IMG/VR virus record: IMGVR_UViG_3300046096_000928
Span: 28,554 to 92,553 of that record
Source of the DNA: a virus
Reading direction: 5' to 3' (one strand)
Length of the DNA stretch: 64,000 nucleotides
Below are positions 1 through 64,000 of this stretch, piece after piece. The position numbers and the translations under genes are program-made. The notes under the pieces were generated by a model. It was not told where the DNA came from. It saw only the letters and a program-made list of their open reading frames with translations, and did no database searches. The number at the start of each line of letters is the position of its first letter. Within the stretch, counting starts at the first letter, position 1.

Positions 1-1
1 T

Positions 2-367
2 GACAGTATTAATACCCAATCGATCATTGCAGAAAAGGCTAAAGAATTATCGTTATTAGTAAATAAGGCTACCACTATTCTAAATGTAGATAGTGATAGC
101 CTTTTTACTAAATCAGCAGTTGAGATAAAAAAAGATGTGATTTCAAAAATTTATCCAACTCTCAATCTTGATGACAAAACCGAAGTGGCGATCGATGCAA
201 TGTTTGAAACTTGTGAATTATATAAAAATGATAGTAAGAGAATCATTGAAGAGCAAAAACAACTTATTAATAATGCCGTCACGGTAAACAATCTTGATAC
301 TCAAGATACTACCACTGAAATGACTGCGAGAATGAAATCAATCACTACCGCTTGGGAGAATAAATAA
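2..367 (+). CDS. head maturation/scaffold-type protein, C-terminal part (5' end outside window)
   Basis: The frame is open from base 2 to the TAA at 365-367, giving 121 visible residues; the true start lies outside the window. An internal GTG at 137 has no ribosome site and the frame continues upstream of it, so I do not use it as the start. The protein is helical and hydrophilic and ends in a short basic/aromatic tail (KSITTAWENK). It sits directly before a cement protein and the major capsid protein. In many phages the gene in this place is a DUF2213-type capsid maturation protein or scaffold, and the tail resembles that group. That name is inferred from position and general look. Confidence 0.6.
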   Translation, partial: DSINTQSIIAEKAKELSLLVNKATTILNVDSDSLFTKSAVEIKKDVISKIYPTLNLDDKTEVAIDAMFETCELYKNDSKRIIEEQKQLINNAVTVNNLDTQDTTTEMTARMKSITTAWENK

Positions 368-867
368 TGACAAGTTTATTGAGCAATTATGATTATATGT
401 CACAGCGTCCTAGACTGACTGGACAAATCAATAGCCTTAAATTATCTAGTAGAGATTCAGCCGTCAATGTTACTCAAGCTATCCCTTTCGGGTGCGTAGT
501 GAAATTTGATACTACAAACTCATTCAGTGAACCTAGCACGGGGAAAGTTGTTCTTATTCCTAATGCTACCACTGACAAAATTGCTGGAATTTCTATTCTT
601 GAGTATATCTATGAAGGGAGTGAATATCCTCTTAATTCAGCGTTTCCTTTTGCTACTCTGTGTGACGTTTTAGTATTTAGTGAAACTGCTAATACTATTG
701 GCGACCCTGTTTTCCTCCGTGTTGTCTCTGGTGCAGGTGGCACAAAAGTCGGGTATGGCTTCCGCAATGTGGCTGTATCTGGGGAAACAATTGCTTTACC
801 TAACTGTTATTGGACTGAAACCAATACAGGTACTAACGAAATATCTGAAATTCATTTTGAACGATAG
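367..867 (+). CDS. capsid cement / decoration protein
   Basis: This 166-residue beta-rich protein has the layout of phage structural cement (DUF2190/Gp24-like) proteins. An opening 'AIPFGCVVKF' strand is followed by a 'KIAGISILEYI' strand. A 'FATLCDVLVF...GDPVFLRV' stretch then describes a value that can be set and later read. These proteins bind the outside of the capsid lattice and stabilise it. The start overlaps the upstream stop (TAATG), so the genes are translationally coupled. The major capsid gene follows 13 bases later. Family assignment rests on residue pattern and gene order. Confidence 0.75.
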   Translation: MTSLLSNYDYMSQRPRLTGQINSLKLSSRDSAVNVTQAIPFGCVVKFDTTNSFSEPSTGKVVLIPNATTDKIAGISILEYIYEGSEYPLNSAFPFATLCDVLVFSETANTIGDPVFLRVVSGAGGTKVGYGFRNVAVSGETIALPNCYWTETNTGTNEISEIHFER

Positions 868-880
868 GAGTAAAAGAAAA

Positions 881-1903
881 ATGACAACTGCACAATACAC
901 AAACGGATTAGTAAAACATTATCTTGAGAATAGACAGTCTATTCATGGAAGTCTTAACTTAGATGATAATGCAATCGCCTTTTTTCAACGACAGTTAGAA
1001 AAAGATTTAGGAAAAGTCTTTGAATCCTTAAAGCCTACTTTGACAGTTGAACAGGATATAGTCACCCAAGCTGGTTTACCTTACGGGACTAAATCGGTAT
1101 TTTATACTGAAGTAGATACAAGAGGAATGGCTAGTATTATCGCTGGTGGTAGTGATGATATTAAACAAGTTAGTATGCTCGGTCAAGAAGTCTCTTATAA
1201 AAGAGCCAGATTGGCGATCGGTTATTCTTACTCTCAAGAAGAGTTAGACACCATGTTTGAAGATACTCTTTATAGAAAACCTTTAAATGTCAATGAATAC
1301 AAATTGAAAGGTTGTATTTATGCCTTAGATGATTTATCTGAAAAGTTAGGCTATTATGGGGATTCAAGTCATGGTATCGTAGGATTATTGACTGATCCAG
1401 CTTTAACTCCCGTTATTGACACCTTCAAACCTTATTTGACTACTCAGACTGCGGAGGCTTTATATAATTGGTTTGTAAGAAGTTATTACTATATCGTTCA
1501 ACAAACTAGACAAAGATTCGCCCCTAATACTTGTTTAATTCCCTTAAAATTGATGATTCGGTTACAATCGGTGCGTTCTCTTTCAGCTAACAATGAAACT
1601 GCTTGGGATATGGTCACTAATTTAATGTCACAAATGGGAGTTACTCTTATGAATAGAGAATCTCTAAGACAATCTGAATTAGAATCAAATGGAGTTACTA
1701 ATGTAGGTGACAACCAAGAGATTATGGTGTTCTATCATAAGTCTCCCGATACTATTTTCAGAATGATCAATGACATCAGAACCCAACCATTCGAGCGTAG
1801 AAATCTTAATTTTAGTACGATCATGTATTACGATGTTACAAGCACTATCATTCCCTATAAAGAAGTAGTAAGTATTATTAAATATCCTATTGCAACAACC
1901 TAA
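881..1903 (+). CDS. major capsid protein (DUF2184-like)
   Basis: The 340-residue product forms the icosahedral head shell. I place the start at ATG 881 because TAGGAG lies ten bases upstream; a longer frame to 680 would overlap the cement gene. An N-terminal 'LDDNAIAFFQRQLEKDL' segment is followed by a beta-rich core with 'GMASIIAGGSDDIKQVSM'. Next comes 'GYSYSQEELDTMF', then 'GIVGLLTDPA', the order seen in DUF2184 capsid proteins. Length fits an HK97-fold capsid of this type. It lies between the cement gene and a small partner gene whose start overlaps its stop. Confidence 0.85.
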   Translation: MTTAQYTNGLVKHYLENRQSIHGSLNLDDNAIAFFQRQLEKDLGKVFESLKPTLTVEQDIVTQAGLPYGTKSVFYTEVDTRGMASIIAGGSDDIKQVSMLGQEVSYKRARLAIGYSYSQEELDTMFEDTLYRKPLNVNEYKLKGCIYALDDLSEKLGYYGDSSHGIVGLLTDPALTPVIDTFKPYLTTQTAEALYNWFVRSYYYIVQQTRQRFAPNTCLIPLKLMIRLQSVRSLSANNETAWDMVTNLMSQMGVTLMNRESLRQSELESNGVTNVGDNQEIMVFYHKSPDTIFRMINDIRTQPFERRNLNFSTIMYYDVTSTIIPYKEVVSIIKYPIATT

Positions 1904-2316
1904 TGAAAACAAAAATTGAATTTCACCCAGAAAGACTCTCGCCGCCAAGACAGGGTGGTTATGTCCTAAGAACAGAAGACTTTGAAACTCTCGCTTTGAA
2001 ACAGGGTGAGAATATTTTTGAAGTAAGTCTTGTTGATCGATTTAGAACACATCCTAGTTTTATTGAGGCTATTAAAACCAGTGCTATCGTCGTGGTTTGT
2101 GAAGAAGTAGAAGAAACTAAAGAGAAAAATATCGGTGACTTCAAAAACGTAAATGATGCAAAAAGAGCGGTCGAGAATAGCTATGATAAACTCAAATTAG
2201 AAACTTGGTTAGATCAGGAAACTAAAGGACAAAATAGAAATACTGTCATCAGTGCTATTAAAATAGCAATAGATAAAATAGAAACGGCTAAATTATCTAC
2301 TGCTTCTATTTCTTAA
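1903..2316 (+). CDS. small virion-associated protein after the capsid gene
   Basis: A 137-residue protein whose ATG shares a base with the capsid stop codon (TAATG), so it is coupled to capsid translation. The first half is beta-rich with 'VDRFRTHPSFIEAIKTSAIVVV'. The second half is charged and helical, with a LEM/SAP-like stretch 'AVENSYDKLKLETWLDQE'. No family is recognised with certainty. The position is where phages often carry a head-tail joining or head-fibre protein. A perfect palindromic terminator follows 14 bases after the stop. Confidence 0.7.
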   Translation: MKTKIEFHPERLSPPRQGGYVLRTEDFETLALKQGENIFEVSLVDRFRTHPSFIEAIKTSAIVVVCEEVEETKEKNIGDFKNVNDAKRAVENSYDKLKLETWLDQETKGQNRNTVISAIKIAIDKIETAKLSTASIS

Positions 2317-2330
2317 TCTTTTAAAAAAAT

Positions 2331-2366
2331 AAAAAAAGATGATCTGTATACAGATCATCTTTTTTT
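2331..2366. terminator. bidirectional terminator, perfect 36-bp palindrome
   Basis: Bases 2331-2348 are the exact reverse complement of 2349-2366, with seven A at one end and seven T at the other. It lies between the head operon and the convergent pentapeptide gene, so it can stop transcription from both sides. Confidence 0.8.
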
Positions 2367-2374
2367 ATTGCCGA

Positions 2375-3082
2375 CTAATCTATTCTAAGAAGTTTTTTAA
2401 ATTTTTTCTTGGCATCGGCATTATCAAAAATACCGTTATTAATAAGATCAATTTGATTAAATATGGCATCAGTAAGATCAGCATGACTAAAATTAGCACC
2501 GTTAAATTCAGCATCGATAAAATCAGCTTTTTTCAATGAACAATAACTAAAATTAGTAACTTTGAGATCAGAGGATAATCCTATTTTCGATCTCAAGAAA
2601 ATAATTTTATTCAAATAAGAACCATTAAATTGGACTCCTTTTAAATTAGATTTATAAAAATCTGATTTACCTCTAAAGTAGCTACCGTAAAATAGTGAGT
2701 TTTCTAAATTGACGTTCTCAAACTCGCTATTTTCAGTTTTCAATCGATTAAAGATAGAACCACTTAAAACAGAATCGGTAAAACTCACTAAATCCCAATT
2801 ACTATCAGTTGCATTTATTCCTGCTAAATGGCAACCTTCAAAGAATACATTCGCCATTTGTGAATCAGCTAAATTACTCCCACGAAAACTACAATTTCTA
2901 AATAGACAATCACAAAAAGTAGCTTTGCTCAAATCTACATCTTCAAAAAAGCAGTCCTCTATTTGAGAACGATCTATTCTAAGCCCAGTCAAATCTTCCC
3001 CACTAAGAATCAAGTCTTTTAAATCTTCTTTCGATACCTTTGTAAATGACTTATATTCTGCTAAAAATTCTTCTCTATTCAT
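2375..3082 (-). CDS. pentapeptide-repeat protein
   Basis: A 235-residue protein made largely of degenerate five-residue repeats of the A(D/N)LXX kind, for example 'DLSKATFCDCLFRNCSF' and 'ADFIDAEFNGANFSHADL'. Such proteins fold as a square right-handed beta helix. The first ~30 residues are helical and lie outside the repeats. There is no signal peptide or membrane segment. Function cannot be read from the repeats. Some pentapeptide proteins mimic DNA and bind gyrase, which is only a possibility here. It overlaps the gene upstream of it by four bases (ATGA). Confidence 0.9.
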   Translation of the reverse strand: MNREEFLAEYKSFTKVSKEDLKDLILSGEDLTGLRIDRSQIEDCFFEDVDLSKATFCDCLFRNCSFRGSNLADSQMANVFFEGCHLAGINATDSNWDLVSFTDSVLSGSIFNRLKTENSEFENVNLENSLFYGSYFRGKSDFYKSNLKGVQFNGSYLNKIIFLRSKIGLSSDLKVTNFSYCSLKKADFIDAEFNGANFSHADLTDAIFNQIDLINNGIFDNADAKKKFKKLLRID

Positions 3083-3408
3083 TTTTTTTTACTCCTATTT
3101 TCATTTATTAAATCTAATTCAACCTGTATAGCTGGAATCAAAACAATCAACTGATTTTTTAGGCTTTTTCTTCTTAAGGAATTAGCTAAATAAAAGTCAT
3201 CGGGATGGGTATAATTTTCTATTCCAAACTCTCTCAAATATTCTTCGGCTTCCTTATCATTCACAAAATCAAAACTATGTAAAAAAGGAAACAACCCATC
3301 TATTACAGATTTTGCTTGTATAAAAGCTAATAAGGGCTCTATATACGATGCTTCTAAAGGAATCACCGACTGAACTATCTCAACTATTTTCTGTTTATAT
3401 TTATTCAT
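3079..3408 (-). CDS. hypothetical protein (109 aa)
   Basis: A helical, mildly hydrophobic protein of unknown family with a basic tail (NENRSKKK). It overlaps the pentapeptide gene by four bases, so the two are probably translated together. A 52-codon gene lies just upstream on the same strand. Confidence 0.65.
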   Translation of the reverse strand: MNKYKQKIVEIVQSVIPLEASYIEPLLAFIQAKSVIDGLFPFLHSFDFVNDKEAEEYLREFGIENYTHPDDFYLANSLRRKSLKNQLIVLIPAIQVELDLINENRSKKK

Positions 3409-3411
3409 TTT

Positions 3412-3570
3412 TCAATCCAAACAATATTCTACTGTTTTTACATTAGTTAATACTTTTGTTTCCCAAAACTTCTTACATTTTTCTTCTCGTAAGTCATCGT
3501 AGGTCAAAGACAATATTTTATCATCTTTGAAAATATCAACACCATCTCTAAATATCTGTAGTTTAAACAT
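3412..3570 (-). CDS. hypothetical small protein (52 aa)
   Basis: An uninterrupted 52-codon frame from ATG (3568-3570) to TGA (3412-3414). AGAG lies upstream of the start and the next gene begins three bases after the stop. The product starts 'MFKLQIFRDGVDIFKDD' and ends 'VKTVEYCLD'. Spacing and strand fit a three-gene leftward operon with the two genes downstream. No family recognised. Confidence 0.5.
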   Translation of the reverse strand: MFKLQIFRDGVDIFKDDKILSLTYDDLREEKCKKFWETKVLTNVKTVEYCLD

Positions 3571-3621
3571 ATCTCTTTTTATCAAGTACACTTTTGATTA
3601 TACAGAAATATCTTAAGAGTG

Positions 3622-3918
3622 TTAATCTATTTTAATGATCTTTATTTCTACTACGGGGTAAATTTCTATTATATCTACTCCTAACGCAATGGCGATAAGG
3701 TTTAGGTTATCTTTAGCTATCGTCGGCACTAATCCTGTTTCTATTTTCTCTAACAAGCCATTACTAATGCCTGTTAAGTCTGCTAATCCTTTTCTAGTTA
3801 CATTTCTAGTTTTTCTTAAGTTACTTAAATTCACTCCTAACGATTTATCCCATCTTAAAAAAATAGCGTTTTCTAAATGTACGGTAATCATAACATTATA
3901 TTTAATTATTTTCTGCAT
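3622..3918 (-). CDS. XRE-family transcriptional regulator
   Basis: A 98-residue protein with a helix-turn-helix at about residues 32-57 ('LRKTRNVTRKGLADLTGIS' then 'LLEKIETG'), the standard Cro/CI-type fold. The start may be the internal ATG at 3889-3891. The segment before the HTH ('FLRWDKSLGVNL') is shared with the XRE gene at 19014 ('YFKWDKSKGLIL'), so the two are paralogues. It is divergent from the methylase-like gene at 3965, which is the classic arrangement for a regulator acting on the shared 47-bp gap. Confidence 0.85.
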   Translation of the reverse strand: MQKIIKYNVMITVHLENAIFLRWDKSLGVNLSNLRKTRNVTRKGLADLTGISNGLLEKIETGLVPTIAKDNLNLIAIALGVDIIEIYPVVEIKIIKID

Positions 3919-3964
3919 TTTAGTTTAACATAGTTTTATAAACAATTTCATTTTAAGGAAAAGA

Positions 3965-5008
3965 ATGGATTTACAATTAGGATTTTTGGCAGAGGAAAAT
4001 GAAATCATAGAGACTGAGGTTAAAGTAGAAAAAATAGAACAGCTCGTATTAACTCAAGGAATAATTGAACCTAGAAAAGCAAAAGAAGATAGTACAGCTT
4101 TAAATTATTGGAAGTCATGGAAGCCTAAAGATAGAAGTAAGTTAGGGAAAGCTGATCACACTTACAAATTAACTCATGGTTGGTTAATGCCTTATTTAGT
4201 TGGCATTGACGAGTTCACAAATAAACGTTGGGAATATTGGGCAAAAGTACAAAGATTATCGCCCGTTGCCTATTATGAATATTTAACTAAAGGTGTAACT
4301 GATAAGTTTGTAGCGGAAGCTATACACTGTCACGATTACCCTGAAATAAGTTTTTCTGAAGATACTACTACTTTAAATTATCTTAATTCTGTTATTGATT
4401 TAATTTGTGGCGATCGCTCAATTAGCGGAATAGATGCTTTTGAATTTCTATTAGATTGGTTATTATTTGGGTTCGGGCATGAAGATTTTACAGAATTACC
4501 AGAATCCCCTTCTCGTGACAAGGCAATAAATAAGAAACTGTATGAATATTTTGATTTATTCCCTTTGTTAATAAATCCTTATGATTATTTTGGGCTTATG
4601 TTACCTGAGTTATTTAATCAAGGGCGTAATCAAAAAGTTGGTTTTTTCCCAACTCCTATGACTATCTGTATCGCTATGACTGAAATGATTAGCGGGAATG
4701 ATAAACCTACTATTCAAAGATTTCAAGAATCGTCAGCTGGTACTGGAAGTCTTGTTTTAGCATGGTCAAAAAAAGGATTATGTGCAAGTATCACAGAATT
4801 ATCTAATACTTGCACTAAGGCTATTTTGGTTAATTGTTATCTTTACGCCCCACAATACGCACGTCCTTTATTTTATTTAGCAGAACAAAGTACTTTTATT
4901 TGTGGGAATGCTCTCAGTAATGAGATATTCCACGATTACCACGCTAAATATAAAAAAATAATTGCTGATGATTTCCGAAATCATTTTGCTGTTTTAACTA
5001 AAAAATAA
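3965..5008 (+). CDS. N6-adenine methylase-like protein, possibly inactive
   Basis: A 347-residue protein with a methylase region at about 217-320. 'GFFPTPMTICIAMTEM' is typical of HsdM-type enzymes just before the SAM site, and 'SSAGTGSLVLAW' is motif I. The catalytic (N/D)PP(Y/F) motif is not visible, and the protein stops soon after 'GNALSNEIF', where that motif would come. I read it as a truncated or non-catalytic methylase. The N-terminal 200 residues are of unknown type. It contains a HIP1 site (4410). Its 3' end overlaps the convergent endolysin gene by 15 bases. Confidence 0.7.
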   Translation: MDLQLGFLAEENEIIETEVKVEKIEQLVLTQGIIEPRKAKEDSTALNYWKSWKPKDRSKLGKADHTYKLTHGWLMPYLVGIDEFTNKRWEYWAKVQRLSPVAYYEYLTKGVTDKFVAEAIHCHDYPEISFSEDTTTLNYLNSVIDLICGDRSISGIDAFEFLLDWLLFGFGHEDFTELPESPSRDKAINKKLYEYFDLFPLLINPYDYFGLMLPELFNQGRNQKVGFFPTPMTICIAMTEMISGNDKPTIQRFQESSAGTGSLVLAWSKKGLCASITELSNTCTKAILVNCYLYAPQYARPLFYLAEQSTFICGNALSNEIFHDYHAKYKKIIADDFRNHFAVLTKK

Positions 5009-5428
5009 ATCAAGCTCTGCTTTTCTACGACGGTCAAGTCCTGCGGAGGGCTTCCCGTTTATTTTATTCCACCTTTTTAATTCTGTCTCAGCACTTTGAT
5101 AATCTTTTCGATTTATTTTTTTTCGAAGAGTTGATTCTTTAAAAGCATTTAGTCCTACATTAAAAGCAAAACTTGTTAAAGCTCCTAATTGTTGTTTAGT
5201 TAACGGCACTGTTACCAAATCCTCTATTTGTTTTGATAACTTTTCTAACTCAAGATAAAGCATCCCTTCCGCTTTCACTCTATTCATAGTGTCACTCATT
5301 TTTACTGATTTCCCATTTACTCTTGTAAACCCATAACCAATCGTAGGCACTCCCGCAGGACATAAATATGCCTTCTCCCTAAAACTTTCAAACTCCTTCA
5401 CTAAATCAAATGCTTTTTTCTCTATCAT
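4994..5428 (-). CDS. endolysin, GH24 lysozyme
   Basis: A 144-residue T4-type muramidase that cuts the glycan strand of peptidoglycan at lysis. The catalytic Glu is in 'LVKEFESFREKAY' (E12 region), followed by 'CPAGVPTIGYGFT', the signature loop with the catalytic Thr. The family's usual Asp is a Cys, as in many lambdoid-type relatives. The C-terminal 'LTSFAFNVGLNAFKESTLRKKIN' matches the conserved helix pair. No signal peptide or SAR segment is visible, so release needs a holin. Repeat copy A lies immediately upstream. Confidence 0.92.
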   Translation of the reverse strand: MIEKKAFDLVKEFESFREKAYLCPAGVPTIGYGFTRVNGKSVKMSDTMNRVKAEGMLYLELEKLSKQIEDLVTVPLTKQQLGALTSFAFNVGLNAFKESTLRKKINRKDYQSAETELKRWNKINGKPSAGLDRRRKAELDLFFS

Positions 5429-5521
5429 TTTTAATACTAATTGTAGTAAGGCATATTACAATTCTATTTTACATCTATTTTCCATAGGCTTTTTTCTATG
5501 CTTATTGTATTTACGATAGAG

Positions 5522-5707
5522 AAAAGCCAATTGACGAGTTCCTATCAACAGGTTACCTGATATTAGGTTTCCTGTTATTAGGTTACCTGTTAACAGGTTT
5601 TCGATATACATAATTAAGATCAATAAACTCATAATTAAAAAAATAAAGATCAAGTTAATTATGCAAAAAATTTATTTTTTCTTTTTTTCTGTTTAAGAAA
5701 AGAAGCC
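5522..5707 (-). repeat. dispersed repeat family, copy A
   Basis: Read on the minus strand this ~185-bp block begins GGCTTCTTTTCTTAAACAG. It continues through CATAATTAACTTGATCTTT and TATGTATATCGAAAACC, then four 15-bp units rich in CCTGTTAACAGG-type palindromes, and ends GGAACTCGTCAATTGGC. It is nearly identical to copy B (43805-43989, plus strand) and related to copies C and D. A 65-codon frame (5456-5653, minus) runs through it: a hydrophobic helix, then NLLTG-NLITG-NLISG-NLLIG. Copy A points toward the endolysin gene. It may be a promoter/leader element, a structured RNA or a small membrane-protein gene. Confidence 0.7.
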
Positions 5708-5845
5708 ATTGAAAAATAACTAATTATTCTCTGTATTGCTGATTATTTAGCTAAATAAGGCTAATGAGGTAAGTAAAGGATTAATCATACTTAAAGAAAC
5801 TTTAAAAGAGTAAAATAATGAAATAAAGCAATGATCAAATAAAGA

Positions 5846-6043
5846 ATGAGAAAAGAGCAAAGACATCCGTTAGCACATATTGACAGGCAAATAGTCAAAA
5901 GTTTTTTTGTGGAAGGAATGAGTGATTTCAATTTGACTGAATTAGCTCGGTTAAAAATCCATCACTATAATTTTTCAGGTGCAACCGATATACGATTCGA
6001 TCTCGATAGCATTATGAATCAATGGGAATTAACTGAAGATTAA
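5846..6043 (+). CDS. hypothetical small protein (65 aa)
   Basis: A charged 65-residue protein ('MRKEQRHPLAHIDRQIV...') with no recognised family and only a weak ribosome site. It is isolated between repeat copy A and a leftward gene. Kept because the composition looks protein-like and the space has no competing frame. Confidence 0.45.
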   Translation: MRKEQRHPLAHIDRQIVKSFFVEGMSDFNLTELARLKIHHYNFSGATDIRFDLDSIMNQWELTED

Positions 6044-6129
6044 CTTTACGAAAAAACTAAAGTAATTTATGCGAAAGAGATTTTTCTAATTTCGATTCTG
6101 AGAGTGAAGAAGATTGGAGTTAATAAAAA

Positions 6130-6149
6130 ACCTCCTCTGATCGGGAGGT
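6130..6149 (-). terminator. terminator-like hairpin
   Basis: On the minus strand ACCTCC and GGAGGT pair around an 8-base loop and are followed by a run of T. It lies downstream of the BRO gene, behind a second hairpin (6187-6233). Confidence 0.6.
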
Positions 6150-6186
6150 AAAATAATTTAATTAATAGGTTATAATGGAAACAACA

Positions 6187-6233
6187 AAACCCGACACAGC
6201 TCTGCTAAGTATCTGCAAAGAATCGGGTTACTC
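6187..6233 (-). terminator. hairpin after the BRO gene
   Basis: AACCCGA at one end pairs with TCGGGTT at the other, starting five bases after the BRO stop codon; on the minus strand TTTTG follows. The ~33-base loop is long for a plain terminator and holds its own short complementary stretches. Confidence 0.5.
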
Positions 6234-6237
6234 AATT

Positions 6238-6960
6238 TTAGGCTTTGGCTAGTGCACCGTATTTTTTATCTAAATAAACTGGCATTTTAAGGGGGACATA
6301 TATTGTCTCCAAACATTGTGCAAAATATCCTAATTCACAGAAGTCATAGGCTTTTATAACCCGTGTCCCACGATGATTGTCAAGATGATAGATAGCCGTA
6401 CTACTTTCAACTGCCCATTCTTTACTACTGCGATACGAACTCCAATGAATACCAACCGACCCATCGAGTAAATCAAATATATCTATTGGATAACCTAGCT
6501 TTTCTACTCGCAACATCAAATAGTTTGCTTTTTCTGCGATGCACCAAGTATTAGGTTGCTTAACTAGATTTTTCTCTAAATCCATAATGCGATCTGAGTA
6601 AACGGTAATTGCTTTTTTAGGTTGCTCAACTGAATAACTACCAGTTTGTCTAATACTTGGTAAGATTTCCTCAAATACCCATTTTTGAAATTGTTTAGCT
6701 GTTTCTAAACGAGATTTAAAGATTAGTTGATAAATACCAGCCTCTTTAGTAATTATCAATACCTTCTCAATTCTTGGCTTGTTTTCCCCATATCTGATGG
6801 TGGGCATTTGATGTAATGTCAAATAATCTGGATCGATTAAGTCTTTTATCGCTGTTTTGGGAGTAGCATAACCTAATGCTTTTGCTACATCGATCGCCAC
6901 TGGATTACCATCTACAAAACGAATATCTTGACTATCAAACTGAAATCGTGTTAAATTCAT
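6238..6960 (-). CDS. BRO-N domain antirepressor-like protein
   Basis: A 240-residue protein with a BRO-N domain at about residues 1-110: 'GNPVAIDVAKALGYATPKTA', then 'ITKEAGIYQLIFKSR' and 'FQKWVFEEILPSIRQTG'. BRO-N domains bind DNA and occur in phage antirepressors and viral regulators. The C-terminal half is of a type seen in cyanobacterial phage proteins, with no assigned role. AGGAG precedes the ATG. The leader upstream (6961-7060) has a hairpin and sequence shared with the leaders of the genes at 12191 and 30720. Confidence 0.85.
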   Translation of the reverse strand: MNLTRFQFDSQDIRFVDGNPVAIDVAKALGYATPKTAIKDLIDPDYLTLHQMPTIRYGENKPRIEKVLIITKEAGIYQLIFKSRLETAKQFQKWVFEEILPSIRQTGSYSVEQPKKAITVYSDRIMDLEKNLVKQPNTWCIAEKANYLMLRVEKLGYPIDIFDLLDGSVGIHWSSYRSSKEWAVESSTAIYHLDNHRGTRVIKAYDFCELGYFAQCLETIYVPLKMPVYLDKKYGALAKA

Positions 6961-7060
6961 ATTAACTCCTAGTTGCTTAACTACTTTTAGGGGTTACGGA
7001 ATGATATACAGCAATTCATAATTAACAGTTATGGGTTGCTTTTCCGTTTCTATAACTATT
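6961..7060 (-). promoter_or_regulatory. structured leader of the BRO gene (leader 1)
   Basis: On the minus strand, GAAAAGCAACCCATAA pairs partly with TTATGAATTGCT to form a hairpin at 7010-7040. CCCCTAAA and an AGGAG ribosome site follow. The same order and much of the same sequence precede the gene at 30720, and a version with different bases but the same pairing precedes the gene at 12191. It could be an attenuator, a translational switch or a protein-binding RNA. Confidence 0.6.
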
Positions 7061-7109
7061 TATATATAAGTCTTTGAAGATTTTAAATCTACTTAATTAG
7101 TCTGTAATT

Positions 7110-7784
7110 CTAACTGTTCAATTTTATTTTGGTTGCTGATATTCTTTGATTAATTATGTTTAAATATTCTTCTTCTTTTTCGATTAGAACATAATTAAAA
7201 CCTGTTTCTATTGCACTTACTGCCGTTGTACCACTGCCTCCAAAAGGATCAAGTACAATTCCATTAGGGGGAGTAATTAACTCGATGAAATATGCCATTA
7301 AATGCCGTGATTTAACTGTCGGATGATCATTATTGACTAATCCTTTACAATTCCTATCAGTTGTGGATGCTTTGGCTTTGTAGTATATGCTATTGACTGT
7401 ATCTGTATCAAAAGGTAAGTTTTTAAAATATCTCGCCGCCGTTCCTTTATCCTCAAAATAAACACCGCTTTTATACGGATTACTTTTAAATTTTACTGAA
7501 TTATCCTTCGTGTATGTATCGTAATTATAGTCACTTGCTCTACTGACAGATTCCCCACTTTGATCGCCAATAACATTAACAGGACAATCTTTAGCGTGAT
7601 TATTTTCTTGGCAGTTAATACCACATGATAAAATTAAATTAGCTGGATAAAGACCGATGTTAGGATTGTGACCATCTTCTGATCCTGTTTCTTTTCCTAG
7701 CCCACTGTGATAAATATTAGTCTTCTCTTTTTTTTGAAAAACCACAAGGCACTCTTTTATTAGTACCAATCCTACCTGCATCAA
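7110..7784 (-). pseudogene. DNA methyltransferase, C-terminal part (frameshifted)
   Basis: The second half of a site-specific DNA methyltransferase whose first half is at 7717-8397. It carries the SAM-binding motif 'VLDPFGGSGTTAVSAIE' and the final 'NYVLIEKEEEYLNIINQRI'. With motif I near the C-terminus and DPPS near the N-terminus, the enzyme is of the beta order (N4-cytosine or N6-adenine). The halves are joined by a run of eight T at 7728-7735. With seven, the reading would be continuous ('CGFSKKEKTNIYHSG'). A mutation, transcriptional slippage or a sequencing error would each explain it. Confidence 0.8.
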
Positions 7785-8397
7785 TATTTAATCCGCCCGT
7801 ACCGTGTTTAAGAATATTTCTAACAATACTAGATTCTGAACATTTTTTCTGCCCCAACCACCAACCTTCGATCGCAGGTTTCAACGCAGGAGTTTTCCAA
7901 CCATCCCATCGCTTTGCTAATTCACTTGATGATTTTGTGATTTTAGGGTTATCTTGCCATGAACCACCAAGTGCATTCGTACCATCCTTACATCCCCTTG
8001 CGGATGTAAGGATGCCTATAACCTCTCTTTCTTCTCCTAACATCCGATCAATCTGCTTACTCACATCTTGCCCTTTTTGAAATCCGCCGCCATTTGCATG
8101 GTGTACAATGTCAATAATTCTAAAACCAGCTAATTCTAAAGCCATACCAGTCCAGTGAGAGGTTCTAGGAATACTCCATACTAAACCAATTGCACCAGGC
8201 TTCATGGTACGCATGGCTTCGTTCATTACCTCTGATAACCAATTAATCCAATTAAGCATACCACCCTTGTTATCATCCCATTTCATGGACATAAAGCTGA
8301 TCGAAGAAGGTGGATCAGTAATTAAAGAATCAAAATAATTATCGGGGAATGTTTTTAATACTTTTAAACAATCACCATGCAAAACTTGGTTAATCAT
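7717..8397 (-). pseudogene. DNA methyltransferase, N-terminal part (frameshifted)
   Basis: This half contains 'MINQVLHGDCLKVLKTFPD', the catalytic 'TDPPSSISFMSMKWD', and 'GLVWSIPRTSHWTGMALELAGF', all typical of the phage-borne methyltransferase family. It ends at TAA just after the poly-A run that shifts the frame. The ATG begins ten bases after a 21-bp-stem hairpin. Both halves look well preserved apart from the single shift, so loss is recent or the joint protein is still made by slippage. Confidence 0.82.
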
Positions 8398-8407
8398 AGA
8401 TAAAAAA

Positions 8408-8456
8408 CAATTTTAATACTCTTGTAATACAATAGATTACAAGAGTATTAAAATTG
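8408..8456. terminator. 21-bp-stem hairpin before the methyltransferase
   Basis: CAATTTTAATACTCTTGTAAT pairs perfectly with its reverse complement around a 7-base loop; on the minus strand six T follow. It sits only ten bases before the methyltransferase ATG, so it would end the upstream transcript or attenuate the methyltransferase. Confidence 0.7.
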
Positions 8457-8534
8457 TGAGAATTAGGTTAGGCTATTCTACTGTTTGAGAATATTTAATT
8501 TGCCCGACAGGATCAGAATTATAAAAAAGATCAA

Positions 8535-8780
8535 TCAGAATAGTAGTTTTTTTTTTGTTTTGATTGGTTGCACTTTAAAGGAGATCATTGATTTATTAGA
8601 AGCTGTTTTTGTATTATTCCCTTTTATTAGGAAATCTGAAGATGATATAGAAACTTTGAATATATCTTGCATCTTACAAAATAATTCAATCTTCAAAACA
8701 TATAATTTATCTTTCTGTATAGGGGATAAATACCAATCTTCCCCATCTTCTCTTAATAATAATTCTATATTTTTTATCAT
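8535..8780 (-). CDS. hypothetical protein (81 aa)
   Basis: A small charged protein ('MIKNIELLLREDGEDWYLSPIQKDKLYVLKI...') on the same strand as its neighbours. An overlapping plus-strand frame (8485-8790) is leucine/serine-rich and looks like its shadow. No family recognised and no clear ribosome site. The gene ends 80 bases before the long hairpin at 8408-8456. Confidence 0.5.
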   Translation of the reverse strand: MIKNIELLLREDGEDWYLSPIQKDKLYVLKIELFCKMQDIFKVSISSSDFLIKGNNTKTASNKSMISFKVQPIKTKKKLLF

Positions 8781-8806
8781 AGTTGTGTAGTTGTTTTTAA
8801 GTTAGG

Positions 8807-9208
8807 TTAAAGTGATTTTTCTATTAGTTGCCAAATATTTTTATGAACATAAATAGCCCGTTGTTTGCATTCAAGAAGTAAATTTTTAACGTAAGGATTT
8901 TTAGAGTCAAAATAATAAGCGGCGATCATAGTTAGAAAATTATCGGTTTTCATCTTTAACATCTCAACAAGAAATAGGAAAATATTAAAGTAACGAGGAT
9001 CATCGATATGATCTAAAACTGATTTTTCGATAAGATCATTTTCATAGATATATTTAGCAGTGAGAAATTCTTGTAAAAAGACATGAGAGAAAAAATAAAC
9101 ATCATCTTCTTTAGACAAGATTCCTTGCTCACAAAAAGTCTTTACTAATTCTATCACGTCAATATCGGACATCCCGAGGCAATCATCAATATAACCTTGA
9201 GCAGTCAA
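8807..9208 (-). CDS. NACHT/STAND NTPase C-terminal fragment, distal part
   Basis: Contains 'YFFSHVFLQEFLTAKYIYEN', the F-S-H-x-x-x-Q-E-F-x-x-A-x-Y signature found just after the winged helix of NACHT proteins, followed by helical repeats ('DPRYFNIFLFLVEML'). The proposed start is a TTG at 9206-9208 with no ribosome site. The frame is open back to 9238 and lies in the -1 frame of the gene before it. I think it is normally the continuation of that gene, either by frameshifting at 9223-9229 or in an ancestor now broken. Confidence 0.65.
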   Translation of the reverse strand: MTAQGYIDDCLGMSDIDVIELVKTFCEQGILSKEDDVYFFSHVFLQEFLTAKYIYENDLIEKSVLDHIDDPRYFNIFLFLVEMLKMKTDNFLTMIAAYYFDSKNPYVKNLLLECKQRAIYVHKNIWQLIEKSL

Positions 9209-9507
9209 TAATAATTTATATTCTTTAAAAGTTGCTTATTAGTAGAGAAAAATTTATAAGCAACTTTTGAAAGTAAAGCAAACTCTCTTTCAAATTCTGG
9301 ATAGCAACGATCCCCGTCTAAAAGTACTTTAAATATATCTTCATAAGTACGTGTCAAAGAAGAAGATGTTGTCAATCCATCGTAGGGATTTTTAGCTTCT
9401 CTGAATATAGGATTATCAGCTAAATGTTTTAATGAGTATCTGTCTAAACTTTTTAGAAATTGTGCAATGTCTTTTTTGATTTCTTTCTCTTTTAACAAAT
9501 TTTTCAT
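9205..9507 (-). CDS. NACHT/STAND NTPase fragment, proximal part (no P-loop)
   Basis: A 100-residue product. 'LADNPIFREA', 'LTRTYEDIFKVLLDGDR' and 'FALLSKVAYKFFSTNKQLL' match the region just behind the NTPase core of NACHT proteins ('NPLLL...LYE...LL...A'). The Walker A and B motifs that precede it in the family are absent; the gene begins downstream of them with its own ATG. Read with a -1 shift at U UUA AAG (9229-9223) it runs on into the next frame as one 233-residue protein. A fragment without NTPase could be a remnant, or a decoy that interferes with NLR-like host defence; the second is speculation. Confidence 0.6.
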   Translation of the reverse strand: MKNLLKEKEIKKDIAQFLKSLDRYSLKHLADNPIFREAKNPYDGLTTSSSLTRTYEDIFKVLLDGDRCYPEFEREFALLSKVAYKFFSTNKQLLKNINYY

Positions 9508-9535
9508 TTTTTCTGTTAGTTGTATGTTTTATAAA

Positions 9536-9571
9536 ATAAGTTGGTAATACAATATTGTATTACCAACTTAT
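9536..9571. repeat. perfect 36-bp palindrome
   Basis: Bases 9536-9553 are the exact reverse complement of 9554-9571, centred on TACAATATTGTA. It lies between the DUF5895-like gene and the NACHT fragment, both leftward. It can act as a terminator hairpin or, as DNA, as a symmetric operator. Confidence 0.7.
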
Positions 9572-9593
9572 AAAGATTAGGTTAGGGTAGCAA

Positions 9594-10460
9594 TTAAAAA
9601 TCAATACCAGCTTCGGATAAAGTAGCCATATCTTCAGCAGTTAGATTAACTACCCCATTCTCATCAACTGGGGGGTGTGCATAACTTTTTAACTGAGGTA
9701 AAAAACTATGCGCGTGAGATAAAGTAGAGTGATTGTTAGGCAAAACTAAACTACTGAAATTAGCTTCGGTTATTTTCTCATAACCTTTAACCACAGTAGC
9801 TTCAGAAGTTAAACCATTATTATCACCAGATAACTCTCCTTCTATCAGAGTAGGACAGAAGATAAAGCGAGATGTGAATTTACAAGTCGGTGTTTGTTTT
9901 GGCAAAATTTTACCAGTAATTTGTTCAAACTGTTTAAGACTATCATTAATATATTCAGTATATGCAGTCTTGATCAATGAGTGGGCTTTCCCTTTAGTGC
10001 GAAATACTAAAGGAGTGTCTGATAATAAATTGTTATCTTTATCTACAAATAAGACAACTAAAACACTATACATTTCAAAGTCAGTCTTATTAAAATCATT
10101 TTTTTTGTAGTAACTTACTTTTTTCGTTTCTTTCCCTTGCATTAATAAAGGAGCTGCTACAACCTTAATCTCGTTACTTACTAAAGCGTCTTGATAACCA
10201 TTTAAAATAATCATACGGGGGGTACGACTGAACCACATCTTACCCGTAAATTTCTTTTTATCTTTATCTTTTAGTTTTACATCTTCTAAAGCCCAATTTT
10301 CATCTGGTTTAAAATCTATCGCTTTCGCTATATCTTGATTAATTGCAATCCCATGATTATCACTTTGTGGATTAAATAATTGACAGTGTGGATAGCCTTT
10401 TTGACTTGAAACGAACTCACTTACATCTACACCATAATCGGCAACATTTATTTTAGTCAT
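9594..10460 (-). CDS. DUF5895-like cyanobacterial mobile-element protein
   Basis: I choose the ATG at 10458-10460 ('MTKINVADYGVDVSEF'), giving 288 residues; the longer frame to 10523 adds an atypical hydrophobic start. 'GMKMWFSRTPRMI'-like sequence ('GKMWFSRTPRMIILNG') and 'LVFRTKGKAHSLIKTAY' resemble DUF5895 proteins of cyanobacterial plasmids and phages, whose role is unknown. It is divergent from a small HTH/RHH-type regulator at 10643. The gap between them holds short palindromes around TTATAA, likely operators. Confidence 0.7.
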   Translation of the reverse strand: MTKINVADYGVDVSEFVSSQKGYPHCQLFNPQSDNHGIAINQDIAKAIDFKPDENWALEDVKLKDKDKKKFTGKMWFSRTPRMIILNGYQDALVSNEIKVVAAPLLMQGKETKKVSYYKKNDFNKTDFEMYSVLVVLFVDKDNNLLSDTPLVFRTKGKAHSLIKTAYTEYINDSLKQFEQITGKILPKQTPTCKFTSRFIFCPTLIEGELSGDNNGLTSEATVVKGYEKITEANFSSLVLPNNHSTLSHAHSFLPQLKSYAHPPVDENGVVNLTAEDMATLSEAGIDF

Positions 10461-10642
10461 TTTTACTTTTTTGTTAAGAGTTGTTATAACTTCAATTATA
10501 ACAAAAAGCCTTGAAAATAGCAAAGGGAAAAGACATTTTTCTTTAGAAAATATAGAAAAAAGATTAATGCTACCAAAGCTAGGTTGTTTTAAAATTCTAT
10601 GATTGTTATAATTCTAGTTATAATAAATGATAAGGTTAGGTT

Positions 10643-10933
10643 ATGGCAAAAAGAATAATACCAATTGAATTAATGGAGAGGGCAAAACAAAATAATATTC
10701 CAGCAATTACAGTTTACAAAAGAGTACAATCTGGTATCTCTATGAATGATGCTGTAACAGTTAAAGATATTAGAAAATATTTTAAAGAGCAAAATACTAA
10801 TTTAATATCTTTTCATTATGAAAACAAGAAAAAATTAGTCTCAAAAATTAAAACATCCGAAAAAACAGCCTCAGAGTTTATATCCGAAGCCATTAATTTT
10901 TATTTACAATATTTAGAAAACAATGAACAATAA
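10643..10933 (+). CDS. small DNA-binding regulator (HTH-like plus RHH-like)
   Basis: A 96-residue protein. 'MERAKQNNIPAITVYKRVQSGISMNDAVT' has the I-x-x-x-T-V-Y-x-R-V layout of phage homeodomain-like HTH segments. The second half ('LVSKIKTSEKTASEFISEAINFYLQYL') resembles a ribbon-helix-helix. AAGGTTAGG lies directly before the ATG. Divergent position suggests it controls the DUF5895-like gene and itself. Confidence 0.65.
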   Translation: MAKRIIPIELMERAKQNNIPAITVYKRVQSGISMNDAVTVKDIRKYFKEQNTNLISFHYENKKKLVSKIKTSEKTASEFISEAINFYLQYLENNEQ

Positions 10934-11057
10934 AATTGCAATTCACCCAACTTTACAGAAGTTTAGAGAAGATACTTACAAGGCTATTATCAGAAACGAA
11001 GCCTTAGCTAAATTAAAACAAAAAAAAATAATTCCCTTTAAACCTAAAGAAGATTAA
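10923..11057 (+). CDS. hypothetical small basic protein (44 aa)
   Basis: A 44-codon frame starting 11 bases inside the upstream gene and ending just before a terminator hairpin. The product is basic ('MNNKIAIHPTLQKFREDTYK...KKIIPFKPKED'). Overlap, orientation and the terminator suggest a two-gene operon. No family recognised. Confidence 0.5.
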   Translation: MNNKIAIHPTLQKFREDTYKAIIRNEALAKLKQKKIIPFKPKED

Positions 11058-11064
11058 CTATAAA

Positions 11065-11097
11065 ACCTAGCATTTAGCTAGGTCTTTCTCTTTTTAA
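11065..11097 (+). terminator. rho-independent terminator
   Basis: ACCTAGC and GCTAGGT pair around ATTTA, followed by CTTTCTCTTTTT. It ends the 10643-11057 operon. Confidence 0.8.
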
Positions 11098-11546
11098 TAA
11101 TTTATGCCTTCTATATTTTCTACTTGGTGATCGTATAGTTGAGCATATTCGATTAAGTTATTTACCCCCAAAATATTGAGATATTTATAGACGTGTTTAC
11201 AAGCTACTTTGTTTGTTTTGTAAGCAATCTCTAAAAAAAGATAATCGTTACATTCACATTCAATATGATTTTGCATCGGTACTAAAATATAACTATTAAC
11301 ATTTTCTTTATTATGTGCGATATACTCATTATTCCCGAAGCAATGAATCTCAACTTCATTTACTCTTGCTTTTCTGTTTTTTATAATGACTTTTTTTATT
11401 TGTTTTTTAGTAACCAAAGAAATTTCATCATTTTTTAAAATCACAATACCGACATCACTCGCATCATAAGCAATTTTTCTTATTTCACTTTCTTTGATTT
11501 CTAAATACTGCGATACATTTTTTTTGTTGAAGACTATTTGTGACAT
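11094..11546 (-). CDS. SWIM zinc-finger-like protein
   Basis: A 150-residue protein with 'CECNDYLFLEIAYKTNKVAC' followed by 'KHVYKYL' at about residues 102-127. This is the C-x-C-x(n)-C-x-H spacing of the SWIM zinc finger, which mediates DNA or protein binding. The first half is basic and beta-rich. Free-standing SWIM proteins are uncommon in phages, so the function is open. Confidence 0.65.
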   Translation of the reverse strand: MSQIVFNKKNVSQYLEIKESEIRKIAYDASDVGIVILKNDEISLVTKKQIKKVIIKNRKARVNEVEIHCFGNNEYIAHNKENVNSYILVPMQNHIECECNDYLFLEIAYKTNKVACKHVYKYLNILGVNNLIEYAQLYDHQVENIEGINY

Positions 11547-11636
11547 TTTTCTTATTTACTCTATATTTGTTACCTCTTATTATAACATATATATAATAAA
11601 AAGACAATGTAAAAAAACAGGGATTTTAAAAAAAAG

Positions 11637-11981
11637 TTAGGCAACAAAAATAGAAGTACCAATAACAAGTTTTAATAAATTCCAGTAACTCATGCCATAA
11701 ACAGTTTGTTTGTAATAATCAAGATTTCGTTCAAGTAATTTTAAATCTATACTCCTGCCCTCTTCAATAGCTCTTAACGCACCACCTAAAGTTAGGTTTT
11801 CCATTCTTTCTAACTCCAATCGGTGAGCGGTTAAAAAGCCTTGTGCTATCGTTTTCTGTATCTCGACTGTCCAGATTCTACTTGTTAATAAGGATTCACT
11901 CAAGAGTAATTCAGATGCTACTATTTCATCATCTACATCATTGAATACTGTAAATCTTGTTTTAAATTCAGTTACATTCAT
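11637..11981 (-). CDS. head-tail connector, DUF4054-like
   Basis: A 114-residue helical protein. 'TRFTVFNDVDDEIVASELLLSESLL' then 'KTIAQGFLTAHRLELERM' matches the F-x-x-F...D-x-x-I...A...L-x-A-H layout of DUF4054 phage connectors, which sit between the portal ring and the tail. It stands alone far from the other neck genes (28110-28945). Its start overlaps the end of a small upstream gene by 14 bases. A HIP1 site lies just upstream (11995). Confidence 0.7.
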   Translation of the reverse strand: MNVTEFKTRFTVFNDVDDEIVASELLLSESLLTSRIWTVEIQKTIAQGFLTAHRLELERMENLTLGGALRAIEEGRSIDLKLLERNLDYYKQTVYGMSYWNLLKLVIGTSIFVA

Positions 11982-12105
11982 TTTTTTTGTTTTGGCGATC
12001 GCTTTCTATTTTGATTTGTTCATTAATTAAATTCCCAACGGCTAACCAATAACTCCTTATAGCTTCGGTTGTGCTTTTTTCTTTATACTTTTTATATTTG
12101 AACAT
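11968..12105 (-). CDS. hypothetical small basic protein (45 aa)
   Basis: A 45-codon frame ('MFKYKKYKEKSTTEAIRSYW...') running from 12105 into the start of the connector gene. The 14-base overlap suggests coupled translation. Very basic at the N-terminus; no family recognised. Confidence 0.5.
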   Translation of the reverse strand: MFKYKKYKEKSTTEAIRSYWLAVGNLINEQIKIESDRQNKKNECN

Positions 12106-12139
12106 ATACTTTTTATCTTTAAATATTTATCTATTTTAA

Positions 12140-12189
12140 CAAACAGTAAAAAGGCTTCTGGAGTAAATCAGAAGCCTTTTTACTGTTTG
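12140..12189. terminator. bidirectional terminator with 21-bp stem
   Basis: CAAACAGTAAAAAGGCTTCTG pairs perfectly with its reverse complement around an 8-base loop. The stem itself holds A5 and T5 runs. It lies directly after the stop of the antirepressor-like gene. Confidence 0.85.
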
Positions 12190-12190
12190 A

Positions 12191-12916
12191 TTATTTAATA
12201 ATTGTTAAGGTTGTAGTTTCTGGTAGTTTCACGTTAGGATATGCAAAACGCCAAGCATCATGAGGATAAAGTAGTTGATAAGCATATCTTGCGGACGGTA
12301 CTTTTTTGATTTCTAAATTCATCTTTTCAGAAACCGCTTTTAATCTCCGCCAACTAAAGTTTTTCTCACTTATGTTATTAAATTTGGCTATACGGATAAT
12401 TGAGGAATAATCAAAGAGTTCATCAATTACTTCCGCTTGACGTTCTAAGTCTTTTTCTTGATCCTCAATGATAGATTGTTTAAGCTCATTCTCTAAAGCT
12501 AATCGTTCTTTTTCTTCTTCTTGTGCTATTAAAGCAAGTAAAGCTTCTTTGTAGGTTTTAGGCATTAGTGAAGAAACCTCTTTTAATGCTTTTTCTGCTT
12601 CGATAAAATATTTACGAGTATTTTTCCCTATCGCTGAGCGGGATAACATACAGAGTTCTTTCAAAGCATCACAAGTTAAATTAATTACTTCAGAACCACG
12701 ACCACCAGTGCTTTTCAACATTTTGTTAAAAAGATAATCGGTTTCCTTTTCTAAGTAATTATCTATAGCTCTTTTTGCACTTGCTTTTGTAGCATATCCT
12801 GCTACTTCCCATGCCTCATCAAGATCAACAGGATATTTATTCCCCTCTTTCTCTTTCCTCAACCATTCATCTACAATATTTGAGTAGGACTTGGAATTTA
12901 AACTTGAATCTGCCAT
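12191..12916 (-). CDS. phage antirepressor-type protein
   Basis: A 241-residue protein. The N-terminal part ('DEAWEVAGYATKASAKRAID', 'TGGRGSEVINLTCDALKELC', 'GKNTRKYFIEAEKAL') follows the AntA/MSV199 antirepressor pattern. A coiled coil at about 125-160 and a C-terminal DNA-binding region ('ISEKNFSWRRLKAVSEKMNL') follow. Such proteins bind phage repressors and trigger lytic genes. Its leader resembles that of the BRO gene and of the gene at 30720. Confidence 0.8.
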   Translation of the reverse strand: MADSSLNSKSYSNIVDEWLRKEKEGNKYPVDLDEAWEVAGYATKASAKRAIDNYLEKETDYLFNKMLKSTGGRGSEVINLTCDALKELCMLSRSAIGKNTRKYFIEAEKALKEVSSLMPKTYKEALLALIAQEEEKERLALENELKQSIIEDQEKDLERQAEVIDELFDYSSIIRIAKFNNISEKNFSWRRLKAVSEKMNLEIKKVPSARYAYQLLYPHDAWRFAYPNVKLPETTTLTIIK

Positions 12917-13053
12917 AATAGATATATCTCCTAAGTTACTTAATTATGTTTAGGTGGTACAGACGTTATTAAAAGCGGATTCTTAATCAAAGCTAAGAGT
13001 TCGCTTGTCTGTTTTTCCTTTGTTTATTGTAACAGTTTTAGGCTATAATTTAC
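12917..13053 (-). promoter_or_regulatory. structured leader of the antirepressor gene (leader 3)
   Basis: On the minus strand TGTTACAATAAACAAAGGAA is followed by a hairpin at 12973-13006 (AAGCG/CGCTT with CTTA/TAAG inside). CACCTAAA and then TTAGGAGATATAT before the ATG come next. The first block and the ribosome-site block are nearly the same as upstream of the gene at 30720. The hairpin keeps its shape with different bases. Confidence 0.6.
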
Positions 13054-13087
13054 GGTTTTATTGAAAAAAGATTACACGAAAACAGGG

Positions 13088-13116
13088 TTGACATTTTTAA
13101 AGAAGCGGATTATAAC
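13088..13116 (+). promoter_or_regulatory. sigma-70-type promoter
   Basis: TTGACA (13088-13093), a 17-base spacer and TATAAC (13111-13116). Nothing but a short non-coding stretch and a terminator lies downstream. Confidence 0.75.
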
Positions 13117-13122
13117 GAAGGG

Positions 13123-13193
13123 TATGTTTCCGAATTTATTTAGTGTATGTTTTGGGAAGCTCTGACTATACATCGGGCTTCCCCTTTTTTTTT
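13123..13193 (+). ncRNA. candidate small RNA (~70 nt)
   Basis: A near-consensus promoter is followed after ~37 bases by a terminator hairpin (GGGAAGC 13154-13160, GCTTCCC 13177-13183) and nine T. There is no ribosome site or credible frame between them, so the unit looks like a stand-alone sRNA. Its end touches the 3' end of the convergent gene at 13192. It could act on other transcripts or only insulate the tail cassette. Confidence 0.55.
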
Positions 13194-13482
13194 ATGGTAA
13201 ACTTTCTTCTTCTACAATCTCACTTAATGGCAGTTGACGATCAGGATCAAAAGCGTTATAAGTATTGGCTAAATAAGTTAAAGTTTTGCCTATGTCGGGG
13301 ATTGACTCTCTTACTTCTTTACCTGTTATTGTTACTATTCTAGTCTCTAATACATTAAAACTAGCACTATATTTAATAAATGTTAAAGTTGCTATTGAGT
13401 TGTCATTATCTTGATTGTTTATTTCAAGATTGAAATTAGTCATTAAGGAAATAGATAATAATTGTTTTTCTATATATGGCAT
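13192..13482 (-). CDS. hypothetical virion-cassette protein (96 aa)
   Basis: A 96-residue protein ending the leftward surface-protein cassette, two bases after the gene before it. 'TFIKYSASFNVLETRIVTI' and 'IPDIGKTLTYLANTYNAF' are beta-then-helix segments with an acidic tail. No family recognised; a role in the virion is inferred from the operon. Confidence 0.6.
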   Translation of the reverse strand: MPYIEKQLLSISLMTNFNLEINNQDNDNSIATLTFIKYSASFNVLETRIVTITGKEVRESIPDIGKTLTYLANTYNAFDPDRQLPLSEIVEEESLP

Positions 13483-13484
13483 AA

Positions 13485-14318
13485 TTAATCTGCTACTATT
13501 AGTATTGTAAATGAAGCATCACAGCGAGGAGTTCCATTAGTTGCACCTGGTATCGCTGATACTTTTATTGTTGATCCAGCTTTATATTTCAGATAATTCA
13601 AGTTACTCGAATAATTCTGTCCTATTGCTAGGAATATCCTTTCCTGAAATAAATATCTTGGATTATTATCTCTAGTTAATGTTTTTGTGGTCGCCCTTAA
13701 TCTCACGTCCATTGTGGCTACGAGTGCAGCTACATTCCAATCTAAGAGATAACCTGTATAGCCAACGGGAACAGTAAATCTAGCTGATAGAGACTTATTC
13801 CCATTAGCTACTATTTGTTCATAAATGATGGTAGGAGTGCCTGTTTTTCTTAGATTAATAGTACCAGCCGATACTTCTAAAGAACCCCCCTCAACGGCTT
13901 CCATCCATTGAATGGCTGTTGCTGTAATACCAGTTGCTACAGGAGTAGTTCCATTTAAGTTAATATCAGGCGATTCTACTAATTCACCTAAAGAGTTTAA
14001 ATAAGTTATTCTTACCTTACGAGTGCCAGTGCCTAGTAAAGTATCGTTAGCAGAGGTACTAACAACTTCAAGGGCATCTGAAGTTGTTACAGGGGTAAAG
14101 TTTTGTTGCCCAACCGCATTTGTTAAAAATTCACAAACATCATGAAGTTGAGTAGTATTAACAAAAACAGTTCGGTTTCCTAAAATAGCAAAAATATAGG
14201 CTTGTTTTGTATTTAAGAAACTAGTCGATTGGACTATGTAAGGATCAGCTATTCCTATTGTCTCAATCGGATTTATAGCTACTTGTTGACCGCCAGTTAA
14301 AGTAATAATTCTACTCAT
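13485..14318 (-). CDS. virion structural protein, probable fibre/surface protein
   Basis: A 277-residue beta-rich protein. 'NDTLLGTGTRKVRITYLNSLGE' followed by 'SPDINLNGTTPVATG' and 'SLEVSAGTINLRKTG' is a module common in marine and freshwater phage surface proteins (DxxxGTGxRxVxIxxL...LNGTTPV). Such proteins are found on tails or capsids and may contact the host. The last ~100 residues ('VPVGYTGYLLDWNVA') form a second beta domain. It overlaps nothing and sits three bases from its neighbour. Confidence 0.8.
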   Translation of the reverse strand: MSRIITLTGGQQVAINPIETIGIADPYIVQSTSFLNTKQAYIFAILGNRTVFVNTTQLHDVCEFLTNAVGQQNFTPVTTSDALEVVSTSANDTLLGTGTRKVRITYLNSLGELVESPDINLNGTTPVATGITATAIQWMEAVEGGSLEVSAGTINLRKTGTPTIIYEQIVANGNKSLSARFTVPVGYTGYLLDWNVAALVATMDVRLRATTKTLTRDNNPRYLFQERIFLAIGQNYSSNLNYLKYKAGSTIKVSAIPGATNGTPRCDASFTILIVAD

Positions 14319-14321
14319 TTA

Positions 14322-14837
14322 TTACCCAAAATAAATAGGTGCATCAAACTCAAATAAAACTCCGCTTGGTACTCCCACCCCTAATGTTTGCTGAAAATTG
14401 CCTACGGTCTGAGCTGGTGCAGTGGTAGTTGCCAATCCTGCTGTCGTCGCACTTAAAAAGTAAACCGCATCCACATCAGCAGTTATAGAGGTGTTTACTC
14501 CTTTTGTATAAATTGTAACGGTATCACCTATCAAAAAATTAGCTAAGACAAAACCTTTAACCAATTTATTGACATCATTCGCTATTCCTTTTCTCACCGA
14601 AGGAGTTCCGCCGTTATCATAAATATTAACAAAATTACCATCAGTTAAATCTTCAGTAGCGATCGCCGTTTCTACTTGTATTTCAACTCCAGTAGGCATA
14701 AAACTAGAATGTATTTTTCCATTAGAATCAGTAGCAATAATTTTATTAGCATCCCCTGATCCTAATGAAGTCGTGATAGCTGAGACTAATCTTGTAGCAC
14801 CAGTAGTTAAAACTGTCAAAAACTTTAAAGCACTCAT
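14322..14837 (-). CDS. virion decoration/fibre-type protein
   Basis: A 171-residue protein with a widely shared phage module. 'TSLGSGDANKIIATDSNGKI' comes first, then 'AIATEDLTDGNFVNIYDNGG' and 'VNKLVKGFVLANFLIGDTVT', ending 'LGVGVPSGVLFEFD'. This fold decorates capsids or fibres in many unrelated phages. Its start overlaps the upstream stop (ATGA). It contains a HIP1 site (14659). Confidence 0.8.
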   Translation of the reverse strand: MSALKFLTVLTTGATRLVSAITTSLGSGDANKIIATDSNGKIHSSFMPTGVEIQVETAIATEDLTDGNFVNIYDNGGTPSVRKGIANDVNKLVKGFVLANFLIGDTVTIYTKGVNTSITADVDAVYFLSATTAGLATTTAPAQTVGNFQQTLGVGVPSGVLFEFDAPIYFG

Positions 14838-15310
14838 AATAAAATTGGATTATTTTGTAGTATAAAAATGGATTTATCAGTAATAGGTTTAGCTATGTGC
14901 AATAAAAACACAATTCCGTTATCGATTTCTTGAGTTAAATCACCATTGACACCTAAAAAGATAGGCTTATTTAATTCCCAATTCCAATTATCATTTTCAA
15001 CAAGTCCATAATTTCTTATGGTTGCTGTTAAATTTATTGGTACAGAAAATAAATTAAGTCCTAAGAAACTATCGCTATGAGTTAGGTTACTTGCCTTCGC
15101 TACTTCTAATTGTTTTTGTGCATTAAGAATTACTGGACAATTCAAAGGTAAATTTTCTGCTGCCAAATAAAAGACATCGCTATTGCCAGCTAAATTGAAT
15201 GTATAATTACCATTTTGTAAAACCTTAATCTCATTCTGAATAGGTTTTACAATAACTGGTTCAATTTCATTCTTAACAATTACATTAATAGTTTCTGAAG
15301 TAGTAAACAT
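14834..15310 (-). CDS. virion-cassette protein (158 aa)
   Basis: A beta-rich protein. 'GLVENDNWNWELNKPIFLGVNGDLTQE' and 'IVFLLHIAKPITDKSIFI' resemble the phage module in which a value is set and read out (G...W.W....IF.G..G.L). It is translated one base from the gene before it and overlaps the next by four. Role in the virion surface inferred from the cassette. Confidence 0.7.
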   Translation of the reverse strand: MFTTSETINVIVKNEIEPVIVKPIQNEIKVLQNGNYTFNLAGNSDVFYLAAENLPLNCPVILNAQKQLEVAKASNLTHSDSFLGLNLFSVPINLTATIRNYGLVENDNWNWELNKPIFLGVNGDLTQEIDNGIVFLLHIAKPITDKSIFILQNNPILL

Positions 15311-15706
15311 TTAAGTTACCTCTGGTATAACTTGCACATAACCCCAAGTAGTCCCTACTACTACCCCGTCAGGTGATTCTAATTCTAAATCCCAGACAAA
15401 AGTTTTAGAAACAATTAAATCATCTTCATCCCCTTGATACTTTGTAGGCTGTAGTAATGATGTTTGACTAGCTGTTAATTGCAAAGTTATTAATGTATAA
15501 GGATTATTTAGTTCGTCTAATTCAGGAAAAGTCAAAGGCAAGAAAGTAAAAGATGCTAATTCTATTCCCCCTCTAGATAAAAATGTATTCCTAATTTTTG
15601 CACGGGGATTATATGTTGAAACATCATTAGACCACCATATTGGTAAGGTGTATGTCTTACCTTGTATAATTGCTAAGTTTTCAATAAGGTTGATTGCACT
15701 TGCCAT
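15311..15706 (-). CDS. virion-cassette protein, BppU/fibre-type (131 aa)
   Basis: First gene of the leftward surface cassette. 'GKTYTLPIWWSNDVSTYNPRA' followed by 'LTASQTSLLQPTKYQGDEDD' and 'FVWDLELESPDGVV' matches the pattern of small phage baseplate/fibre immunoglobulin-like proteins (W...D...A.I......L....T..L......W.LEL..). Divergent from the zinc-ribbon gene at 15814. Confidence 0.65.
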   Translation of the reverse strand: MASAINLIENLAIIQGKTYTLPIWWSNDVSTYNPRAKIRNTFLSRGGIELASFTFLPLTFPELDELNNPYTLITLQLTASQTSLLQPTKYQGDEDDLIVSKTFVWDLELESPDGVVVGTTWGYVQVIPEVT

Positions 15707-15756
15707 AACTAAATTTGTATTACTTTTTGTAGTCTAACATATCGACAAAATCGTAC

Positions 15757-15785
15757 TTGCTAGAATAAATCAAATAAGATATAGT
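15757..15785 (+). promoter_or_regulatory. early-type promoter family, copy 1
   Basis: TTGCTA, a 17-base spacer GAATAAATCAAATAAGA and TATAGT. The spacer matches the four copies at 16065, 17079, 21796 and 22487. This is the weakest -35 of the five. It drives the zinc-ribbon gene. Confidence 0.65.
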
Positions 15786-15813
15786 CAAAAATGAGACTTA
15801 AAGAGTAAAAAAT

Positions 15814-16056
15814 ATGAAAATAAATAGAGTTTGTGAAAAGTGCGGGGGTATTCATATAGTAAAGGCTGGACGTAGTAAATCGAATTATCAGCTTTATCAA
15901 TGTCAGGATTGCCGTCATAAATTTAGTGAAACAGGACTAAAAATAGGCAGACAAAAAATTAATTTTAATTGTACTCAATGCGGGACAAAAGCTATTGCTA
16001 AAGGATTATGCAGAAAATGTTACACTAAATCACTCAATAAAAATAAATTAATTTAG
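15814..16056 (+). CDS. double zinc-ribbon protein
   Basis: An 80-residue basic protein with two zinc ribbons: C-x-x-C at residues 7-10 with 'CQDCRHKF', and 'CTQCGTKAIAKGLCRKC'. The first ribbon resembles the DNA-binding N-terminus of IS1-type transposases (InsA), but no transposase follows. Ribosome-site quality is modest (AAAGAG). Likely a small DNA-binding regulator. Confidence 0.75.
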   Translation: MKINRVCEKCGGIHIVKAGRSKSNYQLYQCQDCRHKFSETGLKIGRQKINFNCTQCGTKAIAKGLCRKCYTKSLNKNKLI

Positions 16057-16064
16057 AATGTACC

Positions 16065-16093
16065 TTGACAAAATAAATCAAATAAGAGACAAT
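16065..16093 (+). promoter_or_regulatory. early-type promoter family, copy 2
   Basis: TTGACA, spacer AAATAAATCAAATAAGA (17) and GACAAT. It lies inside the first codons of a longer frame, which is why the gene start is set at 16136. Confidence 0.8.
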
Positions 16094-16135
16094 GACAATA
16101 TAAACAAAAAAACAAGTACACAGAGGTTAAAAATT

Positions 16136-16663
16136 ATGAATAACTACGAATTAAAGTTGAACATCGATATAGCTACTATGAGTTACAGAAAACTACAAAA
16201 AGAGTTGAGACGTTTAAAAGAAACATACGGAGTGACAAACATTAAATTAAATTCAAAAAGAACAGTTTTAGCCGCCGAATATAAAAGACTAATGATGATA
16301 GGGCATGAAGAAAAAGAATCTCCAAAACCAACCTTTAACGATCAAGTAGAAATCGTTGCAGAATTAGTAGGGACTAAAGCTACTAACATTTATCAATTAA
16401 TGCGTGATCCTATCTCTTTAAAAGAAGCGATTGAGATTATGTCTTGCGATTTAGACATTGAACCTTATCAATTTGGCATTCTAATTGAAGATACTTTCAA
16501 CATTTGTGATTTAGATTCCTATCTTAATGCAGAGAATGTTGATTTACATTGTTTTCTAAGAGAGATGGCACAAATGACAGAAAAAGAGGTAACAGCAGAA
16601 TGTGAAGCTAGAAATGCAATTACTTATGCAGAAATAGCAAGAGCTTACGGGATCGCTGCTTAA
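16136..16663 (+). CDS. hypothetical early protein with shared N-terminal motif (175 aa)
   Basis: I start at ATG 16136 after AGAGG, because a frame beginning at 16058 would have the promoter inside it. The N-terminus ('MSYRKLQKELRRLKETYGVTNIKLN' split as YRKLQ...TNIKLNSKRTVLAAEY) is shared with the gene at 17140 (YKELQ...TSVKLNASQEVLQAEY). This defines a ~40-residue helix-turn module of SAP-like look. The rest is helical and acidic. Function unknown. Confidence 0.7.
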   Translation: MNNYELKLNIDIATMSYRKLQKELRRLKETYGVTNIKLNSKRTVLAAEYKRLMMIGHEEKESPKPTFNDQVEIVAELVGTKATNIYQLMRDPISLKEAIEIMSCDLDIEPYQFGILIEDTFNICDLDSYLNAENVDLHCFLREMAQMTEKEVTAECEARNAITYAEIARAYGIAA

Positions 16664-16693
16664 AATACGAAAACAAATAATACGGAGTAATAA

Positions 16694-16733
16694 CATTGAT
16701 TGATAAAGCTATTAATAGCTTTATCAATCAATG
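16694..16733. repeat. perfect 40-bp palindrome over a start codon
   Basis: Bases 16694-16713 are the exact reverse complement of 16714-16733. The TTG start of the next gene (16696) lies inside the left arm, with GGAG just upstream at 16684-16687. As RNA the hairpin would bury the start. Confidence 0.65.
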
Positions 16734-17028
16734 TGAAAAATTTACTTCCTTTGTTAAAAAAACAAAAGAGCAAGTAATAGAAATGGCAAGTAATGATAGT
16801 ACTATGGAATCTATTTTTGAATTAGTATCTAATGAACAAGGAATCACACAAAAAGAACAAATTAAATCTTTAACTGCTCAGTTTTCTCTTAAAGATTATC
16901 AATCAATCTTATTTGAGATTTTGCCAAACTATACCTTATTTCAATTCTTATTAGATCGGACGGATTTAACTGATGAAGAAGCTTTATCAGAATTAGATTG
17001 TTATCACCAATTACAACCTCCTATTTAG
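16696..17028 (+). CDS. hypothetical protein with TTG start (110 aa)
   Basis: A helical protein ('IDKAINSFINQCEKFTSFVK...') with GGAG eight bases before a TTG codon. The first eleven codons are encoded by a perfect palindrome, so part of the N-terminus may owe its sequence to RNA structure. No alternative in-frame start lies close. Family unknown. Confidence 0.55.
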   Translation: MIDKAINSFINQCEKFTSFVKKTKEQVIEMASNDSTMESIFELVSNEQGITQKEQIKSLTAQFSLKDYQSILFEILPNYTLFQFLLDRTDLTDEEALSELDCYHQLQPPI

Positions 17029-17078
17029 ACATAGCTTTAATTAAGATTTATTTTGTCAAAAAAATATTTTGAAATACC

Positions 17079-17107
17079 TTGACAAAATAAATCAAATAAG
17101 AGATAAT
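17079..17107 (+). promoter_or_regulatory. early-type promoter family, copy 3
   Basis: TTGACA, spacer AAATAAATCAAATAAGA (17) and GATAAT, the best match to consensus of the five copies. ATATAC-ACAAAAC sequence downstream is also shared. Confidence 0.85.
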
Positions 17108-17139
17108 AGTAATATACAAACAAAACAAAAGAAAAGATT

Positions 17140-17958
17140 ATGACTTATAAAGAATTGCAACAAGCATTAAAACAGTTCAAAGTGGAAGGTTTAACATCAG
17201 TTAAGTTAAATGCAAGTCAAGAAGTATTACAGGCTGAATACACTCAAGTAATCGAACAAATAGAAATTGACAAGCAACAACAAACAAAAGATGGTTTATT
17301 AGCAGTTGATCGTTTTATTGAGATTGTAGAAAAAACTTTAACTGTTAACCTTTATTGTGACTATAAGATAAATTGCTCAATGATTTTGGAAAATAAAGAG
17401 ATAACATTTAATGAATTAATTTCAAAAATAGCCAAAGATGCGGACGTAAACAGAATAGATTTACTTTTAGCAGTAGAGCAAAACATGGAATATGATTTTA
17501 GTTTTAATCTGACTGATTATCGTTATAATTCAATTGAGTACTTTTTAGAAGTCTTTATTTTTCATGTAGTAACAATCGAAAAAAGATTAAAAGAAATAAC
17601 TCCCCCCGTTTTAGAAATAGTAACTCCAGAAAATGATCCTTCTTTAGATACGGCTATTAAATCTTTTACAAAGGCTATTAATCATGTATTTAAACGATTT
17701 GGTAGCAATAATTTTACTACTGAGGAATCTTTAAGATTATCAATGGGTAATGAGGTGACAGTCAATGATTTTATTAAATTTCTTAATCTAAACACTGGTT
17801 TTGATCTTACTGAATTTATGGAATACTTAGAATATCATCTTGAGGATCAATACCAATATTTGATACAATATTCAAGTATTGATTATGGTAAATATCCGCT
17901 TAAAATGATTTTACAAGATTTTGCTTATTCTATTGATGTTTATCAGTTAATTGCCTAA
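17140..17958 (+). CDS. hypothetical early protein, paralogue of 16136 N-terminus (272 aa)
   Basis: The N-terminal ~40 residues match the gene at 16136 (YKELQQALKQF, then SVKLNASQEVLQAEY). The remainder is helical with two similar halves of about 110 residues, each with a D-x-x-x-F-x-x-x-I stretch and an aromatic tail ('YNSIEYFLEVFIFHV'; 'YGKYPLKMILQDFAYSI'). No family recognised. A perfect palindrome follows. Confidence 0.7.
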   Translation: MTYKELQQALKQFKVEGLTSVKLNASQEVLQAEYTQVIEQIEIDKQQQTKDGLLAVDRFIEIVEKTLTVNLYCDYKINCSMILENKEITFNELISKIAKDADVNRIDLLLAVEQNMEYDFSFNLTDYRYNSIEYFLEVFIFHVVTIEKRLKEITPPVLEIVTPENDPSLDTAIKSFTKAINHVFKRFGSNNFTTEESLRLSMGNEVTVNDFIKFLNLNTGFDLTEFMEYLEYHLEDQYQYLIQYSSIDYGKYPLKMILQDFAYSIDVYQLIA

Positions 17959-17960
17959 TC

Positions 17961-18000
17961 ATTTAAAAGTTACTTAGAAATTTCTAAGTAACTTTTAAAT
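17961..18000. terminator. perfect 40-bp palindrome after 17140 gene
   Basis: Bases 17961-17980 are the exact reverse complement of 17981-18000. No T tract follows (CTGCC), so it is either a 3'-end stabilising hairpin or a DNA site rather than a simple terminator. Confidence 0.6.
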
Positions 18001-18039
18001 CTGCCAAAGAAATAGTAATTAAAAATAAAAGAGTTAAAA

Positions 18040-18387
18040 ATGATTGATTTATTATTTGAAGAAGTTAATAAATTTTGTAAAGTAGATAAGGAACAAATTA
18101 CTAAGCTATATAGACATAAAGATTTGAGAGAATTTCTAAATGAGTTAATCTTAACTACTGATTTTGACTTAACAGACGATTTACAGGCTATTGATTATTT
18201 AAGAAGCAATGATCCTACTTTTAAAAAATCGATTCAAATAGCCAATGAATTAGGTATTTATCCAAAAGAGTATAGTTCCGTATTATTAGCCTCTATTTTA
18301 AAACGTTTCAATATATCTCAAGCAATACTCAGGCATTTTGAACAATTCCATAACGCTTATAAAAAATCAAAATTAGAAAATAAATAA
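18040..18387 (+). CDS. hypothetical protein (115 aa)
   Basis: A helical protein related in style to the early proteins before it ('NDPTFKKSIQIANELGIYPKEYSSVLLASIL'). It starts 40 bases after the palindrome. No family recognised. Confidence 0.65.
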   Translation: MIDLLFEEVNKFCKVDKEQITKLYRHKDLREFLNELILTTDFDLTDDLQAIDYLRSNDPTFKKSIQIANELGIYPKEYSSVLLASILKRFNISQAILRHFEQFHNAYKKSKLENK

Positions 18388-18394
18388 ATAAAAC

Positions 18395-18967
18395 ATGATT
18401 ATTACTCGTGATTTAAAGGATAACATCGATATATTAAATGACTGTGTTTATTGGCTACAAAATCATAATGAAAATAACCTTGAATATAACCGACCTGTTT
18501 TAATTAGTGGCTGTCGTTTTATAGCCTATCGTTTCCCTAATAATAATGGACAATTGGCGATCGCCAAAGTCTCAACTGGTAATCCTATTATTAATTCCGC
18601 CATAAATATTGTTAATCCGTTTGTGATCGATTTTTATCTTGACTTTGAAAAGGATTACATCATAAACTTCGATCAAGATTTCTCACAAGATTCGATCTAC
18701 CAATCTATCTATAACCTAACAGTTGAGAAAATTAAAAATTTAAAATCAATACTTATTGGTTTTAAATTACAAAATAGAAAAGCCTTAGAATATGCCAACG
18801 ATTTTCTCGGTCGTACATACGCACCTTTATTTCAATTAACTGATTTTCTCGGCAAAAGTTTAGATAAAAATGAGCTGTTAGACATCTTTAATCAGCAATT
18901 GTCAGATGATGATTACCAACTTACGATTAATCATTTAAAAGCTTTTGAAACACCTAAAACTCTATAG
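18395..18967 (+). CDS. hypothetical protein (190 aa)
   Basis: Seven bases after the previous gene and presumably cotranscribed. It mixes beta and helix ('NRPVLISGCRFIAYRFPNNN') with a helical C-terminus. It contains a HIP1 site (18557). No family recognised. Confidence 0.65.
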   Translation: MIITRDLKDNIDILNDCVYWLQNHNENNLEYNRPVLISGCRFIAYRFPNNNGQLAIAKVSTGNPIINSAINIVNPFVIDFYLDFEKDYIINFDQDFSQDSIYQSIYNLTVEKIKNLKSILIGFKLQNRKALEYANDFLGRTYAPLFQLTDFLGKSLDKNELLDIFNQQLSDDDYQLTINHLKAFETPKTL

Positions 18968-19013
18968 TTTAAAATGCCTTAAATAATATAAACTAAATTT
19001 AGGATAAAATATA

Positions 19014-19319
19014 ATGTTTTGCATTATTACTTTAATTAATGTTATGGACACTCAAAACAACCCACAATTTAGCATCGAAGATATTGCCTATTTTAAATGG
19101 GATAAATCAAAAGGGCTTATTTTGAGAAAATTACGCACCGAAAAGAATTTAACCATGAAACAATTATCTCAAAAAATATCTTTACTTGGTGTTGAGTGCA
19201 GTGTAGATTATCTTGGTACTTTAGAACACGGCAGAGTTGAAAGTCTCAAAGTGGATAAATTGTTAGCAATAGTACATTGTTTAAATGCTTCCTTTGGTTA
19301 TTTTTCTTCTAAATCATGA
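19014..19319 (+). CDS. XRE-family transcriptional regulator
   Basis: A 101-residue protein with a Cro/CI-type HTH at about residues 37-75 ('LRTEKNLTMKQLSQKIS', 'LGTLEHGRVESLKVDKLLAI'). The start may be ATG 19044. 'YFKWDKSKGLIL' before the HTH is shared with the regulator at 3622. It lies within the five-promoter early cluster and is a reasonable candidate for its repressor. Confidence 0.85.
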   Translation: MFCIITLINVMDTQNNPQFSIEDIAYFKWDKSKGLILRKLRTEKNLTMKQLSQKISLLGVECSVDYLGTLEHGRVESLKVDKLLAIVHCLNASFGYFSSKS

Positions 19320-19337
19320 ATCTTTTTTTATTTTCCC

Positions 19338-19366
19338 TTGACATCGTTTTTAAAACACGGCAAGAT
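19338..19366 (+). promoter_or_regulatory. promoter-like site
   Basis: TTGACA, a 17-base spacer and CAAGAT. A second TTGACA stands exactly 60 bases further on (19398). The spacer differs from the five-copy family. Confidence 0.5.
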
Positions 19367-19436
19367 ATTAATATGAGTTAATCAACTCTAAAGAACCTTG
19401 ACATAATCACAAATAATTAAATAAGGAAAGGGCAAG

Positions 19437-19712
19437 ATGATGTCTTTAGAATTGATTACTAAATACCTTTCAGTTTTGGATAACAACCAATTAGGCAAAG
19501 CTGAAATAAAAACGTTGGTGAATCTCTTAAAAGAATTTGAAAAAATACCTTCTGAAATTGAGCGGTTTCAATTAAAAATTATAGAACTTATTGATGACAA
19601 GGCGATAAGTGGCTACATCGAGTTAGATGATTGGCTTTATCACATTGAAAGAAATAAACTCTATAAAATAATCTCTATCGATCCTGCCACTCAAAAGAGT
19701 TTATCGAATTAG
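19437..19712 (+). CDS. hypothetical protein (91 aa), probably frameshifted at its end
   Basis: A helical acidic protein ('LITKYLSVLDNNQLGKAEIK...') ending at TAG 19712. One extra A in CAAAAGAG (near 19690) would continue it in the next frame as 'KEFIELEKEIEDSRDKLNDY...' to 19780, a typical coiled-coil tail. So the visible C-terminus may be the product of a one-base deletion. Confidence 0.6.
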   Translation: MMSLELITKYLSVLDNNQLGKAEIKTLVNLLKEFEKIPSEIERFQLKIIELIDDKAISGYIELDDWLYHIERNKLYKIISIDPATQKSLSN

Positions 19713-19795
19713 AAAAAGAGATTGAAGACAGTCGAGATAAGCTAAATGACTATATACGGACTGAAAATGAACAAATATAGAAGTTATGCTTAAAA

Positions 19796-19921
19796 ATGCA
19801 GGAACTTTATGATCGTTTAGCTTCAGCAGTTGAAAACCAAACAGCTATTAATTCAGACGGCTTTGTCTTTGTTAATAAAAACAATAATTTTTATCACACA
19901 GTAAACAATAAAGAGAAATAA
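19796..19921 (+). CDS. hypothetical small protein (41 aa)
   Basis: A 41-codon frame ('MQELYDRLASAVENQTAIN...') ending two bases before the ATG of the broken KilA-N gene. Protein-like composition but no clear ribosome site. Confidence 0.4.
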   Translation: MQELYDRLASAVENQTAINSDGFVFVNKNNNFYHTVNNKEK

Positions 19922-19923
19922 AA

Positions 19924-20283
19924 ATGCACATCCCAAACAGTCTTTTAAAAGACTTGAATATCGGAATAGTAACTTATCACGGTTATCAAATAACTTACCG
20001 TATCAAAGATGGTTATGTCAATGCTACACAGATAGCACAACTCTTTAATAAGATAGTTTGGGAGTGATTACGTTATAACTTAACTCAAGAGTGTATCAAT
20101 ACTTTAGAGATTGAATTAAGTACGGATAAATTAACCGAAATTGGTTTAGGCTCACCCAAAAATGGGGGAGGTCTTTGGATTCACCCTAGTTTAATTATTT
20201 CTTTAGCAAAATGGATAAAAAATGAAGAGTTTATTTATTGGTGTGAAAGTGAGTTCACTAATAAAAGAAAATTAGTAGCTTAG
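19924..20283 (+). pseudogene. KilA-N domain gene with an in-frame stop
   Basis: Translation gives a KilA-N pattern: 'IKDGYVNATQIAQLF' then, after a TGA at 20065-20067, 'CINTLEIELSTDK' and 'GGGLWIHPSLIISLAKWI', ending at TAG 20281-20283. The stop falls where KilA-N proteins have a Trp ('WEWLR'-type), so TGG to TGA is the likely change. All other codons are open. The gene is dead unless TGA is read through. Confidence 0.75.
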
Positions 20284-20289
20284 AACGAT

Positions 20290-20382
20290 TGCCACAGCGT
20301 AAGTCACTAAATACCGCTACAAAAAGATAGTCTCAACTGAAACTTGAGACTATCAATAATTAACCTTTCACAGGAGTGAATA
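20290..20382 (+). promoter_or_regulatory. duplicated structured leader, copy 1
   Basis: Shares GCGTAAGTCA-TAAATA-CGCTA with the leader at 20918. It also has a strong hairpin GATAGTCTCAA/TTGAGACTATC with a different loop, and an AGGAG site before the ATG. It precedes the broken KilA-N gene at 20383. Confidence 0.6.
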
Positions 20383-20595
20383 ATGATTTTAACATACAAA
20401 GACAGTGAAATTCAGCAACGAGATCAAGATAGTTATGTAAATTTAACTCAAATGGCAAAAGCGAACAATGTCAGAGTTTCTAACTGGTTGCAGTTAGAAA
20501 GTTCAAAAGCCTATATTCAGGCACTTGAAGCCGATACGAATATAATCGCATCGGAACTTTTGATCATAAAGAAAGGTTGTAGCTTTAAATTTTGA
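20383..20595 (+). pseudogene. KilA-N gene, N-terminal part (deletion/frameshift)
   Basis: The first 55 residues nearly match the intact gene at 21007 ('MILTYKD-EIQQRD-D-YVNLTQMAKAN'). After 'KKG' a deletion removes about a dozen residues and shifts the frame. The frame of the next gene picks up with 'VALNFEQWIMQKQRRGKK', matching 'VAIAFAQWI' of the intact copy. The ancestor was therefore a KilA-N protein fused to a T5orf172 domain. Confidence 0.8.
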
Positions 20596-20605
20596 ACAAT
20601 GGATA

Positions 20606-20908
20606 ATGCAAAAACAGCGAAGAGGAAAAAAGATAATCGGAGATATATATATTTTCCTTGACAACGGGAATAATGCCTACAAAATCGGATTTACTACTAA
20701 CTTGAAGGAAAGAGAAAAGCAACATAAAACAAGCAATCCTTTTCTTGAATTAATTAAAGTTTATTCTTCTCAACGAATAGAGAATGAACAACTGTTACAT
20801 CAAAAATTAAGAGATTATCAAATCAAAGGAACTACTGAATGGTATGTAAAAAAGCCACAAGTTTTGAGAATTAAATTAACTATTCTCAAAACACCCCAAA
20901 TAGATTAG
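20606..20908 (+). CDS. T5orf172 (GIY-YIG-like) domain fragment
   Basis: A 100-residue frame with 'YIFLDNGNNAYKIGFTTNLKEREKQH', then 'ENEQLLHQKLRDYQIKGTTEWY', the standard T5orf172/MUG113 layout related to GIY-YIG nucleases. It is the C-terminal domain of the broken KilA-N gene at 20383, separated by the frameshift. The domain itself is complete, so it could still be made if translation starts at ATG 20606, though no ribosome site is evident. Confidence 0.7.
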   Translation: MQKQRRGKKIIGDIYIFLDNGNNAYKIGFTTNLKEREKQHKTSNPFLELIKVYSSQRIENEQLLHQKLRDYQIKGTTEWYVKKPQVLRIKLTILKTPQID

Positions 20909-20917
20909 ATAAATTGA

Positions 20918-21006
20918 CCACAGCGTAAGTCATTAAATATCGCTAAAAGATAGTCTCAAATATCAGTTGAGACTATCACTAATTAACTTTAATAGGAGAG
21001 TAGATT
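20918..21006 (+). promoter_or_regulatory. duplicated structured leader, copy 2
   Basis: Same design as 20290-20382: GCGTAAGTCATTAAATATCGCTA, hairpin GATAGTCTCAA/TTGAGACTATC with a different loop, then AGGAG. It precedes the intact KilA-N gene. Confidence 0.6.
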
Positions 21007-21732
21007 ATGATCTTAACATACAAAGACCAAGAAATTCAGCAACGGGATCGAGATGGCTATGTGAATTTAACTCAAATGGCAAAAGCTAACGAAGTAGAAG
21101 TAAGTAATTGGTTGAGACTAGATAGCTCAAAAGCCTATATAGAAGCGTTAGAAGCCGACCTTCAGATATGCAGATCGAACCTTTTGATCGTGAATAAAGG
21201 GGGAATTGCTAATCAACAAGGTACATGGGCGCATCCTTTAGTAGCGATCGCCTTTGCACAATGGATAAGCCCACAATTTCATATCTGGTGTAATAAATGT
21301 ATCAAAATAATTTTTGAAACTGGTAGTTATTCTGTTTCAAACGTGAAATCCGAACCTATACAACAACCAATAATCCCTGTTCATGTTGTTGCTTTAGAAA
21401 AATCACGAGCGATTACTGAAATTGATAATTCATTATCTAATAAACACCCAAGACTTGCCCAACTTTTAATTGATCATATTGTTTCTGACCTTATAGGAAG
21501 TGAAAAGTTATTAAATGGCGATCGTCTTCGTGGTGTTGTAGAAATTGCAGAAGCAATGGGTTTTAAAAATGCAACTATCAAACGTTGTAATTTAGGCAAG
21601 TACGTTAAACGATTATGTGGACATTTAGCTAGTCAAGAGGAACGATTAGTACACGGCACAATGAGAGCGGTTGCGTGTTACCCAGAAAATAATGAAGAAG
21701 TAAAAACTGCTATCTTTAAATTCTTTAATTAA
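21007..21732 (+). CDS. KilA-N domain protein
   Basis: A 241-residue protein with a full KilA-N domain (residues ~1-105: 'DGYVNLTQMAKANEVEVSNW', 'GGIANQQGTWAHPLVAIAFAQWISP'), a DNA-binding fold common in phage antirepressors. The C-terminal part ('GDRLRGVVEIAEAMGFKNA', 'YVKRLCGHLA') is HTH-like. It is the only unbroken copy of three KilA-N genes in 1.8 kb. It contains a HIP1 site (21244). Confidence 0.88.
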   Translation: MILTYKDQEIQQRDRDGYVNLTQMAKANEVEVSNWLRLDSSKAYIEALEADLQICRSNLLIVNKGGIANQQGTWAHPLVAIAFAQWISPQFHIWCNKCIKIIFETGSYSVSNVKSEPIQQPIIPVHVVALEKSRAITEIDNSLSNKHPRLAQLLIDHIVSDLIGSEKLLNGDRLRGVVEIAEAMGFKNATIKRCNLGKYVKRLCGHLASQEERLVHGTMRAVACYPENNEEVKTAIFKFFN

Positions 21733-21795
21733 TTACATATTAAAATTTCTGATAATACAATCAACTATTTATTAGAAATTTTAATTAAAAGTATA

Positions 21796-21824
21796 TTGAC
21801 AAAATAAATCAAATAAGAGATAAT
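21796..21824 (+). promoter_or_regulatory. early-type promoter family, copy 4
   Basis: TTGACA, spacer AAATAAATCAAATAAGA (17) and GATAAT. It drives the gene at 21856. Confidence 0.85.
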
Positions 21825-21855
21825 AGTATTATATAAACAAAACAAGAATAGAATC

Positions 21856-22056
21856 ATGAACAACCCAACTATCGAAACAAAAACTAAAAAAGAGTTAGTC
21901 AATGAGTATATAGGCAAACAAGCTAATTTATACTTCCGTACTTATAAAGCAGTTAAAGCAGAAGCAGAGTTAGAAAATATCGAATTATCAACTGAGGACT
22001 TACGCACAATCTCAACAAGTATTTTTATAAGCACTCAAAGAAAATTCAATCTTTAA
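21856..22056 (+). CDS. hypothetical small early protein (66 aa)
   Basis: Small charged protein ('MNNPTIETKTKKELVNEYIGKQ...') directly behind a family promoter, 32 bases from the -10 box. No family recognised. The layout (strong promoter, tiny acidic/basic protein) is typical of phage host-takeover genes, which is only suggestive. Confidence 0.65.
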   Translation: MNNPTIETKTKKELVNEYIGKQANLYFRTYKAVKAEAELENIELSTEDLRTISTSIFISTQRKFNL

Positions 22057-22114
22057 TCACTCAAAGGAAGTTTTTATGACTTCCTAAAAAACCAAAAATA
22101 ATAACAATAAAAAA

Positions 22115-22348
22115 ATGACTAAAATTAAATTAATCAAATCTTTATTGCATACATTCAAAAAAATTGATGGCGTAAGGATTAGTAATGCGGATACATTTTT
22201 CTTTATCCGATTTAAAGATAGATTACTTATAATCAAAGCTAAATCTGATAGTTTCCAACAACTAAGAGCAGGTTATACTTTACTCACTCAAATCCTTACT
22301 AAATTAGTTAATCCAAAATTAACCAGCCTTATTGAAAGTCATTATTGA
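22115..22348 (+). CDS. hypothetical small protein (77 aa)
   Basis: Second gene behind promoter copy 4. The pattern 'DTFFFIRFKDRLLIIKAKSDSFQQL' suggests a small alpha/beta fold. A long-stemmed hairpin follows. No family recognised. Confidence 0.6.
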   Translation: MTKIKLIKSLLHTFKKIDGVRISNADTFFFIRFKDRLLIIKAKSDSFQQLRAGYTLLTQILTKLVNPKLTSLIESHY

Positions 22349-22363
22349 TTCCAACTAAAATTA

Positions 22364-22417
22364 ATTAATTAAATAACTAAGCTATTTTGGAAAGATAAAC
22401 TTAGTTATTTAATTAAT
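22364..22417 (+). terminator. 18-bp-stem hairpin
   Basis: ATTAATTAAATAACTAAG pairs with CTTAGTTATTTAATTAAT around an 18-base loop. It ends the 21856-22348 unit. Confidence 0.65.
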
Positions 22418-22486
22418 AATGAATAAGGCTAAAACAAGGCTATTAATAGCCAAATAAATATCGAAAAAACTAATTTCAGAAATAAC

Positions 22487-22515
22487 TTGACAAAATAAAT
22501 CAAATAAGAGACAGT
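22487..22515 (+). promoter_or_regulatory. early-type promoter family, copy 5
   Basis: TTGACA, spacer AAATAAATCAAATAAGA (17) and GACAGT. It drives the gene at 22559. Confidence 0.8.
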
Positions 22516-22558
22516 AGTAATATAAGAACAAAAAACAAACACAGCGAGACTAAATTAA

Positions 22559-22819
22559 ATGAAAGATAAACTTGTAAAATCTATTCTAAACCTACCAGAT
22601 GAGGATCGAAAAGTTGTAATAAAAAAAACGGCAGATATGTTAGCAGAACTTTTTCCAAAACGAAACGAAAAACCCACTTATAGTTTAGGATTTCAGAAAT
22701 ACGAAAAACTAAACAAAAAACAAAGAATGGCATTACAGACCAAGTTTTGGGGGAGACCTTTTAAAGATATTACAGAGGCTCTGGAAACTCAAACTATTAA
22801 GGAAATTTTAGCTAACTAA
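22559..22819 (+). CDS. hypothetical small early protein (86 aa)
   Basis: Helical basic protein ('LPDEDRKVVIKKTADMLAELF') with a distinctive 'WGRPFKDITEAL' stretch. A single-gene unit between promoter copy 5 and a terminator hairpin. No family recognised. Confidence 0.65.
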   Translation: MKDKLVKSILNLPDEDRKVVIKKTADMLAELFPKRNEKPTYSLGFQKYEKLNKKQRMALQTKFWGRPFKDITEALETQTIKEILAN

Positions 22820-22823
22820 AAAC

Positions 22824-22876
22824 AAAAATAATAACTAGGTTTATTCTCTCAAGATAACCTAGTTATTATTTTTATA
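22824..22876 (+). terminator. terminator, 18-bp stem
   Basis: AAAAATAATAACTAGGTT pairs with AACCTAGTTATTATTTTT around a 14-base loop. It ends the 22559 unit. Confidence 0.75.
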
Positions 22877-22942
22877 GGTTTCTCATCAGTTAAGCTAAAA
22901 CAAAGCCATTAATAGCCAAATAAACAGCTATAGAGAGAAGAA

Positions 22943-23850
22943 TTAAATTGAGGTAGATTGTATTACTTTTAAATTCTCTTTTAATTCTTCAATGTAATCT
23001 TTGTTTAATTTGATCGCCACATAATTTTTATTTTGTCTAATAGCCTCTTTTGCCACCGTACCAATACCAGCAAAAGAATCAAACACTACACCACCGACTG
23101 GACAACCAGCTTTTAAAAAACTCTAATCAAAGTATCTGGAAAACTGGCAAAATGATTAGAGTTTTTTGTTGGCTTCGTATTGACAATCCATACGGTTCTT
23201 TTTCTTCTAAAACCGTCGTTAATAAAATCGTTTAAATTATTTGGCTTTGAGATTTGACTTTCGATATTTCAAATTAGTGTGAACAGTTCTACTCGCAGAT
23301 TCTTTAATCAATTTACAATCAAAATAATATTTTGATTGTTTAGGAAGTAAAAATATATACTCATGGCTTTTCGTGCATCTATCTTTAACTGATTCTGGCA
23401 TTGCGTTAGGTTTATGCCAAATAATATCTTGTCTCAAATACCAGCCATCATCTTGTAAAGCAAAAGCAACACGCCACGGTAAACCTATTAAATCTTTAGC
23501 TTTTAAATTTAAAGAAATTTCTCTTTTTATATTTTCTTGGCAACCATCTTTATATTTTTATGTGATCCCACATTCTCATTAAGATTATCTGTTTTGCCTT
23601 TTAGTGAACTCATAGCATAGGTATCACCGAGATTTAACCATAATGTACCTTCCTCTTTTAAAACCCGTTTAATTTCACGAAAAACCTTAACTAAATTCTC
23701 TACATATTCAGAAGGTTTTTTTTCTAAGCCTAATTGATTTTCGTGTCCATAATTCCTTAATCTAAAATATGGCGGCGAGGTAACACAACAATCTAGTGAT
23801 TTATCAGCTAACGACTTCAAAACTTCCCTACAATCACCTTCTAAAATCAT
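22943..23850 (-). pseudogene. N4-cytosine-type DNA methyltransferase with several frameshifts
   Basis: Three frames together spell one enzyme. The first has 'MILEGDCREVLKSLADKSLD', the catalytic 'TSPPYFRLRNYGHENQLGLE' and 'GTLWLNLGDTY' (23527-23850). The second has 'LRQDIIWHKPNAMPESVKD' (23237-23437). The last has 'RTVWIVNTKPTKNSNHFASF' and the SAM motif 'VVFDSFAGIGTVAKEA' (22943-23230). At least three single-base shifts separate them, one at a T run near 23120. SPPY near the start suggests N4-cytosine methylation. Clearly dead. Confidence 0.85.
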
Positions 23851-24463
23851 CTTATTTTAATTACAACTATAAACAATCATACTACATACAAAGAAAAATT
23901 AACTAGGGATCAATATTTAATTGGATTTACCTTCTTTATTTTCTTTATGAATAAATCATTGTTCCCAACTAGAAAAACTTTAATCCGTCCCATAATCATC
24001 AACAGAGAAAATAATTGTCCATCTCCTCAACGGCTTCTTTTCTTTAAAAAAAAAGAAAAATCATTTTTACATAATTAACTTGATCTTTGTTTCTTTGATC
24101 AATAAGTGGATTTATTATTATTATGTGTATCAAAAACCTGTTATCACGAATCCTAATAACACGATTTCTGTTATCACGAATCCTAATGATAGGAACTCGT
24201 CATCAGGATTATTTTGCTATGACTACTGGGTAAATCAAATAAATGTCTATCAATACCTAAACAACATTTTAAAGGGAAAGAAACCGATTTAAACGGCAAT
24301 AGAGATAACGATCAGTTTAATAAGTAACGATAAAATCAAAAAAAGGAGAAAAAGATAAGATTCTGTATTTTAATCGGATTTTGACTAAAAAAAGGCGATC
24401 GCCTAATTAAAAAAGATATAATTAGAGAAAAGATAAAATTAGAGAAAAGATAAAATAAAAAAG
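23851..24463. other. intergenic region before the portal gene
   Basis: No credible gene. It holds repeat copy C (24032-24210), then an AT-rich stretch with a HIP1 site (24395) and A-rich repeats of AGATAAAAT just before the portal ATG. Confidence 0.6.
24032..24210 (+). repeat. dispersed repeat family, copy C
   Basis: Begins GGCTTCTTTTCTTTAAA and contains CATAATTAACTTGATCTTTG and TATGTGTATCAAAAACCTG. It then has a tandem CTGTTATCACGAATCCTAAT pair and ends GATAGGAACTCGTCATCAGG. Diverged from copies A and B but in the same order. Points toward the portal gene. Confidence 0.65.
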
Positions 24464-25936
24464 ATGAAAATAATTAAATTAAATGAAGATAGCCTATATA
24501 ATCCTCATAGTGGATTAGGGACAGAATATAGCTCGTTAAAAAATACTTTTTTTAATCTCAGCTTACCAACTAACCCTGAGGATAGAGATAGTTTCTCTTT
24601 GTTGTATCGGACTTTATGGCAAGTAGAAAAAGTAGTAGATTACTTTCCTAGTGAGATGACAAAAGAATGGGGGAAATTAACTTTAAAACAAAATAGAAAA
24701 ATAGAAAATGAGATAGATCAGATTACAGATAAATTAAGAGATATTTTTAGAGATGGTCAAAGATTAGCGAATCTTTATGGTTCAGCAATGGCAATTATCT
24801 ATGTAGAAGATGGAGGAAAATTGTACGAGCCGATTAATTTCAATAAAATAAAATCTTTTCAAGGTTACTCAAGAATATTTGATAGATGGGAATTAACAAT
24901 CGCCCCAAACAGTTATTCAAATAATGAACCTTATGATCCTGAGTATTATACTTTATTGACTTATTCAAATAATCAAAAAGTGCCAAATAATACATTAATT
25001 CACAAAGATAGAATATTAAGATTTAGGGGGCGAAAATTACCACCCTATGAACAAATATTAAATCAAGGTTGGGAAGATTCGGTCTTACAGCCTTTCTTAA
25101 ATCCATTAAAAAATTATTTAGCTGGTTATCAATATGTAACAGAAGCTCTAAGAGATTTTGAGATAATGATTGTTAAAATACAAGATTTAAACGAAAAATT
25201 GGCAGCGAGTGAACAAGGGTATAGAGCGATAAAACAAAGAGCAAAAGAAGTAAGTATTGATGCAAGTAGTCAACGTGGTTTGTGGATGGATAAAGAAACA
25301 GAAGAAGTACAGATATTAAGTAGGAATTTTAGTAATGTAGAAAAAATAGTTGATATTTCATTAAGGGAAATGATCGCCTCCTCTGGTATTGATGCAGGTG
25401 AATTTTATAAAGAAAAGGATCAAATAAAAGCTAACAGTAAAGAGGAAAGATTAGCAACAGCTAATCGTATTAAATCATTACAAGAGGAAAAATGGAGTAA
25501 CTTAATTGAATCACAATTAGAGTTAATTTTAGCTACATACAATATAAAAAAAAATAATAGAAAGTGGGAATGGATAAGTACATATTCACCGACGGAAACC
25601 GAAAAATTAGAAATGGACGATAAAGAATCAATTACTTTAGATAGATATATCTCTAATGGTGTTTTAACGGCTGAAGAAGTTAGAACCTCAGTTTTTGATA
25701 ATCCCGACACAAAAATAATGTTAAATGAAGTCGATAAAAAAAATGTATTAAAAGAACCTGAAAATATAAAAGAAATCTTATTAAATGAAACTACAGAAGA
25801 AAAAGAAAAAAAAGAAAATAAAAAAGATGATCAAAATGAGATACAGAAATTTGTAGTGAAAGAAAATTCAGAATTATTACCAAATAGTTATTATGATATA
25901 GATTTAGACGAATTAGAAACTATAGAAGAAGATTAA
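24464..25936 (+). CDS. portal protein (DUF1073-like)
   Basis: A 490-residue portal subunit; twelve form the ring through which DNA enters the head. Visible landmarks: 'VVDYFPSEMTKEWGKL' near the N-terminus; 'RLANLYGSAMAIIYVEDG' in the wing; 'ILRFRGRKLPPYEQILNQGWEDSVLQPFLNPL' split by the stem; 'GLWMDKETEEVQILSRNFSNVEKI' in the crown approach; then 'GIDAGEFYKEKDQ'. These follow DUF1073 portals. The last ~70 residues are acidic and low-complexity. It is isolated from terminase and capsid by tens of kilobases. Confidence 0.88.
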   Translation: MKIIKLNEDSLYNPHSGLGTEYSSLKNTFFNLSLPTNPEDRDSFSLLYRTLWQVEKVVDYFPSEMTKEWGKLTLKQNRKIENEIDQITDKLRDIFRDGQRLANLYGSAMAIIYVEDGGKLYEPINFNKIKSFQGYSRIFDRWELTIAPNSYSNNEPYDPEYYTLLTYSNNQKVPNNTLIHKDRILRFRGRKLPPYEQILNQGWEDSVLQPFLNPLKNYLAGYQYVTEALRDFEIMIVKIQDLNEKLAASEQGYRAIKQRAKEVSIDASSQRGLWMDKETEEVQILSRNFSNVEKIVDISLREMIASSGIDAGEFYKEKDQIKANSKEERLATANRIKSLQEEKWSNLIESQLELILATYNIKKNNRKWEWISTYSPTETEKLEMDDKESITLDRYISNGVLTAEEVRTSVFDNPDTKIMLNEVDKKNVLKEPENIKEILLNETTEEKEKKENKKDDQNEIQKFVVKENSELLPNSYYDIDLDELETIEED

Positions 25937-26247
25937 TCTTTATTTCGAGAATTATGAGTATCTCCGTTTGAAGGGCTAAATCCGTTTAGTTTTTCAAGAT
26001 AGCGTTCAATTCTATCAATTCGTTTCTCGAAGGAACTAAACATATAATTCATTTCTGCTCTTACCGCTTTTATATTAGCGGCATTCTCTCCTATATTATC
26101 CCTAATTTTATTAGTTTTGGATTCTAAACTGCTAGTAATATCGTTTTTGATAATTGTCTGTTTACTGAAATTAAGATAATTAATAAAGGGAACAAATATC
26201 GCCGTTACTAAGATTAGTGCAACTGAGATAATTTCAAAAGGGGTCAT
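25933..26247 (-). CDS. small membrane protein with coiled coil (104 aa)
   Basis: An N-terminal transmembrane segment ('IISVALILVTAIFVPFINYL', ~5-24) is followed by a long charged helix with heptad spacing ('YMFSSFEKRIDRIERYLEKL'). Convergent with the portal gene, overlapping four bases. The layout fits a lysis accessory protein such as an i-spanin-like or holin-partner protein, or a phage membrane anchor. The gene at 29608 has the same design. Confidence 0.65.
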   Translation of the reverse strand: MTPFEIISVALILVTAIFVPFINYLNFSKQTIIKNDITSSLESKTNKIRDNIGENAANIKAVRAEMNYMFSSFEKRIDRIERYLEKLNGFSPSNGDTHNSRNKD

Positions 26248-26294
26248 TTATTTAGATTATAAAAAGAATAAGTTCATTTTATATGTTAACAAAA

Positions 26295-26531
26295 CTAAAT
26301 AATTGTCTTTTTAACTTTTTTTTGTTCCCAATTTTTTTGGAGATAATTTTTTATTTGTTTAGCTTCGATTCTAGTCTGATTATATTCTTGAATCACTTTT
26401 AATAAATTAAAAGTGAGAAATAGAATAGCTATAAAAACTAAGAAAGGGTGACTTTTTAATCCTATTAATCCGAGTAGAAAGAAAAAAGTGAAGATTAGAT
26501 TTCTTTTACATTTAGAATGTAATTTTAGCAT
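26295..26531 (-). CDS. small membrane protein, holin candidate (78 aa)
   Basis: Two hydrophobic segments ('LIFTFFFLLGLIGL' ~12-25 and 'FLVFIAILFLTFNLL' ~30-44) separated by a tight turn, then a basic tail ('WEQKKVKKTII'). Size, hairpin topology and charged C-terminus match class II holins. A holin is needed for the GH24 endolysin, which lacks its own signal. Assignment is by topology only. Confidence 0.6.
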   Translation of the reverse strand: MLKLHSKCKRNLIFTFFFLLGLIGLKSHPFLVFIAILFLTFNLLKVIQEYNQTRIEAKQIKNYLQKNWEQKKVKKTII

Positions 26532-26537
26532 ATTAAT

Positions 26538-27074
26538 TTAAAATTTATTGATTTTGGTTATTAATAATGCTATCAGATATTGATTATCTTTATCTATTTT
26601 TTGTCTTATCGCATTTTCTAAAGATTTCGTCAATCGCTCATTAATTCTAGTTATCTTTTTTTTTATAAAAAAATCTAACATGTTGCGTTCGCTTTCTACT
26701 ATGTTGTAAAATAAACAGAATCTATCAAATTGACTATCAGAAAAAGGGTATTTATCCTCTTCTAAAAAAATCACTTCATCTATTCGATCATAAATAAATT
26801 TGGCAGGTACGAATGGTTCAATCTTAGGAAAAACTAACTCATAATTTAGATAATCTTTTTGTAATTTCACAATACTATTTAATTTGATTAATAATGCCGT
26901 TAAATTAGAGTTATACCATTTCCCCGTATTTTTTCTGACTTGGGGAATTAAATAGCCATCATTCCTTTTATTAAAGCCCGTCAATAACTTTTTCTTTGAG
27001 ATATAGACGGGCGTATCATAACTTACTTTTTCGCTCAGTAAATTCAATTCTTTTCTTACTAAATATAACTTCAT
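26538..27074 (-). CDS. hypothetical protein (178 aa)
   Basis: Mixed alpha/beta protein ('SYDTPVYISKKKLLTGFNKRN', 'EPFVPAKFIYDRIDEVIF') with a helical basic C-terminus. Its start overlaps the stop of the upstream 27071 gene by four bases. No family recognised. Confidence 0.65.
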   Translation of the reverse strand: MKLYLVRKELNLLSEKVSYDTPVYISKKKLLTGFNKRNDGYLIPQVRKNTGKWYNSNLTALLIKLNSIVKLQKDYLNYELVFPKIEPFVPAKFIYDRIDEVIFLEEDKYPFSDSQFDRFCLFYNIVESERNMLDFFIKKKITRINERLTKSLENAIRQKIDKDNQYLIALLITKINKF

Positions 27075-27268
27075 TTTAAGTAATCTTTTAATACTTCTAA
27101 AATATCGTTTACGTTTACCTCACTTAAATCTTTTAATTGCATACATAAAGTTAAAACCCCGTCTTTATCTTCTTTTGATTCAATCGTGGCAAACTCTGTT
27201 TTTACAGAGTGTTTACTTGCTTCGATATTGTTTACGCCTTTCCCTTCTAATAGTTGCTTTAAGTCCAT
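27071..27268 (-). CDS. tandem paralogue family, member 1 (65 aa)
   Basis: Starts 'MDLKQLLEGKGVNNIEASKHSV' and has 'IESKEDKDGVLTLCMQLKDL' before 'ILEVLKDYLK'. It aligns along its length with the two genes upstream (27301-27515 and 27573-27773). The three form a triplicated small-protein family. Function unknown. Confidence 0.65.
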   Translation of the reverse strand: MDLKQLLEGKGVNNIEASKHSVKTEFATIESKEDKDGVLTLCMQLKDLSEVNVNDILEVLKDYLK

Positions 27269-27300
27269 TGTTTTATTTTTTCGATTATTTATTAATTGTT

Positions 27301-27515
27301 CTAGCTGATTTGATTACTGGTTTTATTTACGAAAACTTTAAGAAGTCTCAAAATAAACTTAATTTTTTGCTCATCCACGTCTTTAACTTCAATGAGTAAT
27401 CGGGGAAATCTTTATTTTCTTTTATTTCTACTGTTACGTAATCTGTTTCTACATAGTTTGTTGATTCTACTATGCCCGTTACTCCGTAATCTAATAATTC
27501 CTGTTTTAAGTCCAT
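27301..27515 (-). pseudogene. tandem paralogue family, member 2 (frameshifted)
   Basis: Starts 'MDLKQELLDYGVTGIVESTNYV' after AGGA and aligns with its neighbours up to 'SLKLK'. It then runs out at TGA 27348-27350 in one frame. A -1 shift at GTTAAAGAC restores the family's ending ('DVDEQKIKFILRLLKVF') to TAG at 27301. As read, the product is 55 residues and lacks the last helix. Confidence 0.6.
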
Positions 27516-27572
27516 TATCTAAAATCCTTTATTATTTATTTAATTTTGCTCCCGCAAAAAGGCTTTTAATGA

Positions 27573-27773
27573 TTATTTGATCATATCTTTAAGTGTTTTT
27601 AAAATCTCTTTTATTTGGGATTCTGTGACTTTCTTAAATCCTATCTCTAATTTAAAGTGATCCTCGTTCTCTTCTTTTATCACTACGAAGTATAAATCAT
27701 CGTTACTTACTGATTGAGTTACTTCGTATGGATCAGCAAGCCCTAAAGTTTCTAATTCTTTTTGTAAATCCAT
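27573..27773 (-). CDS. tandem paralogue family, member 3 (66 aa)
   Basis: I start at ATG 27771-27773 ('MDLQKELETLGLADPYEVTQ'), which has AGGA upstream and aligns with the starts of the two paralogues. The longer frame to 27818 does not. Ends 'QIKEILKTLKDMIK'. The start shares one base with the upstream stop (TAATG). Confidence 0.65.
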   Translation of the reverse strand: MDLQKELETLGLADPYEVTQSVSNDDLYFVVIKEENEDHFKLEIGFKKVTESQIKEILKTLKDMIK

Positions 27774-28048
27774 TATATGAAGTCCTTTTCTATATTTTCT
27801 ATTAACGAATCTTGGCAACTCAAACCCACTTCGGTGATTATTTGATTTACTGTAATCTGTGTTGTTTCAATTATACTACTAAAATTATGAATTAGGGAAA
27901 ATATATTAGAAATAGTTATCAACAATAAAACTTTTTGATGATGCTCAATCAAAAAATCGTAATCTTCTTTTTCTAACTCCCATTCTATATTTGACTTCAT
28001 TACTAAAAATGTATCTAACTTTTGGGTGAAAATATCTGTATTCATCAT
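27773..28048 (-). CDS. hypothetical protein (91 aa)
   Basis: First gene of the leftward 26-28 kb group. It contains 'HHQKVLLLITISNIFSLIHNF', a moderately hydrophobic segment, but no clear transmembrane anchor. Coupled to the 27573 gene by TAATG. No family recognised. Confidence 0.6.
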   Translation of the reverse strand: MMNTDIFTQKLDTFLVMKSNIEWELEKEDYDFLIEHHQKVLLLITISNIFSLIHNFSSIIETTQITVNQIITEVGLSCQDSLIENIEKDFI

Positions 28049-28109
28049 ATTTGTTTTATACTTGTAATAGTTATATATTACATTAAAATGAGAATAAAAA
28101 ATAAAAATA

Positions 28110-28571
28110 ATGACAATTTCATATCAAGGGTTACTGACCGAATTAAAAAGTATAAGCAAGGGGTTAAAAGGAGTAACTGGGATTCAATACAACGCACTGT
28201 TTACCTTTAAAGAAGGTATGGGTAATATTGTTATTGATGAAACCACAGGCAACTATAATTTAGAGACTGAAATGATGAGAACAGTAAAAGCTAAATTGAT
28301 AAAAAGAAAAGACGGCACAGTAGAGAGTGAAGGAGGATTAAATTACTCAAGGGTATATTGTGAAGGTTGGTTAGTTACGCCCGTTGAATATAACGGACGG
28401 ATACCTAATGTAGTTGATTGTAGTTTTATTCAAAATAACTTATCTTATGAAGGTAAATTTTATTTCACGGACGCTATGACAACACCTGTTACTGAATCAA
28501 TGGATTTGGCGATTGCCATTGGTCAAGCTATACAAGGTTATTTTGAATTGAAAGGAGATAACGGATTATAA
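28110..28571 (+). CDS. neck/tail-joining protein (153 aa)
   Basis: Together with the next gene it forms a rightward two-gene unit (stop/start overlap TAATG). 'MTISYQGLLTELKSISKGLKG' is a helical start; the rest is beta-rich ('EGWLVTPVEYNGRIPNVVDCSFI') and ends in 'AIAIGQAIQGYFELKGD'. Partner and position point to head-tail or tail completion; the exact family is not certain. Confidence 0.6.
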   Translation: MTISYQGLLTELKSISKGLKGVTGIQYNALFTFKEGMGNIVIDETTGNYNLETEMMRTVKAKLIKRKDGTVESEGGLNYSRVYCEGWLVTPVEYNGRIPNVVDCSFIQNNLSYEGKFYFTDAMTTPVTESMDLAIAIGQAIQGYFELKGDNGL

Positions 28572-28945
28572 TGAAATTTACTTTTGATGAAAAGAAATTC
28601 TTAAAAGAGGCTGAGAGAATAGCTGTCAAAGGATTTGGTAAAGTAGCGGATGTAATGCAAGAACAAATAACTGAAGAAAAAAGAGAATACCCTAACCTTA
28701 CGGTGCGGAGGTATGGAGAGGGTAAAACTGGACGTATTGCTACAAGCCCTAGAGACGTGGTAGATAGTGCTGATTTAAGAGATAGTTTTATGAACGCTAG
28801 TAGAATAGAAGGGAATACTATTATTTTTAATGCTACATGGGATGCGGATCATGCTAGTTTAGTTTATTTAGGGACTTCTAAAATTCCTAGCTATACGTGG
28901 GTTGATAATGTAGTACAAACAATTAATTGGCAAACTATTATTTGA
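28571..28945 (+). CDS. HK97 gp10-like neck/tail completion protein
   Basis: A 124-residue protein with the gp10 layout. An N-terminal helix ('FLKEAERIAVKGFGKVADVMQEQI') comes first. 'SPRDVVDSADLRDSFMNAS' (P-R-D-x-V-D-x-x-x-L-R-D-S) follows, then 'ATWDADHASLVYLGT'. Such proteins sit between connector and tail tube. Convergent with ybeY, overlapping eight bases. Confidence 0.75.
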   Translation: MKFTFDEKKFLKEAERIAVKGFGKVADVMQEQITEEKREYPNLTVRRYGEGKTGRIATSPRDVVDSADLRDSFMNASRIEGNTIIFNATWDADHASLVYLGTSKIPSYTWVDNVVQTINWQTII

Positions 28946-29426
28946 TCGTAATTAGATTGATTTCTTCTAATAAATTTTCTTGCTGTTTTAACATTTCTAC
29001 TAGACTTTGATCGTCAGGGTGATTCCATCCTAAGAGATGTAAGAAGCCATGAGAAGCTAACCAAGTTAACTCAATCTTTAAAGCGTGTTGTTGAGTTATA
29101 GCTTGTCTCTTAGCTGTTTCTACTGAAATGATTATGTCTCCCAAATAAATAGGTTCATCTAAATCATCAATCAATATTTCATTTTCTAAGGAGGCAAAAC
29201 TTAAAACATCGGTTGTTTTATCTATGTTACGAAATTGATTATTTAATGCTTTTATTTCTTCATCATTAGTTAATCTTAGAGTTAGTTCATAATGATCATT
29301 TTGGGGAGTATCTGGACTTAATAAATTTAACCATTGTTGAAACCAATCTTGCCAAATGTCTGACAAAATTGGTTTATCTTGGCTATTGGAATATAAATCT
29401 TCAAAGAAAAGAGTGATAGTAGCCAT
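28938..29426 (-). CDS. ybeY: YbeY endoribonuclease
   Basis: A 162-residue protein with the full YbeY metal site H-G-x-L-H-x-x-x-x-x-H: H126, H130 and H136 in 'SHGFLHLLGWNHPDD'. The preceding 'RNIDKTTDVLSFASLENE' and 'YLGDIIISVETA' segments are also conserved in the family. In bacteria YbeY is a zinc-dependent RNase that acts in 16S rRNA 3'-end maturation and ribosome quality control. Length is normal, so it looks functional. It is normally a core host gene; here it is flanked by phage neck genes and small membrane proteins. Capture from a cyanobacterial host is likely. Confidence 0.92.
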   Translation of the reverse strand: MATITLFFEDLYSNSQDKPILSDIWQDWFQQWLNLLSPDTPQNDHYELTLRLTNDEEIKALNNQFRNIDKTTDVLSFASLENEILIDDLDEPIYLGDIIISVETAKRQAITQQHALKIELTWLASHGFLHLLGWNHPDDQSLVEMLKQQENLLEEINLITIK

Positions 29427-29430
29427 AGGT

Positions 29431-29601
29431 TTAACGTGTTAAGTAAGACATTGCAATTAAAAAAGTAAATAATCCTAAAGTAGTTAAGAAAAAATGCCAT
29501 AAAGAAATTCCTTTTTTAGCAACCATATTACGCATCGCTGATTTAACAAAACTATCTTTTATCTCCTTATTGGCGATCGCCTTTGTTTCTTCTTCATTCA
29601 T
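29431..29601 (-). CDS. small membrane protein (56 aa)
   Basis: A charged N-terminal half ('MNEEETKAIANKEIKDSFVK') and a C-terminal transmembrane segment ('HFFLTTLGLFTFLIAMSYL'). The frame ends five bases after (downstream-to-upstream) the ybeY start. It contains a HIP1 site (29573). Tail-anchored topology with a cytoplasmic head; could be a lysis regulator. Confidence 0.55.
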   Translation of the reverse strand: MNEEETKAIANKEIKDSFVKSAMRNMVAKKGISLWHFFLTTLGLFTFLIAMSYLTR

Positions 29602-29607
29602 ATTTTA

Positions 29608-29841
29608 TCAGTAAAAATTTATTTGTTTTTTTTCATAATAATCTAATTTTGTCTTTAAGATAACTAATTCTTTTTCTAAATCGGTTATTTTTTCATTTTG
29701 TTGGTCAATTCTTTTGTCTAATTGCTTTTCTACTTTATTAAGTCTATTCTCACTTATCATACCAAATAATAGACTTAGTAAAGTATAGCCACCTGTTATT
29801 GTAAATAAGACTTGCTGATAATGTTCTAATAAAAAAATCAT
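29608..29841 (-). CDS. small membrane protein with coiled coil (77 aa)
   Basis: A hydrophobic segment ('VLFTITGGYTLLSLLFGMI', ~11-29) followed by a heptad-rich helix ('LDKRIDQQNEKITDLEKELV'). Same design as the gene at 25933. Likely part of a small membrane-protein group with the gene at 29431. Possible spanin- or antiholin-like role from topology only. Confidence 0.6.
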   Translation of the reverse strand: MIFLLEHYQQVLFTITGGYTLLSLLFGMISENRLNKVEKQLDKRIDQQNEKITDLEKELVILKTKLDYYEKKQINFY

Positions 29842-29888
29842 CTTTTTTCTTCTCAGTCTATACTTTAATTGTATTAAAAGTATATTAA

Positions 29889-30125
29889 TTAAGATTTTAT
29901 CCCACGCTTTTTAGCTTCTTCGGCATATTTTGAATATTCCATTAATTCCATAGCTTTTCCCCCAAAAACTAATACTTGCTCATAGGGTACATAACGATCA
30001 ATGCCATACATTGCATCTACACCCTCTACAGATTCTTTTTCGATGTACTCTATCACAGCTAAAAGTTCATCATCTTTTAACTCCACAACTTCATAATCAT
30101 TTATTAATACGACTGGAGGTTTCAT
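29889..30125 (-). CDS. hypothetical acidic protein (78 aa)
   Basis: Acidic helix-rich protein ('VVELKDDELLAVIEYIEKESV') with a basic end ('AEEAKKRGIKS'). First gene of the leftward 29-30 kb group. No family recognised. Confidence 0.6.
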   Translation of the reverse strand: MKPPVVLINDYEVVELKDDELLAVIEYIEKESVEGVDAMYGIDRYVPYEQVLVFGGKAMELMEYSKYAEEAKKRGIKS

Positions 30126-30175
30126 TTTTTCTTACTCTAAACTATAATTTAATCATACTTCATTCGCATTACAAT

Positions 30176-30567
30176 ATAAATCAAATTATTCACGCTGATT
30201 GTTTTGATATTCTTAAAGATTTACCTGATAATTCTATCGATGCAATCGTTACTGATCCGCCGTATTTCAAGGTAAAAAAGAACAATGGGATAATCCTGGA
30301 CATTCCCAACGGTATCATTTTATAAAGGTAAGCATCCTTGTGAAAAGCTCTTAGAATTAATAAAACATATAGTAAAAGCATCAACTACAGAGAATCAAGT
30401 AATATTAGATTGCGATCGCTGGTAATTTCACAACAGCGATCGCCTGTTTAGAATTAAATAGAAAATATATCTGTATTGAGAAGGATAAAGATTATTTTGA
30501 GATTGGCAAAGAGAGGATTGCCCGTTGGCATGAGAATAAACAAACTGACTTGTTTGCGGGTAATTAA
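30176..30567 (+). pseudogene. N6-adenine-type DNA methyltransferase remnant
   Basis: Fragments of one enzyme in shifted frames: 'NQIIHADCFDILKDLPDNSI' and 'AIVTDPPYFKV' (catalytic DPPY). Then, one base out, 'QWDNPGHSQRYHFIKGKHPCEKL', which here runs in pieces. Last comes 'AGNFTTAIACLELNRKYICI', the remains of motif I. The start codon is ATA. The middle ~100 residues of a normal enzyme are missing. Two HIP1 sites lie within 25 bases of each other (30412 and 30436). Confidence 0.8.
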
Positions 30568-30599
30568 TCTTAAGTAAATCTGTTATTTATGACTTAAAA

Positions 30600-30719
30600 A
30601 TGTTACAATAAATAAAGGAAGTGAATACTAGAAAAGCAACCCATAAATTGCGTTATGAATTGCTTATTATCATCTAGCATCCCCTAAACCATTTAACCTA
30701 AATAGGAGATATATTTATT
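30600..30719 (+). promoter_or_regulatory. structured leader (leader 2)
   Basis: TGTTACAATAAATAAAGGAA is followed by a hairpin at 30635-30664 (AGCAACCCATAA against TTATGAATTGCT). CCCCTAAACC and TAGGAGATATAT before the ATG come next. Shares all four blocks with leader 1 (6961-7060) and/or leader 3 (12917-13053). Confidence 0.65.
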
Positions 30720-31460
30720 ATGGCAGAAAAAGCAGTAATTGCGTCAGTAGATTTTGGATACACAAAGATAGAAGGATTGATGTTGCCTGATGGGAGCTAT
30801 CGAATGGGTGTTAGTCAAATAGCCGTACTTTTACAGTTCAACACAAGTCAAGCATCGAGATACATAAGAAATTTACTCGGGAATGATCGCCAATTAGTAA
30901 AGATAGAATCTGATCTGAATAATAAACCGATCAATACTGTAACATTAGAACAATTTGAAGAGATTGTGCATAAAGCCACTCTAAAAGGAAATACACAAGC
31001 AATCGAACTATGGAATCAGAAAAACCCTACTTTAACGATACAAAAGAAAAAACGAGATATAAAAAAGAAGACTGGGTATGTTTATTTATTAGAAGGTGTT
31101 GATGTTTTAAAAGTAGGGTTTTCCACCAACATAAAAAATAGAATAAAAACATTACAGCGATGGGGCGGGGAGTTAAGTCTTTTAATGCAAATAAAAGGGG
31201 ATATTCCTTTAGAAAGAAGACTACATTCAGAATTACATAAAACAGGTAAATATTTTGGTGATGAATGGTATCCGTTATCTCGCAGAAAAGAAATAATCGA
31301 TTTAATGGCAGTCCAACATTTTAAATGTAATCGTGACAATATGACAACTGATCAGCAAGAAATGATCACTGATTTTGAACGAACTGTTAAACGTTTTGCT
31401 TTAAAATATGATCATGCTACCCCGATGGAATTAATTGATAAAGCATTGGAGACATTTTAA
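30720..31460 (+). CDS. cyanobacterial antirepressor-type protein with T5orf172 domain
   Basis: A 246-residue protein. Residues ~1-100 ('IEGLMLPDGSYRMGVSQIAVLLQF...ASRYIRNLLG') belong to an N-terminal domain common in cyanobacterial mobile genes. Residues ~115-195 form a T5orf172/MUG113 (GIY-YIG-like) domain: 'GYVYLLEGVDVLKVGFSTN', 'ERRLHSELHKTGKYFGDEWY'. The combination parallels KilA-N/BRO-N proteins with the same C-terminal domain. It may cut or bind DNA. A terminator follows. Confidence 0.82.
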   Translation: MAEKAVIASVDFGYTKIEGLMLPDGSYRMGVSQIAVLLQFNTSQASRYIRNLLGNDRQLVKIESDLNNKPINTVTLEQFEEIVHKATLKGNTQAIELWNQKNPTLTIQKKKRDIKKKTGYVYLLEGVDVLKVGFSTNIKNRIKTLQRWGGELSLLMQIKGDIPLERRLHSELHKTGKYFGDEWYPLSRRKEIIDLMAVQHFKCNRDNMTTDQQEMITDFERTVKRFALKYDHATPMELIDKALETF

Positions 31461-31484
31461 ACTTAATCGCAAACCAAAATTAGA

Positions 31485-31532
31485 GCAATAGATAAAATAA
31501 CTTTTCTTGATTAAATTATCTATTGCTTTTTC
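31485..31532 (+). terminator. rho-independent terminator
   Basis: GCAATAGATAA pairs with TTATCTATTGC around a 20-base AT-rich loop, followed by TTTTTCTTTA. The remaining 31533-31691 shows no gene. Confidence 0.75.
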
Positions 31533-31691
31533 TTTATTCTCTTTAGTTGCTGACATGGTTTGAGTGAACAGATAGATATATTGGAAGTTTTTATAATATC
31601 TTTATCTGTAAAACATTTAATTCTAAGGTTGTTAAATTGTTTTTAGGCATGATTAATTATATAGTAAATTTATAGCTATGATCCTTTTCAG

Positions 31692-32444
31692 CTATGATGA
31701 CAGATTCTCCAACTCTACTAACTGATCGAATAATTCATTACTTTTGGCTAACTGATTATTTAGATAATTATTATCCGAAGGTAATCCGTCGACTATTGGT
31801 AATTTATGAATTATACCGTCTTCAATTAATTCATAAATACTGACATCTTCTATCTTTAAACAAGAATTTTTTGGCACAATATTTTGATTTTTTATTCCTT
31901 TCGCTTTTATCGCTAAGGTTAAAGCATTTAAAATATAAGGGCTATCAGTAGTAAAAATAAAAAGATTATCACTATTATTAACCTCTTCTAATTTCTGATA
32001 TAATTTTTTTACTTGCTCTTTTACTGACAATCCTTCTTCTATATTTATAGCTATGATTTTTCCATCAAATACTTTATTCTGATCTATTAAACTAATAAAT
32101 TTAGATTTTTCTGTGAGTGATCTTAATTTAAGTTGTCTATCTATAAATTCAAATTTAAAATTATTCATTATGGCTATTAGCTCAGTAGTCTCAGAACAAG
32201 GAGTGCAATCTATTAAATACCAATTATCGAAATTAGGTAAAATAATATCTGTCTTTTCATTTTGTCGATAGCGATAATCTAAAAATAGGAATTTCAAAAT
32301 TAATTTATAGATTTCTTTATTGCCATGTTGCCCAGTGAATAAAGTTACTTTTGTGATCTCCATAAAACCATCATTTTCTTGATAGCCTGATTTGATATTC
32401 CCTAAGTTTTTTACCTTGATTTTTAGCATTTTATTTATTCCCAA
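31692..32444 (-). CDS. AAA/ABC-type ATPase-like protein with degenerate P-loop
   Basis: A 250-residue protein that looks like a shortened AAA_15/OLD-type ATPase. 'ITKVTLFTGQHGNKEIYKLI' occupies the Walker A place but lacks the G-K-[ST]. 'LFIFTTDSPYILNALTLAIKA' matches the conserved C-terminal '(T)T-H-S-P-Y-I-L-N' with His replaced by Asp. Nucleotide hydrolysis is therefore doubtful. Overlaps the next gene upstream by 14 bases. It could be a remnant or an interfering partner of host OLD/RecF-like nucleases (inference). Confidence 0.6.
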   Translation of the reverse strand: MGINKMLKIKVKNLGNIKSGYQENDGFMEITKVTLFTGQHGNKEIYKLILKFLFLDYRYRQNEKTDIILPNFDNWYLIDCTPCSETTELIAIMNNFKFEFIDRQLKLRSLTEKSKFISLIDQNKVFDGKIIAINIEEGLSVKEQVKKLYQKLEEVNNSDNLFIFTTDSPYILNALTLAIKAKGIKNQNIVPKNSCLKIEDVSIYELIEDGIIHKLPIVDGLPSDNNYLNNQLAKSNELFDQLVELENLSS

Positions 32445-32742
32445 TAATAGTTACCATTTGATAAGTCGCAAAATGTTCTTTAATCACTCCTATTAATTGT
32501 GTATGCTTTTTATCTCCGTAAATCTCAAGATATTTTTCGCCCTTAGAAATAAAATACCAATGATCAGGTACAGCAGTAACAAGATAATCACCATCTTCTG
32601 CTATTATCTCACAACCTAATTCAATTAATTCCTTATGAACAAGGTTTTTAGGTTGTTTGCTCCAATGCTTGTAAGCGGGGAAATTGATAATCATTTTCTC
32701 ATGTTGTATAAATGCCGTTAATTCTAATTGTTCATTTTTCAT
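32431..32742 (-). CDS. hypothetical protein (103 aa)
   Basis: Alpha/beta protein ('ELIELGCEIIAEDGDYLVTAVPDHWYFISKG' in overlapping segments). Overlaps its neighbours by 11 and 14 bases, so part of a tight leftward operon ending the 34607-31692 group. No family recognised. Confidence 0.6.
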   Translation of the reverse strand: MKNEQLELTAFIQHEKMIINFPAYKHWSKQPKNLVHKELIELGCEIIAEDGDYLVTAVPDHWYFISKGEKYLEIYGDKKHTQLIGVIKEHFATYQMVTIIGNK

Positions 32743-33094
32743 AATTCACTACGATTACTCTAATATTTTTCTCTTTAGCTATATTAATCATGTGTTGAGT
32801 ACCTTTGCTTACACCATTCCAAAAGGCAATTAGCCCGTCTGCTATTTCAGCCATTTGTTGATTTCTTTTATACCCAGCTGACTTACCATAACGATCCCAG
32901 TCTGCTGGATATTTTAATATTTCAAATCCATTCTCAATAGCGTATTTTTCTCCTAAACTATCCGCTCCTTTAGCACGACCACTAATCACTGTGATACCGT
33001 TATTTTTCTGGTTAATAAGTAGCTGATCGCACTTAGTTTTTAATAAATCATAATCAGAAAAATAACGAGTGCCACAAATAATTACTTTAAACAT
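32732..33094 (-). CDS. SLOG-family protein (DUF2493, YspA-like)
   Basis: A 120-residue Rossmann-type protein: 'VIICGTRYFSDYDLLK', 'GITVISGRAKGADSLGEKYA', 'GYKRNQQMAEIADGLIAFWN' and 'GTQHMINIAKEKNIRV'. These are the DUF2493/cpYpsA landmarks, with the G-x-x-x-G-A-D loop that binds nucleotide-like ligands. SLOG proteins are linked to nucleotide sensing and to conflict systems. It overlaps the thymidylate synthase gene by eight bases, suggesting a link with nucleotide supply. Confidence 0.85.
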   Translation of the reverse strand: MFKVIICGTRYFSDYDLLKTKCDQLLINQKNNGITVISGRAKGADSLGEKYAIENGFEILKYPADWDRYGKSAGYKRNQQMAEIADGLIAFWNGVSKGTQHMINIAKEKNIRVIVVNYEK

Positions 33095-34607
33095 CTTGTT
33101 TATAATTTTCTTTTTGTTGTGATACTTTTTCTAATTCTAAACCTAGATAACCGATATGTAAAGGATCAATACTTGGGTTATCTTTGGCGATCTCTCGTAT
33201 TAAAATTAATGGATTTTGTCCGTAATATTCTTTTATCAAATTATCCTGTTTGTCAAGATGTAATACTTTAATTTTTTCTTTATATTTTATTTCCTGATCA
33301 TATTCAATAATAAAATTACCAACAGGATCGGCATAAGTTATTTTTTTATTCCCATAATATTGAGTTTCAATTAAACTATCGGCATTTTCAAAACAATCAT
33401 CATAAATGTGTGCCGATTGACTAATTGTTATTAATGGTGCTAACTCAAGTTTACTATCTACATTGTCTCTAATGTGTACTTGTAATGCCCTTAATCCCAT
33501 CGCATTAGCTACCCAAGCACTAAACATATCATTACTACGAAAAGTAGCCGTCATGCTTAATTTATTATCGATTATACGCACCCATATATGATTAAGACAA
33601 GGTGACCCCCCATGTTCATGGTCACTATCACCAGCATTACGTCCATAACGTGCTAATTCAAAAGGCAATGATTCAGGCATACCACAATCATCAATTACTT
33701 TAATTGTATTACGTTCACAACCGCTACCAGAATCCCATAAATTCATAACGGCACTAGCCGAATCAGTTTCTTTTTTTAATTTGTCGATTACTTCTTTAAT
33801 TTGATCCTTGCCAAACCATGAACGTAATCTTTGACCATAAGTATATTTAACACCTTCTTTATACGGAGCATCTTCTAACATTTGTGGTAGATAATTAGTA
33901 ATATAGTTTTGATCGACAGGTAAATAATTGGGAGTTGGGAAATAAAAATCGCTAGGTTCATCTGTAATTATTGCTTTTAAATCAATTAATTCTTGCCATT
34001 TACCATCATATCCAGTTGGTCTTATTGTGCCATTAGTTCTTATTCTATGAATAATTTTTACCCATGTATCGGCAATAGTTTTACCTGTTACTGTATGGGA
34101 ATAAATATTACTTGGGTTTATTGCTGTTTTACTTTCTTTTATTTCAAATTCGTAATATTTACGTTTCTTACGTTTGGCAAACTGTTTCTCATATATCCCC
34201 ATAGGCTCTTGATACGTCACCGTAATCGAATTTCTTAATTCTTCTAAGGCTTTTTTAGTTATCTCTATATCTAAGTATCCTTTAATCTTTGAATTAATCT
34301 CCCATTTATTGTTTTCTTGCGTAATACCGTACTTGAAAAAATCAAATAGACATTTACAACTACCACTATTTTGATCTTCTCTAGTGGTGCTTAGAACCCT
34401 CAATTGTGTAATCTGAGGATTTAATAATAAATTCCTAATTAGAAAATTTATTCCTCTTGAAGGGCTGTAAAGATTCCCTATTGCCGCATATTCTTTAGAT
34501 GCTAACTTTTTGGCGATCGCCTCTTTAGGTGTCCAGCCAGTGACAATAACTAGATCATCGCCTGTCCCATAAATTAATTGATTCGGTTTATGAATTGCTT
34601 TATACAT
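33087..34607 (-). CDS. thymidylate synthase/dCMP hydroxymethylase-type protein with extra N-terminal domain
   Basis: A 506-residue protein. The C-terminal half carries the thymidylate synthase signature. C337 in 'GGSPCLNHIWVRII' is the nucleophile and is followed by 'SMTATFRSNDMFSAWVANAMGL' and 'LITISQSAHIYDDCFENAD'. The N-terminal ~110 residues ('GYGTGDDLVIVTGWTPKEA'-like start, 'GNLYSPSRGINFLIRNLL') form an additional domain of the DUF4346 kind found in cyanobacterial and archaeal homologues. It would methylate or hydroxymethylate pyrimidine deoxynucleotides, matching the ribonucleotide reductase at 37842. HIP1 site at 34513. Confidence 0.8.
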   Translation of the reverse strand: MYKAIHKPNQLIYGTGDDLVIVTGWTPKEAIAKKLASKEYAAIGNLYSPSRGINFLIRNLLLNPQITQLRVLSTTREDQNSGSCKCLFDFFKYGITQENNKWEINSKIKGYLDIEITKKALEELRNSITVTYQEPMGIYEKQFAKRKKRKYYEFEIKESKTAINPSNIYSHTVTGKTIADTWVKIIHRIRTNGTIRPTGYDGKWQELIDLKAIITDEPSDFYFPTPNYLPVDQNYITNYLPQMLEDAPYKEGVKYTYGQRLRSWFGKDQIKEVIDKLKKETDSASAVMNLWDSGSGCERNTIKVIDDCGMPESLPFELARYGRNAGDSDHEHGGSPCLNHIWVRIIDNKLSMTATFRSNDMFSAWVANAMGLRALQVHIRDNVDSKLELAPLITISQSAHIYDDCFENADSLIETQYYGNKKITYADPVGNFIIEYDQEIKYKEKIKVLHLDKQDNLIKEYYGQNPLILIREIAKDNPSIDPLHIGYLGLELEKVSQQKENYKQDV

Positions 34608-34660
34608 CTTTTTCTTTTAAAATTTTGTTAAAATATGAGAAATTACAAACAAGCTACAAA

Positions 34661-34855
34661 ATGAACAATAAAAAAAATTTACCACATTTCGACTTTGAAT
34701 TAAAATTAGAGCAAGAGTTTAGAATAAGAGAAGCTAAACTCTTGGTTTCTCTTATAAGTAGGGAAGAGTTAGAACAACTTTTTATTAGTATTTTTACCCA
34801 TAAATTGAGGCAGGATAATCAATTAACATTGATGTATAAAAAATCTTTTCTTTGA
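34661..34855 (+). CDS. nblA: NblA-like phycobilisome degradation protein
   Basis: A 64-residue protein, the usual NblA size. I start at ATG 34661; the frame to 34595 overlaps the thymidylate synthase start. 'DFELKLEQEFRIREAKLLVSLISREELEQLFISI' (quoted here only as ELKLEQEFRIRE and LISREELEQLF) matches the NblA core E-L-S-L-E-Q-E-F-x-x-R...M-S-R-E-x-x-x-x-x-L, and the lysine-bearing end resembles the family's C-terminus. NblA docks phycobilisomes to the Clp protease. Cyanophages are known to carry it, probably to free amino acids or limit excitation during infection. Confidence 0.85.
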   Translation: MNNKKNLPHFDFELKLEQEFRIREAKLLVSLISREELEQLFISIFTHKLRQDNQLTLMYKKSFL

Positions 34856-34856
34856 T

Positions 34857-35087
34857 TTATGGTAATCCTTTTACATTAAAGCAATGAGTTATAAAACGCT
34901 GATACTTTAAATAAAATTCTCTGAGTTTCCCATCAAGAAATCTGCCCCTATTCATTTCTGGTTTATTTAAAATGATATGAGAAATAGAAAGTAAGCTATT
35001 TAATTCAGTAATTAATTCATGCTTATTTGCCCTTTCTATTTCCAATATTTCCATCATAATAGGAGTCACTTTTTTATCCATCGCCAA
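34857..35087 (-). CDS. hypothetical protein (76 aa)
   Basis: Helical protein ('PIMMEILEIERANKHELITEL', 'RFLDGKLREFYLKYQRF'). ATG 35079-35081 is an equally good start. Convergent with nblA with one base between them. No family recognised. Confidence 0.6.
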   Translation of the reverse strand: MAMDKKVTPIMMEILEIERANKHELITELNSLLSISHIILNKPEMNRGRFLDGKLREFYLKYQRFITHCFNVKGLP

Positions 35088-35099
35088 TATGTTTAATAT

Positions 35100-35156
35100 C
35101 TATTTTTCTTTAGTTGAATCATTAGTTTCGAGATATTTAATGGCTTCTAAATCCAT
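35100..35156 (-). CDS. possible micro-ORF (18 aa)
   Basis: ATG-to-TAG frame of 18 codons ('MDLEAIKYLETNDSTKEK') with AGGAG six bases upstream. The same ribosome site precedes its neighbours at 35177 and 35342. It may be a real microprotein or the remnant of a longer gene. Confidence 0.3.
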   Translation of the reverse strand: MDLEAIKYLETNDSTKEK

Positions 35157-35176
35157 GATTACTCCTATTTTGTTTC

Positions 35177-35332
35177 TCAATCTTCACAATAATGTTCTAA
35201 AAGAAATTCTATACATTTTCTGTAGTCATTATCGGATTCCATCTTTTTTGCTAACCAGCTATAGCACTCTTCAGAAGGTTCGATTTTATCTATATTTTTA
35301 TTAGGCAATTGCTCTTTATCTTTATCCATCAT
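35177..35332 (-). CDS. hypothetical small acidic protein (51 aa)
   Basis: A 51-codon frame with TAGGAG upstream ('MMDKDKEQLPNKNIDKIEPS...EFLLEHYCED'). It lies between two other leftward small genes and ends 20 bases before the next ATG. An opposite-strand frame (35089-35304) looks like its shadow. Confidence 0.6.
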   Translation of the reverse strand: MMDKDKEQLPNKNIDKIEPSEECYSWLAKKMESDNDYRKCIEFLLEHYCED

Positions 35333-35341
35333 TTTTTACTC

Positions 35342-35656
35342 CTATTTTGTTTGTTTTTCTTTTAATTCTTTAAGTCGATTAGTCTTATCTAATGCCTCGA
35401 AATAATCATCATAATAATTTACATTAGTAGTGCCTTCTCTACATTTTAGATGTCTTAAATCACGCATAAAACCATGATTAAAGAATAAACTAATTTCTAT
35501 TTTTGCCTGTTGTATTTCACAGCCTAAAAATCGTTCATATTGTTTACTCACAATAAAATAACCAGCTTCTCTATCTTCTAAATGATAAAAAACACCTGTC
35601 TGATCATTTTCTTTAATTCTTTGCCATTTTAATAAAATTTGTTTTAATTCTTCCAT
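35342..35656 (-). CDS. hypothetical protein (104 aa)
   Basis: Alpha/beta protein ('YHLEDREAGYFIVSKQYERF', 'HGFMRDLRHLKCREGTTN') with a basic tail. It starts one base after the stop of the RHH gene upstream, so the two are coupled. No family recognised. Confidence 0.6.
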   Translation of the reverse strand: MEELKQILLKWQRIKENDQTGVFYHLEDREAGYFIVSKQYERFLGCEIQQAKIEISLFFNHGFMRDLRHLKCREGTTNVNYYDDYFEALDKTNRLKELKEKQTK

Positions 35657-35657
35657 G

Positions 35658-35855
35658 TTATTTACTTTCTTTTTTTACTAATTTGTATTCGACATTCTCT
35701 TTAGTTAGATTTATGTCTCCTTTGCATATTCCGATTAAAAGCAAAGTTATTGAACCTTTTTTACCCCATACATAATCCAAGTTAAAAGCTATTTTTCTTA
35801 ATCTTTCTAACATGTCAGCATCTAATGCTATTGTGTAGTTATTTTTTTTTGCCAT
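35658..35855 (-). CDS. ribbon-helix-helix-type DNA-binding protein (65 aa)
   Basis: 'NYTIALDADMLERLRKIAF' followed by 'GSITLLLIGICKGDI' has the strand-helix-helix look of CopG/Arc-type regulators. A 44-bp perfect palindrome lies 31 bases upstream of the start, a natural operator for autoregulation. Confidence 0.6.
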   Translation of the reverse strand: MAKKNNYTIALDADMLERLRKIAFNLDYVWGKKGSITLLLIGICKGDINLTKENVEYKLVKKESK

Positions 35856-35885
35856 TTTTTATTTTCTTATTTTTTGTTCTTCTTT

Positions 35886-35929
35886 ATCATATCAAATACA
35901 TTGTAATATTACAATGTATTTGATATGAT
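35886..35929. repeat. perfect 44-bp palindrome
   Basis: Bases 35886-35907 are the exact reverse complement of 35908-35929, centred on TGTAATATTACA. It is the longest loopless palindrome in the window. It lies between a leftward gene end (35990) and the RHH gene start (35855), so it can serve as terminator, operator or both. Confidence 0.7.
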
Positions 35930-35989
35930 GATTTATAAAGAAAGAAAACAAAGATAACTTATAAATATAAAATGTTAGATAAATAAAGA

Positions 35990-36298
35990 TTAAAAACTCA
36001 AAATTTTGGCAACTAAATCGTCAATAAAAGATAAATCTAATTTGAGTAATGGTTTAGATATATCCTCTTGTGGTGGATTACCCATCGCCCAATGTAAAAA
36101 TCGATATTGTGGATATTTTTCATTGAGTGTTTTTGTAATTTCTTTGACTAAGGTTAAAGTATAAACGTGTTTAGTTTTTACGAAACCCCTATCGATAGGA
36201 TAATCATAGCCATCTTGTGCTGTAAAGGTTGCCATGGTTTTATATCTAACGCCAAATAATTGGATGTGTCCGTTACGTTTTAATGGTATTACTTTCAT
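35990..36298 (-). CDS. hypothetical protein (102 aa)
   Basis: Alpha/beta protein ('NGHIQLFGVRYKTMATFTAQ', 'YPQYRFLHWAMGNPPQED'). No family recognised. It ends upstream of the 44-bp palindrome. Confidence 0.6.
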   Translation of the reverse strand: MKVIPLKRNGHIQLFGVRYKTMATFTAQDGYDYPIDRGFVKTKHVYTLTLVKEITKTLNEKYPQYRFLHWAMGNPPQEDISKPLLKLDLSFIDDLVAKILSF

Positions 36299-36330
36299 GG
36301 TTTTATATTAACTGTGCATCAACTTAATTC

Positions 36331-36757
36331 TTAAATACCCACAATGATATGTTTATCTATTCCTTCAAGGAAGACATTATTCTTAACGAAATGTTGTATA
36401 TAAAAAGGTATAACGCTACAACCGCTTTTATCTTTATACCTTTTTATATAATTAGGGTAAGCTACAAAACAAATCGTATTGTTATTGCGAGATACTTCGT
36501 GAAATTCTTTTAGGATTTCTTGTATCATTTCGACTGTAACCAGAGCATCCCCTACTCTAAAAATACTACATCTTTCATTACCTGTAAATGAGTTTTACTG
36601 ACATCAAATAAAGAAGGCTTGAGATCAGCATATTTTACTACATATTCATAACCAAAACATGGACGGAAATTATATCTTAAATAATCTCTTGGTACTTATG
36701 TAGGTAAATCTAACCGATTCACTTTTTCCCAAAACCGATCCCTTTTGCTTTTCCCAT
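36331..36757 (-). pseudogene. broken gene of unknown family
   Basis: The 65-residue frame at 36331-36528 ('MIQEILKEFHEVSRNNNTIC...') continues upstream without a break as 'ERCSIFRVGDALVTVE'. One base out it continues as 'YNFRPCFGYEYVVKYADLKP', then reaches a stop and a final start 'MGKAKGIGF' with AGGAGTGA upstream at 36757. At least two shifts and one stop codon interrupt a gene of about 140 codons. Only the C-terminal part could still be made. Confidence 0.6.
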
Positions 36758-36792
36758 AATTCACTCCTATTATTGTTTTATTTAATCGCCAA

Positions 36793-36927
36793 CTAATCAT
36801 CATTTTGATCTAAATAATTAAGCAATAATTCAACTACCAAAGTATTTAATTGCTTATTATCTTTTACCAATTTTGCTTTTATCTCAGAGTGAAACTCCGC
36901 ATCTATTTTTAAATTTATATTTTTCAT
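36793..36927 (-). CDS. ribbon-helix-helix small protein (44 aa)
   Basis: A 44-codon frame: 'MKNINLKIDAEFHSEIKAKL' then 'LNTLVVELLLNYLDQ', the classic Arc/ParD strand-helix-helix pattern. Such proteins act as repressors or antitoxins. No toxin gene is adjacent; the broken gene downstream might once have been a partner. Confidence 0.65.
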   Translation of the reverse strand: MKNINLKIDAEFHSEIKAKLVKDNKQLNTLVVELLLNYLDQNDD

Positions 36928-37047
36928 AGTACGTTTATATTTCATTCATATTTCTATTTTACCAAACAACGTAATAAAAGAATATTGACAAGGCTCAAAA
37001 CCATTGAGATTACGTTAAAAAAGTTTTCACCCTTGTCAGGAATTAAG

Positions 37048-37509
37048 TTAATTAAAATTTTCTAATTGTTTTAAAAGCCATTTTTTACGTTTAATTAAAG
37101 TTGACTTTGGGGTAATAGGAACTACCTCACAAGAATCTGATTCCCCCATGTGACAACTTTCTTTATTCATCTCCTCTCCACTACCAAAAGCTATATATTT
37201 GTCTTCATTAATTAACCAATAATCCTGTTTTAATCCGAACGTATAAATATCACCTTCATAGCCCCATTCTATTTCTGTTAGCGTCCCGTTATCGAAAAAA
37301 TCAGCTATTTTTGGTTTTATACCTCTTTTCTCTATTAACTCAGTATAAGCATCTAATTCTCTTTGAGTTTCTTCTAAATAATCTGTCAACAATTTTTTTT
37401 GTAATTTCCATTCATCTATTTGTCTTAATTCTTCATCTATTATTTTTAGTTTCCGTTCTAATACGGCGATAGAAAATAATAATTGTTGTTTTTCTTGCTC
37501 TAAACTCAT
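37048..37509 (-). CDS. coiled-coil hypothetical protein (153 aa)
   Basis: Residues ~1-65 form a coiled coil ('QQLLFSIAVLERKLKIIDEE'); the rest is alpha/beta with 'FDNGTLTEIEWGYEGDIYTF' and a basic helical end. No family recognised. Confidence 0.65.
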   Translation of the reverse strand: MSLEQEKQQLLFSIAVLERKLKIIDEELRQIDEWKLQKKLLTDYLEETQRELDAYTELIEKRGIKPKIADFFDNGTLTEIEWGYEGDIYTFGLKQDYWLINEDKYIAFGSGEEMNKESCHMGESDSCEVVPITPKSTLIKRKKWLLKQLENFN

Positions 37510-37516
37510 TCTATTT

Positions 37517-37687
37517 TTAATTTAAATTATTCTGTAACTTCAACAGTTTCCGATTTGCTAAATCAACTACTCCACTATTTTCACTTTGTCTGCAACCTTC
37601 TAACCATTCTAAAAAAATTTCTATTGGAATACCGTTTTGATTATCTTACAAACATTTTTCTGCTAATATGTAGTCATTTTCATTCAT
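37517..37687 (-). pseudogene. small gene with in-frame stop
   Basis: A 56-codon frame beginning 'MNENDYILAEKCL', interrupted by TAA, then 'DNQNGIPIEIFLEWLEGCRQ' to a stop at 37517. The style (short acidic protein with an 'EWLEG' helix) fits the small genes around it. Bases 37688-37841 show no gene. Confidence 0.5.
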
Positions 37688-37841
37688 AATTTATTTTTAT
37701 TGATTATTAATTAGTTTGCTAATGAATAATTTGATGATGGCTTATCCTATTTCGATTGAGATAGAACAAGCGTTAAAATGTTTCCCCCCCACTTAGACGT
37801 GACAAGATAAATTGTTACTCATAATTTACTCTTATTAATTA

Positions 37842-40028
37842 TTAATTGGCACAAGAGACACATTCTTCTTTAAAGTTATCTTTTTGCACTACACGCACAT
37901 AATAGATTGCTTTACATTCTGATTCCCAAGCATTAAGCATTACCTCATAAATATCTTTTGCTGTTAATGCTTCCTCTTTATATACACCTTCATTGAGGTT
38001 AAACACTAATTCCATTGAGATGCCAGTATCTATCCATTTTTGTATTTCAGAAACAGCTTTGACTACCACGTTTTGATCTAAGGTTTTATTTTCTCGGTAA
38101 TACCAAAGTGAATCTTTGATAAATGGTGGTGCAATTGGTACAGTGCCTTTACTCCATTTATCATAATAGAATTTACTGTAACATGGCAAAATACTAGCTG
38201 TACAACCTTGTACTAAACTTGATGATGTATTAGGGGCGATCGCCATTAACATAGAATTTCTGATCCCATTATCTGCAATTAGATCGAATAATGATTCCCA
38301 GTCTTGACTGCCGTTTTCTTCAAACCATTCTAAAGGTTTACTCAAAACTAATTCTTTTGACCAATCACTACCTTCATAAGCTAAATACTTACCCCGTTCA
38401 CCAGCTAACAAAGCCGAGCCTAAAATACAGTTATAAGAAATTATCTCAAATAATGATCCTATAGCTTCGGTATTTTTATAAGATTGTCCATGTTTTGCCA
38501 AATAATCAGCTAAACCCATTGCTCCTACACCTACAGTTCTATAACGATTGTTATGAGCTTTTGCATCTTCAAATGGTGGAGTGGTTAAATCAATAGTATT
38601 ATCTAATAATCTTACTGCTAATTGAGATAAGTCTGCTAATTCTTCTTCACTCTCAATATTAGCTAAATTTAAACTAACTAAGTTACAACAGTGGGCATAT
38701 TGTCCAGAAGCCACATTCGAGAAGCTTTCGACGCATAAATTTACTTGGGGGATATACCCATCATGTTTATTGGCATTATATTTATTGATGGTATCTTTAA
38801 ATGCAATATAGGGCATTCCCGTTTCTAATTGAGATTTCATTATCTCTTTAAATAACTCTCTCGCATTTATCGTTTTTCTTGTCTCTAGTGAATCTGAGTA
38901 AGTTTCTAAAATACTATAAGCTGAATCGAAAAGTTCCCCCCATAATTCAGATAAATCAATATTGAATTTTGTTTTAATTTCATAAGGATCGAATAATGTC
39001 CAATCTTTATTACTTTCAACTCTTCTCATAAATTCATCTGAAATGATTACTTGGGGGAATACATCATAAGCTTTACGTCTTTGATCACCGTTTTCTGTTT
39101 GCATTTCTAAGAATTCAAGTATATCATAATGCCATATATCTAATCCTATTGTAACCGCACCCGCACGTTTCCCCCCTTGATTGACGGCGATCGCCGTATC
39201 ATTCAGTAATTTGACCCATGGTAAAACACCACCACTTGCGTTAGCTTTACCCATTACTTCTGCCCCCGTAGCTCGAATTTTACTTAGATTAACACCAACC
39301 CCACCACCATTTTTACTGATACGAGCGGTATTGGTTATCTCACGGTAAATACTTTCTAAACTATCATCGGCTGTAATAATAAAACAACTGGTTAGACTTC
39401 CGTTAGGTACTCTTAGATTAGCTAAAATAGGAGTTGCTAAAGATATTTTACGTTGTGCAATAGATAAATAAACCTGCTTGGCAAACTCTAAACGATATTC
39501 TTTGATTTCAGGTAAAGCTAAAAGTAAGGCACAAGTCAAAAAAGCCTCTTGTGGTAATTCATTAGGCAGTAAATAACGGCTGGTAAGCAGTAAAGCACCA
39601 GCATAATCATAATCAAAATCATAAGTTTTATCTATCCAAGTAATGGCCTCTTTTAATTCTTCATAAGAATAATCTTTTAACCTTTGGTCATAAATACCAT
39701 CATGTATTTTTGACTGTAAAGAACGTAAATAACCTTCATAGCCATAACCACGACTGACCAAATTATCTTTCCATAATGACCACATCAATAAACGACCTGC
39801 GACATAACGATAATCTGGATCATCTAAAGTACATTTTTCTAAAGCACTTTGAATTAAACTTTCTTGAATCTCACGAGTTGTAATGCCGTCTCTTAATCTT
39901 GCTTTTAAACCAGCTTCTAAAATTAACTCATTTACGTCTAAATCTTCACAAGCCCAAGTAGCTACTTCTCTAATCCTACCAATCTGTAAATCTTCTTTTT
40001 GTCCGTTGCGTTTGACTACTTGAATCAT
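37842..40028 (-). CDS. nrdA: ribonucleoside-diphosphate reductase, class I alpha subunit
   Basis: A 728-residue catalytic subunit that reduces NDPs to dNDPs. An ATP-cone fills residues ~1-90. The redox pair cysteines are C215 ('TSCFIIT') and the C447/C448 pair ('AHCCNLVSLN'). The radical-site motif N430-x-C432-x-E434 is in 'VNLCVESF', and the C-terminal C-x-x-C tail is 'EECVSCAN'. Everything expected is present. No NrdB (radical-generating subunit) is seen in the window, so it is outside the window or supplied by the host. HIP1 sites at 38236 and 39187. Confidence 0.95.
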   Translation of the reverse strand: MIQVVKRNGQKEDLQIGRIREVATWACEDLDVNELILEAGLKARLRDGITTREIQESLIQSALEKCTLDDPDYRYVAGRLLMWSLWKDNLVSRGYGYEGYLRSLQSKIHDGIYDQRLKDYSYEELKEAITWIDKTYDFDYDYAGALLLTSRYLLPNELPQEAFLTCALLLALPEIKEYRLEFAKQVYLSIAQRKISLATPILANLRVPNGSLTSCFIITADDSLESIYREITNTARISKNGGGVGVNLSKIRATGAEVMGKANASGGVLPWVKLLNDTAIAVNQGGKRAGAVTIGLDIWHYDILEFLEMQTENGDQRRKAYDVFPQVIISDEFMRRVESNKDWTLFDPYEIKTKFNIDLSELWGELFDSAYSILETYSDSLETRKTINARELFKEIMKSQLETGMPYIAFKDTINKYNANKHDGYIPQVNLCVESFSNVASGQYAHCCNLVSLNLANIESEEELADLSQLAVRLLDNTIDLTTPPFEDAKAHNNRYRTVGVGAMGLADYLAKHGQSYKNTEAIGSLFEIISYNCILGSALLAGERGKYLAYEGSDWSKELVLSKPLEWFEENGSQDWESLFDLIADNGIRNSMLMAIAPNTSSSLVQGCTASILPCYSKFYYDKWSKGTVPIAPPFIKDSLWYYRENKTLDQNVVVKAVSEIQKWIDTGISMELVFNLNEGVYKEEALTAKDIYEVMLNAWESECKAIYYVRVVQKDNFKEECVSCAN

Positions 40029-40114
40029 TATTTTCTTTGTTTACGGTTAATATTTTTAGTGTAAAATCTTAATTTTACTTATGTTATTATACTATTAAAC
40101 AATGTTATTTTTCT

Positions 40115-40798
40115 ATGATTAAATATAAAGCGATTAAAAATACTTGGCTTAAAAAAGAGAATATACAAGCCTCCGATTTACCCAATAATAAAAAAATATT
40201 TGTCCCTACTGGTAAACATTTTAATGTGATAAAAGAAACTGAAGTTATTGAGACTGATGTTTTTCAAATTGATTTATCTGATAATGCTGGACGTTGGTTT
40301 ATTTTTACTAAAGATTGGGATATGGATAGAGTGGTAAAAGTTCCCTTAAAAGTATCTGATAATATTGATTGGCAAGATATGAATCAACCTATTAGTAAAT
40401 ATTTTACTGTTAGAGAAGTTACTAATAATGATGCTAGACGTATTCCTAATAAACAACATCAAGTAAATGTTTTACGATTAGCTAAAGAATTAGATTTAGT
40501 ACGGGAAGTTTACGGTGCTTTGATGATTACCTCTTGGATGCGACCAGCACGTGCCGATGGTTATTCTTTTGATATAAACAAAATGGTAGGCGGTGCATCT
40601 TTAAGTCAACATCGAACTGGTTTAGCTGTCGATCTTTATCCTCTCAATTACCCTTTAGTTCAATTCCAATCTGAGATGCTTACTAAATGGCATGGGAGTG
40701 TAGGCAAGGGTCTTAGTAAAGGATTTGTTCATTTAGATGCTAGACAGGGCTTCCCTTGTTTTAATAAAGGGTCTGCTCTTATTGCATGGAATTATTAA
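40115..40798 (+). CDS. M15-type peptidase (endolysin or tail peptidase)
   Basis: A 227-residue protein whose second half is an M15_3-type zinc peptidase: 'GALMITSWMRPARADGYSFD', then 'GGASLSQHRTGLAVDLYP' with the H-x(6)-D zinc site, and 'GFVHLDAR' with the third ligand. These enzymes cut peptide cross-links of the wall. The N-terminal ~90 residues form a separate beta domain, perhaps wall-binding. The next gene is a tiny lipoprotein/membrane protein, consistent with a lysis cassette. Confidence 0.85.
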   Translation: MIKYKAIKNTWLKKENIQASDLPNNKKIFVPTGKHFNVIKETEVIETDVFQIDLSDNAGRWFIFTKDWDMDRVVKVPLKVSDNIDWQDMNQPISKYFTVREVTNNDARRIPNKQHQVNVLRLAKELDLVREVYGALMITSWMRPARADGYSFDINKMVGGASLSQHRTGLAVDLYPLNYPLVQFQSEMLTKWHGSVGKGLSKGFVHLDARQGFPCFNKGSALIAWNY

Positions 40799-40810
40799 AA
40801 AAAAGAAATT

Positions 40811-41044
40811 ATGTTTAGAATAATCTTAACTTTAATAACGTTAGCTCTAATCGCCACCTCCTGTAACCACAATCAGAAAAATAAAAATAATTATCATTTT
40901 GAGCAAAATCGACCTGATATTGGCTTAGATATTGACAATGATTTAATTATTGATAATCCACCGAGTGTCAAAATACCTGAACCATCTTTTTTATTTTTTT
41001 ACGGTTTAATCCCACTTTTATTTGTTAGTATAAAGAAAACATAA
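40811..41044 (+). CDS. small lipoprotein-like membrane protein, spanin candidate
   Basis: A 77-residue protein. The first 18 residues look like a lipoprotein signal ending in A-T-S-C (C18). A short polar stretch follows, and then 'IPEPSFLFFYGLIPLLFVSI' with KKT at the end. N-terminal lipidation plus a C-terminal membrane helix is the topology of a unimolecular spanin. The PEP plus hydrophobic stretch plus basic end also resembles a PEP-CTERM sorting tag. It directly follows the peptidase gene. Too short for a typical u-spanin, so the role is uncertain. Confidence 0.65.
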   Translation: MFRIILTLITLALIATSCNHNQKNKNNYHFEQNRPDIGLDIDNDLIIDNPPSVKIPEPSFLFFYGLIPLLFVSIKKT

Positions 41045-41054
41045 TTACAAAAAT

Positions 41055-41261
41055 ATGACAAACGTAACACTACCCGCATTTGTTGAAAATATTGAAAAAG
41101 GTTTTATTATAGTTGGCGATACTTTTATTGATGCAGCTAAAATCGTTCTTATTAGTAAAACTGAAACATATGTTAGCATCCGCTTTACTAATGGGTACGC
41201 AGATTTTGAAGGGGCAGAAGCTGTTGAATTTCTTAATAAATATAATCAATTCTTAAAATAA
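41055..41261 (+). CDS. hypothetical protein (68 aa)
   Basis: Beta-rich small protein ('GFIIVGDTFIDAAKIVLISK', 'YVSIRFTNGYADFEGAEAVEF'), ten bases after the spanin candidate. No family recognised. End of the 40115 operon. Confidence 0.65.
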   Translation: MTNVTLPAFVENIEKGFIIVGDTFIDAAKIVLISKTETYVSIRFTNGYADFEGAEAVEFLNKYNQFLK

Positions 41262-41285
41262 TAATTTACTCCCAAAATATTTTTT

Positions 41286-41660
41286 TTACTCACTTTCTTT
41301 TAGTGAGTTTTTTCGTACTTCTAGTTTTGAGATCGCCTGTTTACTTTTTTGCAGTATAGTAGTAACTTTCTTGAAATCATTTTCATCTACATTCAGATTC
41401 ATTAAGGATAATCCTAAGTTATTTAATTCAGTGGAGATATAGACTATTTCCTGCCATAAAGGATAGTATTTCCATTGTTTAGTTAATTTTCCTTGAGATT
41501 TAATTTCTTGTTCGATCAACTTCATAGTAATTTTATTCACTCTTATTTTATAATTAGGACATATCACACAATTATTTTCACTACCTGCTATTAAACAGCA
41601 GGTTAATTTTTCATTTTTCGTTGCTTCTTTGTAACGATTTATCACTTTTTGTAAATACAT
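41286..41660 (-). CDS. hypothetical protein with paired cysteines (124 aa)
   Basis: 'LTCCLIAGSENNCVICPNYK' near residue 20-38 has C-C...C-x-x-C, a possible metal site. The remainder is helical with a basic tail. Convergent with the 41055 gene. No family recognised. Confidence 0.6.
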   Translation of the reverse strand: MYLQKVINRYKEATKNEKLTCCLIAGSENNCVICPNYKIRVNKITMKLIEQEIKSQGKLTKQWKYYPLWQEIVYISTELNNLGLSLMNLNVDENDFKKVTTILQKSKQAISKLEVRKNSLKESE

Positions 41661-41806
41661 TTGCGTTTAACTTTTTAAAGTATAATCGTTAATTTTACTG
41701 AAAAATAGTTTATCACAAAGCCGTATCAAAAATAAAAATCATAGTGAAACTTTTTCATGTAATAACGACTAATGATATAGAGATCATTAATAGATGCTAC
41801 AAAATT

Positions 41807-43201
41807 ATGAAAGTATGTTACGCCCGTGTTAGCAGTAGAGAACAAGCCTTAAATAGTAATGCTTTGATACAACAGCTTGATAGATTAAATAGTCAAGTTA
41901 TTGACAAGGTTTATTCCGATGTCGGCTCTGGTAGAACATCAAAAAGATTAGCTTTTAAGGAATTAATTAAAGATATTAAAAAAGGCTTGATCTCTGAATT
42001 GGTTGTTACTCGTATGGATAGACTTATGCGTAGTTTAATGGCTCAAATTGAGTTTGTTCTACTTTTAGAAAAAGAAAATATAATTTTAACTGTCTTGGAT
42101 CAAGCTGTTGATTTTAAAACCGCTTCTGGCAAGTTACAACTAAATATTTTAGGTGCTTTCTCTCAAAACTTTTCTGATGATCTATCCGAAAAAGTAAAAC
42201 ATGGTTATGAATATTACCGCAAGACTAAAAAGACAACCCGTAGTATCTTAGGTTACAAAATTGTTAATAGTCAAATATTGATTGACGATGATCCTTTTCT
42301 TTGTTTATGGCAAAATAAATCTGAATATTCTAAATATAAAATAGCACGTAAAGTTATCGATTTTTATCTGGAAGAAAAAAGTATTTCTGGTTGTCTCAAA
42401 AGATTAAATATTTATTTTGGGTTACAGAAAAGTAATTTTAATCCCCGTGCTTATAAATCACTTCACTTTTCTGAGGCTGGAATAAAATGTTTCCTTACAC
42501 ATCCTATTCTGAGAGGCTATCTAGTTTATTTTCAATATGATAAAAATAATCCTACTCAACTTTACCCTAATAATCATCAACCTATTTTATCTGAGTTAGA
42601 ATATGCCGAAATTTTAAGGATACTTGATCATAATAAAAAAGTAGGTGGTTATGGCAGTAAAAGTAAAAATCCTTTTACTGGTTTTATTTCTTGTCAAACT
42701 TGCTTATCTTCCATGCGGTCACTCAAAATAAAACAAAACCCTTTCAAGTATTATTCTTATTTTCGATGCCAGAATGCCCGACAACAAGCCTGTTCTAATT
42801 ATAAATCTGTTCGTGTTGATAAAATAAAAGCTATTTTATTTCAAACTTTACAATCAAAATATCTTGAGTTAATCAATCTTACTACTGCCATAATCCCCAC
42901 TGATTCTATTGAGATTCAATCTTTACTCAGTCAAATCAACTCTTTATCTTCATTACCTAATAATCCCGCTATTGATCAGGCGATCGCCAATATTCAATTG
43001 CAAATACAAAATTTACAATCTGAACATTCTAAAAATAAACTAATGCATTCGGACAATGAAGATTATTTAAAAAGTATTTTTTCTTCTACTAGCTTTTGGG
43101 AAACTTTATTACCTCATCAACTTAAAGAAATTGTACAGAAATTGGTTAACAAAATTTTAATCTTTGACGGCGAAGTTATTGCGGTAAAATTGAATCTTTG
43201 A
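41807..43201 (+). CDS. large serine recombinase (XisF-like integrase/excisionase)
   Basis: I start at ATG 41807 ('MKVCYARVSSREQ'), giving 464 residues, because the resolvase fold begins there. The catalytic serine is in 'YARVSS', followed by 'SDVGSGRTSKRLAFKELIKD', 'VVTRMDRLMRS' and 'FDKTASGKLQLNILGAFSQN'-type sequence. A recombinase domain (~155-270) and a zinc ribbon ('CQTCLSSMRS...CQNARQQAC') follow, with a C-terminal coiled region. Closest in style to cyanobacterial XisF, which excises the fdxN element. It suggests integration or programmed excision. HIP1 at 42980. Confidence 0.88.
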   Translation: MKVCYARVSSREQALNSNALIQQLDRLNSQVIDKVYSDVGSGRTSKRLAFKELIKDIKKGLISELVVTRMDRLMRSLMAQIEFVLLLEKENIILTVLDQAVDFKTASGKLQLNILGAFSQNFSDDLSEKVKHGYEYYRKTKKTTRSILGYKIVNSQILIDDDPFLCLWQNKSEYSKYKIARKVIDFYLEEKSISGCLKRLNIYFGLQKSNFNPRAYKSLHFSEAGIKCFLTHPILRGYLVYFQYDKNNPTQLYPNNHQPILSELEYAEILRILDHNKKVGGYGSKSKNPFTGFISCQTCLSSMRSLKIKQNPFKYYSYFRCQNARQQACSNYKSVRVDKIKAILFQTLQSKYLELINLTTAIIPTDSIEIQSLLSQINSLSSLPNNPAIDQAIANIQLQIQNLQSEHSKNKLMHSDNEDYLKSIFSSTSFWETLLPHQLKEIVQKLVNKILIFDGEVIAVKLNL

Positions 43202-43219
43202 CACTGAACAAGAGGTAAC

Positions 43220-43464
43220 ATGGAATCTGACAAGACAGGAAATCAGCAAACAAGAAAATTCAATGAAGTTATGTGGAAACTACAGACAAACTCAAAAGAC
43301 AAAACAAAAAGTCTTACTGAATTTATTGAAGAAATACGAACTCAAGCTAAAAAAAACAAGGCGATAATAGAAGCTTTGCTGACGTTATAGAAGACATACA
43401 AAATCAGGCAAGAGAGCGAGGTTTAACTGAAGAAATCTTACAGGTTATTTTAGAAAAAGAATAA
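43220..43464 (+). pseudogene. small helical gene after the recombinase, frameshifted
   Basis: ATG 43220 has AGAGG upstream and gives 56 residues ('MESDKTGNQQTRKFNEVMWK...IIEALLTL') to TAG 43388-43390. One base out, an open frame continues 'FADVIEDIQNQARERGLTEE' and 'ILQVILEKE' to TAA 43464, which looks like the natural second half. The join lies at GAAGCTTTG near 43373. It could be a recombination directionality factor or an antitoxin-like gene, now broken. Confidence 0.55.
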
Positions 43465-43520
43465 ATCTTTAATTCTGTATTTTCATAGATTACAATAGTG
43501 TTACATTTAAGTTGTAATCT

Positions 43521-43768
43521 ATGAATCAAATCATTAATGCGGTGGCACAATACTTGATCCTTTTGCTGGTAGTTTTACTTTGGCGATCGTCTGTTTAGAA
43601 TTAGAACGTAATTATATTCGTCTTGAAAAAGATAAAGGTTATTTTGAGATTGGTCAAGAAAGAATTAAAGAATGGCATGAAGCAAAAAAGCTACTTTATT
43701 CGATTGATTTCTTGTCTTATGAGTTAATCATCATTCACAACAAAATAAGCCTTAATTTATCTATTTAA
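43521..43768 (+). pseudogene. DNA methyltransferase remnant
   Basis: Begins 'MNQIINA', the start of a methyltransferase like the one at 30176, then jumps by an out-of-frame internal deletion to 'GGTILDPFAGSFTLAIVCLE' and 'YIRLEKDKGYFEIGQERIKEW', the last 60 residues of the enzyme. The catalytic motif is gone. Confidence 0.8.
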
Positions 43769-43769
43769 A

Positions 43770-43805
43770 CACTAAGAGAATAGATAATCATCTATTCTCT
43801 TAGTG
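43770..43805 (+). terminator. 16-bp-stem hairpin
   Basis: CACTAAGAGAATAGAT pairs perfectly with ATCTATTCTCTTAGTG around a 4-base loop. It adjoins repeat copy B. Confidence 0.65.
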
Positions 43806-43989
43806 GCTCTTTTTCTTAAACAGAAAAAAGAGAAAATAAATTTTTGCATAATTAACTTGATCTTTATTTTTTTAATTATGAGTTTATTGATCTTAATTAT
43901 GTATATCGAAAACCTGTTAACAGGTAACCTATCAACAGGAAACCTAATATCAGGCAACCTGTTGATAGGAACTCGTCAATTGGCTTTTG
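43805..43989 (+). repeat. dispersed repeat family, copy B
   Basis: Nearly identical to copy A (5522-5707) in inverted orientation. Its four 15-bp units include CCTATCAACAGG and CCTGTTGATAGG, which pair perfectly with each other. A frame through it encodes the same hydrophobic helix and NLLTG-NLSTG-NLISG-NLLIG pentapeptides as copy A. A hairpin TTTTGTCTATA/TATAGACAAAA (43985-44020) follows. Confidence 0.7.
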
Positions 43990-44090
43990 TCTATAGCTAT
44001 GCCAAGTAGTATAGACAAAAGTCTATATATGATTTCTTGTTAATTTACCTTTATTCTTTTTTTTAGTTAATCTAATTATGCTTACGTGGA

Positions 44091-44236
44091 TAATATCTAA
44101 AAAAGAATAAATATCTTTGCACAATTAATTTGATCTTTTTTTTTGCTTATGCGTTTTTTATTATTCATGTGTATCGAAAACGTAATAAGAGGCTTTCTAA
44201 CAATACATTTTTGTAATTAGAAAGCCTCTTATTACG
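44091..44236 (+). repeat. dispersed repeat family, copy D
   Basis: Has TTTGCACAATTAATTTGATCTTT and CATGTGTATCGAAAAC at the usual spacing. The tail is a different 20-bp-stem hairpin (44181-44200 with 44217-44236) instead of the 15-bp units. The conserved front joined to unrelated hairpins suggests the front is the functional part. The 43769-44287 gap contains only copies B and D and their hairpins. Confidence 0.65.
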
Positions 44237-44287
44237 TTGGATCAATTAATGAAAATTATTTTATATAGCTAAATAGATAATATAAAA

Positions 44288-44857
44288 TTATACGATTGAT
44301 CTGATATATTTAAAATCAGTTAAAGGAGTTTGTTGGTGAACATTTCGCATGAACCATTCAAATTCATAAACAACATTAAGAGGAAAACTACTTAAGATAA
44401 GTCGGAGTCGATCTAATCGTGGTTCTTGAGAGCCGTGTATAAGATATAACCGCAAAAGATCGGACTTAATTTCCGTTTGTGTAGCAATCTCATTGAGACT
44501 AAGATTATAAACATTAGTGAGATAAATAAGAACGTCATTAACTGGGTGTGGTGAGTTTTCTCGCTTAGTGTAAAAAAGAAAAGGGTCATAAGAAATAGTG
44601 CCTTGTAAAACAGTATCTTTATGAACACGAGTTATCAATTTAAGGTACATAGAGTACATATTGTCGGGAAGTCTCGCTACGAGGTTATACCAGTTAGAAG
44701 AACTTATAGTACGGCCACTTTTTAGAGAATTGTAACCAGATGTACAAGTGATTCCCACATCACAAAATAAACGATTACGACTTATTTGAGATGCATACAT
44801 TAAAAATTCTATTGCTTTGAGAGGATGGACACATTCTAATAAAGTATTTTTTGCCAT
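44288..44857 (-). CDS. HTH-type regulator-like protein (189 aa)
   Basis: Contains two helix-turn-helix-like stretches: 'GITCTSGYNSLKSGRTISSS' (~35-55) and 'YNLSLNEIATQTEIKSDLLR' with 'GSQEPRLDRLRLILSSF' (~117-160). Divergent from the replication operon whose promoter lies 130 bases away, so it is a plausible repressor of that operon. No precise family recognised. Confidence 0.6.
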   Translation of the reverse strand: MAKNTLLECVHPLKAIEFLMYASQISRNRLFCDVGITCTSGYNSLKSGRTISSSNWYNLVARLPDNMYSMYLKLITRVHKDTVLQGTISYDPFLFYTKRENSPHPVNDVLIYLTNVYNLSLNEIATQTEIKSDLLRLYLIHGSQEPRLDRLRLILSSFPLNVVYEFEWFMRNVHQQTPLTDFKYIRSIV

Positions 44858-44988
44858 GTTATTTTTAAAAAGGGTTTATATTTATTTTCATTATATATTA
44901 AAAAGATAAAAAATAGATAAAAACTACTAATATACTTGATGTACCGTTATACTTATCTTTGTTTTCACTAAAAATATATTGATGGCTA

Positions 44989-45017
44989 TTGACAGAAAAT
45001 AAGAAATACGATATAAA
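44989..45017 (+). promoter_or_regulatory. promoter of the replication operon
   Basis: TTGACA (44989-44994), a 17-base spacer and TATAAA (45012-45017), close to consensus. The first downstream start is ATG 45048. Confidence 0.8.
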
Positions 45018-45047
45018 GGAAACAGATAAAGTATTTGGAAAAAGACA

Positions 45048-45128
45048 ATGAAAAAAAACAAACTAAAAGTAGAAATAAAAAAAGAGAGTGTTTACAACAA
45101 TGTATGTTCGTTATTAGCTGATAAATAA
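45048..45128 (+). CDS. possible leader peptide (26 aa)
   Basis: A 26-codon frame ('MKKNKLKVEIKKESVYNNVC...'), the first behind the promoter and 17 bases before the next gene. Basic; may be a leader peptide or a chance frame. Confidence 0.35.
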   Translation: MKKNKLKVEIKKESVYNNVCSLLADK

Positions 45129-45145
45129 AAGTTGAAACATAAAAA

Positions 45146-45451
45146 ATGCAAATAAAAGAAGTTTATTATTTCTCAAATCAATGGCTATGGATTTTAATAT
45201 CTGAGAATGGATCAGATTATTTTTATAGATTTGATCAAATAAGAAAATTAAACACAATAGAAAAAAGGATGAGAGAGAGAGAAACAAAGACAATTAAAAA
45301 TTTAAGACAACTTAAGGTCAAAATAATAAAAAATACCTGTAATGGATTTTACTTAGCACAAATATTGAAAGAAAAAAAATGGACACAATTTGTACCTTAC
45401 CAACCTTATTACCTAGACCCGACCATGACAAAACATATCGTAAGCCATTAG
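45146..45451 (+). CDS. hypothetical protein (101 aa)
   Basis: 'SNQWLWILISENGSDYFYRF' followed by a basic helical region. It overlaps the next frame by 73 bases, unusually long for this genome. No family recognised. Confidence 0.6.
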   Translation: MQIKEVYYFSNQWLWILISENGSDYFYRFDQIRKLNTIEKRMRERETKTIKNLRQLKVKIIKNTCNGFYLAQILKEKKWTQFVPYQPYYLDPTMTKHIVSH

Positions 45452-46080
45452 AATATTTTGTAGATGATTCAATTGTGATAATAGTAGGACAAAAACAAAA
45501 AAGAATAACAGGCCGAGCCGTTGATCTTTATGAAAACTGCCGAATATTTACAGTTTTGTCGCCAAAAATGGGAACCAGAAAACAGCAGAAAATATTTGAA
45601 GAGCGTCATGTACTTGATCATTTATGGATTTCTGATAAATGTACTAGGTGGAATAAAGCCATAGCGATTCCCGAAATCTTTGCCATAGGCAAAATTGACT
45701 GGTATGAAAAAAAAGGTGGTATTAAAGATTTAGAATTAAAACCAGTAGATTATAAAACACATTTAGAAAAATTATTTGTAGGGATTGTTTTTATGTATGG
45801 TTTACATATAATAGAAGAAGCTAAGTTATTAACTAGCCAAGATACTGTTACTAAAAACTATGAACATTGGCATGATCAATTAGTATGGTTACAGTTAATA
45901 ACAGAAAGATTTAAAGAAATAATACAAGAGAAAAAAATCGAGCTAGAAAAACCTCTTACTTTGAAATATATTGATTGTTTTTTGAAAGTGATAGAGATCA
46001 AAACAAGTAAAGCTCGGTCTCATGTAAAAAAAATAGAAAATAAAAAAGGATTCAAAATTCATAAGTTAAAATACATCTAA
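45379..46080 (+). CDS. hypothetical protein of replication operon (233 aa)
   Basis: Starts inside the preceding gene in another frame; the next in-frame ATG would remove ~60 residues. Contains 'SIVIIVGQKQKRITGRAVDL' and 'CTRWNKAIAIPEIFAIGKID', with a helical basic C-terminus. Upstream of the initiator-like gene. No family recognised. Confidence 0.65.
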   Translation: MDTICTLPTLLPRPDHDKTYRKPLEYFVDDSIVIIVGQKQKRITGRAVDLYENCRIFTVLSPKMGTRKQQKIFEERHVLDHLWISDKCTRWNKAIAIPEIFAIGKIDWYEKKGGIKDLELKPVDYKTHLEKLFVGIVFMYGLHIIEEAKLLTSQDTVTKNYEHWHDQLVWLQLITERFKEIIQEKKIELEKPLTLKYIDCFLKVIEIKTSKARSHVKKIENKKGFKIHKLKYI

Positions 46081-46172
46081 ATATTTACGTGTGAACTATA
46101 TTGAGATGTAATAAGGAAAAATCGTAAAAAAGTAAACTATAAACAAAGAAATATATTAAGAAGGAGTAAAAA

Positions 46173-47075
46173 ATGGAAATGGTTGCAGGAAAAGATTTTG
46201 ATTATTACACCAAAGTAATAACAGAAGCTATGAAAGGATTAATTCCAGCCGAAAGGGGAGTTTATCAATATATGAAATCACAAAGTAAGACTTGGCAATT
46301 TAATGTAGAATATATGTCTGAAGAGATGAATTGTACTATTTATCATGTCAGAAAAGTATTGAAAAAATTAATTTCAAAAGGATTAGTTGAAAGAATAGAA
46401 AAACGGGTAAAAGGGTTTTTATTCTATGATTATAAGGTAAGAGATAAACAAGGCGAAGTTAGAGATGATGCGAAATTGATGAATAGAAGTAAAGACAAAA
46501 TATTAGAGCCTACTGTTGTGGAGTCAGTTGAATTAGTAGAAGTTAAACAGAGCAAACAAGAAACAATAAAAGTAGAAAAAAAAGATTGGAAAGTACTATT
46601 TAAAGGCAACGAAAGATTTATTGACAAATTTATTGCTGATAGAAAAGTCTATTTATCTAATTGTGATTATTATAAAACTAACTTGAAAAGAACAGCAACA
46701 GACTTGGAAGCTGAAAATCATATCAGTAAGAAATTAAACACGACCGATTCAGACATGGAGTTAAGAATAGCTGAGTTTATTGTCACTGAGATAAAAAAAG
46801 AAAAAGTTAAAGCTGAGAGAGAATCTAGCCAAATAGTATCAGAATATAAAAAATTAGAAATAGAAAAAAAAGATAAAATTTTAGCGGCTAAAACTAATTT
46901 ATTTAAAGAGAGATTTCCCGATCATTGGGCAGAAAAGCCCACGGGGATGGAGATGAATAGAGAATGGATGGCACGAAAAAAACTTTTAGAAGTGACAATA
47001 AAAGAAGAGCTAGAGGCAATTGAAGAAAAATATAACAAAGAGTATAAACTTTTATTAGAGGTTGTTAAAAGATGA
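46173..47075 (+). CDS. replication initiator/helicase-loader-type protein with wHTH
   Basis: A 300-residue protein with AAGGAG before its ATG. Residues ~22-80 form a winged helix ('IPAERGVYQYMKSQSKTWQF', 'EEMNCTIYHVRKVLKKLISK', 'GLVERIEKRVKG'). The rest is charged and coiled, ending in a long basic helix. It overlaps the DnaB gene by four bases (ATGA). In phages the gene in this position usually recognises the origin or loads the helicase. Assignment rests on the wHTH and the coupling to dnaB. Confidence 0.7.
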   Translation: MEMVAGKDFDYYTKVITEAMKGLIPAERGVYQYMKSQSKTWQFNVEYMSEEMNCTIYHVRKVLKKLISKGLVERIEKRVKGFLFYDYKVRDKQGEVRDDAKLMNRSKDKILEPTVVESVELVEVKQSKQETIKVEKKDWKVLFKGNERFIDKFIADRKVYLSNCDYYKTNLKRTATDLEAENHISKKLNTTDSDMELRIAEFIVTEIKKEKVKAERESSQIVSEYKKLEIEKKDKILAAKTNLFKERFPDHWAEKPTGMEMNREWMARKKLLEVTIKEELEAIEEKYNKEYKLLLEVVKR

Positions 47076-48379
47076 ATATAATAGCAGAAGCTAAAATAAT
47101 AGGGTATTTTTTATGGAGTGAAAATTTATTATCCCTTTTGCAGATAGAGAGAAAATTATTTCAAGGGGATTTACACAAAGCAATTTACGAAAAAATAGTA
47201 TTTTTAGACAAAAAGAGTAAAGATTTAAGTTCAGGTAATTTAATTACTGAATTGAATAGAGATCGGACTGAGGATATATCTAATACTATAAATGAGATGG
47301 TATTAGTTGCTATGGACTCATCAGAAGTTTTCGACTTGCAAGTATTGATAAAAGAATTAGAAGAAGCTAGATTAAGAACTGATGCACAAGAATTAGCTTT
47401 AAGGATTCAAAAAATATCTTTAGATAAAACTTTAGACTCTAGTCAGATACTAATGGCTATTAAAGAAGATATGGATAGTTTTGTAGATGGTATTGCCTTA
47501 GATGATAAATATCCTTTAAAATTTATATCGCAAGGAATATTTGAGACATTAGAATCGACAAAAACAGGTGTTACGACTACTGCATCAGGATTAGATGGAT
47601 TAGATGGGTTGATAGGGGGATTATTACCTCAGGAAATAACGGTATTAGGTGGACGACCTGGTGATGGTAAAACTTATGCTGGACTTATTATCGGTCATAA
47701 TATAGCAATAAAAGGGAAACCAACAGTCTTTTTTAGCTCAGAAATGTCATTACAAAGCCTTGCAAGAAGATATGTAATTAAAGAATATTTTGCAGAATAT
47801 TCGGAGATATTACCTAGAACAAAATTACTGGGAAAAGAGGAGCTTACTGAAATTGAAACAAATAGGATTCAATTTTTATATGAAAAGTATTTTGACTTAC
47901 CTTTTTTAGTACAAGATAAACCCGGAAGCATTCTAACCATGTCTGATATAAAAAATAATTTATTAGACACAAAAAAAATGTATGGAGAAATAGGATTAGT
48001 AGTTGTTGATTATATCCAAATGATTGCAGATAAACCAAATTTAGGAGAACCATTAACAAAAGCCATAACGAGAGCTTTGTATGATTTAAGAAGTTTAGCA
48101 AAAGAATTTGACTGTCCATTTTTAATTTTAGCACAAGTAAGTAGTAAAAGCCCAGCTACTAGGAGTGATAAAAGACCTATTATTTCTGATCTATGTGACT
48201 CTGGTGGTATAGCACAAGCCGCCGACAATATTGTATTCATGTACCGTGAATATACAAATAATAAAGAAGCTGACCCTAATGATTTAGAAATAATTGTAGC
48301 TAAATCAAGAAATGGTGAAATTGGTACAATTCTATGCTCATTCGATGCACGTACAGGAGTTTTAAAAGGAGTAGATTAA
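47072..48379 (+). CDS. dnaB: replicative DNA helicase DnaB
   Basis: A 435-residue hexameric helicase. Walker A 'GGRPGDGKT' is at 193-201 and Walker B 'VVVDYIQM' at 310-317. 'FLILAQVSS' (H3) and 'DSGGIAQAADNIVFMYRE' (H4) follow, with a closing 'NGEIGTI'-type loop. The N-terminal domain (~1-110) is shorter than in bacterial DnaB. It unwinds the fork 5' to 3'. The initiator-like gene just upstream probably recruits it. Confidence 0.93.
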   Translation: MNIIAEAKIIGYFLWSENLLSLLQIERKLFQGDLHKAIYEKIVFLDKKSKDLSSGNLITELNRDRTEDISNTINEMVLVAMDSSEVFDLQVLIKELEEARLRTDAQELALRIQKISLDKTLDSSQILMAIKEDMDSFVDGIALDDKYPLKFISQGIFETLESTKTGVTTTASGLDGLDGLIGGLLPQEITVLGGRPGDGKTYAGLIIGHNIAIKGKPTVFFSSEMSLQSLARRYVIKEYFAEYSEILPRTKLLGKEELTEIETNRIQFLYEKYFDLPFLVQDKPGSILTMSDIKNNLLDTKKMYGEIGLVVVDYIQMIADKPNLGEPLTKAITRALYDLRSLAKEFDCPFLILAQVSSKSPATRSDKRPIISDLCDSGGIAQAADNIVFMYREYTNNKEADPNDLEIIVAKSRNGEIGTILCSFDARTGVLKGVD

Positions 48380-48380
48380 T

Positions 48381-48806
48381 ATGGCTAAAAAATGGAATCA
48401 AGAAGAAGACGATTTGCTTGAGAAATTTGTTAACACCGTTACAGTGCTAACGATTGTAGAAAAATTGGGGCAATTAAATTCTGACAGAGATATAAAAAGG
48501 AGTGAAGCTACAGTTAGAGCAAGATTGCAAAAACTAGGTTATTCGGTAAAAGCCACAGAAAATAATATGTCTTGTTTTCTGTGGGGTCGAATGCTTGGAA
48601 TTTCATTTCGTAAAATCAGAAGATGGACAAAAAATCATGGTTTATCTTTTGAAGAACAAAATTGTCAGATTCATGTAAGCCGTAAAGCAATGATTGCTTT
48701 AGCTAAAAGGAAACCGCAGTTTTTTGCAGAAATCAAAAAAGATATTTTGATTTCTTATTTTGGAGCTGATTTAACAGAAAGAATATTGACCATCTATTAT
48801 ATATAA
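48381..48806 (+). CDS. Myb/HTH protein, truncated by a frameshift
   Basis: A 141-residue product: Myb-like start ('KKWNQEEDDLLEKFVN'), a MerR/HTH-like middle ('MSCFLWGRMLGISFRKIRRW') and 'FFAEIKKDILISYFGADLTE'. It ends at TAA in a TATATATA run. A two-base slip would continue as 'KAKKIKRTDTGLVYPSISEA' to TAA 48939, exactly the NUMOD1-like end of the paralogue at 48954. So the gene has lost its last domain. Confidence 0.7.
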   Translation: MAKKWNQEEDDLLEKFVNTVTVLTIVEKLGQLNSDRDIKRSEATVRARLQKLGYSVKATENNMSCFLWGRMLGISFRKIRRWTKNHGLSFEEQNCQIHVSRKAMIALAKRKPQFFAEIKKDILISYFGADLTERILTIYYI

Positions 48807-48953
48807 AGCTAAAAAAATCAAAAGGACTGATACAGGACTGGTTTATCCAAGTATATCAGAGGCATCTCGTAGTCTAGGAATTAGCAGAAGTACTATTAGG
48901 AAAGAAATACATCGAGATGGTTGGTTAAAAACTATTTAATTTTCAAGAAGCAA

Positions 48954-49538
48954 ATGGCAAGTAACAAAGCATGGTCTGAGAGTGAATTAGAATTATTAGA
49001 AATATTAGTAAATATTTACCCGCCTGAAATGATTACAGGTAAGATAAATAAATTTAATCGGAAACATAAAACAGGAGTCACTAGGACGAAAAATGCTGTT
49101 GAAGTTAAAATAAATCGAATAGGTTATTCTCAATTAGCTACGGAGGATAATATGTCAGCTAGAGAATGGGCAAGATCACTAGGAGTAAATTCTTATAGAG
49201 TGCAGGGTTGGATTAGAAAACAAGGACTACAAGCTATTAAAGGTTGTAATTATTGGATTATAAGTAAAAATAATATGATCGAATTTGCAAATAAAAGACC
49301 TGAACTATTAGCGGTGGTATCAAAAGATATTTTGTTGTATTACTTTGGCGAATCATTAACTCATTTTATTTTGAGTAAAAATAAAATGAGTCCACCTATG
49401 TCAGTTCGGTACAAAATTAAAAGAACAGATACCGGATTAATCTATTCTAGTTTGACGAAAGCGGCCAAAGATTTAGGAATGAATAGACATTCAGTAAGGA
49501 ATGAAGCAAAACGCAATGGTTGGTTGAAATTTGTTTAA
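48954..49538 (+). CDS. Myb/HTH protein with NUMOD1-like C-terminus (194 aa)
   Basis: Start at ATG 48954 ('MASNKAWSESELELLEILV'), which aligns with the paralogue; the frame to 48921 overlaps that gene's remnant. Domains: Myb/SANT-like (~5-60), 'MSAREWARSLGVNSYRVQGW' HTH (~62-85), then a C-terminal NUMOD1-like HTH ('IKRTDTGLIYSSLTKAAKDL'). Such HTH pieces accompany homing endonucleases, but no nuclease domain is present. DNA-binding role likely. Confidence 0.75.
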   Translation: MASNKAWSESELELLEILVNIYPPEMITGKINKFNRKHKTGVTRTKNAVEVKINRIGYSQLATEDNMSAREWARSLGVNSYRVQGWIRKQGLQAIKGCNYWIISKNNMIEFANKRPELLAVVSKDILLYYFGESLTHFILSKNKMSPPMSVRYKIKRTDTGLIYSSLTKAAKDLGMNRHSVRNEAKRNGWLKFV

Positions 49539-49577
49539 AATCAGCCATGTTAAAATAGAGAAAAGTATGGGAAAAGT

Positions 49578-49820
49578 ATGAAAAATTATTTTAGAATATT
49601 GATAAAGACACTATGGGAAATGTTTATAACATTTTGCTTGATTGTACAATTCAAAATTAGATTAATTTTTTGGCAGCCAACAACTGAGACAATCTTATTT
49701 GATAGTTTTCTAAAAGATGAAACATACCAATTATTTATTGAGTATTATTTTCCAGTATTATATCAAAAATTCATTTATTTACTTAAAGAGACTTTGACTT
49801 GCAATGGGAATGAATTTTGA
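49578..49820 (+). CDS. hypothetical protein, possibly membrane-associated (80 aa)
   Basis: An N-terminal hydrophobic stretch ('LWEMFITFCLIVQFKI') followed by an aromatic-rich region ('LFIEYYFPVLYQKFIYLL'). Overlaps the MuF-like gene by 17 bases. No family recognised. Confidence 0.55.
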   Translation: MKNYFRILIKTLWEMFITFCLIVQFKIRLIFWQPTTETILFDSFLKDETYQLFIEYYFPVLYQKFIYLLKETLTCNGNEF

Positions 49821-50436
49821 TTCTAAAAGACTAAAAGATAAAATCGAGTTTAGAGAAAATTCTTATTATTATAAATCAAATAAACGTCAATTAAATGATT
49901 GTGATTTAGGTAAATTAGTAAGACAAGAAGTAGAACGGGCTGTAAAAAAACAAGAAAAAATAGCAATACAATTAGTAGTAGGAAAAATAGATTTTGAGAC
50001 ATGGCAAAAAAAATCTATTCAACTGGTTAAAACAACTCATGTTAATATGATGCGATTAGGACGTGGTGGTGCTAGAAATACTTTTGGCATCCATTATTTA
50101 GAAGTGGGAAATGATTTAAGAAAAGTTCATTATCCAGCACATAAAAAATTTTCACAAGACATAAAAAAAGGCAAGTTAACAGCTAAACAAATCGTTAATA
50201 GAGCTAGACAATATGGCTTTGCTATTAAATCTACTTATGAGCGAGGTAGATTGAGTATTGAAATTTTCAAAAAAGTAAAAGAGGCTCGTCGATTATTGGG
50301 AAATTGCAAAAATCATTGTAGTGATTGTGTCGAATATGCAAGTAGAGGATGGGTAAATTTAAGTGATTTGATTTTACCTGGTATGGCTTGTCAGTGTAGG
50401 CAAAAGTGTTGTTGTTTTGTTGAATATGGGAAATAA
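49804..50436 (+). CDS. MuF-like minor head protein
   Basis: A 210-residue protein. The C-terminal 'RRLLGNCKNHCSDCVEYASR' followed by 'GWVNLSDLILPGMACQCRQK' and 'CCCFVEYG' is the cysteine-rich ending of phage Mu gpF/SPP1 gp7-type head morphogenesis proteins (L-G-x-x-x-H-C-x-D-C...G-W...P-G-x-x-C-x-C). The upstream helical part fits the family. Usually this gene lies right after the portal; here it is in the replication operon, 25 kb from the portal. Rich in cysteine, so a metal or disulfide site is likely. Confidence 0.8.
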   Translation: MGMNFDSKRLKDKIEFRENSYYYKSNKRQLNDCDLGKLVRQEVERAVKKQEKIAIQLVVGKIDFETWQKKSIQLVKTTHVNMMRLGRGGARNTFGIHYLEVGNDLRKVHYPAHKKFSQDIKKGKLTAKQIVNRARQYGFAIKSTYERGRLSIEIFKKVKEARRLLGNCKNHCSDCVEYASRGWVNLSDLILPGMACQCRQKCCCFVEYGK

Positions 50437-50499
50437 AATATGTATTAAGAGTGCAAAATATTATATAATTAAGATATAACAAACAAACAGATTAAGAAA

Positions 50500-51063
50500 A
50501 TGCAAATAAAAGATATAATTGAGAATCAAACTCAGAAATTAAATGAAACCCTCGCTACGATTGAATCAATCCAATTCCAACTAAATGAGCTAAAGCAATC
50601 GTTAAGAGTCGAGCAGCAACTAGCTCAAGCTCAAAAGACGGCAGAAAATGAAGTAAATAAATGGTTAAAAGAAGGAGAGAAATTGCTTAAAGATTGTACG
50701 GGAGTATTCCCTATTGATTTTCTTGACGGCATTAAAGATAAAATAGATGATTTGACAGAAAATGTCAAAGATAATTATTTAGAATTGTCTCAAAGTGATC
50801 GCTTTCTTCATGCAGAAATAGAAGAAAAAAACGATATTCCCTTAATAGTACCGTCAGATGATCTTACACAATTTGAAGAAATGATTGATAGTTTAGATGA
50901 AGTAGATTTTAAAAAATTGAAAATAATTTGTGACATCTCAACGAGGATAAATACCAGAATTACTGTTGCTAAAAAATTGCAGGGGAAAATGAGTTTTGAA
51001 AAGTTAGTTGAAATAATTAATTCTTTTAAATCTAATCTTTATTTACTTAAAACAGCAAATTAA
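50500..51063 (+). CDS. coiled-coil hypothetical protein (187 aa)
   Basis: Residues ~1-70 form a coiled coil ('TLATIESIQFQLNELKQSLR'); the middle is acidic and the end helical ('KKLQGKMSFEKLVEIINSF'). Last gene of the rightward replication operon, ending in a nested hairpin. A scaffold-like role is conceivable next to a MuF-like gene, but not shown. Confidence 0.6.
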   Translation: MQIKDIIENQTQKLNETLATIESIQFQLNELKQSLRVEQQLAQAQKTAENEVNKWLKEGEKLLKDCTGVFPIDFLDGIKDKIDDLTENVKDNYLELSQSDRFLHAEIEEKNDIPLIVPSDDLTQFEEMIDSLDEVDFKKLKIICDISTRINTRITVAKKLQGKMSFEKLVEIINSFKSNLYLLKTAN

Positions 51064-51170
51064 AATAAAATAAAAGTAGGAGCGTTAATATTGAATCCTC
51101 CATTTTTCCAAATAAAATAAAGGATTCAATATTAAGTAAAATAGCTTGATCGCCTACTTTTATTTTATTT
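51063..51170. terminator. nested double hairpin between convergent genes
   Basis: An outer 18-bp stem (51063-51080 with 51153-51170) encloses an inner 15-bp stem (51085-51099 with 51121-51135), both perfect. It separates the convergent genes 50500 and 51165, and the outer arms touch both stop codons. Confidence 0.75.
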
Positions 51171-51449
51171 AATTAGTTTTGCTTTTAACAATCCCTCATT
51201 ATTAAATTCGGCTACTGTTAAATCAATTAACTTAATAGTTGTTTTAATGCCACCTAATCTATTGGTAATAACCAGTTTTGATTTCTCATTTACGGGAAAG
51301 CTCACTTCGTAGAAAATTAAACCATTTTGAATTGTTTTACTAGAGGTAAACGCTGGTTTTATTTCTTCTACTAATAGTTCTGTTTCTACAGAAATATTCT
51401 CAACTATTGTCATATCTGTTTCCTCTATTTTCTTTTTCATAATATCCAT
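51165..51449 (-). CDS. hypothetical protein (94 aa)
   Basis: Beta-rich protein ('IQNGLIFYEVSFPVNEKSKL', 'TNRLGGIKTTIKLIDL') with an acidic N-terminus. It is a lone leftward gene between the nested hairpin and an AT-rich gap. Bases 51450-51657 show nothing beyond possible promoter sequence. Confidence 0.65.
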   Translation of the reverse strand: MDIMKKKIEETDMTIVENISVETELLVEEIKPAFTSSKTIQNGLIFYEVSFPVNEKSKLVITNRLGGIKTTIKLIDLTVAEFNNEGLLKAKLIK

Positions 51450-51657
51450 GTAATATTAAAGTTACACTTTATATTATAACAAATAGAATTAATCAGAAAT
51501 GTAAAAATACTGGGAAAATTAAGCTATGATGTTTATCTCAAGACGGAACAGTGAAATGGTATATTATTTAAACAAGGTAAAAGTGCTATAGATGATCTGT
51601 GCCAAACGATTTTGTTAATAACCTCAGAGATATAATTAACAAATATAAGGAGTTTTT

Positions 51658-51858
51658 ATGGAAATCTATGACCAATTATTTGAAGGCAAATTAAGAGGAA
51701 AAGTAATTACAGATACAATATATTCTGATCATCGTGATCGGGATTGTATTGAATTCTATTTTGAAGATGGAACTTCAATATTTATAGTCTCACAGGGTTT
51801 TTTTTATACTATACAATTTGAGGGAGAAGAGCAAGTAAAAAAAGACCCAGATAATTAA
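51658..51858 (+). CDS. hypothetical acidic protein (66 aa)
   Basis: A strong ribosome site (AAGGAG) precedes the ATG. 'IEFYFEDGTSIFIVSQGFFY' suggests a small beta fold. It overlaps the end of the convergent RusA gene by four bases. No family recognised. Confidence 0.7.
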   Translation: MEIYDQLFEGKLRGKVITDTIYSDHRDRDCIEFYFEDGTSIFIVSQGFFYTIQFEGEEQVKKDPDN

Positions 51859-52247
51859 AGATAAGTATTGATTTCATTCATTAAACTTTCATCAATATTA
51901 ATGGGTTTAATTAATATCTTACCTTCATCCCCCCAAACTTTGAGGTGATGAATATTCCAGACATGAGCATCGTCTTTATAAATAGAATCCAAGATAGCCT
52001 TTTCGCAATTATCTATATCTGGTTTTTGTTGATGAGGCTGTCCTTTCATTAATGTTTTTTTCTTTTTACTCCAAGATGTAGGCATAGGGTAAACGAACAC
52101 CATTAGACAAGGTTGTGGTATTTCAGTTAAATGTTCACGAAGGCGATCGCCAAAGTCCCAATAACGAATTACACAATCTCTACGTTTCCATTTATCTGAT
52201 CTACTCATACGAGGTTTACCTATAGGGGTAACAGGTATTACTAACAT
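51855..52247 (-). CDS. rusA: RusA-type Holliday junction resolvase
   Basis: A 130-residue endonuclease. 'IGKPRMSRSDKWKRR' at the start and the acidic metal site 'KPDIDNCEKAILDSIYKDDA' are the RusA signature (D-x-D-N...D...D-D). It cuts four-way junctions left by replication and recombination so that DNA can be packaged. Part of the leftward packaging operon; overlaps the Dam gene by seven bases. HIP1 at 52143. Confidence 0.9.
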   Translation of the reverse strand: MLVIPVTPIGKPRMSRSDKWKRRDCVIRYWDFGDRLREHLTEIPQPCLMVFVYPMPTSWSKKKKTLMKGQPHQQKPDIDNCEKAILDSIYKDDAHVWNIHHLKVWGDEGKILIKPINIDESLMNEINTYL

Positions 52248-52663
52248 TTATTACCTCCGAAAATAACAATCATACTATCGTGCATTGGTGTTTTTGTAGT
52301 TACATATTCCCCTTTCGTATTAATGCCTAAAAATCTTATTCTTTTCTCTATAAAACGGATGTCTTTGGCATTAGGCAAAATATATTTATGGAATAGTTTA
52401 GTGCTAGTAGAAACGGGCAGTAACATAACGCACAATTTACCTTTTTTACTTTCTTCAATTGCTTTTAAAACAAAGGCTTGTTTTAACTTGAGTGAGTACG
52501 GGGGATTAATAAAATTACTTTGTTGCCAGTCAATGGTTAAACCATCAAAGTCATTGTGTAAAGGACAAGGATCAAAATCAAATTGAAATTCTTTATTTAA
52601 GTTCTGATATATTTCTTGTGGTGTTTTCCAATCATCACGAGCGGGTAAATTTCTATTTTTCAT
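52241..52663 (-). CDS. dam: phage DNA N6-adenine methyltransferase (Dam family)
   Basis: A 140-residue single-domain enzyme. 'DDWKTPQEIYQNLNKEFQFDFDPCPL' in two overlapping parts is the phage Dam opening. The catalytic 'NPPY' follows in 'FINPPYSLKLKQAF', then 'MLLPVSTSTKLFHKYI'. The only methyltransferase in the window with an uninterrupted frame and complete motifs. Probably protects phage DNA or marks replicated DNA. Confidence 0.9.
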   Translation of the reverse strand: MKNRNLPARDDWKTPQEIYQNLNKEFQFDFDPCPLHNDFDGLTIDWQQSNFINPPYSLKLKQAFVLKAIEESKKGKLCVMLLPVSTSTKLFHKYILPNAKDIRFIEKRIRFLGINTKGEYVTTKTPMHDSMIVIFGGNKC

Positions 52664-53115
52664 TATTTAATTCTATCAAAACAGGTAAAAAGTTTTTTCC
52701 TAATAGAGTTGAGGTACATTAAGGTTACTAATTGTGGTGCATAAAGGAATTTTTCTTGATCCGTTATTTTTGTCCAATTAATGATTTTCTCATCTAATCC
52801 TAAATTGTAAGTAATATAACCTGAGTTGGTAGCTCCATAATAATCTTGGTAAAGTCTTTTTTGATCCTTAACATTCTTTAATGATTTGAAATTTGGCAAA
52901 TCTTTTTTAAGAGTTTTAAATAAGACTTCTTGAGAATCAAGATTCGTATAGTAGAAAATGTTTGATTTTAGTCTTTTTGTGAAAGCCGATAACTGAGCAT
53001 AATTTAATTCGAAAATATCGATTACTTGCAATTTATCACCTTCTAATAAACCAAAACTTAAGTAGAAGGTGAATAGGCTATCAAAATGAATAAAAGCTAT
53101 ATATTTAGATTCCAT
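52663..53115 (-). CDS. hypothetical protein of packaging operon (150 aa)
   Basis: 'SKYIAFIHFDSLFTFYLSFG' opens like a small RNase H-type or adaptor fold; 'KITDQEKFLYAPQLVTLMYL' near the end. It overlaps the neighbouring gene by 11 bases and shares one base with Dam. No family recognised with confidence. Confidence 0.65.
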   Translation of the reverse strand: MESKYIAFIHFDSLFTFYLSFGLLEGDKLQVIDIFELNYAQLSAFTKRLKSNIFYYTNLDSQEVLFKTLKKDLPNFKSLKNVKDQKRLYQDYYGATNSGYITYNLGLDEKIINWTKITDQEKFLYAPQLVTLMYLNSIRKKLFTCFDRIK

Positions 53116-53410
53116 TTAGTTCTTTTTTTCTAATTGGAGTTATTTCTAATTCCCCATCTTCTTTTTCCCGTACAGAGACTTTGTCTCCATATCTAATTTT
53201 GGATGTAGCTATTCCTATAATAACGTTATCATTCTGTTTCATAGGCACTATGTCTAACTTCCCGTCTTCTCTTTCTTTTAAAAAGACAAATTGACCATAG
53301 CTTATTCGTGACTTAGCTATTCCTTGAATAATGGAATCATTATCTTCAATTTTATTTTTATGATCACCAAAATAATAATTCAATATTTTTTTTATTCTTT
53401 TTAATAACAT
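53105..53410 (-). CDS. two-repeat beta protein of packaging operon (101 aa)
   Basis: Two tandem ~36-residue repeats. 'IIQGIAKSRISYGQFVFLKE' with 'EDGKLDIVPM' is followed by 'IIGIATSKIRYGDKVSVREK' with 'EDGELEITPI'. The repeat unit resembles the core of cement/decoration proteins (a value-setting beta module). A basic helix precedes it. A structural role is possible. Confidence 0.65.
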   Translation of the reverse strand: MLLKRIKKILNYYFGDHKNKIEDNDSIIQGIAKSRISYGQFVFLKEREDGKLDIVPMKQNDNVIIGIATSKIRYGDKVSVREKEDGELEITPIRKKELNGI

Positions 53411-53447
53411 TTTTCTTCTTTGTAGTTTTTTTGTATTATAACAAGAA

Positions 53448-54956
53448 TTAATACAAAATTAAGTTTTTTTGTGCAATTGGTAAAGATAAATCAGCGTATT
53501 TATAATAAGTAAAATCCTCTATCAACATAGTGAGAAAAGCGGTAGCCATTACTATATCATCATGGCTACCGCTGACAGCCTCCATTCTTCCATCTTCTTT
53601 TTTCTGAAAAGATAAAAATTCATCTCTTACCATTGCACTATTAGCTAAGGATAATTTATGTTGTTCTAAAAGCATATTTAACCTTTCGATCATCATAGGT
53701 TTTGATTCGCCCGTAGTTCTAATTTTAATAAAAGTAATGTCAGGGTGTTGTATCTGTAATCTCTCAAGGTAAACTTGCCCAACACCTCCTGTTATCTCAA
53801 TACCTACTTTAATCGGTTTATACTTTCCGATTAATTCACTGATTTGATAGATATGGTATTCTGAAGGTTTTTCTCTTTTTCTATACATTTCTACTTGAGA
53901 ATAGTGATTGTCATAGCATTCAAAAACCATAGCTACTAGATAATCTTTACCAATAGTTGCCGTATCTAAAGTGATATAATAATCACTACTTTCTTTAGGT
54001 GTATCATCAAGCTGTTTTAAATGGCAAGTTGATCTAATTAATTCTGATAAGAAAACCATTGAAGCGGCACTATTAAAACATAAGTCATACTCTTGCTTAA
54101 CTGATTCAAAAGAGGCTTTCTTTTTTTTAGTAATATTTTCTAAGTAGTCACCCTGCTTACTATAAACAGGGTGTGCTTTCCAGTGAGTAACATATTTTCC
54201 CCAACCACTGTCATCCGTCCATATCTGAGTAGGTGGTAAAGAACCAGCCCTGACTTTTTCAATAATATCTAAAGGATTTTTGTTATCTGGATTATCGGAC
54301 ATCAATTTTTGATAATACCACCCAGCCTGACCGTTAGGAGTTGAGCCAATAATGGTACGGGCTTGATCTCCAACCATTTCTTGAGAGGGCATATTAGCCT
54401 CAAATGTCATTTCTATTTTTTCTATAAATCCTGCCTCATCATAAAAAATATCAGAGACTGAATCTATACCACGACCAGCTTCGGGTTTAGAGTTAAGAAA
54501 ATGAATATCTCCCCCATATTTGAAAGCAATGTTTTGAGCGTTACTATTTTTTGTTTCTCCTATCCCATATCTCTGTAACTCATCTACTAATGCTCTCATC
54601 CTCCTTGCTAGGTTCGAGGTGTCTTTTTGCCCTTTAGAAAAAACAATAGCTGTATAAGCTGGATTATTTATCGCTTTGAATAGAAAAATTAAGATTACTG
54701 TCATAGAAAAACCCATCTGACGAGATTTGACTACTAAGGTAAAATTATGAGATTCAATTGTATTGTAAAGATCGATTTGATAGTCATAAGGCACTAGATT
54801 GACGTATTTATTCCCCGATCTTATTTTGAGTAAAGAACAAAATTGTACCCAGTCCGTAGGTATGATGATTTTAGATTTTGCAGGAGTTCGTTCCTGTCTG
54901 AATTTTTCAAGTAAGATTAAATCTTGTTTATTGAGAAGGTTTAATCTATTCGCCAT
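53448..54956 (-). CDS. terL: terminase large subunit
   Basis: A 502-residue DNA-packaging motor. The atypical Walker A is 'KSRQMGFSM' (77-85) and Walker B 'FYDEAGF' (171-177), with coupling 'GSTPNGQAGWYY'. The RNase H-like nuclease has 'YITLDTATIGKDY' and 'GSHDDIVMATAFL'. All parts present, normal length. Encoded leftward with TerS, with a ten-base overlap. Confidence 0.95.
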   Translation of the reverse strand: MANRLNLLNKQDLILLEKFRQERTPAKSKIIIPTDWVQFCSLLKIRSGNKYVNLVPYDYQIDLYNTIESHNFTLVVKSRQMGFSMTVILIFLFKAINNPAYTAIVFSKGQKDTSNLARRMRALVDELQRYGIGETKNSNAQNIAFKYGGDIHFLNSKPEAGRGIDSVSDIFYDEAGFIEKIEMTFEANMPSQEMVGDQARTIIGSTPNGQAGWYYQKLMSDNPDNKNPLDIIEKVRAGSLPPTQIWTDDSGWGKYVTHWKAHPVYSKQGDYLENITKKKKASFESVKQEYDLCFNSAASMVFLSELIRSTCHLKQLDDTPKESSDYYITLDTATIGKDYLVAMVFECYDNHYSQVEMYRKREKPSEYHIYQISELIGKYKPIKVGIEITGGVGQVYLERLQIQHPDITFIKIRTTGESKPMMIERLNMLLEQHKLSLANSAMVRDEFLSFQKKEDGRMEAVSGSHDDIVMATAFLTMLIEDFTYYKYADLSLPIAQKNLILY

Positions 54957-55338
54957 CTACTCTAAGCTCCAACTCTATTTGTTGCTTTATCTCATCTATT
55001 TTATATCTGGTATGAATGGTTGCCATCATATCTAAGTTTTCATAAACAGCTCTTAATAAATATCTTGCCGCTTCCATTCTTATTCTTTCGTCTTTTGTTG
55101 TTTTCATTACTTGATATAAGGCTTTTTGACCTTCTTTTATATAAATGTGAGATAAATCTTGCGTTTCTAATAAAACTGTTTTTCTTCTTTCTTGTAATTC
55201 TTTTTCAAAATCTTTACTTTTTCTTAATTGATTTATTTGTTTCAGTGTCATTCCATGACGTTTCATTATTTCTTCTAATGGAATATCCTCTAAGAAACAA
55301 TTTATTAACTTTTCTCTTGTTGTTGTTACTTTAACCAT
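54946..55338 (-). CDS. terS: terminase small subunit
   Basis: A 130-residue helical protein. The HTH ('EKLINCFLEDIPLEEIMKRH', 'GMTLKQINQLRKSKDFEKEL') recognises the packaging site and a coiled middle and acidic tail form the ring that hands DNA to TerL. First gene of the leftward packaging operon, overlapping terL by ten bases. Confidence 0.82.
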   Translation of the reverse strand: MVKVTTTREKLINCFLEDIPLEEIMKRHGMTLKQINQLRKSKDFEKELQERRKTVLLETQDLSHIYIKEGQKALYQVMKTTKDERIRMEAARYLLRAVYENLDMMATIHTRYKIDEIKQQIELELRVDGE

Positions 55339-55516
55339 AATATATCGAAAATAATTATTTATAGTTTAACATAATACATTACAGCTATATTACACATTGT
55401 TTATAGTAAGGAAATAGTTAAAAGAAAACAAGAAATAAAGGAAGAAAAATTACAAAAAAAATGCAATTTTTACTTATTTAAGATAAAATGATTACAACAG
55501 TGCTACTGAGGAAAAC

Positions 55517-56245
55517 ATGAAAGATTTTTTATGGAATAGGATAACTAAACCAATAAAATTATTTCAAGAAAACGGTGGAATTGTAGGTGTCTGTGAAAAA
55601 GGTGGTCGATTGCTAGGTAAGACGTTAGAAGGGATTTTTAACGTAGGGATTTATCCCCTATTCGGAGTGAGCTTGATTGTACTTGTTACTTATGACTACC
55701 TTAAGAAAGATGAGTATATACCTTCGCTTTTAACTGGAGATTCCGAACCTACAATCAAACTTACTTCGGGGAATAAAACTATTGATTTAGAAATTGAATT
55801 AATAGAAAAAAGGATTTCTAAGGGGGCAAAAAAAGATATTGAAGAATTGTTTGAAATGACTTGTTTTGATAAAGAAATATTTATCAGTCAATATAAGAAG
55901 AAAGTAAAACAATTCCATCCTGACAGCACTAATGGTAGCGATTCTCTATTTCTTGAGTTCAAAAAGTTAGCTGAAGAAATCAGGTGGAAATGGTTTATCG
56001 ATATGAAAAATCTTGATTCAGATGACAAAAGGAAATTTGAATTACAGGAGTTCCCTGAGCTTAGGCATTATAGTTATCTGTATGCCCAAAATCCCAAATA
56101 TAGCACAAATAAAGTGGTAGGAACTATAAGAATAATTAAACCAGCATCTTGTGCAGATGATCTTTATTACTGTCGAGATATGGAAACAAAAAATATTGTT
56201 GAATTAACAGAGCAGGAGTTAGCAACCCATGACATACAGAACTAA
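55517..56245 (+). CDS. membrane-anchored J-domain protein
   Basis: A 242-residue protein with one transmembrane segment (~44-60, 'GIYPLFGVSLIVLVTYDYL') and a J-domain (~105-160). Helix II is 'SQYKKKVKQF', the invariant HPD is at 134-136, and helix III is 'FLEFKKLAEEIRWKW'. HPD activates DnaK-type Hsp70. The C-terminal ~80 residues are unassigned. It opens the clamp/tail operon; possibly it brings host DnaK to assembling heads or tails at a membrane. Confidence 0.8.
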   Translation: MKDFLWNRITKPIKLFQENGGIVGVCEKGGRLLGKTLEGIFNVGIYPLFGVSLIVLVTYDYLKKDEYIPSLLTGDSEPTIKLTSGNKTIDLEIELIEKRISKGAKKDIEELFEMTCFDKEIFISQYKKKVKQFHPDSTNGSDSLFLEFKKLAEEIRWKWFIDMKNLDSDDKRKFELQEFPELRHYSYLYAQNPKYSTNKVVGTIRIIKPASCADDLYYCRDMETKNIVELTEQELATHDIQN

Positions 56246-56630
56246 AGAATTTATCCCTGAAGTCTATCCTACAGATAGTTATGTTACGGCAAGAAAAAAA
56301 GAGTCACCTACCGAATCCTATACTTGTTATTACGATAATTGTATTTTGAAACCTAGACAGTGGTTAGGTATTTTTATCCAATTATATCTTGCTTATTCTG
56401 ATGTTAAGGGGTTTGCCTCCCCTACTAATTATGAACTTTTAGAAGTGGCTAATGAGAGTTGGGAACATTTTTCACATAAGCCGTTTGAAATCCAAGATAT
56501 TAGTTTAGTTTTAAAGTATTTAGAGAATAAAGAGATTATTGCTAATCAAGCAGGTTATCAATTACAAGCCTCTAAACCTTTACCTCTTTTATCGGCGATC
56601 TCGAATCTATTAAATAAAAAAATATTTTGA
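56229..56630 (+). CDS. wHTH-like hypothetical protein (133 aa)
   Basis: Overlaps the J-domain gene by 17 bases. The C-terminal half ('NYELLEVANESWEHFSHKPF', 'DISLVLKYLENKEIIANQAG') looks like a winged helix. A DNA-binding role before the clamp genes is plausible but unproven. Confidence 0.6.
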   Translation: MTYRTKEFIPEVYPTDSYVTARKKESPTESYTCYYDNCILKPRQWLGIFIQLYLAYSDVKGFASPTNYELLEVANESWEHFSHKPFEIQDISLVLKYLENKEIIANQAGYQLQASKPLPLLSAISNLLNKKIF

Positions 56631-56640
56631 GGAGTAATAA

Positions 56641-57012
56641 ATGAGATTTGAATGTAAAGCAGAAGACTTAAAGAAAACGGCAAAATCTTTAAGTGATCTT
56701 AATAAAGCAGATGGTGTTTTGATTGTGTCATGGACAATGCGTGAAGAAGAAGAAGATGTAATGTTAAATGTAGCCTATTTCGGACAGTATCAAATCCGAT
56801 TTACTTTATCAAATACATATAGCAATGATCCCGTCATAATGCCTGTCAAGAAAATAACCAATATATACAAAAGTGTAGTATCGATTCCTTTTGACGTTTT
56901 TCTTGAATTGTTATCTGAGGTAGAGGATCAATCAGATTTAATTTTGGAGATTACTGACGAAAAAATGGATATATATCAATTAAATAATCAAGGAGTAAAT
57001 AATGCAGTTTAA
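56641..57012 (+). CDS. single-domain sliding-clamp-like protein
   Basis: A 123-residue protein whose 'MRFECKAEDLKKTAKSLSDL' opening and two beta-alpha-beta halves resemble one domain of the beta clamp. The full clamp that follows starts 'MQFKCQRLDLLANLTTIGLA'. It overlaps that gene by 11 bases. A one-domain paralogue could join the clamp ring or regulate it; this is inferred from fold-like pattern only. Confidence 0.6.
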   Translation: MRFECKAEDLKKTAKSLSDLNKADGVLIVSWTMREEEEDVMLNVAYFGQYQIRFTLSNTYSNDPVIMPVKKITNIYKSVVSIPFDVFLELLSEVEDQSDLILEITDEKMDIYQLNNQGVNNAV

Positions 57013-58321
57013 ATGTCAAAGATTGGATTTATTAGCTAATTTAACCACTATCGGTTTAGCTGTGCCAACAAGAACCGCACACCAAGTATTAACTAATGTA
57101 GCAATAAGAACAGATATAGAAAATAATAAATTAATTTTGACTGGCTCGGATTTATATTGTACTATACAAAGTGAGTTTGAATGTGAGATTGGAGAAGATG
57201 GTTCTGTTACTGTGCCATATAAAATCTTCAAAGATATGATTCAGAAATTACCAGATGGAGAATTGGCGATCGCCTGTGAAGATGAAGATGAGGATAATCC
57301 AACTGTTACAATTCATAGTTTTAATGGGAAGTATCAGCTAAAAGGATTATCTTATGATGAATATCCGAATACTATTCAAGAATTGACGGGGGAAACTACT
57401 CTTGATTTGGATGTAGCTAATTTAAAAAGAGGTTTATCTCACGTGTTGCCATCATGTGCTAAGGATGAAACTAAACAAATATTAACAGGGGTAAACGTTA
57501 AGGTAAATTCTAATAATCAGTTAATTTTGGCAAGTACAGACGGACATCGTCTATCTTGTATTACTTTAGATGAAGCATTAATAATAGAAAAGGGTGAGGC
57601 TATAGAAGAACCTTTCAAAGAATTAGAAGATAATAATTTTGATTTACCAGAAGAAAATGATGATATTGATGATGATTTAGATACTTCTCAAGATGATGAT
57701 AATATTGATAATGATTACGATCAAGCAGAAGAGGAGGCAAAGGATAGCGAGATTGAAGTAGAGGCAGTAAAGAACGATGTACAAGTAACCATTAAGGGAG
57801 AAGAATTAGCTAGTTTATTGAGTATTCTAAATAGCCATGATGAGGAAAAAGTCACCCTTAAGTATGATGATAAACATTTATCTTTTAAACTGAAGAATAC
57901 TTTGATTAATAGCCGTATTTTGTCCGGCAACTTCCCTAAATATGAACAATTAATACCTAAAGAATTTACAGGCTGGGTTTGTTGCGATAGAGATAAATTT
58001 ACTAAAGGGCTTGATCAGATTTCTGTACTATTAGACATGAAAAGTAATTTTGTTAAATTCTTAATGGATAATGACGAACAGACATTAACTTTGGTATCAA
58101 CAACCAAAGATTTAGGAGAGGCAAAAATGATTGTCAGATGTGAACTAAATAAAACAATGAATATCGGATTTAACTATCGTTATTTATTAGATGCTATCAA
58201 AGTTTGCAAGAAAACAGAATTAAAAATACAATTTAATGAAGCTAATATGCCAATCGTCATCTCTTGCTTAGGTGAACCAGACGCTTTTACTTTAGTAATG
58301 CCAGTACAGATTAGAGATTAA
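57002..58321 (+). CDS. dnaN: DNA polymerase III beta-type sliding clamp with acidic insert
   Basis: A 439-residue clamp against ~370-390 in bacteria. Domain I is ~1-115 and domain II starts 'TLDLDVANLKRGLSHVLPS' with 'LILASTDGHRLSC'. An insert of ~55 residues (about 200-255) is almost wholly acidic ('DDIDDDLDTSQDDDNIDNDY'). Domain III ends 'CLGEPDAFTLVMPVQIRD', the usual M-P-x-(Q/R)-I-R-like end. It would tether a polymerase, possibly the host's. HIP1 at 57266. Confidence 0.9.
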   Translation: MQFKCQRLDLLANLTTIGLAVPTRTAHQVLTNVAIRTDIENNKLILTGSDLYCTIQSEFECEIGEDGSVTVPYKIFKDMIQKLPDGELAIACEDEDEDNPTVTIHSFNGKYQLKGLSYDEYPNTIQELTGETTLDLDVANLKRGLSHVLPSCAKDETKQILTGVNVKVNSNNQLILASTDGHRLSCITLDEALIIEKGEAIEEPFKELEDNNFDLPEENDDIDDDLDTSQDDDNIDNDYDQAEEEAKDSEIEVEAVKNDVQVTIKGEELASLLSILNSHDEEKVTLKYDDKHLSFKLKNTLINSRILSGNFPKYEQLIPKEFTGWVCCDRDKFTKGLDQISVLLDMKSNFVKFLMDNDEQTLTLVSTTKDLGEAKMIVRCELNKTMNIGFNYRYLLDAIKVCKKTELKIQFNEANMPIVISCLGEPDAFTLVMPVQIRD

Positions 58322-58366
58322 CTATACTAAAGAAAGAGGTTATAAAAGCCTCTTTCTTTAGTATAG
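58322..58366 (+). terminator. 18-bp-stem hairpin overlapping a ribosome site
   Basis: CTATACTAAAGAAAGAGG pairs perfectly with its complement around a 9-base loop. The right arm runs into the AGGAG of the next gene (58365-58369). No T tract follows, so it may tune translation or processing rather than end the transcript. Confidence 0.65.
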
Positions 58367-58375
58367 GAGCGAAGA

Positions 58376-58843
58376 ATGAAAACGAGAAAAGAAAGTAGTG
58401 TATTTTATTTAGAAACATTGAAAATATTGTTAACAGACTATTTAGGTGTTTATGAATTATCGGTTAATGGAGTAATCAAAGGAGAAGTACCTAGTATTCG
58501 GATTCGATACCCTAGTATCACTGAAACTATCGCTTATAAAATGAAAAAAGACGAAGGGATTGAATGTATTTTAGAAGCTGAACCGAATACGGATATCCGA
58601 TTTTTGAATTTTGGTAATACTAAAAATAGTAGATACTGGAAAGTTATTTTAATACAACATGATCCTACTGATGGGTTAGCAGATGTCATTGATTGGTTTT
58701 ATACCTTCCCTAGTTATCTTAGACCTATGTCACAACCTGTTATTAGACAAGCTATACAATTACCTAATAAACAGGGAACACAACCACCTACTGCTTTGAT
58801 TTATATTCCACAAACTCAATTTAATGATATACATTTTATGTAA
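58376..58843 (+). CDS. tail-region protein, possibly tail terminator (155 aa)
   Basis: Alpha/beta protein between the clamp and the tail tube gene. 'NSRYWKVILIQHDPTDGLAD' then 'VIDWFYTFPSYLRPMSQPVI' resemble the central part of phage tail-completion proteins, which cap the tube. Position supports this; family not certain. Confidence 0.55.
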   Translation: MKTRKESSVFYLETLKILLTDYLGVYELSVNGVIKGEVPSIRIRYPSITETIAYKMKKDEGIECILEAEPNTDIRFLNFGNTKNSRYWKVILIQHDPTDGLADVIDWFYTFPSYLRPMSQPVIRQAIQLPNKQGTQPPTALIYIPQTQFNDIHFM

Positions 58844-58941
58844 TATAGCTGTATTTTGTCGTGTGTTAAAATGGAATTATTGATAAAAGGAAGTCAATAG
58901 CCTTTAGTCAATAGTTGATATTTAATAGTAAAAAAAAGAAT

Positions 58942-59754
58942 ATGCCAATCACAGATATTCGTGAATACGCTGAACTACCAGTATTTGAGTTCGGATTAGA
59001 TAAAACTGGTAATAGTTACCCTAGAGGTGATTTGACGCAAGTAGCGATCGCTCCTGTTTTATACGGAGCTCAGAGACCAGCTAAAATCGAGCTAACAATT
59101 GGGATTTTAGCTACAGGTGATGAAGTTGTCAACATCACTAGCCCAGTTGAGATCACACTCTACAGACGAGTTCCTATTGCTGTAGGGGCTGGTTTAGGGA
59201 CTACCGATGTAATTGATGGGATCATTGTCCCAACTGTAAATATTGTAATTCCAGCAGCTACTCTTACTGCCGTAGCTATATGCCCTTATGTAGGGACTCC
59301 TATCACTGGTACTTCTATTGCCGCTATCTATGAAGGATTGCGTCCTTGTTTATCGGTAGAAGAAGCAACTTTTCCTCAGTCTTCTGCAGATACTGCGATG
59401 ACACAAAATAAATCACAAGGTCCTTGGAAGACTTCAGATGTATTTACTCGTTCATGGACGAGTAATCTTAATGGAGCTTTGTTCCGTGATGATCCTGCTA
59501 TTCCTTTATTAGAAGCGAAAGGTCAAGGTATTGGGAAAGTCTATATTATGATTACCCAAGCTCCTTTTGAAAGTTTCCCTGATGGAGAAGGTGGGTTTTT
59601 GCGATATGGTGCAGGTCCAGGTGCTACTGAAGGATTAGTAACTATTGGTAATACTTCACCAACTGATCCTAGAGCAGAAAATCAAAAAGTTAGTTATGCA
59701 CTAACAGGTGACGGACGTGCAGTTCCTTATCGTATCTTGACCCCTGATATTTAA
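58942..59754 (+). CDS. major tail tube protein
   Basis: A 270-residue beta-rich protein. I start at ATG 58942 ('MPITDIREYAELPVFEFGLD'). Several strands with 'AIAPVLYGAQRPAKIELTIG' and 'GTSIAAIYEGLRPCLSVEEA' fit a tail tube. It stands two genes before the frameshifted tail chaperones and tape measure, the invariable order in long-tailed phages. HIP1 at 59044. Confidence 0.7.
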   Translation: MPITDIREYAELPVFEFGLDKTGNSYPRGDLTQVAIAPVLYGAQRPAKIELTIGILATGDEVVNITSPVEITLYRRVPIAVGAGLGTTDVIDGIIVPTVNIVIPAATLTAVAICPYVGTPITGTSIAAIYEGLRPCLSVEEATFPQSSADTAMTQNKSQGPWKTSDVFTRSWTSNLNGALFRDDPAIPLLEAKGQGIGKVYIMITQAPFESFPDGEGGFLRYGAGPGATEGLVTIGNTSPTDPRAENQKVSYALTGDGRAVPYRILTPDI

Positions 59755-60029
59755 TGTATTTCGATTATTTATCGGACGATCTATCTAAGCCCAAAATATT
59801 TCTTATTAATTGCAAAGTCAATAAGAAATATTTAGAGGTGCAGATGGGTTATCTCAGACAGATGATGGGGATAAAACCCTTAATTCTAAAAGACAAAAGA
59901 GGTGTCTCTATTTGTCTTTTAGAACTGGAAGGGATCGAATTTCTAAAAATAGATTTTATTATTACCGAAACGAAAATAGCAATAAAAGAGAATTATGTCA
60001 ACAATCAATACTTTATTCACGAAAGTTAA
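59754..60029 (+). CDS. hypothetical tail-operon protein (91 aa)
   Basis: Starts on the last base of the tube gene stop (TAATG) and overlaps the chaperone gene by 35 bases. Basic alpha/beta protein ('MGYLRQMMGIKPLILKDKRG'). No family recognised. Confidence 0.6.
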   Translation: MYFDYLSDDLSKPKIFLINCKVNKKYLEVQMGYLRQMMGIKPLILKDKRGVSICLLELEGIEFLKIDFIITETKIAIKENYVNNQYFIHES

Positions 60030-60630
60030 TCAGGAATATCATATCGTAATTACAGAAGCAGAAGGTAGTTGTGTAGCAGAAAATGAAAGCACTGCAAAGA
60101 AATTGATAGATAGCAATACAATTAAAGAAATTCCTAATGCGGATGGAGTCAATGAATGGCATTTAATTTTGCCAAAACGAAATAGTTTATTGGTAGGGGA
60201 AACTCAAGAATTACAGACGGCACAGATGAGTGTAGAATCTGCTTCTAACTACATGAGTATTATCGGTGATTTGTTAGCTGAAGGTTATACTCAATCTGAA
60301 GCAGAGGCGATCGTACAAGATACTACAAAGTGGTCAAAATTAAAATCAGAGCAATTACATCAGTTATTGATGATTTTAAGAGAATCTCAATTAAAAGCAA
60401 CTAAAGAAGCTACTAACTTTACAGGAGTAATGTCTCTAAGAGTGAATCCCTCATGGGAGTTAACCGATACTTTAAGATTGCCAATTAGTTTATATAACAA
60501 AATTATGGAATTTATTAATGGCGAATTAACAGGTTGGGCTGATATGGAGGAGAAAAAAAAGACTACCACCATAACAACGGGTCAATTGATTTCTATAGAA
60601 GAGAAGCCAAGCGAGACCGAAGCGGCATAG
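59995..60630 (+). CDS. tail assembly chaperone (G-like)
   Basis: A 211-residue helical protein in the G position between tube and tape measure. Near its end, at 60555-60561, the codons read A AAA AAG, the same slippery heptamer as in E. coli dnaX. A -1 slip there fuses the first 189 residues to the frame ending at 61046. In lambda-type phages G and the longer GT fold the tape measure and feed tube subunits onto it. HIP1 near-match only. Confidence 0.8.
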   Translation: MSTINTLFTKVNQEYHIVITEAEGSCVAENESTAKKLIDSNTIKEIPNADGVNEWHLILPKRNSLLVGETQELQTAQMSVESASNYMSIIGDLLAEGYTQSEAEAIVQDTTKWSKLKSEQLHQLLMILRESQLKATKEATNFTGVMSLRVNPSWELTDTLRLPISLYNKIMEFINGELTGWADMEEKKKTTTITTGQLISIEEKPSETEAA

Positions 60631-61046
60631 ATTTTGAAGAGATATTTTATACATTACTTGCTAATGGCTTTTATAAAGCTAGTCTTGAAGAAGGTTATAT
60701 AGAATATCTCAAGCAACCGATCTGGTTTATTTTGAATCTTTTAAAAGCTATTAGAAAAGAAGATAGAAATAAAACCAATATAATTTCAAGTACGACTGCC
60801 AGAGTAGCTATTTTATTAGAACAAGGATTTAGCTCTTTTAGTAGTGAAGGGGGTCGGAAAGATATTAGATTAGATGATTATTTACCCTTCAAGTCTGAAA
60901 CTGATAACTCCGAAATATTGGATCAAGATACGATTGATATTTATTGGGAGTGCGTAAAAGAAGAAATTTTACCTGATGACGTAATTAAAGTATTTAATAC
61001 AGATAAAAAAATAGGCGAAATATTGAAACAAGGAAAAAGAGATTAA
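60555..61046 (+). CDS. GT extension of tail chaperone (-1 frameshift product)
   Basis: The -1 frame is open from the slippery site (60555-60561) to TAA 61046, adding 161 residues to 189 of the first frame for a 350-residue GT protein. It begins 'DYHHNNGSIDFYRREAKRDR' and continues through 'GIDFEEIFYTLLANGFYKAS'. A plain start at 60732 (TTG) would drop its first half and has no ribosome site. I therefore read it as the frameshifted T part of a G/GT pair. Confidence 0.75.
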   Translation, partial: KKDYHHNNGSIDFYRREAKRDRSGIDFEEIFYTLLANGFYKASLEEGYIEYLKQPIWFILNLLKAIRKEDRNKTNIISSTTARVAILLEQGFSSFSSEGGRKDIRLDDYLPFKSETDNSEILDQDTIDIYWECVKEEILPDDVIKVFNTDKKIGEILKQGKRD

Positions 61047-61119
61047 GGACTTTTCCTTGTTTCTTTTTGATTTTTAGGATTTGTTAAGATAGAGAAAGTA
61101 GTATGTATGAGGTGTTAAC

Positions 61120-64000
61120 GTGGTATTAGATGTAGGGACTGTACAATGGACAGCGAAGCTAGATGTAACGCAGATTAATAGACAAATAGCTGACATGGAA
61201 AAGTTACTTCGTAAAGTCGATACTACAATAAAATTTCAAAAAACACCACCAATACTTAAGACAAAAATAGACATTGACGATACTGCGATAAAAAAAAATA
61301 GCTCTGATTTCTACAATAATCCTATTAATATCAGAGCCAAAAACAGATCAAATATTACGGACACAATAGATTCATTAAATACCCAAGTAATTACTCCAGT
61401 GGTAGATCATAAGCCATTAGAAGAATTAAACAAACATCTTGATTTAAAGCAAAAACACTGGGATGATCTGAATGAATATTTTTCGAAATATCCGATCACG
61501 CCTAAGACAGATTTAGGTGGGGCTAGTATTGAAGAAGATTTGACTGGAGATTCTAAAAGTAGCAATAAAGTCAATATTCCTAAAATATTCACTCAGAAAA
61601 AGAAAGATGAAGAAATATCAGAATTTGATGTGAAAGGATGGATAACCCTTTCACATCAAATAGCTAAGGAAATAAAATTAGGATTTAAAGAGATTAGTAG
61701 TTTATTTAGGTTCGTCACTCGGATGCAAAAAGAAGATAAACCTAAAACCCAACCTAACGGAGAAAAAAAAGTAAAAATTGATAAAAATTATAATTTCAGC
61801 CCTAATGATCTTCAGCTAAAAATTCCGACACAAAAGAACAATGTGGGATCGGAATGGAGCGATATATTATCTAATATCCAAGATATATTTAAAGAATTTA
61901 TTGATACTTTTTACAATACTAACAATTCAAATAAAGTAGCTGGAGAAATACTTACAGATACCGATACTATTTCTGATGATTCTTTATCGACCACTAATAA
62001 TAATTTTGCGACAATAGATGATAATAACACTGGTAAAATCCCCCCTAAAAATATTATTTCGACTAAACTACAACCAGAGGTTAGTATTGAGCAAATCACC
62101 ACCATTACAAAACTATTAGAAGATTTAATAAAGATATGTTCTAGCATTGTTGAGAATACTAAAAAAGAACAAGAAAAAACGGTTTTAGGCTCTTTATCCG
62201 AATCGATAATGAAAGGAGTTACTTTAGCTGTGAGTACAGCCAGTGAAACTGTTGGACAAGAATTAGGCGACAGTATGGGTCGTGAGCTATTACCCGTTAT
62301 AAAAGAAAGTGGTATTTCTTTGCTAAAAAATGCCAGAGAAATTAAGAAGGTAAATCAGAGTAAAAAAGATGGCGACACTAAAAAGATGGGTGGTGATCTC
62401 ATTGAAAAAATCCCTGATCAAGCCTTTTCTTTTTTAGAGAAAACTCTTGAGAATGTAGATTTAAATAAGGTTGAAGAATCTCCTCTTAGTGAGAATGAAA
62501 ATAGTAAAGTAACCAGTTTATTAGAAGATTTAAAAACTATTTGCACTCATCTACTCGAGGATATAAAAAATGGAGCATCCTCTGATAGCGACTCCTTGAC
62601 CAGTTCTTTAATGAAAGGGATTAATACGGCTATAGGGACAGCAACCGAAACTATAGGGCTAAATGTAGGAAAGAGTGTTGGACAAAGTATGTCTAAAGAA
62701 ATTATCCCCGTGTTAAAAGGAAAAGGGCTTTCTCTTATTGAAAATCTTAAAGGAGTAAAAGAATTAAATAAAAATGTAACCAAGCCGAATAAAGAAGATG
62801 AATCAAGAAGTATTGATGAATTGGCAACAGATTTAGTTGTATCAGTTCCTGATGAAGCTTTTTCTTTTTTAGAAGGAACGCTTAAAAACCTAGAATTAAA
62901 CCCTGAGCTAGAAACAGAAACAAAATCTGAATCAAATATAGAAACTTTATTAGTTCAGATTATAGATTTATTAAGTATCGTAACAGAAAAAGAATTCGGA
63001 TCAGAAAAGAGAAATCCTTTTGATACTCTTATAGAATCAGCTTTAGCTCCTATCGGTACAAGTATGGGGAATCATGTTACTGAGGGGATGCAAGAATTAC
63101 TCAAAGGGCAGAATGTAATTACTCTTTTAATGGATAACTCCGATGCTATTGTTGAACAATTCGAGAATTTCAAACGGATTACAGAGAATACGATGGAAGA
63201 AAACCTTACAGGAATCAGAGATTCTTTTCTGCAAGGCTTTGAAAATGTAAATGGGGATTTATTAGAGAATACTGTTACCTCTCCTAAAGATACGTCTCCC
63301 CAGAATAATATTGAGAAAAAAGAGGATATTTTTGATAATATATATCGAGAATTTAGCGATATAAACACTAGGCTCGGGTTTGAGCAAAAAGAAATTTCTT
63401 TAGATGATAAAAATCCAGTTAAACAAGAAATAGTTGAACCTCCTTCTTTGCAAACTATTGTCGATTCTATTGCCACTGTTATATCTTTATTAGAAGCGGA
63501 TGATAATATTTTCCTAAATATTTTTTCCAAATTACGAGATACTTTTTCGGATAAGGTTTCGGATATAATTTATAACAAAGTTGGCAGTACGATAAAACAG
63601 TTTATCCCTATATCGCAGTCATTAGAACCTTTACTTGGTGACGATATTTTTAGCACTTCTCCTTCTCCCACTTCAGATACTATTGAAATAAATACTCCTA
63701 ATTCTAGCGATTTTACAACCGAAATAGATAAAGTTATCTTTGCTATAAATGCTTTAAAAAGAGTAGTTACCGATATTGATTTTACTGAGTTAGAAGGCAA
63801 ACTCAATGATTTTTTAAATTCCCTAAATATAACTATTCCCCCTGTTAATGTAGAAAGTCTAAAACAATCATTTAGTGAAATTCAGTCAGTCATCAATGGT
63901 TTAGATTTAAGTAAAGTCTCTACACTTAATACAGATTCACTTATTGGTAACTTAAATAATTTAGTTGATTCATTACCTAAAGAAATAGGATCAGTTGATT
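61120..64000 (+). CDS. tape measure protein (3' end outside window)
   Basis: Open from GTG 61120 (GAGGTG just upstream) to the window end, so at least 960 residues. It is long, helical and low in cysteine and follows the tail chaperones, as tape measures do; it sets tail length. Internal repeats of ~125 residues are clear. 'SIMKGVTLAVSTASETVGQE' and 'SLMKGINTAIGTATETIGLN' match, as do 'IPDQAFSFLEKTLENVDLN' and 'VPDEAFSFLEGTLKNLELN'. A third, weaker unit begins 'SALAPIGTSMGNHVTEGM'. Confidence 0.85.
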   Translation, partial: MVLDVGTVQWTAKLDVTQINRQIADMEKLLRKVDTTIKFQKTPPILKTKIDIDDTAIKKNSSDFYNNPINIRAKNRSNITDTIDSLNTQVITPVVDHKPLEELNKHLDLKQKHWDDLNEYFSKYPITPKTDLGGASIEEDLTGDSKSSNKVNIPKIFTQKKKDEEISEFDVKGWITLSHQIAKEIKLGFKEISSLFRFVTRMQKEDKPKTQPNGEKKVKIDKNYNFSPNDLQLKIPTQKNNVGSEWSDILSNIQDIFKEFIDTFYNTNNSNKVAGEILTDTDTISDDSLSTTNNNFATIDDNNTGKIPPKNIISTKLQPEVSIEQITTITKLLEDLIKICSSIVENTKKEQEKTVLGSLSESIMKGVTLAVSTASETVGQELGDSMGRELLPVIKESGISLLKNAREIKKVNQSKKDGDTKKMGGDLIEKIPDQAFSFLEKTLENVDLNKVEESPLSENENSKVTSLLEDLKTICTHLLEDIKNGASSDSDSLTSSLMKGINTAIGTATETIGLNVGKSVGQSMSKEIIPVLKGKGLSLIENLKGVKELNKNVTKPNKEDESRSIDELATDLVVSVPDEAFSFLEGTLKNLELNPELETETKSESNIETLLVQIIDLLSIVTEKEFGSEKRNPFDTLIESALAPIGTSMGNHVTEGMQELLKGQNVITLLMDNSDAIVEQFENFKRITENTMEENLTGIRDSFLQGFENVNGDLLENTVTSPKDTSPQNNIEKKEDIFDNIYREFSDINTRLGFEQKEISLDDKNPVKQEIVEPPSLQTIVDSIATVISLLEADDNIFLNIFSKLRDTFSDKVSDIIYNKVGSTIKQFIPISQSLEPLLGDDIFSTSPSPTSDTIEINTPNSSDFTTEIDKVIFAINALKRVVTDIDFTELEGKLNDFLNSLNITIPPVNVESLKQSFSEIQSVINGLDLSKVSTLNTDSLIGNLNNLVDSLPKEIGSVD

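Follow-up and report, generated by a model that had tools for sequence, protein, structure and literature searches.

Five promoters with a nearly invariant 17-bp spacer lie inside one 6.8-kb cluster of short orphan genes in a tailed phage, and they probably form a family of promoter-embedded, asymmetric operators for one phage-encoded regulator, as judged from sequence comparison. The DNA analysed here (the window) comprises 64,000 nucleotides, bases 28,554-92,553 of a 92,553-bp (92.6 kb) IMG/VR virus record in which a terminase, a portal and a DnaB-like helicase, together marking a tailed phage, are recognised. The record also encodes a large serine recombinase of the integrase type, and the phage is probably temperate. 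Given that the nearest relatives of the terminase are those of Nodularia phages (about 39% identity) and that the cyanobacterial signature GCGATCGC occurs 21 times in the record, against 0.14 expected, the host is probably a cyanobacterium. The record is about 70% AT; no match to phage sigma factor region 4 over the cut-off was found in it, and an Rfam search gave no match reaching the gathering cut-off.

The promoter family and its spacer

The preliminary description had placed five promoters in this cluster, one of them, at 15757, with a weaker -35 box, and all five were recovered (Table 1). Each has -35 and -10 hexamers 17 bp apart, within the 16-18 bp taken here to define a sigma-70-type promoter, and the box match to the sigma-70 consensus is 10-11 of 12 positions, or close to it, in four copies and 9 of 12 in the fifth. 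The consensus TTGACA...GA(T/C)A(A/G)T proposed earlier holds for four of the copies but not for that at 15757, whose -10 box is TATAGT. The -10 box ends 28-43 nt upstream of the start codon, and all five promoters precede short genes on the + strand, as had been described, with products of 80, 175, 272, 66 and 86 aa.

The description of the spacer as almost invariant is borne out: it is identical in four of the five copies, the copy at 15757 differs at position 1, and 16 of its 17 columns are invariant across the family. The corresponding counts are 4/6 for the -35 box, 3/6 for the -10 box, 3/30 for the upstream flank and 2/12 for the first leader bases. An A-rich leader, roughly AGTAATATANAAACAAAACAA, is common to the four strong copies and absent from the 15757 copy, so that the shared leader sequence described earlier (~25 bases) is a property of four. 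The family spacer shows no dyad symmetry.

Table 1. Coordinates of the promoters, genes and repeats discussed (window numbering; L129 is the sister phage and L133 the third phage of the group).
Feature	Coordinates	Strand	Description
Promoter 1 (weak -35)	15757..15785	+	TTGCTA-GAATAAATCAAATAAGA-TATAGT; before gene 15814
Promoter 2	16065..16093	+	TTGACA-AAATAAATCAAATAAGA-GACAAT; before gene 16136
Promoter 3	17079..17107	+	TTGACA-AAATAAATCAAATAAGA-GATAAT; before gene 17140; ortholog L129 7940
Promoter 4	21796..21824	+	TTGACA-AAATAAATCAAATAAGA-GATAAT; before gene 21856; ortholog L129 11110
Promoter 5	22487..22515	+	TTGACA-AAATAAATCAAATAAGA-GACAGT; before gene 22559
Inverted exact copy of TTGACAAAATAAATC	17045..17059	-	Faces promoter 3; hairpin z = -3.98
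Double zinc-ribbon-like protein	15814..16056	+	80 aa; first gene of + strand cluster; Pfam matches weak, under the cut-offs; 79% identity to L129 ortholog
Genes 16136 (175 aa) and 16696 (110 aa)	16136..17028	+	With promoter 2, module absent from L129
Protein with no family found	17140..17958	+	272 aa; 51% identical in L129
XRE-type HTH protein	19014..19319	+	Comparison; not a likely family binder
Promoter adjoining XRE gene	19338..19366	+	TTGACA-TCGTTTTTAAAACACGG-CAAGAT; spacer partly palindromic
Protein of unknown function	21856..22056	+	66 aa; 86% identical in L129
Left direct repeat of module 5	22364..22458	+	Hairpin and ~40 bp; single in L133
Protein of unknown function	22559..22819	+	86 aa; with promoter 5, gained module
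Right direct repeat of module 5	22822..22924	+	Hairpin and ~40 bp
Orphan protein, two HTH-like bundles	44288..44857	-	189 aa; best-placed repressor candidate (weak)

As a class, promoter-like matches are not above chance (53 found, 53.9 in shuffles), and since single matches are at chance level the case for a family rests on the spacer. In third-order Markov copies of the record, 0 exact matches to the 17-mer and 0.02 matches with at most one mismatch are found per genome, while the record itself holds 4 exact matches and 6 with at most one mismatch, 5 of these in promoter context; with up to three mismatches, the window holds 14 matches, and shuffled versions of it 4.1 +/- 2.0. A position weight matrix (PWM) scan of the whole record, of the kind proposed earlier, separates the five sites (45-65 bits) from the next best at about 10, and neither it nor the 17-mer scan gave copies beyond the five. 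A near-match at 55222(-) was rejected as a sixth site, as it lies inside a coding region and lacks the boxes. One partial copy of the spacer is the inverted TTGACAAAATAAATC, which could pair with promoter 3 and may be a second half-site or the product of hairpin-templated mutation.

Beyond the record, the contigs L139 and L140, which continue its left end, carry no family copies. Because L140 matches that end over 8.2 kb at 100%, it may represent the same genome or an adjacent prophage and does not count as a fully independent phage. An exact 23-mer scan of 85k prokaryote genomes found no further family beyond the sister phage described below, and when 2.9 million viral contigs were scanned with a degenerate DNA pattern, just that phage and a near-identical contig were returned. 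The observation that had been named in advance as speaking against an operator, a spacer equally conserved away from the boxes, was not made: no full copy lies away from a promoter in the record, and the 119 exact matches to the 17-mer elsewhere among viral contigs include no case (0/119) in which a -35-like hexamer and a -10-like one are both present and correctly spaced, so the 17-mer is not generically promoter-bound. Searches with the 17140 protein against phage and plasmid databases, and with the zinc-ribbon protein and the promoter DNA against phages, found no real relatives. In Microcystis phage Mic1, the best KilA-N match, other repeats are present and the promoter family is absent.

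Concerted change of the spacer in a sister phage

A protein search with the 17140 product led to the sister phage L129 (IMGVR_UViG_3300046313_000787), which is syntenic and has a portal protein 80% identical. Three orthologous genes in it are preceded by a copy of the promoter: the zinc-ribbon gene (copy 7636), the ortholog of 17140 (7940) and that of 21856 (11110). At positions 15 and 17 of the spacer, 5/5 window copies read A,A and 3/3 copies of the sister phage read G,T, a concerted change with P about 0.003 if differences were placed independently. Neither member of the 15757/7636 pair has a good -35 box (TTGCTA in the window, TTTTCA in L129), while the spacer is retained except at the diagnostic positions 15 and 17 and at position 1. 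Summed over the orthologous pairs, spacers are identical at 41/51 positions, against 182/336 four-fold sites, taken as the measure of neutral divergence, and 69/120 positions of the upstream flanks.

The concerted change and the survival of the spacer beside a poor -35 box together indicate that the spacer itself is constrained, beyond the boxes, which agrees with the earlier proposal that it is probably an operator. The in-step change across the copies of the sister phage suggests that a dedicated switch protein reads the spacer.

Gain of promoter-gene modules

Over the 60 bp preceding promoter 2, the sequence agrees with the upstream flank of L129 7940 at 50/60 positions, yet the ortholog of the 7940 gene stands behind promoter 3; the promoter 2-16136-16696 segment is thus extra, and was joined at the promoter. 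The N-terminal ~35 residues encoded in this module resemble the N-terminus of the 17140 product. Module 5 is flanked by direct repeats, and in the third phage, L133, the upstream gene is followed by one copy of that repeat. The promoter family is absent from L133, where another repeated module, a hairpin with an A/C-rich leader, is found.

These comparisons indicate that two promoter-gene modules have been acquired, their breakpoints lying at the promoter or next to it, a route of spread that the preliminary description had missed; duplication in this way helped to build the family. Gene conversion could have contributed to the concerted spacer change.

Candidate regulators

The XRE-type protein encoded at 19014 had been put forward as a possible regulator. 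This proposal was not supported: the promoter just downstream of its gene has a spacer of 17 bp that is different and dyad-symmetric, and the family spacer is asymmetric, which makes this protein an unlikely family binder. The XRE-linked spacer differs in all three homologous loci (TCGTTTTTAAAACACGG in the window, TCTTGTTTAAAACAAGA in L129 and GTTCAAGTCATTTGAAC in L140), the window version being the least symmetric of the three (shuffle fraction 0.04), while the leader that follows, AATCAACTCTAAAGAACCT..., is conserved across these loci. The XRE proteins of the homologous loci diverge as well (84% and 44% identity), and palindromic spacers that differ alongside their XRE proteins show that operator-like sequences do occupy promoter spacers in these phages.

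For the asymmetric site, the protein encoded at 44288 is the best-placed candidate repressor, although a weak one. Its gene has the integrase on one side and, on the other, a divergent operon that leads to the replication genes, and the protein is 80% identical in the sister contig, with no relative in the other records searched. The structure model, with its two HTH-like bundles, would suit a repressor of an asymmetric site, but it has a pLDDT of 45, a confidence too low for use alone, and the Foldseek matches obtained with it are mostly XRE-type HTH proteins, none of them significant. The replication promoter at 44989, which is the divergent promoter of the candidate repressor itself, does not have the family spacer; it was rejected as a family member, being like the family at 11/17 spacer positions and not phage-diagnostic in the sister. 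Other possible binders are the zinc-ribbon protein 15814, KilA-N proteins and the XRE protein 3622.

A fuller version of this proposal, in which 44288 encodes a monomeric two-HTH repressor that reads the whole spacer as an asymmetric operator, and in which operator and repressor have co-diverged in the sister phages to give separate immunity groups, is distinctly unlikely to be right in all its particulars.

Comparison with known systems

The closest functional precedents are SPBRE/MrpR of Bacillus phage SPbeta, the best of them, and the operators of cluster A mycobacteriophages. SPBRE, which is bound by the master repressor MrpR, resembles the present family in being a short and A-rich repeat without symmetry that precedes genes, mostly unknown ones, in a temperate phage with a serine integrase (PMC10516654). 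In both, an asymmetric element is conserved and dispersed over promoter regions of phage genes. In the SPbeta sequence, SPBRE at yonP and yorE fills, as here, the 17 bp between sigma-type boxes, which match at 11/12 in SPbeta, and several other SPBRE sites have poor flanking boxes. On the other hand, the SPBRE motif AATACAAAWAATATGTA is unrelated to the family spacer AAATAAATCAAATAAGA, and SPBRE occupies about ten sites across the SPbeta genome, whereas five are found here in one cluster. The fold of MrpR is that of a tyrosine recombinase, and a search for this family (PF00589) gave no match in this record, which may be a fragment and in which divergence of the MrpR kind could hide a relative.

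Cluster A mycobacteriophages carry 20-30 operators or stoperators genome-wide, most without a promoter; like the family, they are asymmetric, oriented with transcription and in some cases placed inside promoters, and their consensus varies between related phages together with the repressor (PMC6550527, PMC9283540). That repressor is monomeric and carries two DNA-binding domains (PMC6550527, PMC9283540); the 44288 protein, going by its model, might be built likewise. Here, in contrast, there are five sites, all in promoters, and one partial inverted copy, and no motif or protein homology to cluster A was shown. Since the motif, the number of sites or the type of regulator differ, the family is a member of neither the SPbeta nor the cluster A system.

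Mobile regulatory cassettes of T4-type phages, reportedly described by Arbiol and colleagues in 2010, are said to be intergenic modules of hairpin and promoter that serve as joints for gene gain. The gain or loss of modules with breakpoints at a regulatory sequence is seen here as well; those cassettes were described for lytic T4-type phages, however, while here the spacer is the conserved part, in a phage of temperate appearance. The start-associated sequences (SAS/ESAS) of cluster K mycobacteriophages are likewise asymmetric repeats in front of small non-structural genes, with an extended part whose consensus differs between subclusters (PMC3203893). SAS overlaps the ribosome-binding site, 3-7 bp away from the start codon (PMC3203893), a position unlike that of the promoters described here.

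Interpretation

In the operator reading, the most likely one, the family promoters would be used by the sigma-70-type host RNA polymerase in a temperate-looking cyanophage, and the 17-bp spacer, probably with the edge of the -35 box, would serve as an asymmetric operator for a single regulator encoded by the phage. In the simplest case this would be an immunity or lytic-gene repressor, blocking the polymerase at every copy simultaneously. Copies would have spread as promoter-plus-gene modules were duplicated or inserted, so that a newly acquired gene would enter the regulon at once. We infer that the constraint is due to the binding of a protein, that the phage itself encodes this protein and that it represses transcription. 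Weighing against this reading are the single sister phage, the lack of dyad symmetry, the lack of a stand-alone full operator outside promoters and the different spacer of the candidate repressor's own promoter at 44989; moreover, a concerted change could also result from gene conversion or renewed duplication, processes for which the gain of modules provides independent evidence.

It is rather unlikely, but deserves serious weight as the main rival, that the family is a mobile promoter cassette with no dedicated regulator, in which promoter and A-rich leader act as a homology block that recombines and is homogenised by gene conversion, the spacer being conserved as part of the travelling block. 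The extra promoter 2-16136-16696 module with its junction at the promoter, the direct repeats around the promoter 5-22559 module, single in L133, and the leader bases common to the strong window copies all fit such a cassette. Within the block, however, conservation is higher in the spacer than in the boxes or the leader, the duplicated genes are strongly diverged and yet their spacers are identical, and the 15757/7636 pair retains the spacer without the -35 box or leader of the other copies. As module gain spread the family, co-regulation and cassette dispersal are both in play.

Selection for strength only, in which a bent A-rich spacer and an A-rich leader would be matched to the polymerase and ribosome of cyanobacteria and no regulator is involved, seems quite improbable. 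Near-consensus -35 boxes, the 17-bp spacing and the A-rich leader do recall the strong early promoters of T4, where the consensus extends beyond the boxes, but selection of this kind would be expected to conserve the boxes no less than the spacer, and here the -10 and -35 boxes vary more; it does not predict a common two-base shift at every copy of the sister phage, and L133, of the same group, is without the spacer. As for chance likeness among AT-rich spacers, base composition and the recurrence of A-rich 17-mers in viral contigs might seem to favour it, but the expectation of 0.02 matches per genome with at most one mismatch, against six observed, and the orthologous conservation in L129 already refute this explanation, which is hardly tenable.

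Implications

To our knowledge, regulation in temperate cyanophages is little studied, and the in-step change of the spacer between sister phages offers a concrete and cheap handle on it. A candidate operator, two diagnostic positions (15 and 17) and a few candidate binders are now defined, which would make the control of lysogeny or early genes directly testable. The modules also show how acquired genes can come under existing control, namely by being gained together with a promoter.

Repeats and interrupted genes in the record and related phages

Several repeated or inverted elements are found in the neighborhood of the promoters and elsewhere in the record (see table). A 15-bp exact inverted copy, comprising the -35 box and half of the spacer, is turned towards promoter 3. 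In the 16696 reading frame, a 110-aa gene behind promoter 2, the TTG start codon falls within a near-perfect inverted repeat of 21 bp whose loop has 4 bases. Each KilA-N gene is preceded, immediately 5' of its start codon, by a near-perfect palindrome, GATAGTCTCAA...TTGAGACTATC, which may serve as an operator for KilA-N or form a hairpin. In the window, stop codons break two genes whose orthologs in the syntenic sister phage L129 (at 9371 and 9860) are open. A dispersed repeat of up to ~200 bp, with palindromes inside, occurs in four copies in the record, two per strand. In L133, a related phage devoid of the promoter family, at least five copies of a module composed of a 97-nt hairpin and an A/C-rich leader are placed between short genes, and compensatory differences among the copies are observed in the stem arms.

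Coordinates of the elements described
Element	Sequence	Position	Strand
Inverted copy and the part of promoter 3 it faces	window	17045-17093	
Inverted repeat, 16696 start	window	16691-16736	
KilA-N palindrome	window	20326-20354	
KilA-N palindrome	window	20949-20977	
KilA-N palindrome	L129	10268-10296	
Interrupted genes	window	19437-20285	
Dispersed repeat	window	5522-5758	+
Dispersed repeat	window	43860-43988	-
Dispersed repeat	record, 5' of window	~554	
Dispersed repeat	record, 5' of window	~10432	
Hairpin module	L133	644-5249	

Left end of the record

At its left end, the record matches contigs L139 and L140 with 100% identity over 8.2 kb (bases 1-8202); both contigs, beyond this shared segment, run into a gene that by eye looks like hemB and into a second XRE/KilA-N cluster. 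Because both contigs extend in this way, the record is a fragment or a prophage edge.

Follow-up and report, generated by a model that had tools for sequence, protein, structure and literature searches.

A divergent nblA-like gene beside thyA in a phage record and its unstable history among close relatives

The locus, its virus and its host

The window, a stretch of 64,000 nucleotides (G000:C1:28554-92553) from a linear IMG/VR virus record of 92,553 bp, contains a small open frame between a thymidylate synthase gene (thyA) and short phage genes. The initial annotation had proposed that this frame is an nblA gene. NblA is a host protein that tags the light-harvesting antenna for destruction. 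The features of the locus and its wider surroundings are as follows.

28938-29426, minus strand: YbeY endoribonuclease, complete gene (PF02130, 121.6 bits)
33087..34607, minus strand: thyA of cyanobacterial type, with a PterinBD-DUF4346 domain (PF00303, 42.4 bits)
34608..34660: intergenic stretch of 53 bp between the divergent thyA and nblA; promoter scan blank
34661..34855, plus strand: nblA-like gene, 64 codons and a stop (translation, profile and PDB matches)
34857..35087, minus strand: 76-aa orf, tail to tail with nblA and 1 bp from its end
35342..35656, minus strand: 104-aa orf at the far edge of the site, conserved in L017, L018 and L019
37842..40028, minus strand: ribonucleotide reductase large chain, on the strand of thyA
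41744-43201, plus strand: large serine recombinase, with a homologue in a likely prophage of genome G205

Translation confirms the coordinates, size and neighbours first given for the gene: 64 residues and a stop, with the segments ELKLEQEF and SREELEQLF both present. The start codon is in register with that of a sister gene in the related virus G040. On codon usage the gene's own frame scores highest of its six; of 238 true coding stretches 97.5% score higher still, and so do 3.7% of 1,190 wrong-frame stretches. The coding signal is weak and the codon usage atypical for the record. Scanning the 53-bp intergenic stretch revealed no promoter-like site and nothing above chance, and scans for terminators and RNA folds stayed at chance level. 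The YbeY gene, normally cellular, here lies among phage genes.

That the gene is phage-borne is upheld by the capsid, portal and terminase genes on the same record, which also encodes a DnaB helicase, a sliding clamp, a ribonucleotide reductase and the serine recombinase. This recombinase, together with its homologue in the likely G205 prophage, suggests that the phage group is temperate. Judged from sequence, the host is clearly a cyanobacterium. The ThyA of the window is 50-52% identical to ThyA of many cyanobacteria, and the terminase is nearest to those of Nodularia phages (39%). The gene had also been taken to name the host type; it does point to a phycobilisome-bearing host and leaves the genus unnamed. 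GCGATCGC (HIP1-like) sites occur 21 times in the 92.5-kb record at 30.6% GC, far above the roughly 0.14 that we estimate from base composition alone, and this abundance is a host-type signature within the phage.

Homology to NblA

Against the Pfam profile PF04485, whose curated cut-off is 25 bits, the window protein scores 19.7 bits (E=0.0012; residues 13-60 on profile positions 1-48 of 50) and so misses the threshold; the lack of such a hit was one of the two findings that the initial annotation had named as speaking against an NblA. The sister protein in G040 passes the same cut-off with 28.1 bits. The NCBIfam NblA profile NF045916 matches the window protein with 39 bits (E=6.5e-10), far below its equivalog cut-off of 100 bits. 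This cut-off is narrow, because even a plain Microcystis-like phage NblA (L035) reaches only 29.7 bits. In a phmmer search of the PDB, NblA of S. elongatus (3cs5) was found with E=1e-5, and the NblA entries 2q8v and 2qdo with 0.017 and 0.4. A profile built without the window protein and its sister gives the window protein 43.5 bits, a value that is not independent because 13 of its 17 rows had been collected with a model containing the window protein; the best shuffled sequence under this profile reaches 13.9 bits (10,000 made, 9,923 scored), and no other of the record's 1,056 open frames gives a clear match.

The reverse search gives a similar picture. A two-row model made of the window protein and its G040 sister matches 44 of 386 cyanobacterial genomes at E<=0.001, and all 30 matches fetched as loci read as NblA. 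When eight host-genome sequences, six of them from those loci, were compared with Pfam, all but one cleared the threshold for NblA; the exception, L196, reached 21.4 bits. One of the model's weakest matches, within a 498-aa frame, resembles something other than NblA. Among phage records, tblastn with the window protein returned only Streptococcus satellite-phage matches (E=0.2) and tblastn of the G040 copy against phages returned none, and scans of viral contigs with the window protein and with a three-row alignment (A4) confirmed no relatives. The proposed relation to NblA is borne out by the NF045916 and 3cs5 matches and by the reverse search of cyanobacterial genomes. By sequence comparison we regard homology to NblA as settled, with the protein lying below the curated cut-offs for family membership.

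The conserved residues are retained unevenly. The segment LKLEQEF fits the N-terminal NblA motif L-x-[LV]-E-Q-[QE]-F, and a passage of PMC4103541 states that this side of NblA binds ClpC. In the alignment, the second helix of the window protein is strongly diverged. Two C-terminal residues of Anabaena NblA, Leu51 and Lys53, which we take to be its phycobiliprotein contacts, correspond to Met58 and Lys60 of the window protein in an alignment read by eye; a text search of the literature for these two contacts did not find them. Of the contact residues expected of an NblA, the N-terminal motif is kept, and the C-terminal side appears to be kept only in part. The predicted fold, made from an input alignment that included other NblAs, is a helix-loop-helix with helices at residues 16-30 and 34-63 (mean pLDDT 83.8, pTM 0.47). 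A structure search with this fold returned no NblA and a single unrelated row (4ehp_B, E=5.6). The size of 64 aa, the single domain and the helix-loop-helix are consistent with an NblA of about 60 residues.

The nearest known proteins are NblAs of the S. elongatus type (NF045916, 3cs5, L194 and L195), which provide the best profile and PDB matches, group with the window protein in the tree and share with it an LE-x-x-F signature in the second helix. Identity to them is at most 38% (L195), and the window copy differs in being phage-borne, in a record of 30.6% GC.

Ancestry, relatives and gene neighbourhoods

We placed the protein in a tree of 48 rows, in which it pairs with the G040 copy (99/80) and this pair joins L194, L195, L213 and L196 (99/97). 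Two further trees were built from reduced sets of rows, and in the absence of G040 and L196 the window protein still falls with L194, L195 and L213 (97/93). It lies apart from the copies of Ma-LMM01, PaV-LD, G037 and the Microcystis-like phages, so the check on grouping with cyanophage copies that the initial annotation had proposed shows no grouping with known freshwater cyanophage NblA in this placing, which is rough because only 65 alignment columns were kept and end branches are long, with unsettled bootstrap values.

The host-genome sequence L196 is unlike an ordinary host gene. This NblA-like gene is in a low-GC stretch of G205 (G205:C1 near 2,669,000), near the integrase end of the region. 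Close by are a portal that resembles the window's at 25% identity (3e-19) and a serine recombinase that does so at 27% (3e-43), with cellular genes beyond the far side of the recombinase. Because of these phage-like genes, the low GC and the cellular genes beyond, the region looks like a prophage. Its NblA resembles that of the window in lying near the window and G040 copies in the full tree, in scoring under the Pfam cut-off and in the related portal and recombinase, but the two proteins are only 33% identical and the stretch read contains no thyA. A line of phage and prophage NblAs that curated cut-offs miss likely exists, as far as these sequences indicate, though the joining of L196 to it is itself weak (97/5, that is, 5% SH-aLRT for the three, on long branches).

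Among close relatives of the virus, the site beside thyA is variable. In L017 and L018, whose thyA is 85% alike to that of the window, a spacer of 221 bp separates thyA from the 104-aa gene and holds an nblA relic that shares its strand with the window gene. This relic matches the model of the window and G040 copies with E of about 1e-8 in a record search and 2e-7 to 3e-7 in a six-frame search, and it has stops throughout; plain tblastn of the window protein does not detect it. As the relic region is identical in both, the two contigs represent one decayed copy. In L019 (thyA 79%), nblA was not found at the site, which has no room for the gene. G040 (thyA 79%, capsid 95%) has no nblA beside thyA. 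Its homologue, intact, 65 aa long and with 34% identity to the window protein, instead lies next to the capsid genes, tail to tail with an orf of 120 aa; at the corresponding capsid-side place the window virus carries no nblA but an orf of 116 aa that resembles this neighbour. Two contigs with identical capsid, L120 and L121, gave no match to the two-copy model, but they are fragments absent from our thyA scan and are thus uninformative on the thyA site. With a decayed copy in L017/L018 and none found in L019, nblA is dispensable. The history of the gene in this phage group is one of instability: across close relatives it has been gained or lost, has decayed, or has moved. We also considered nblA and its convergent neighbour as a travelling pair and rejected this, the 76-aa neighbour and the 120-aa neighbour in G040 being dissimilar.

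The pairing of nblA with thyA recurs in other phages. A scan with the thyA protein yielded 64 viral loci, many of them near-duplicates. In 45, thyA is preceded on its own strand by an nblA at a distance of 240-858 bp; an opposite-strand match was present in two, upstream DNA was missing in five, and in 12 there was none in the available piece. At the level of whole records, PF04485 was above its cut-off in 36 of 49, these records deriving from 50 of 65 loci. The thyA-linked copies (L046, L035 and 43 further loci) are on uncultured phage contigs, just upstream of a cyanobacterial-type thyA. They are nearly the same as the Microcystis host NblA L182 and score 84-91 bits to Pfam. In these contigs nblA adjoins the same type of thyA as in the window but shares its strand, whereas the window nblA is divergent from it. 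The window protein is only 23-26% identical to six aligned thyA-linked copies, which argues that the Microcystis-type gene was a separate acquisition. None of 55 thyA loci of cellular genomes, viewed up to 5 kb on each side (several shorter), contains nblA; we therefore reject inheritance of the linkage from hosts, and it looks like a phage trait. A tblastn search of the phage collection with the Microcystis-like nblA and the window thyA returned no such pair.

In Ma-LMM01 nblA overlaps nrdA, an order shared by its relative MaMV-DC; the overlap in PaV-LD is with thymidine kinase; and in the uncultured contigs nblA stands ahead of thyA and, in the one locus read, also of nrd genes. These copies resemble the window gene in being phage-borne beside a dNTP-synthesis gene, and differ from it in that those of Ma-LMM01/MaMV-DC and PaV-LD score over the Pfam cut-off, lie on their neighbour's strand and do not group with it. 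Leaving out G037 (a near twin) and weak Nodularia phage matches, nblA is beside dNTP-synthesis genes in four of eight lineages, the window and G040 lineages being close kin. That it always lies there is rejected, since S-SCSM1, G040 and, as read by eye, G032 and the G205 prophage do not fit. Of the weak matches, one is a hypothetical orf of Nodularia phage vB_NpeS-2AV2 (L117:1797-2027, plus strand; 23.6 bits, sub-threshold), and two other Nodularia phages have similar ones.

A putative adaptor for phycobilisome breakdown

Taken together, we consider that the gene probably encodes a divergent NblA-type proteolysis adaptor that, if expressed, would hand phycobilisome proteins over to the ClpC of the infected host. 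By homology, the protein would fold as a helix-loop-helix and dimerise; its N-terminal LKLEQEF segment would bind ClpC and its second helix the phycobiliproteins, so that the antenna could be fed to the Clp protease, and its removal might lower light stress and free amino acids to the benefit of the phage. Phycobilisome breakdown during infection, as first proposed, may fairly be inferred from the function of the NblA family. We favour the adaptor role because of the NF045916 and 3cs5 matches, the recovery of host NblAs by the two-row model, the predicted fold, the G040 sister's passing of the Pfam cut-off and a position next to genes of dNTP synthesis, which the nblA genes of Ma-LMM01 and PaV-LD share. 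A further reason is that other phage NblAs are reported, in passages of PMC9602691 and PMC4103541, to cause phycobilin loss on expression. Weighing against this role are the sub-cut-off Pfam score, the atypical codon usage, the diverged second helix, the decay or absence in relatives, the lack of a promoter above chance and a structure search without NblA.

Some of these points would also suit a relic on its way out, whose frame is still open but whose function is lost, as in the stop-filled sister contigs. The stops throughout the L017/L018 copy, the missing gene in L019 and the weak coding signal agree with this; however, all 64 codons are open, the N-terminal motif and helix pattern are kept, and G040 keeps an intact copy at another site, making such a relic unlikely. 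Alternatively, the homologue may have changed its aim, docking on ClpC to deliver another protein, or blocking host NblA as a partner and so protecting the antenna. We view this as rather improbable: the retained N-terminal half, the diverged second helix and the long end branches would fit, as would heterodimers of NblA paralogues, which are reported for Synechocystis, but the nearest host proteins are ordinary S. elongatus-type NblAs with similar C-terminal halves. Extended to the whole window/G040/G205-prophage lineage, the idea would be that these proteins left the host role, keeping the ClpC-docking half for another target or as a false partner capping host NblA, and were quickly gained, moved and lost; this, too, seems doubtful. 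That a short helical frame merely happens to look like NblA, as the protein's shortness, its Pfam score and the structure search without NblA might suggest, is very improbable given the two independent matches (6.5e-10 and 1e-5), the homologue in a sister virus and the relic at the same site.

Phage nblA is already in print (PMC9602691, PMC4103541), and the window copy belongs to a divergent line; our search of open-licence papers found none describing this phage group or thyA-linked nblA. The known range of phage nblA is thereby widened to a line that standard cut-offs miss, and because it falls below them, surveys of cyanophage nblA undercount. Close relatives with nblA intact, at another site, decayed or not found also offer a natural experiment. 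The position of nblA beside dNTP-synthesis genes in four of eight lineages is a lead that antenna removal may be part of early infection, when nucleotides are made; a passage of PMC4103541 reports early expression of Ma-LMM01 nblA, which fits its place beside such genes.
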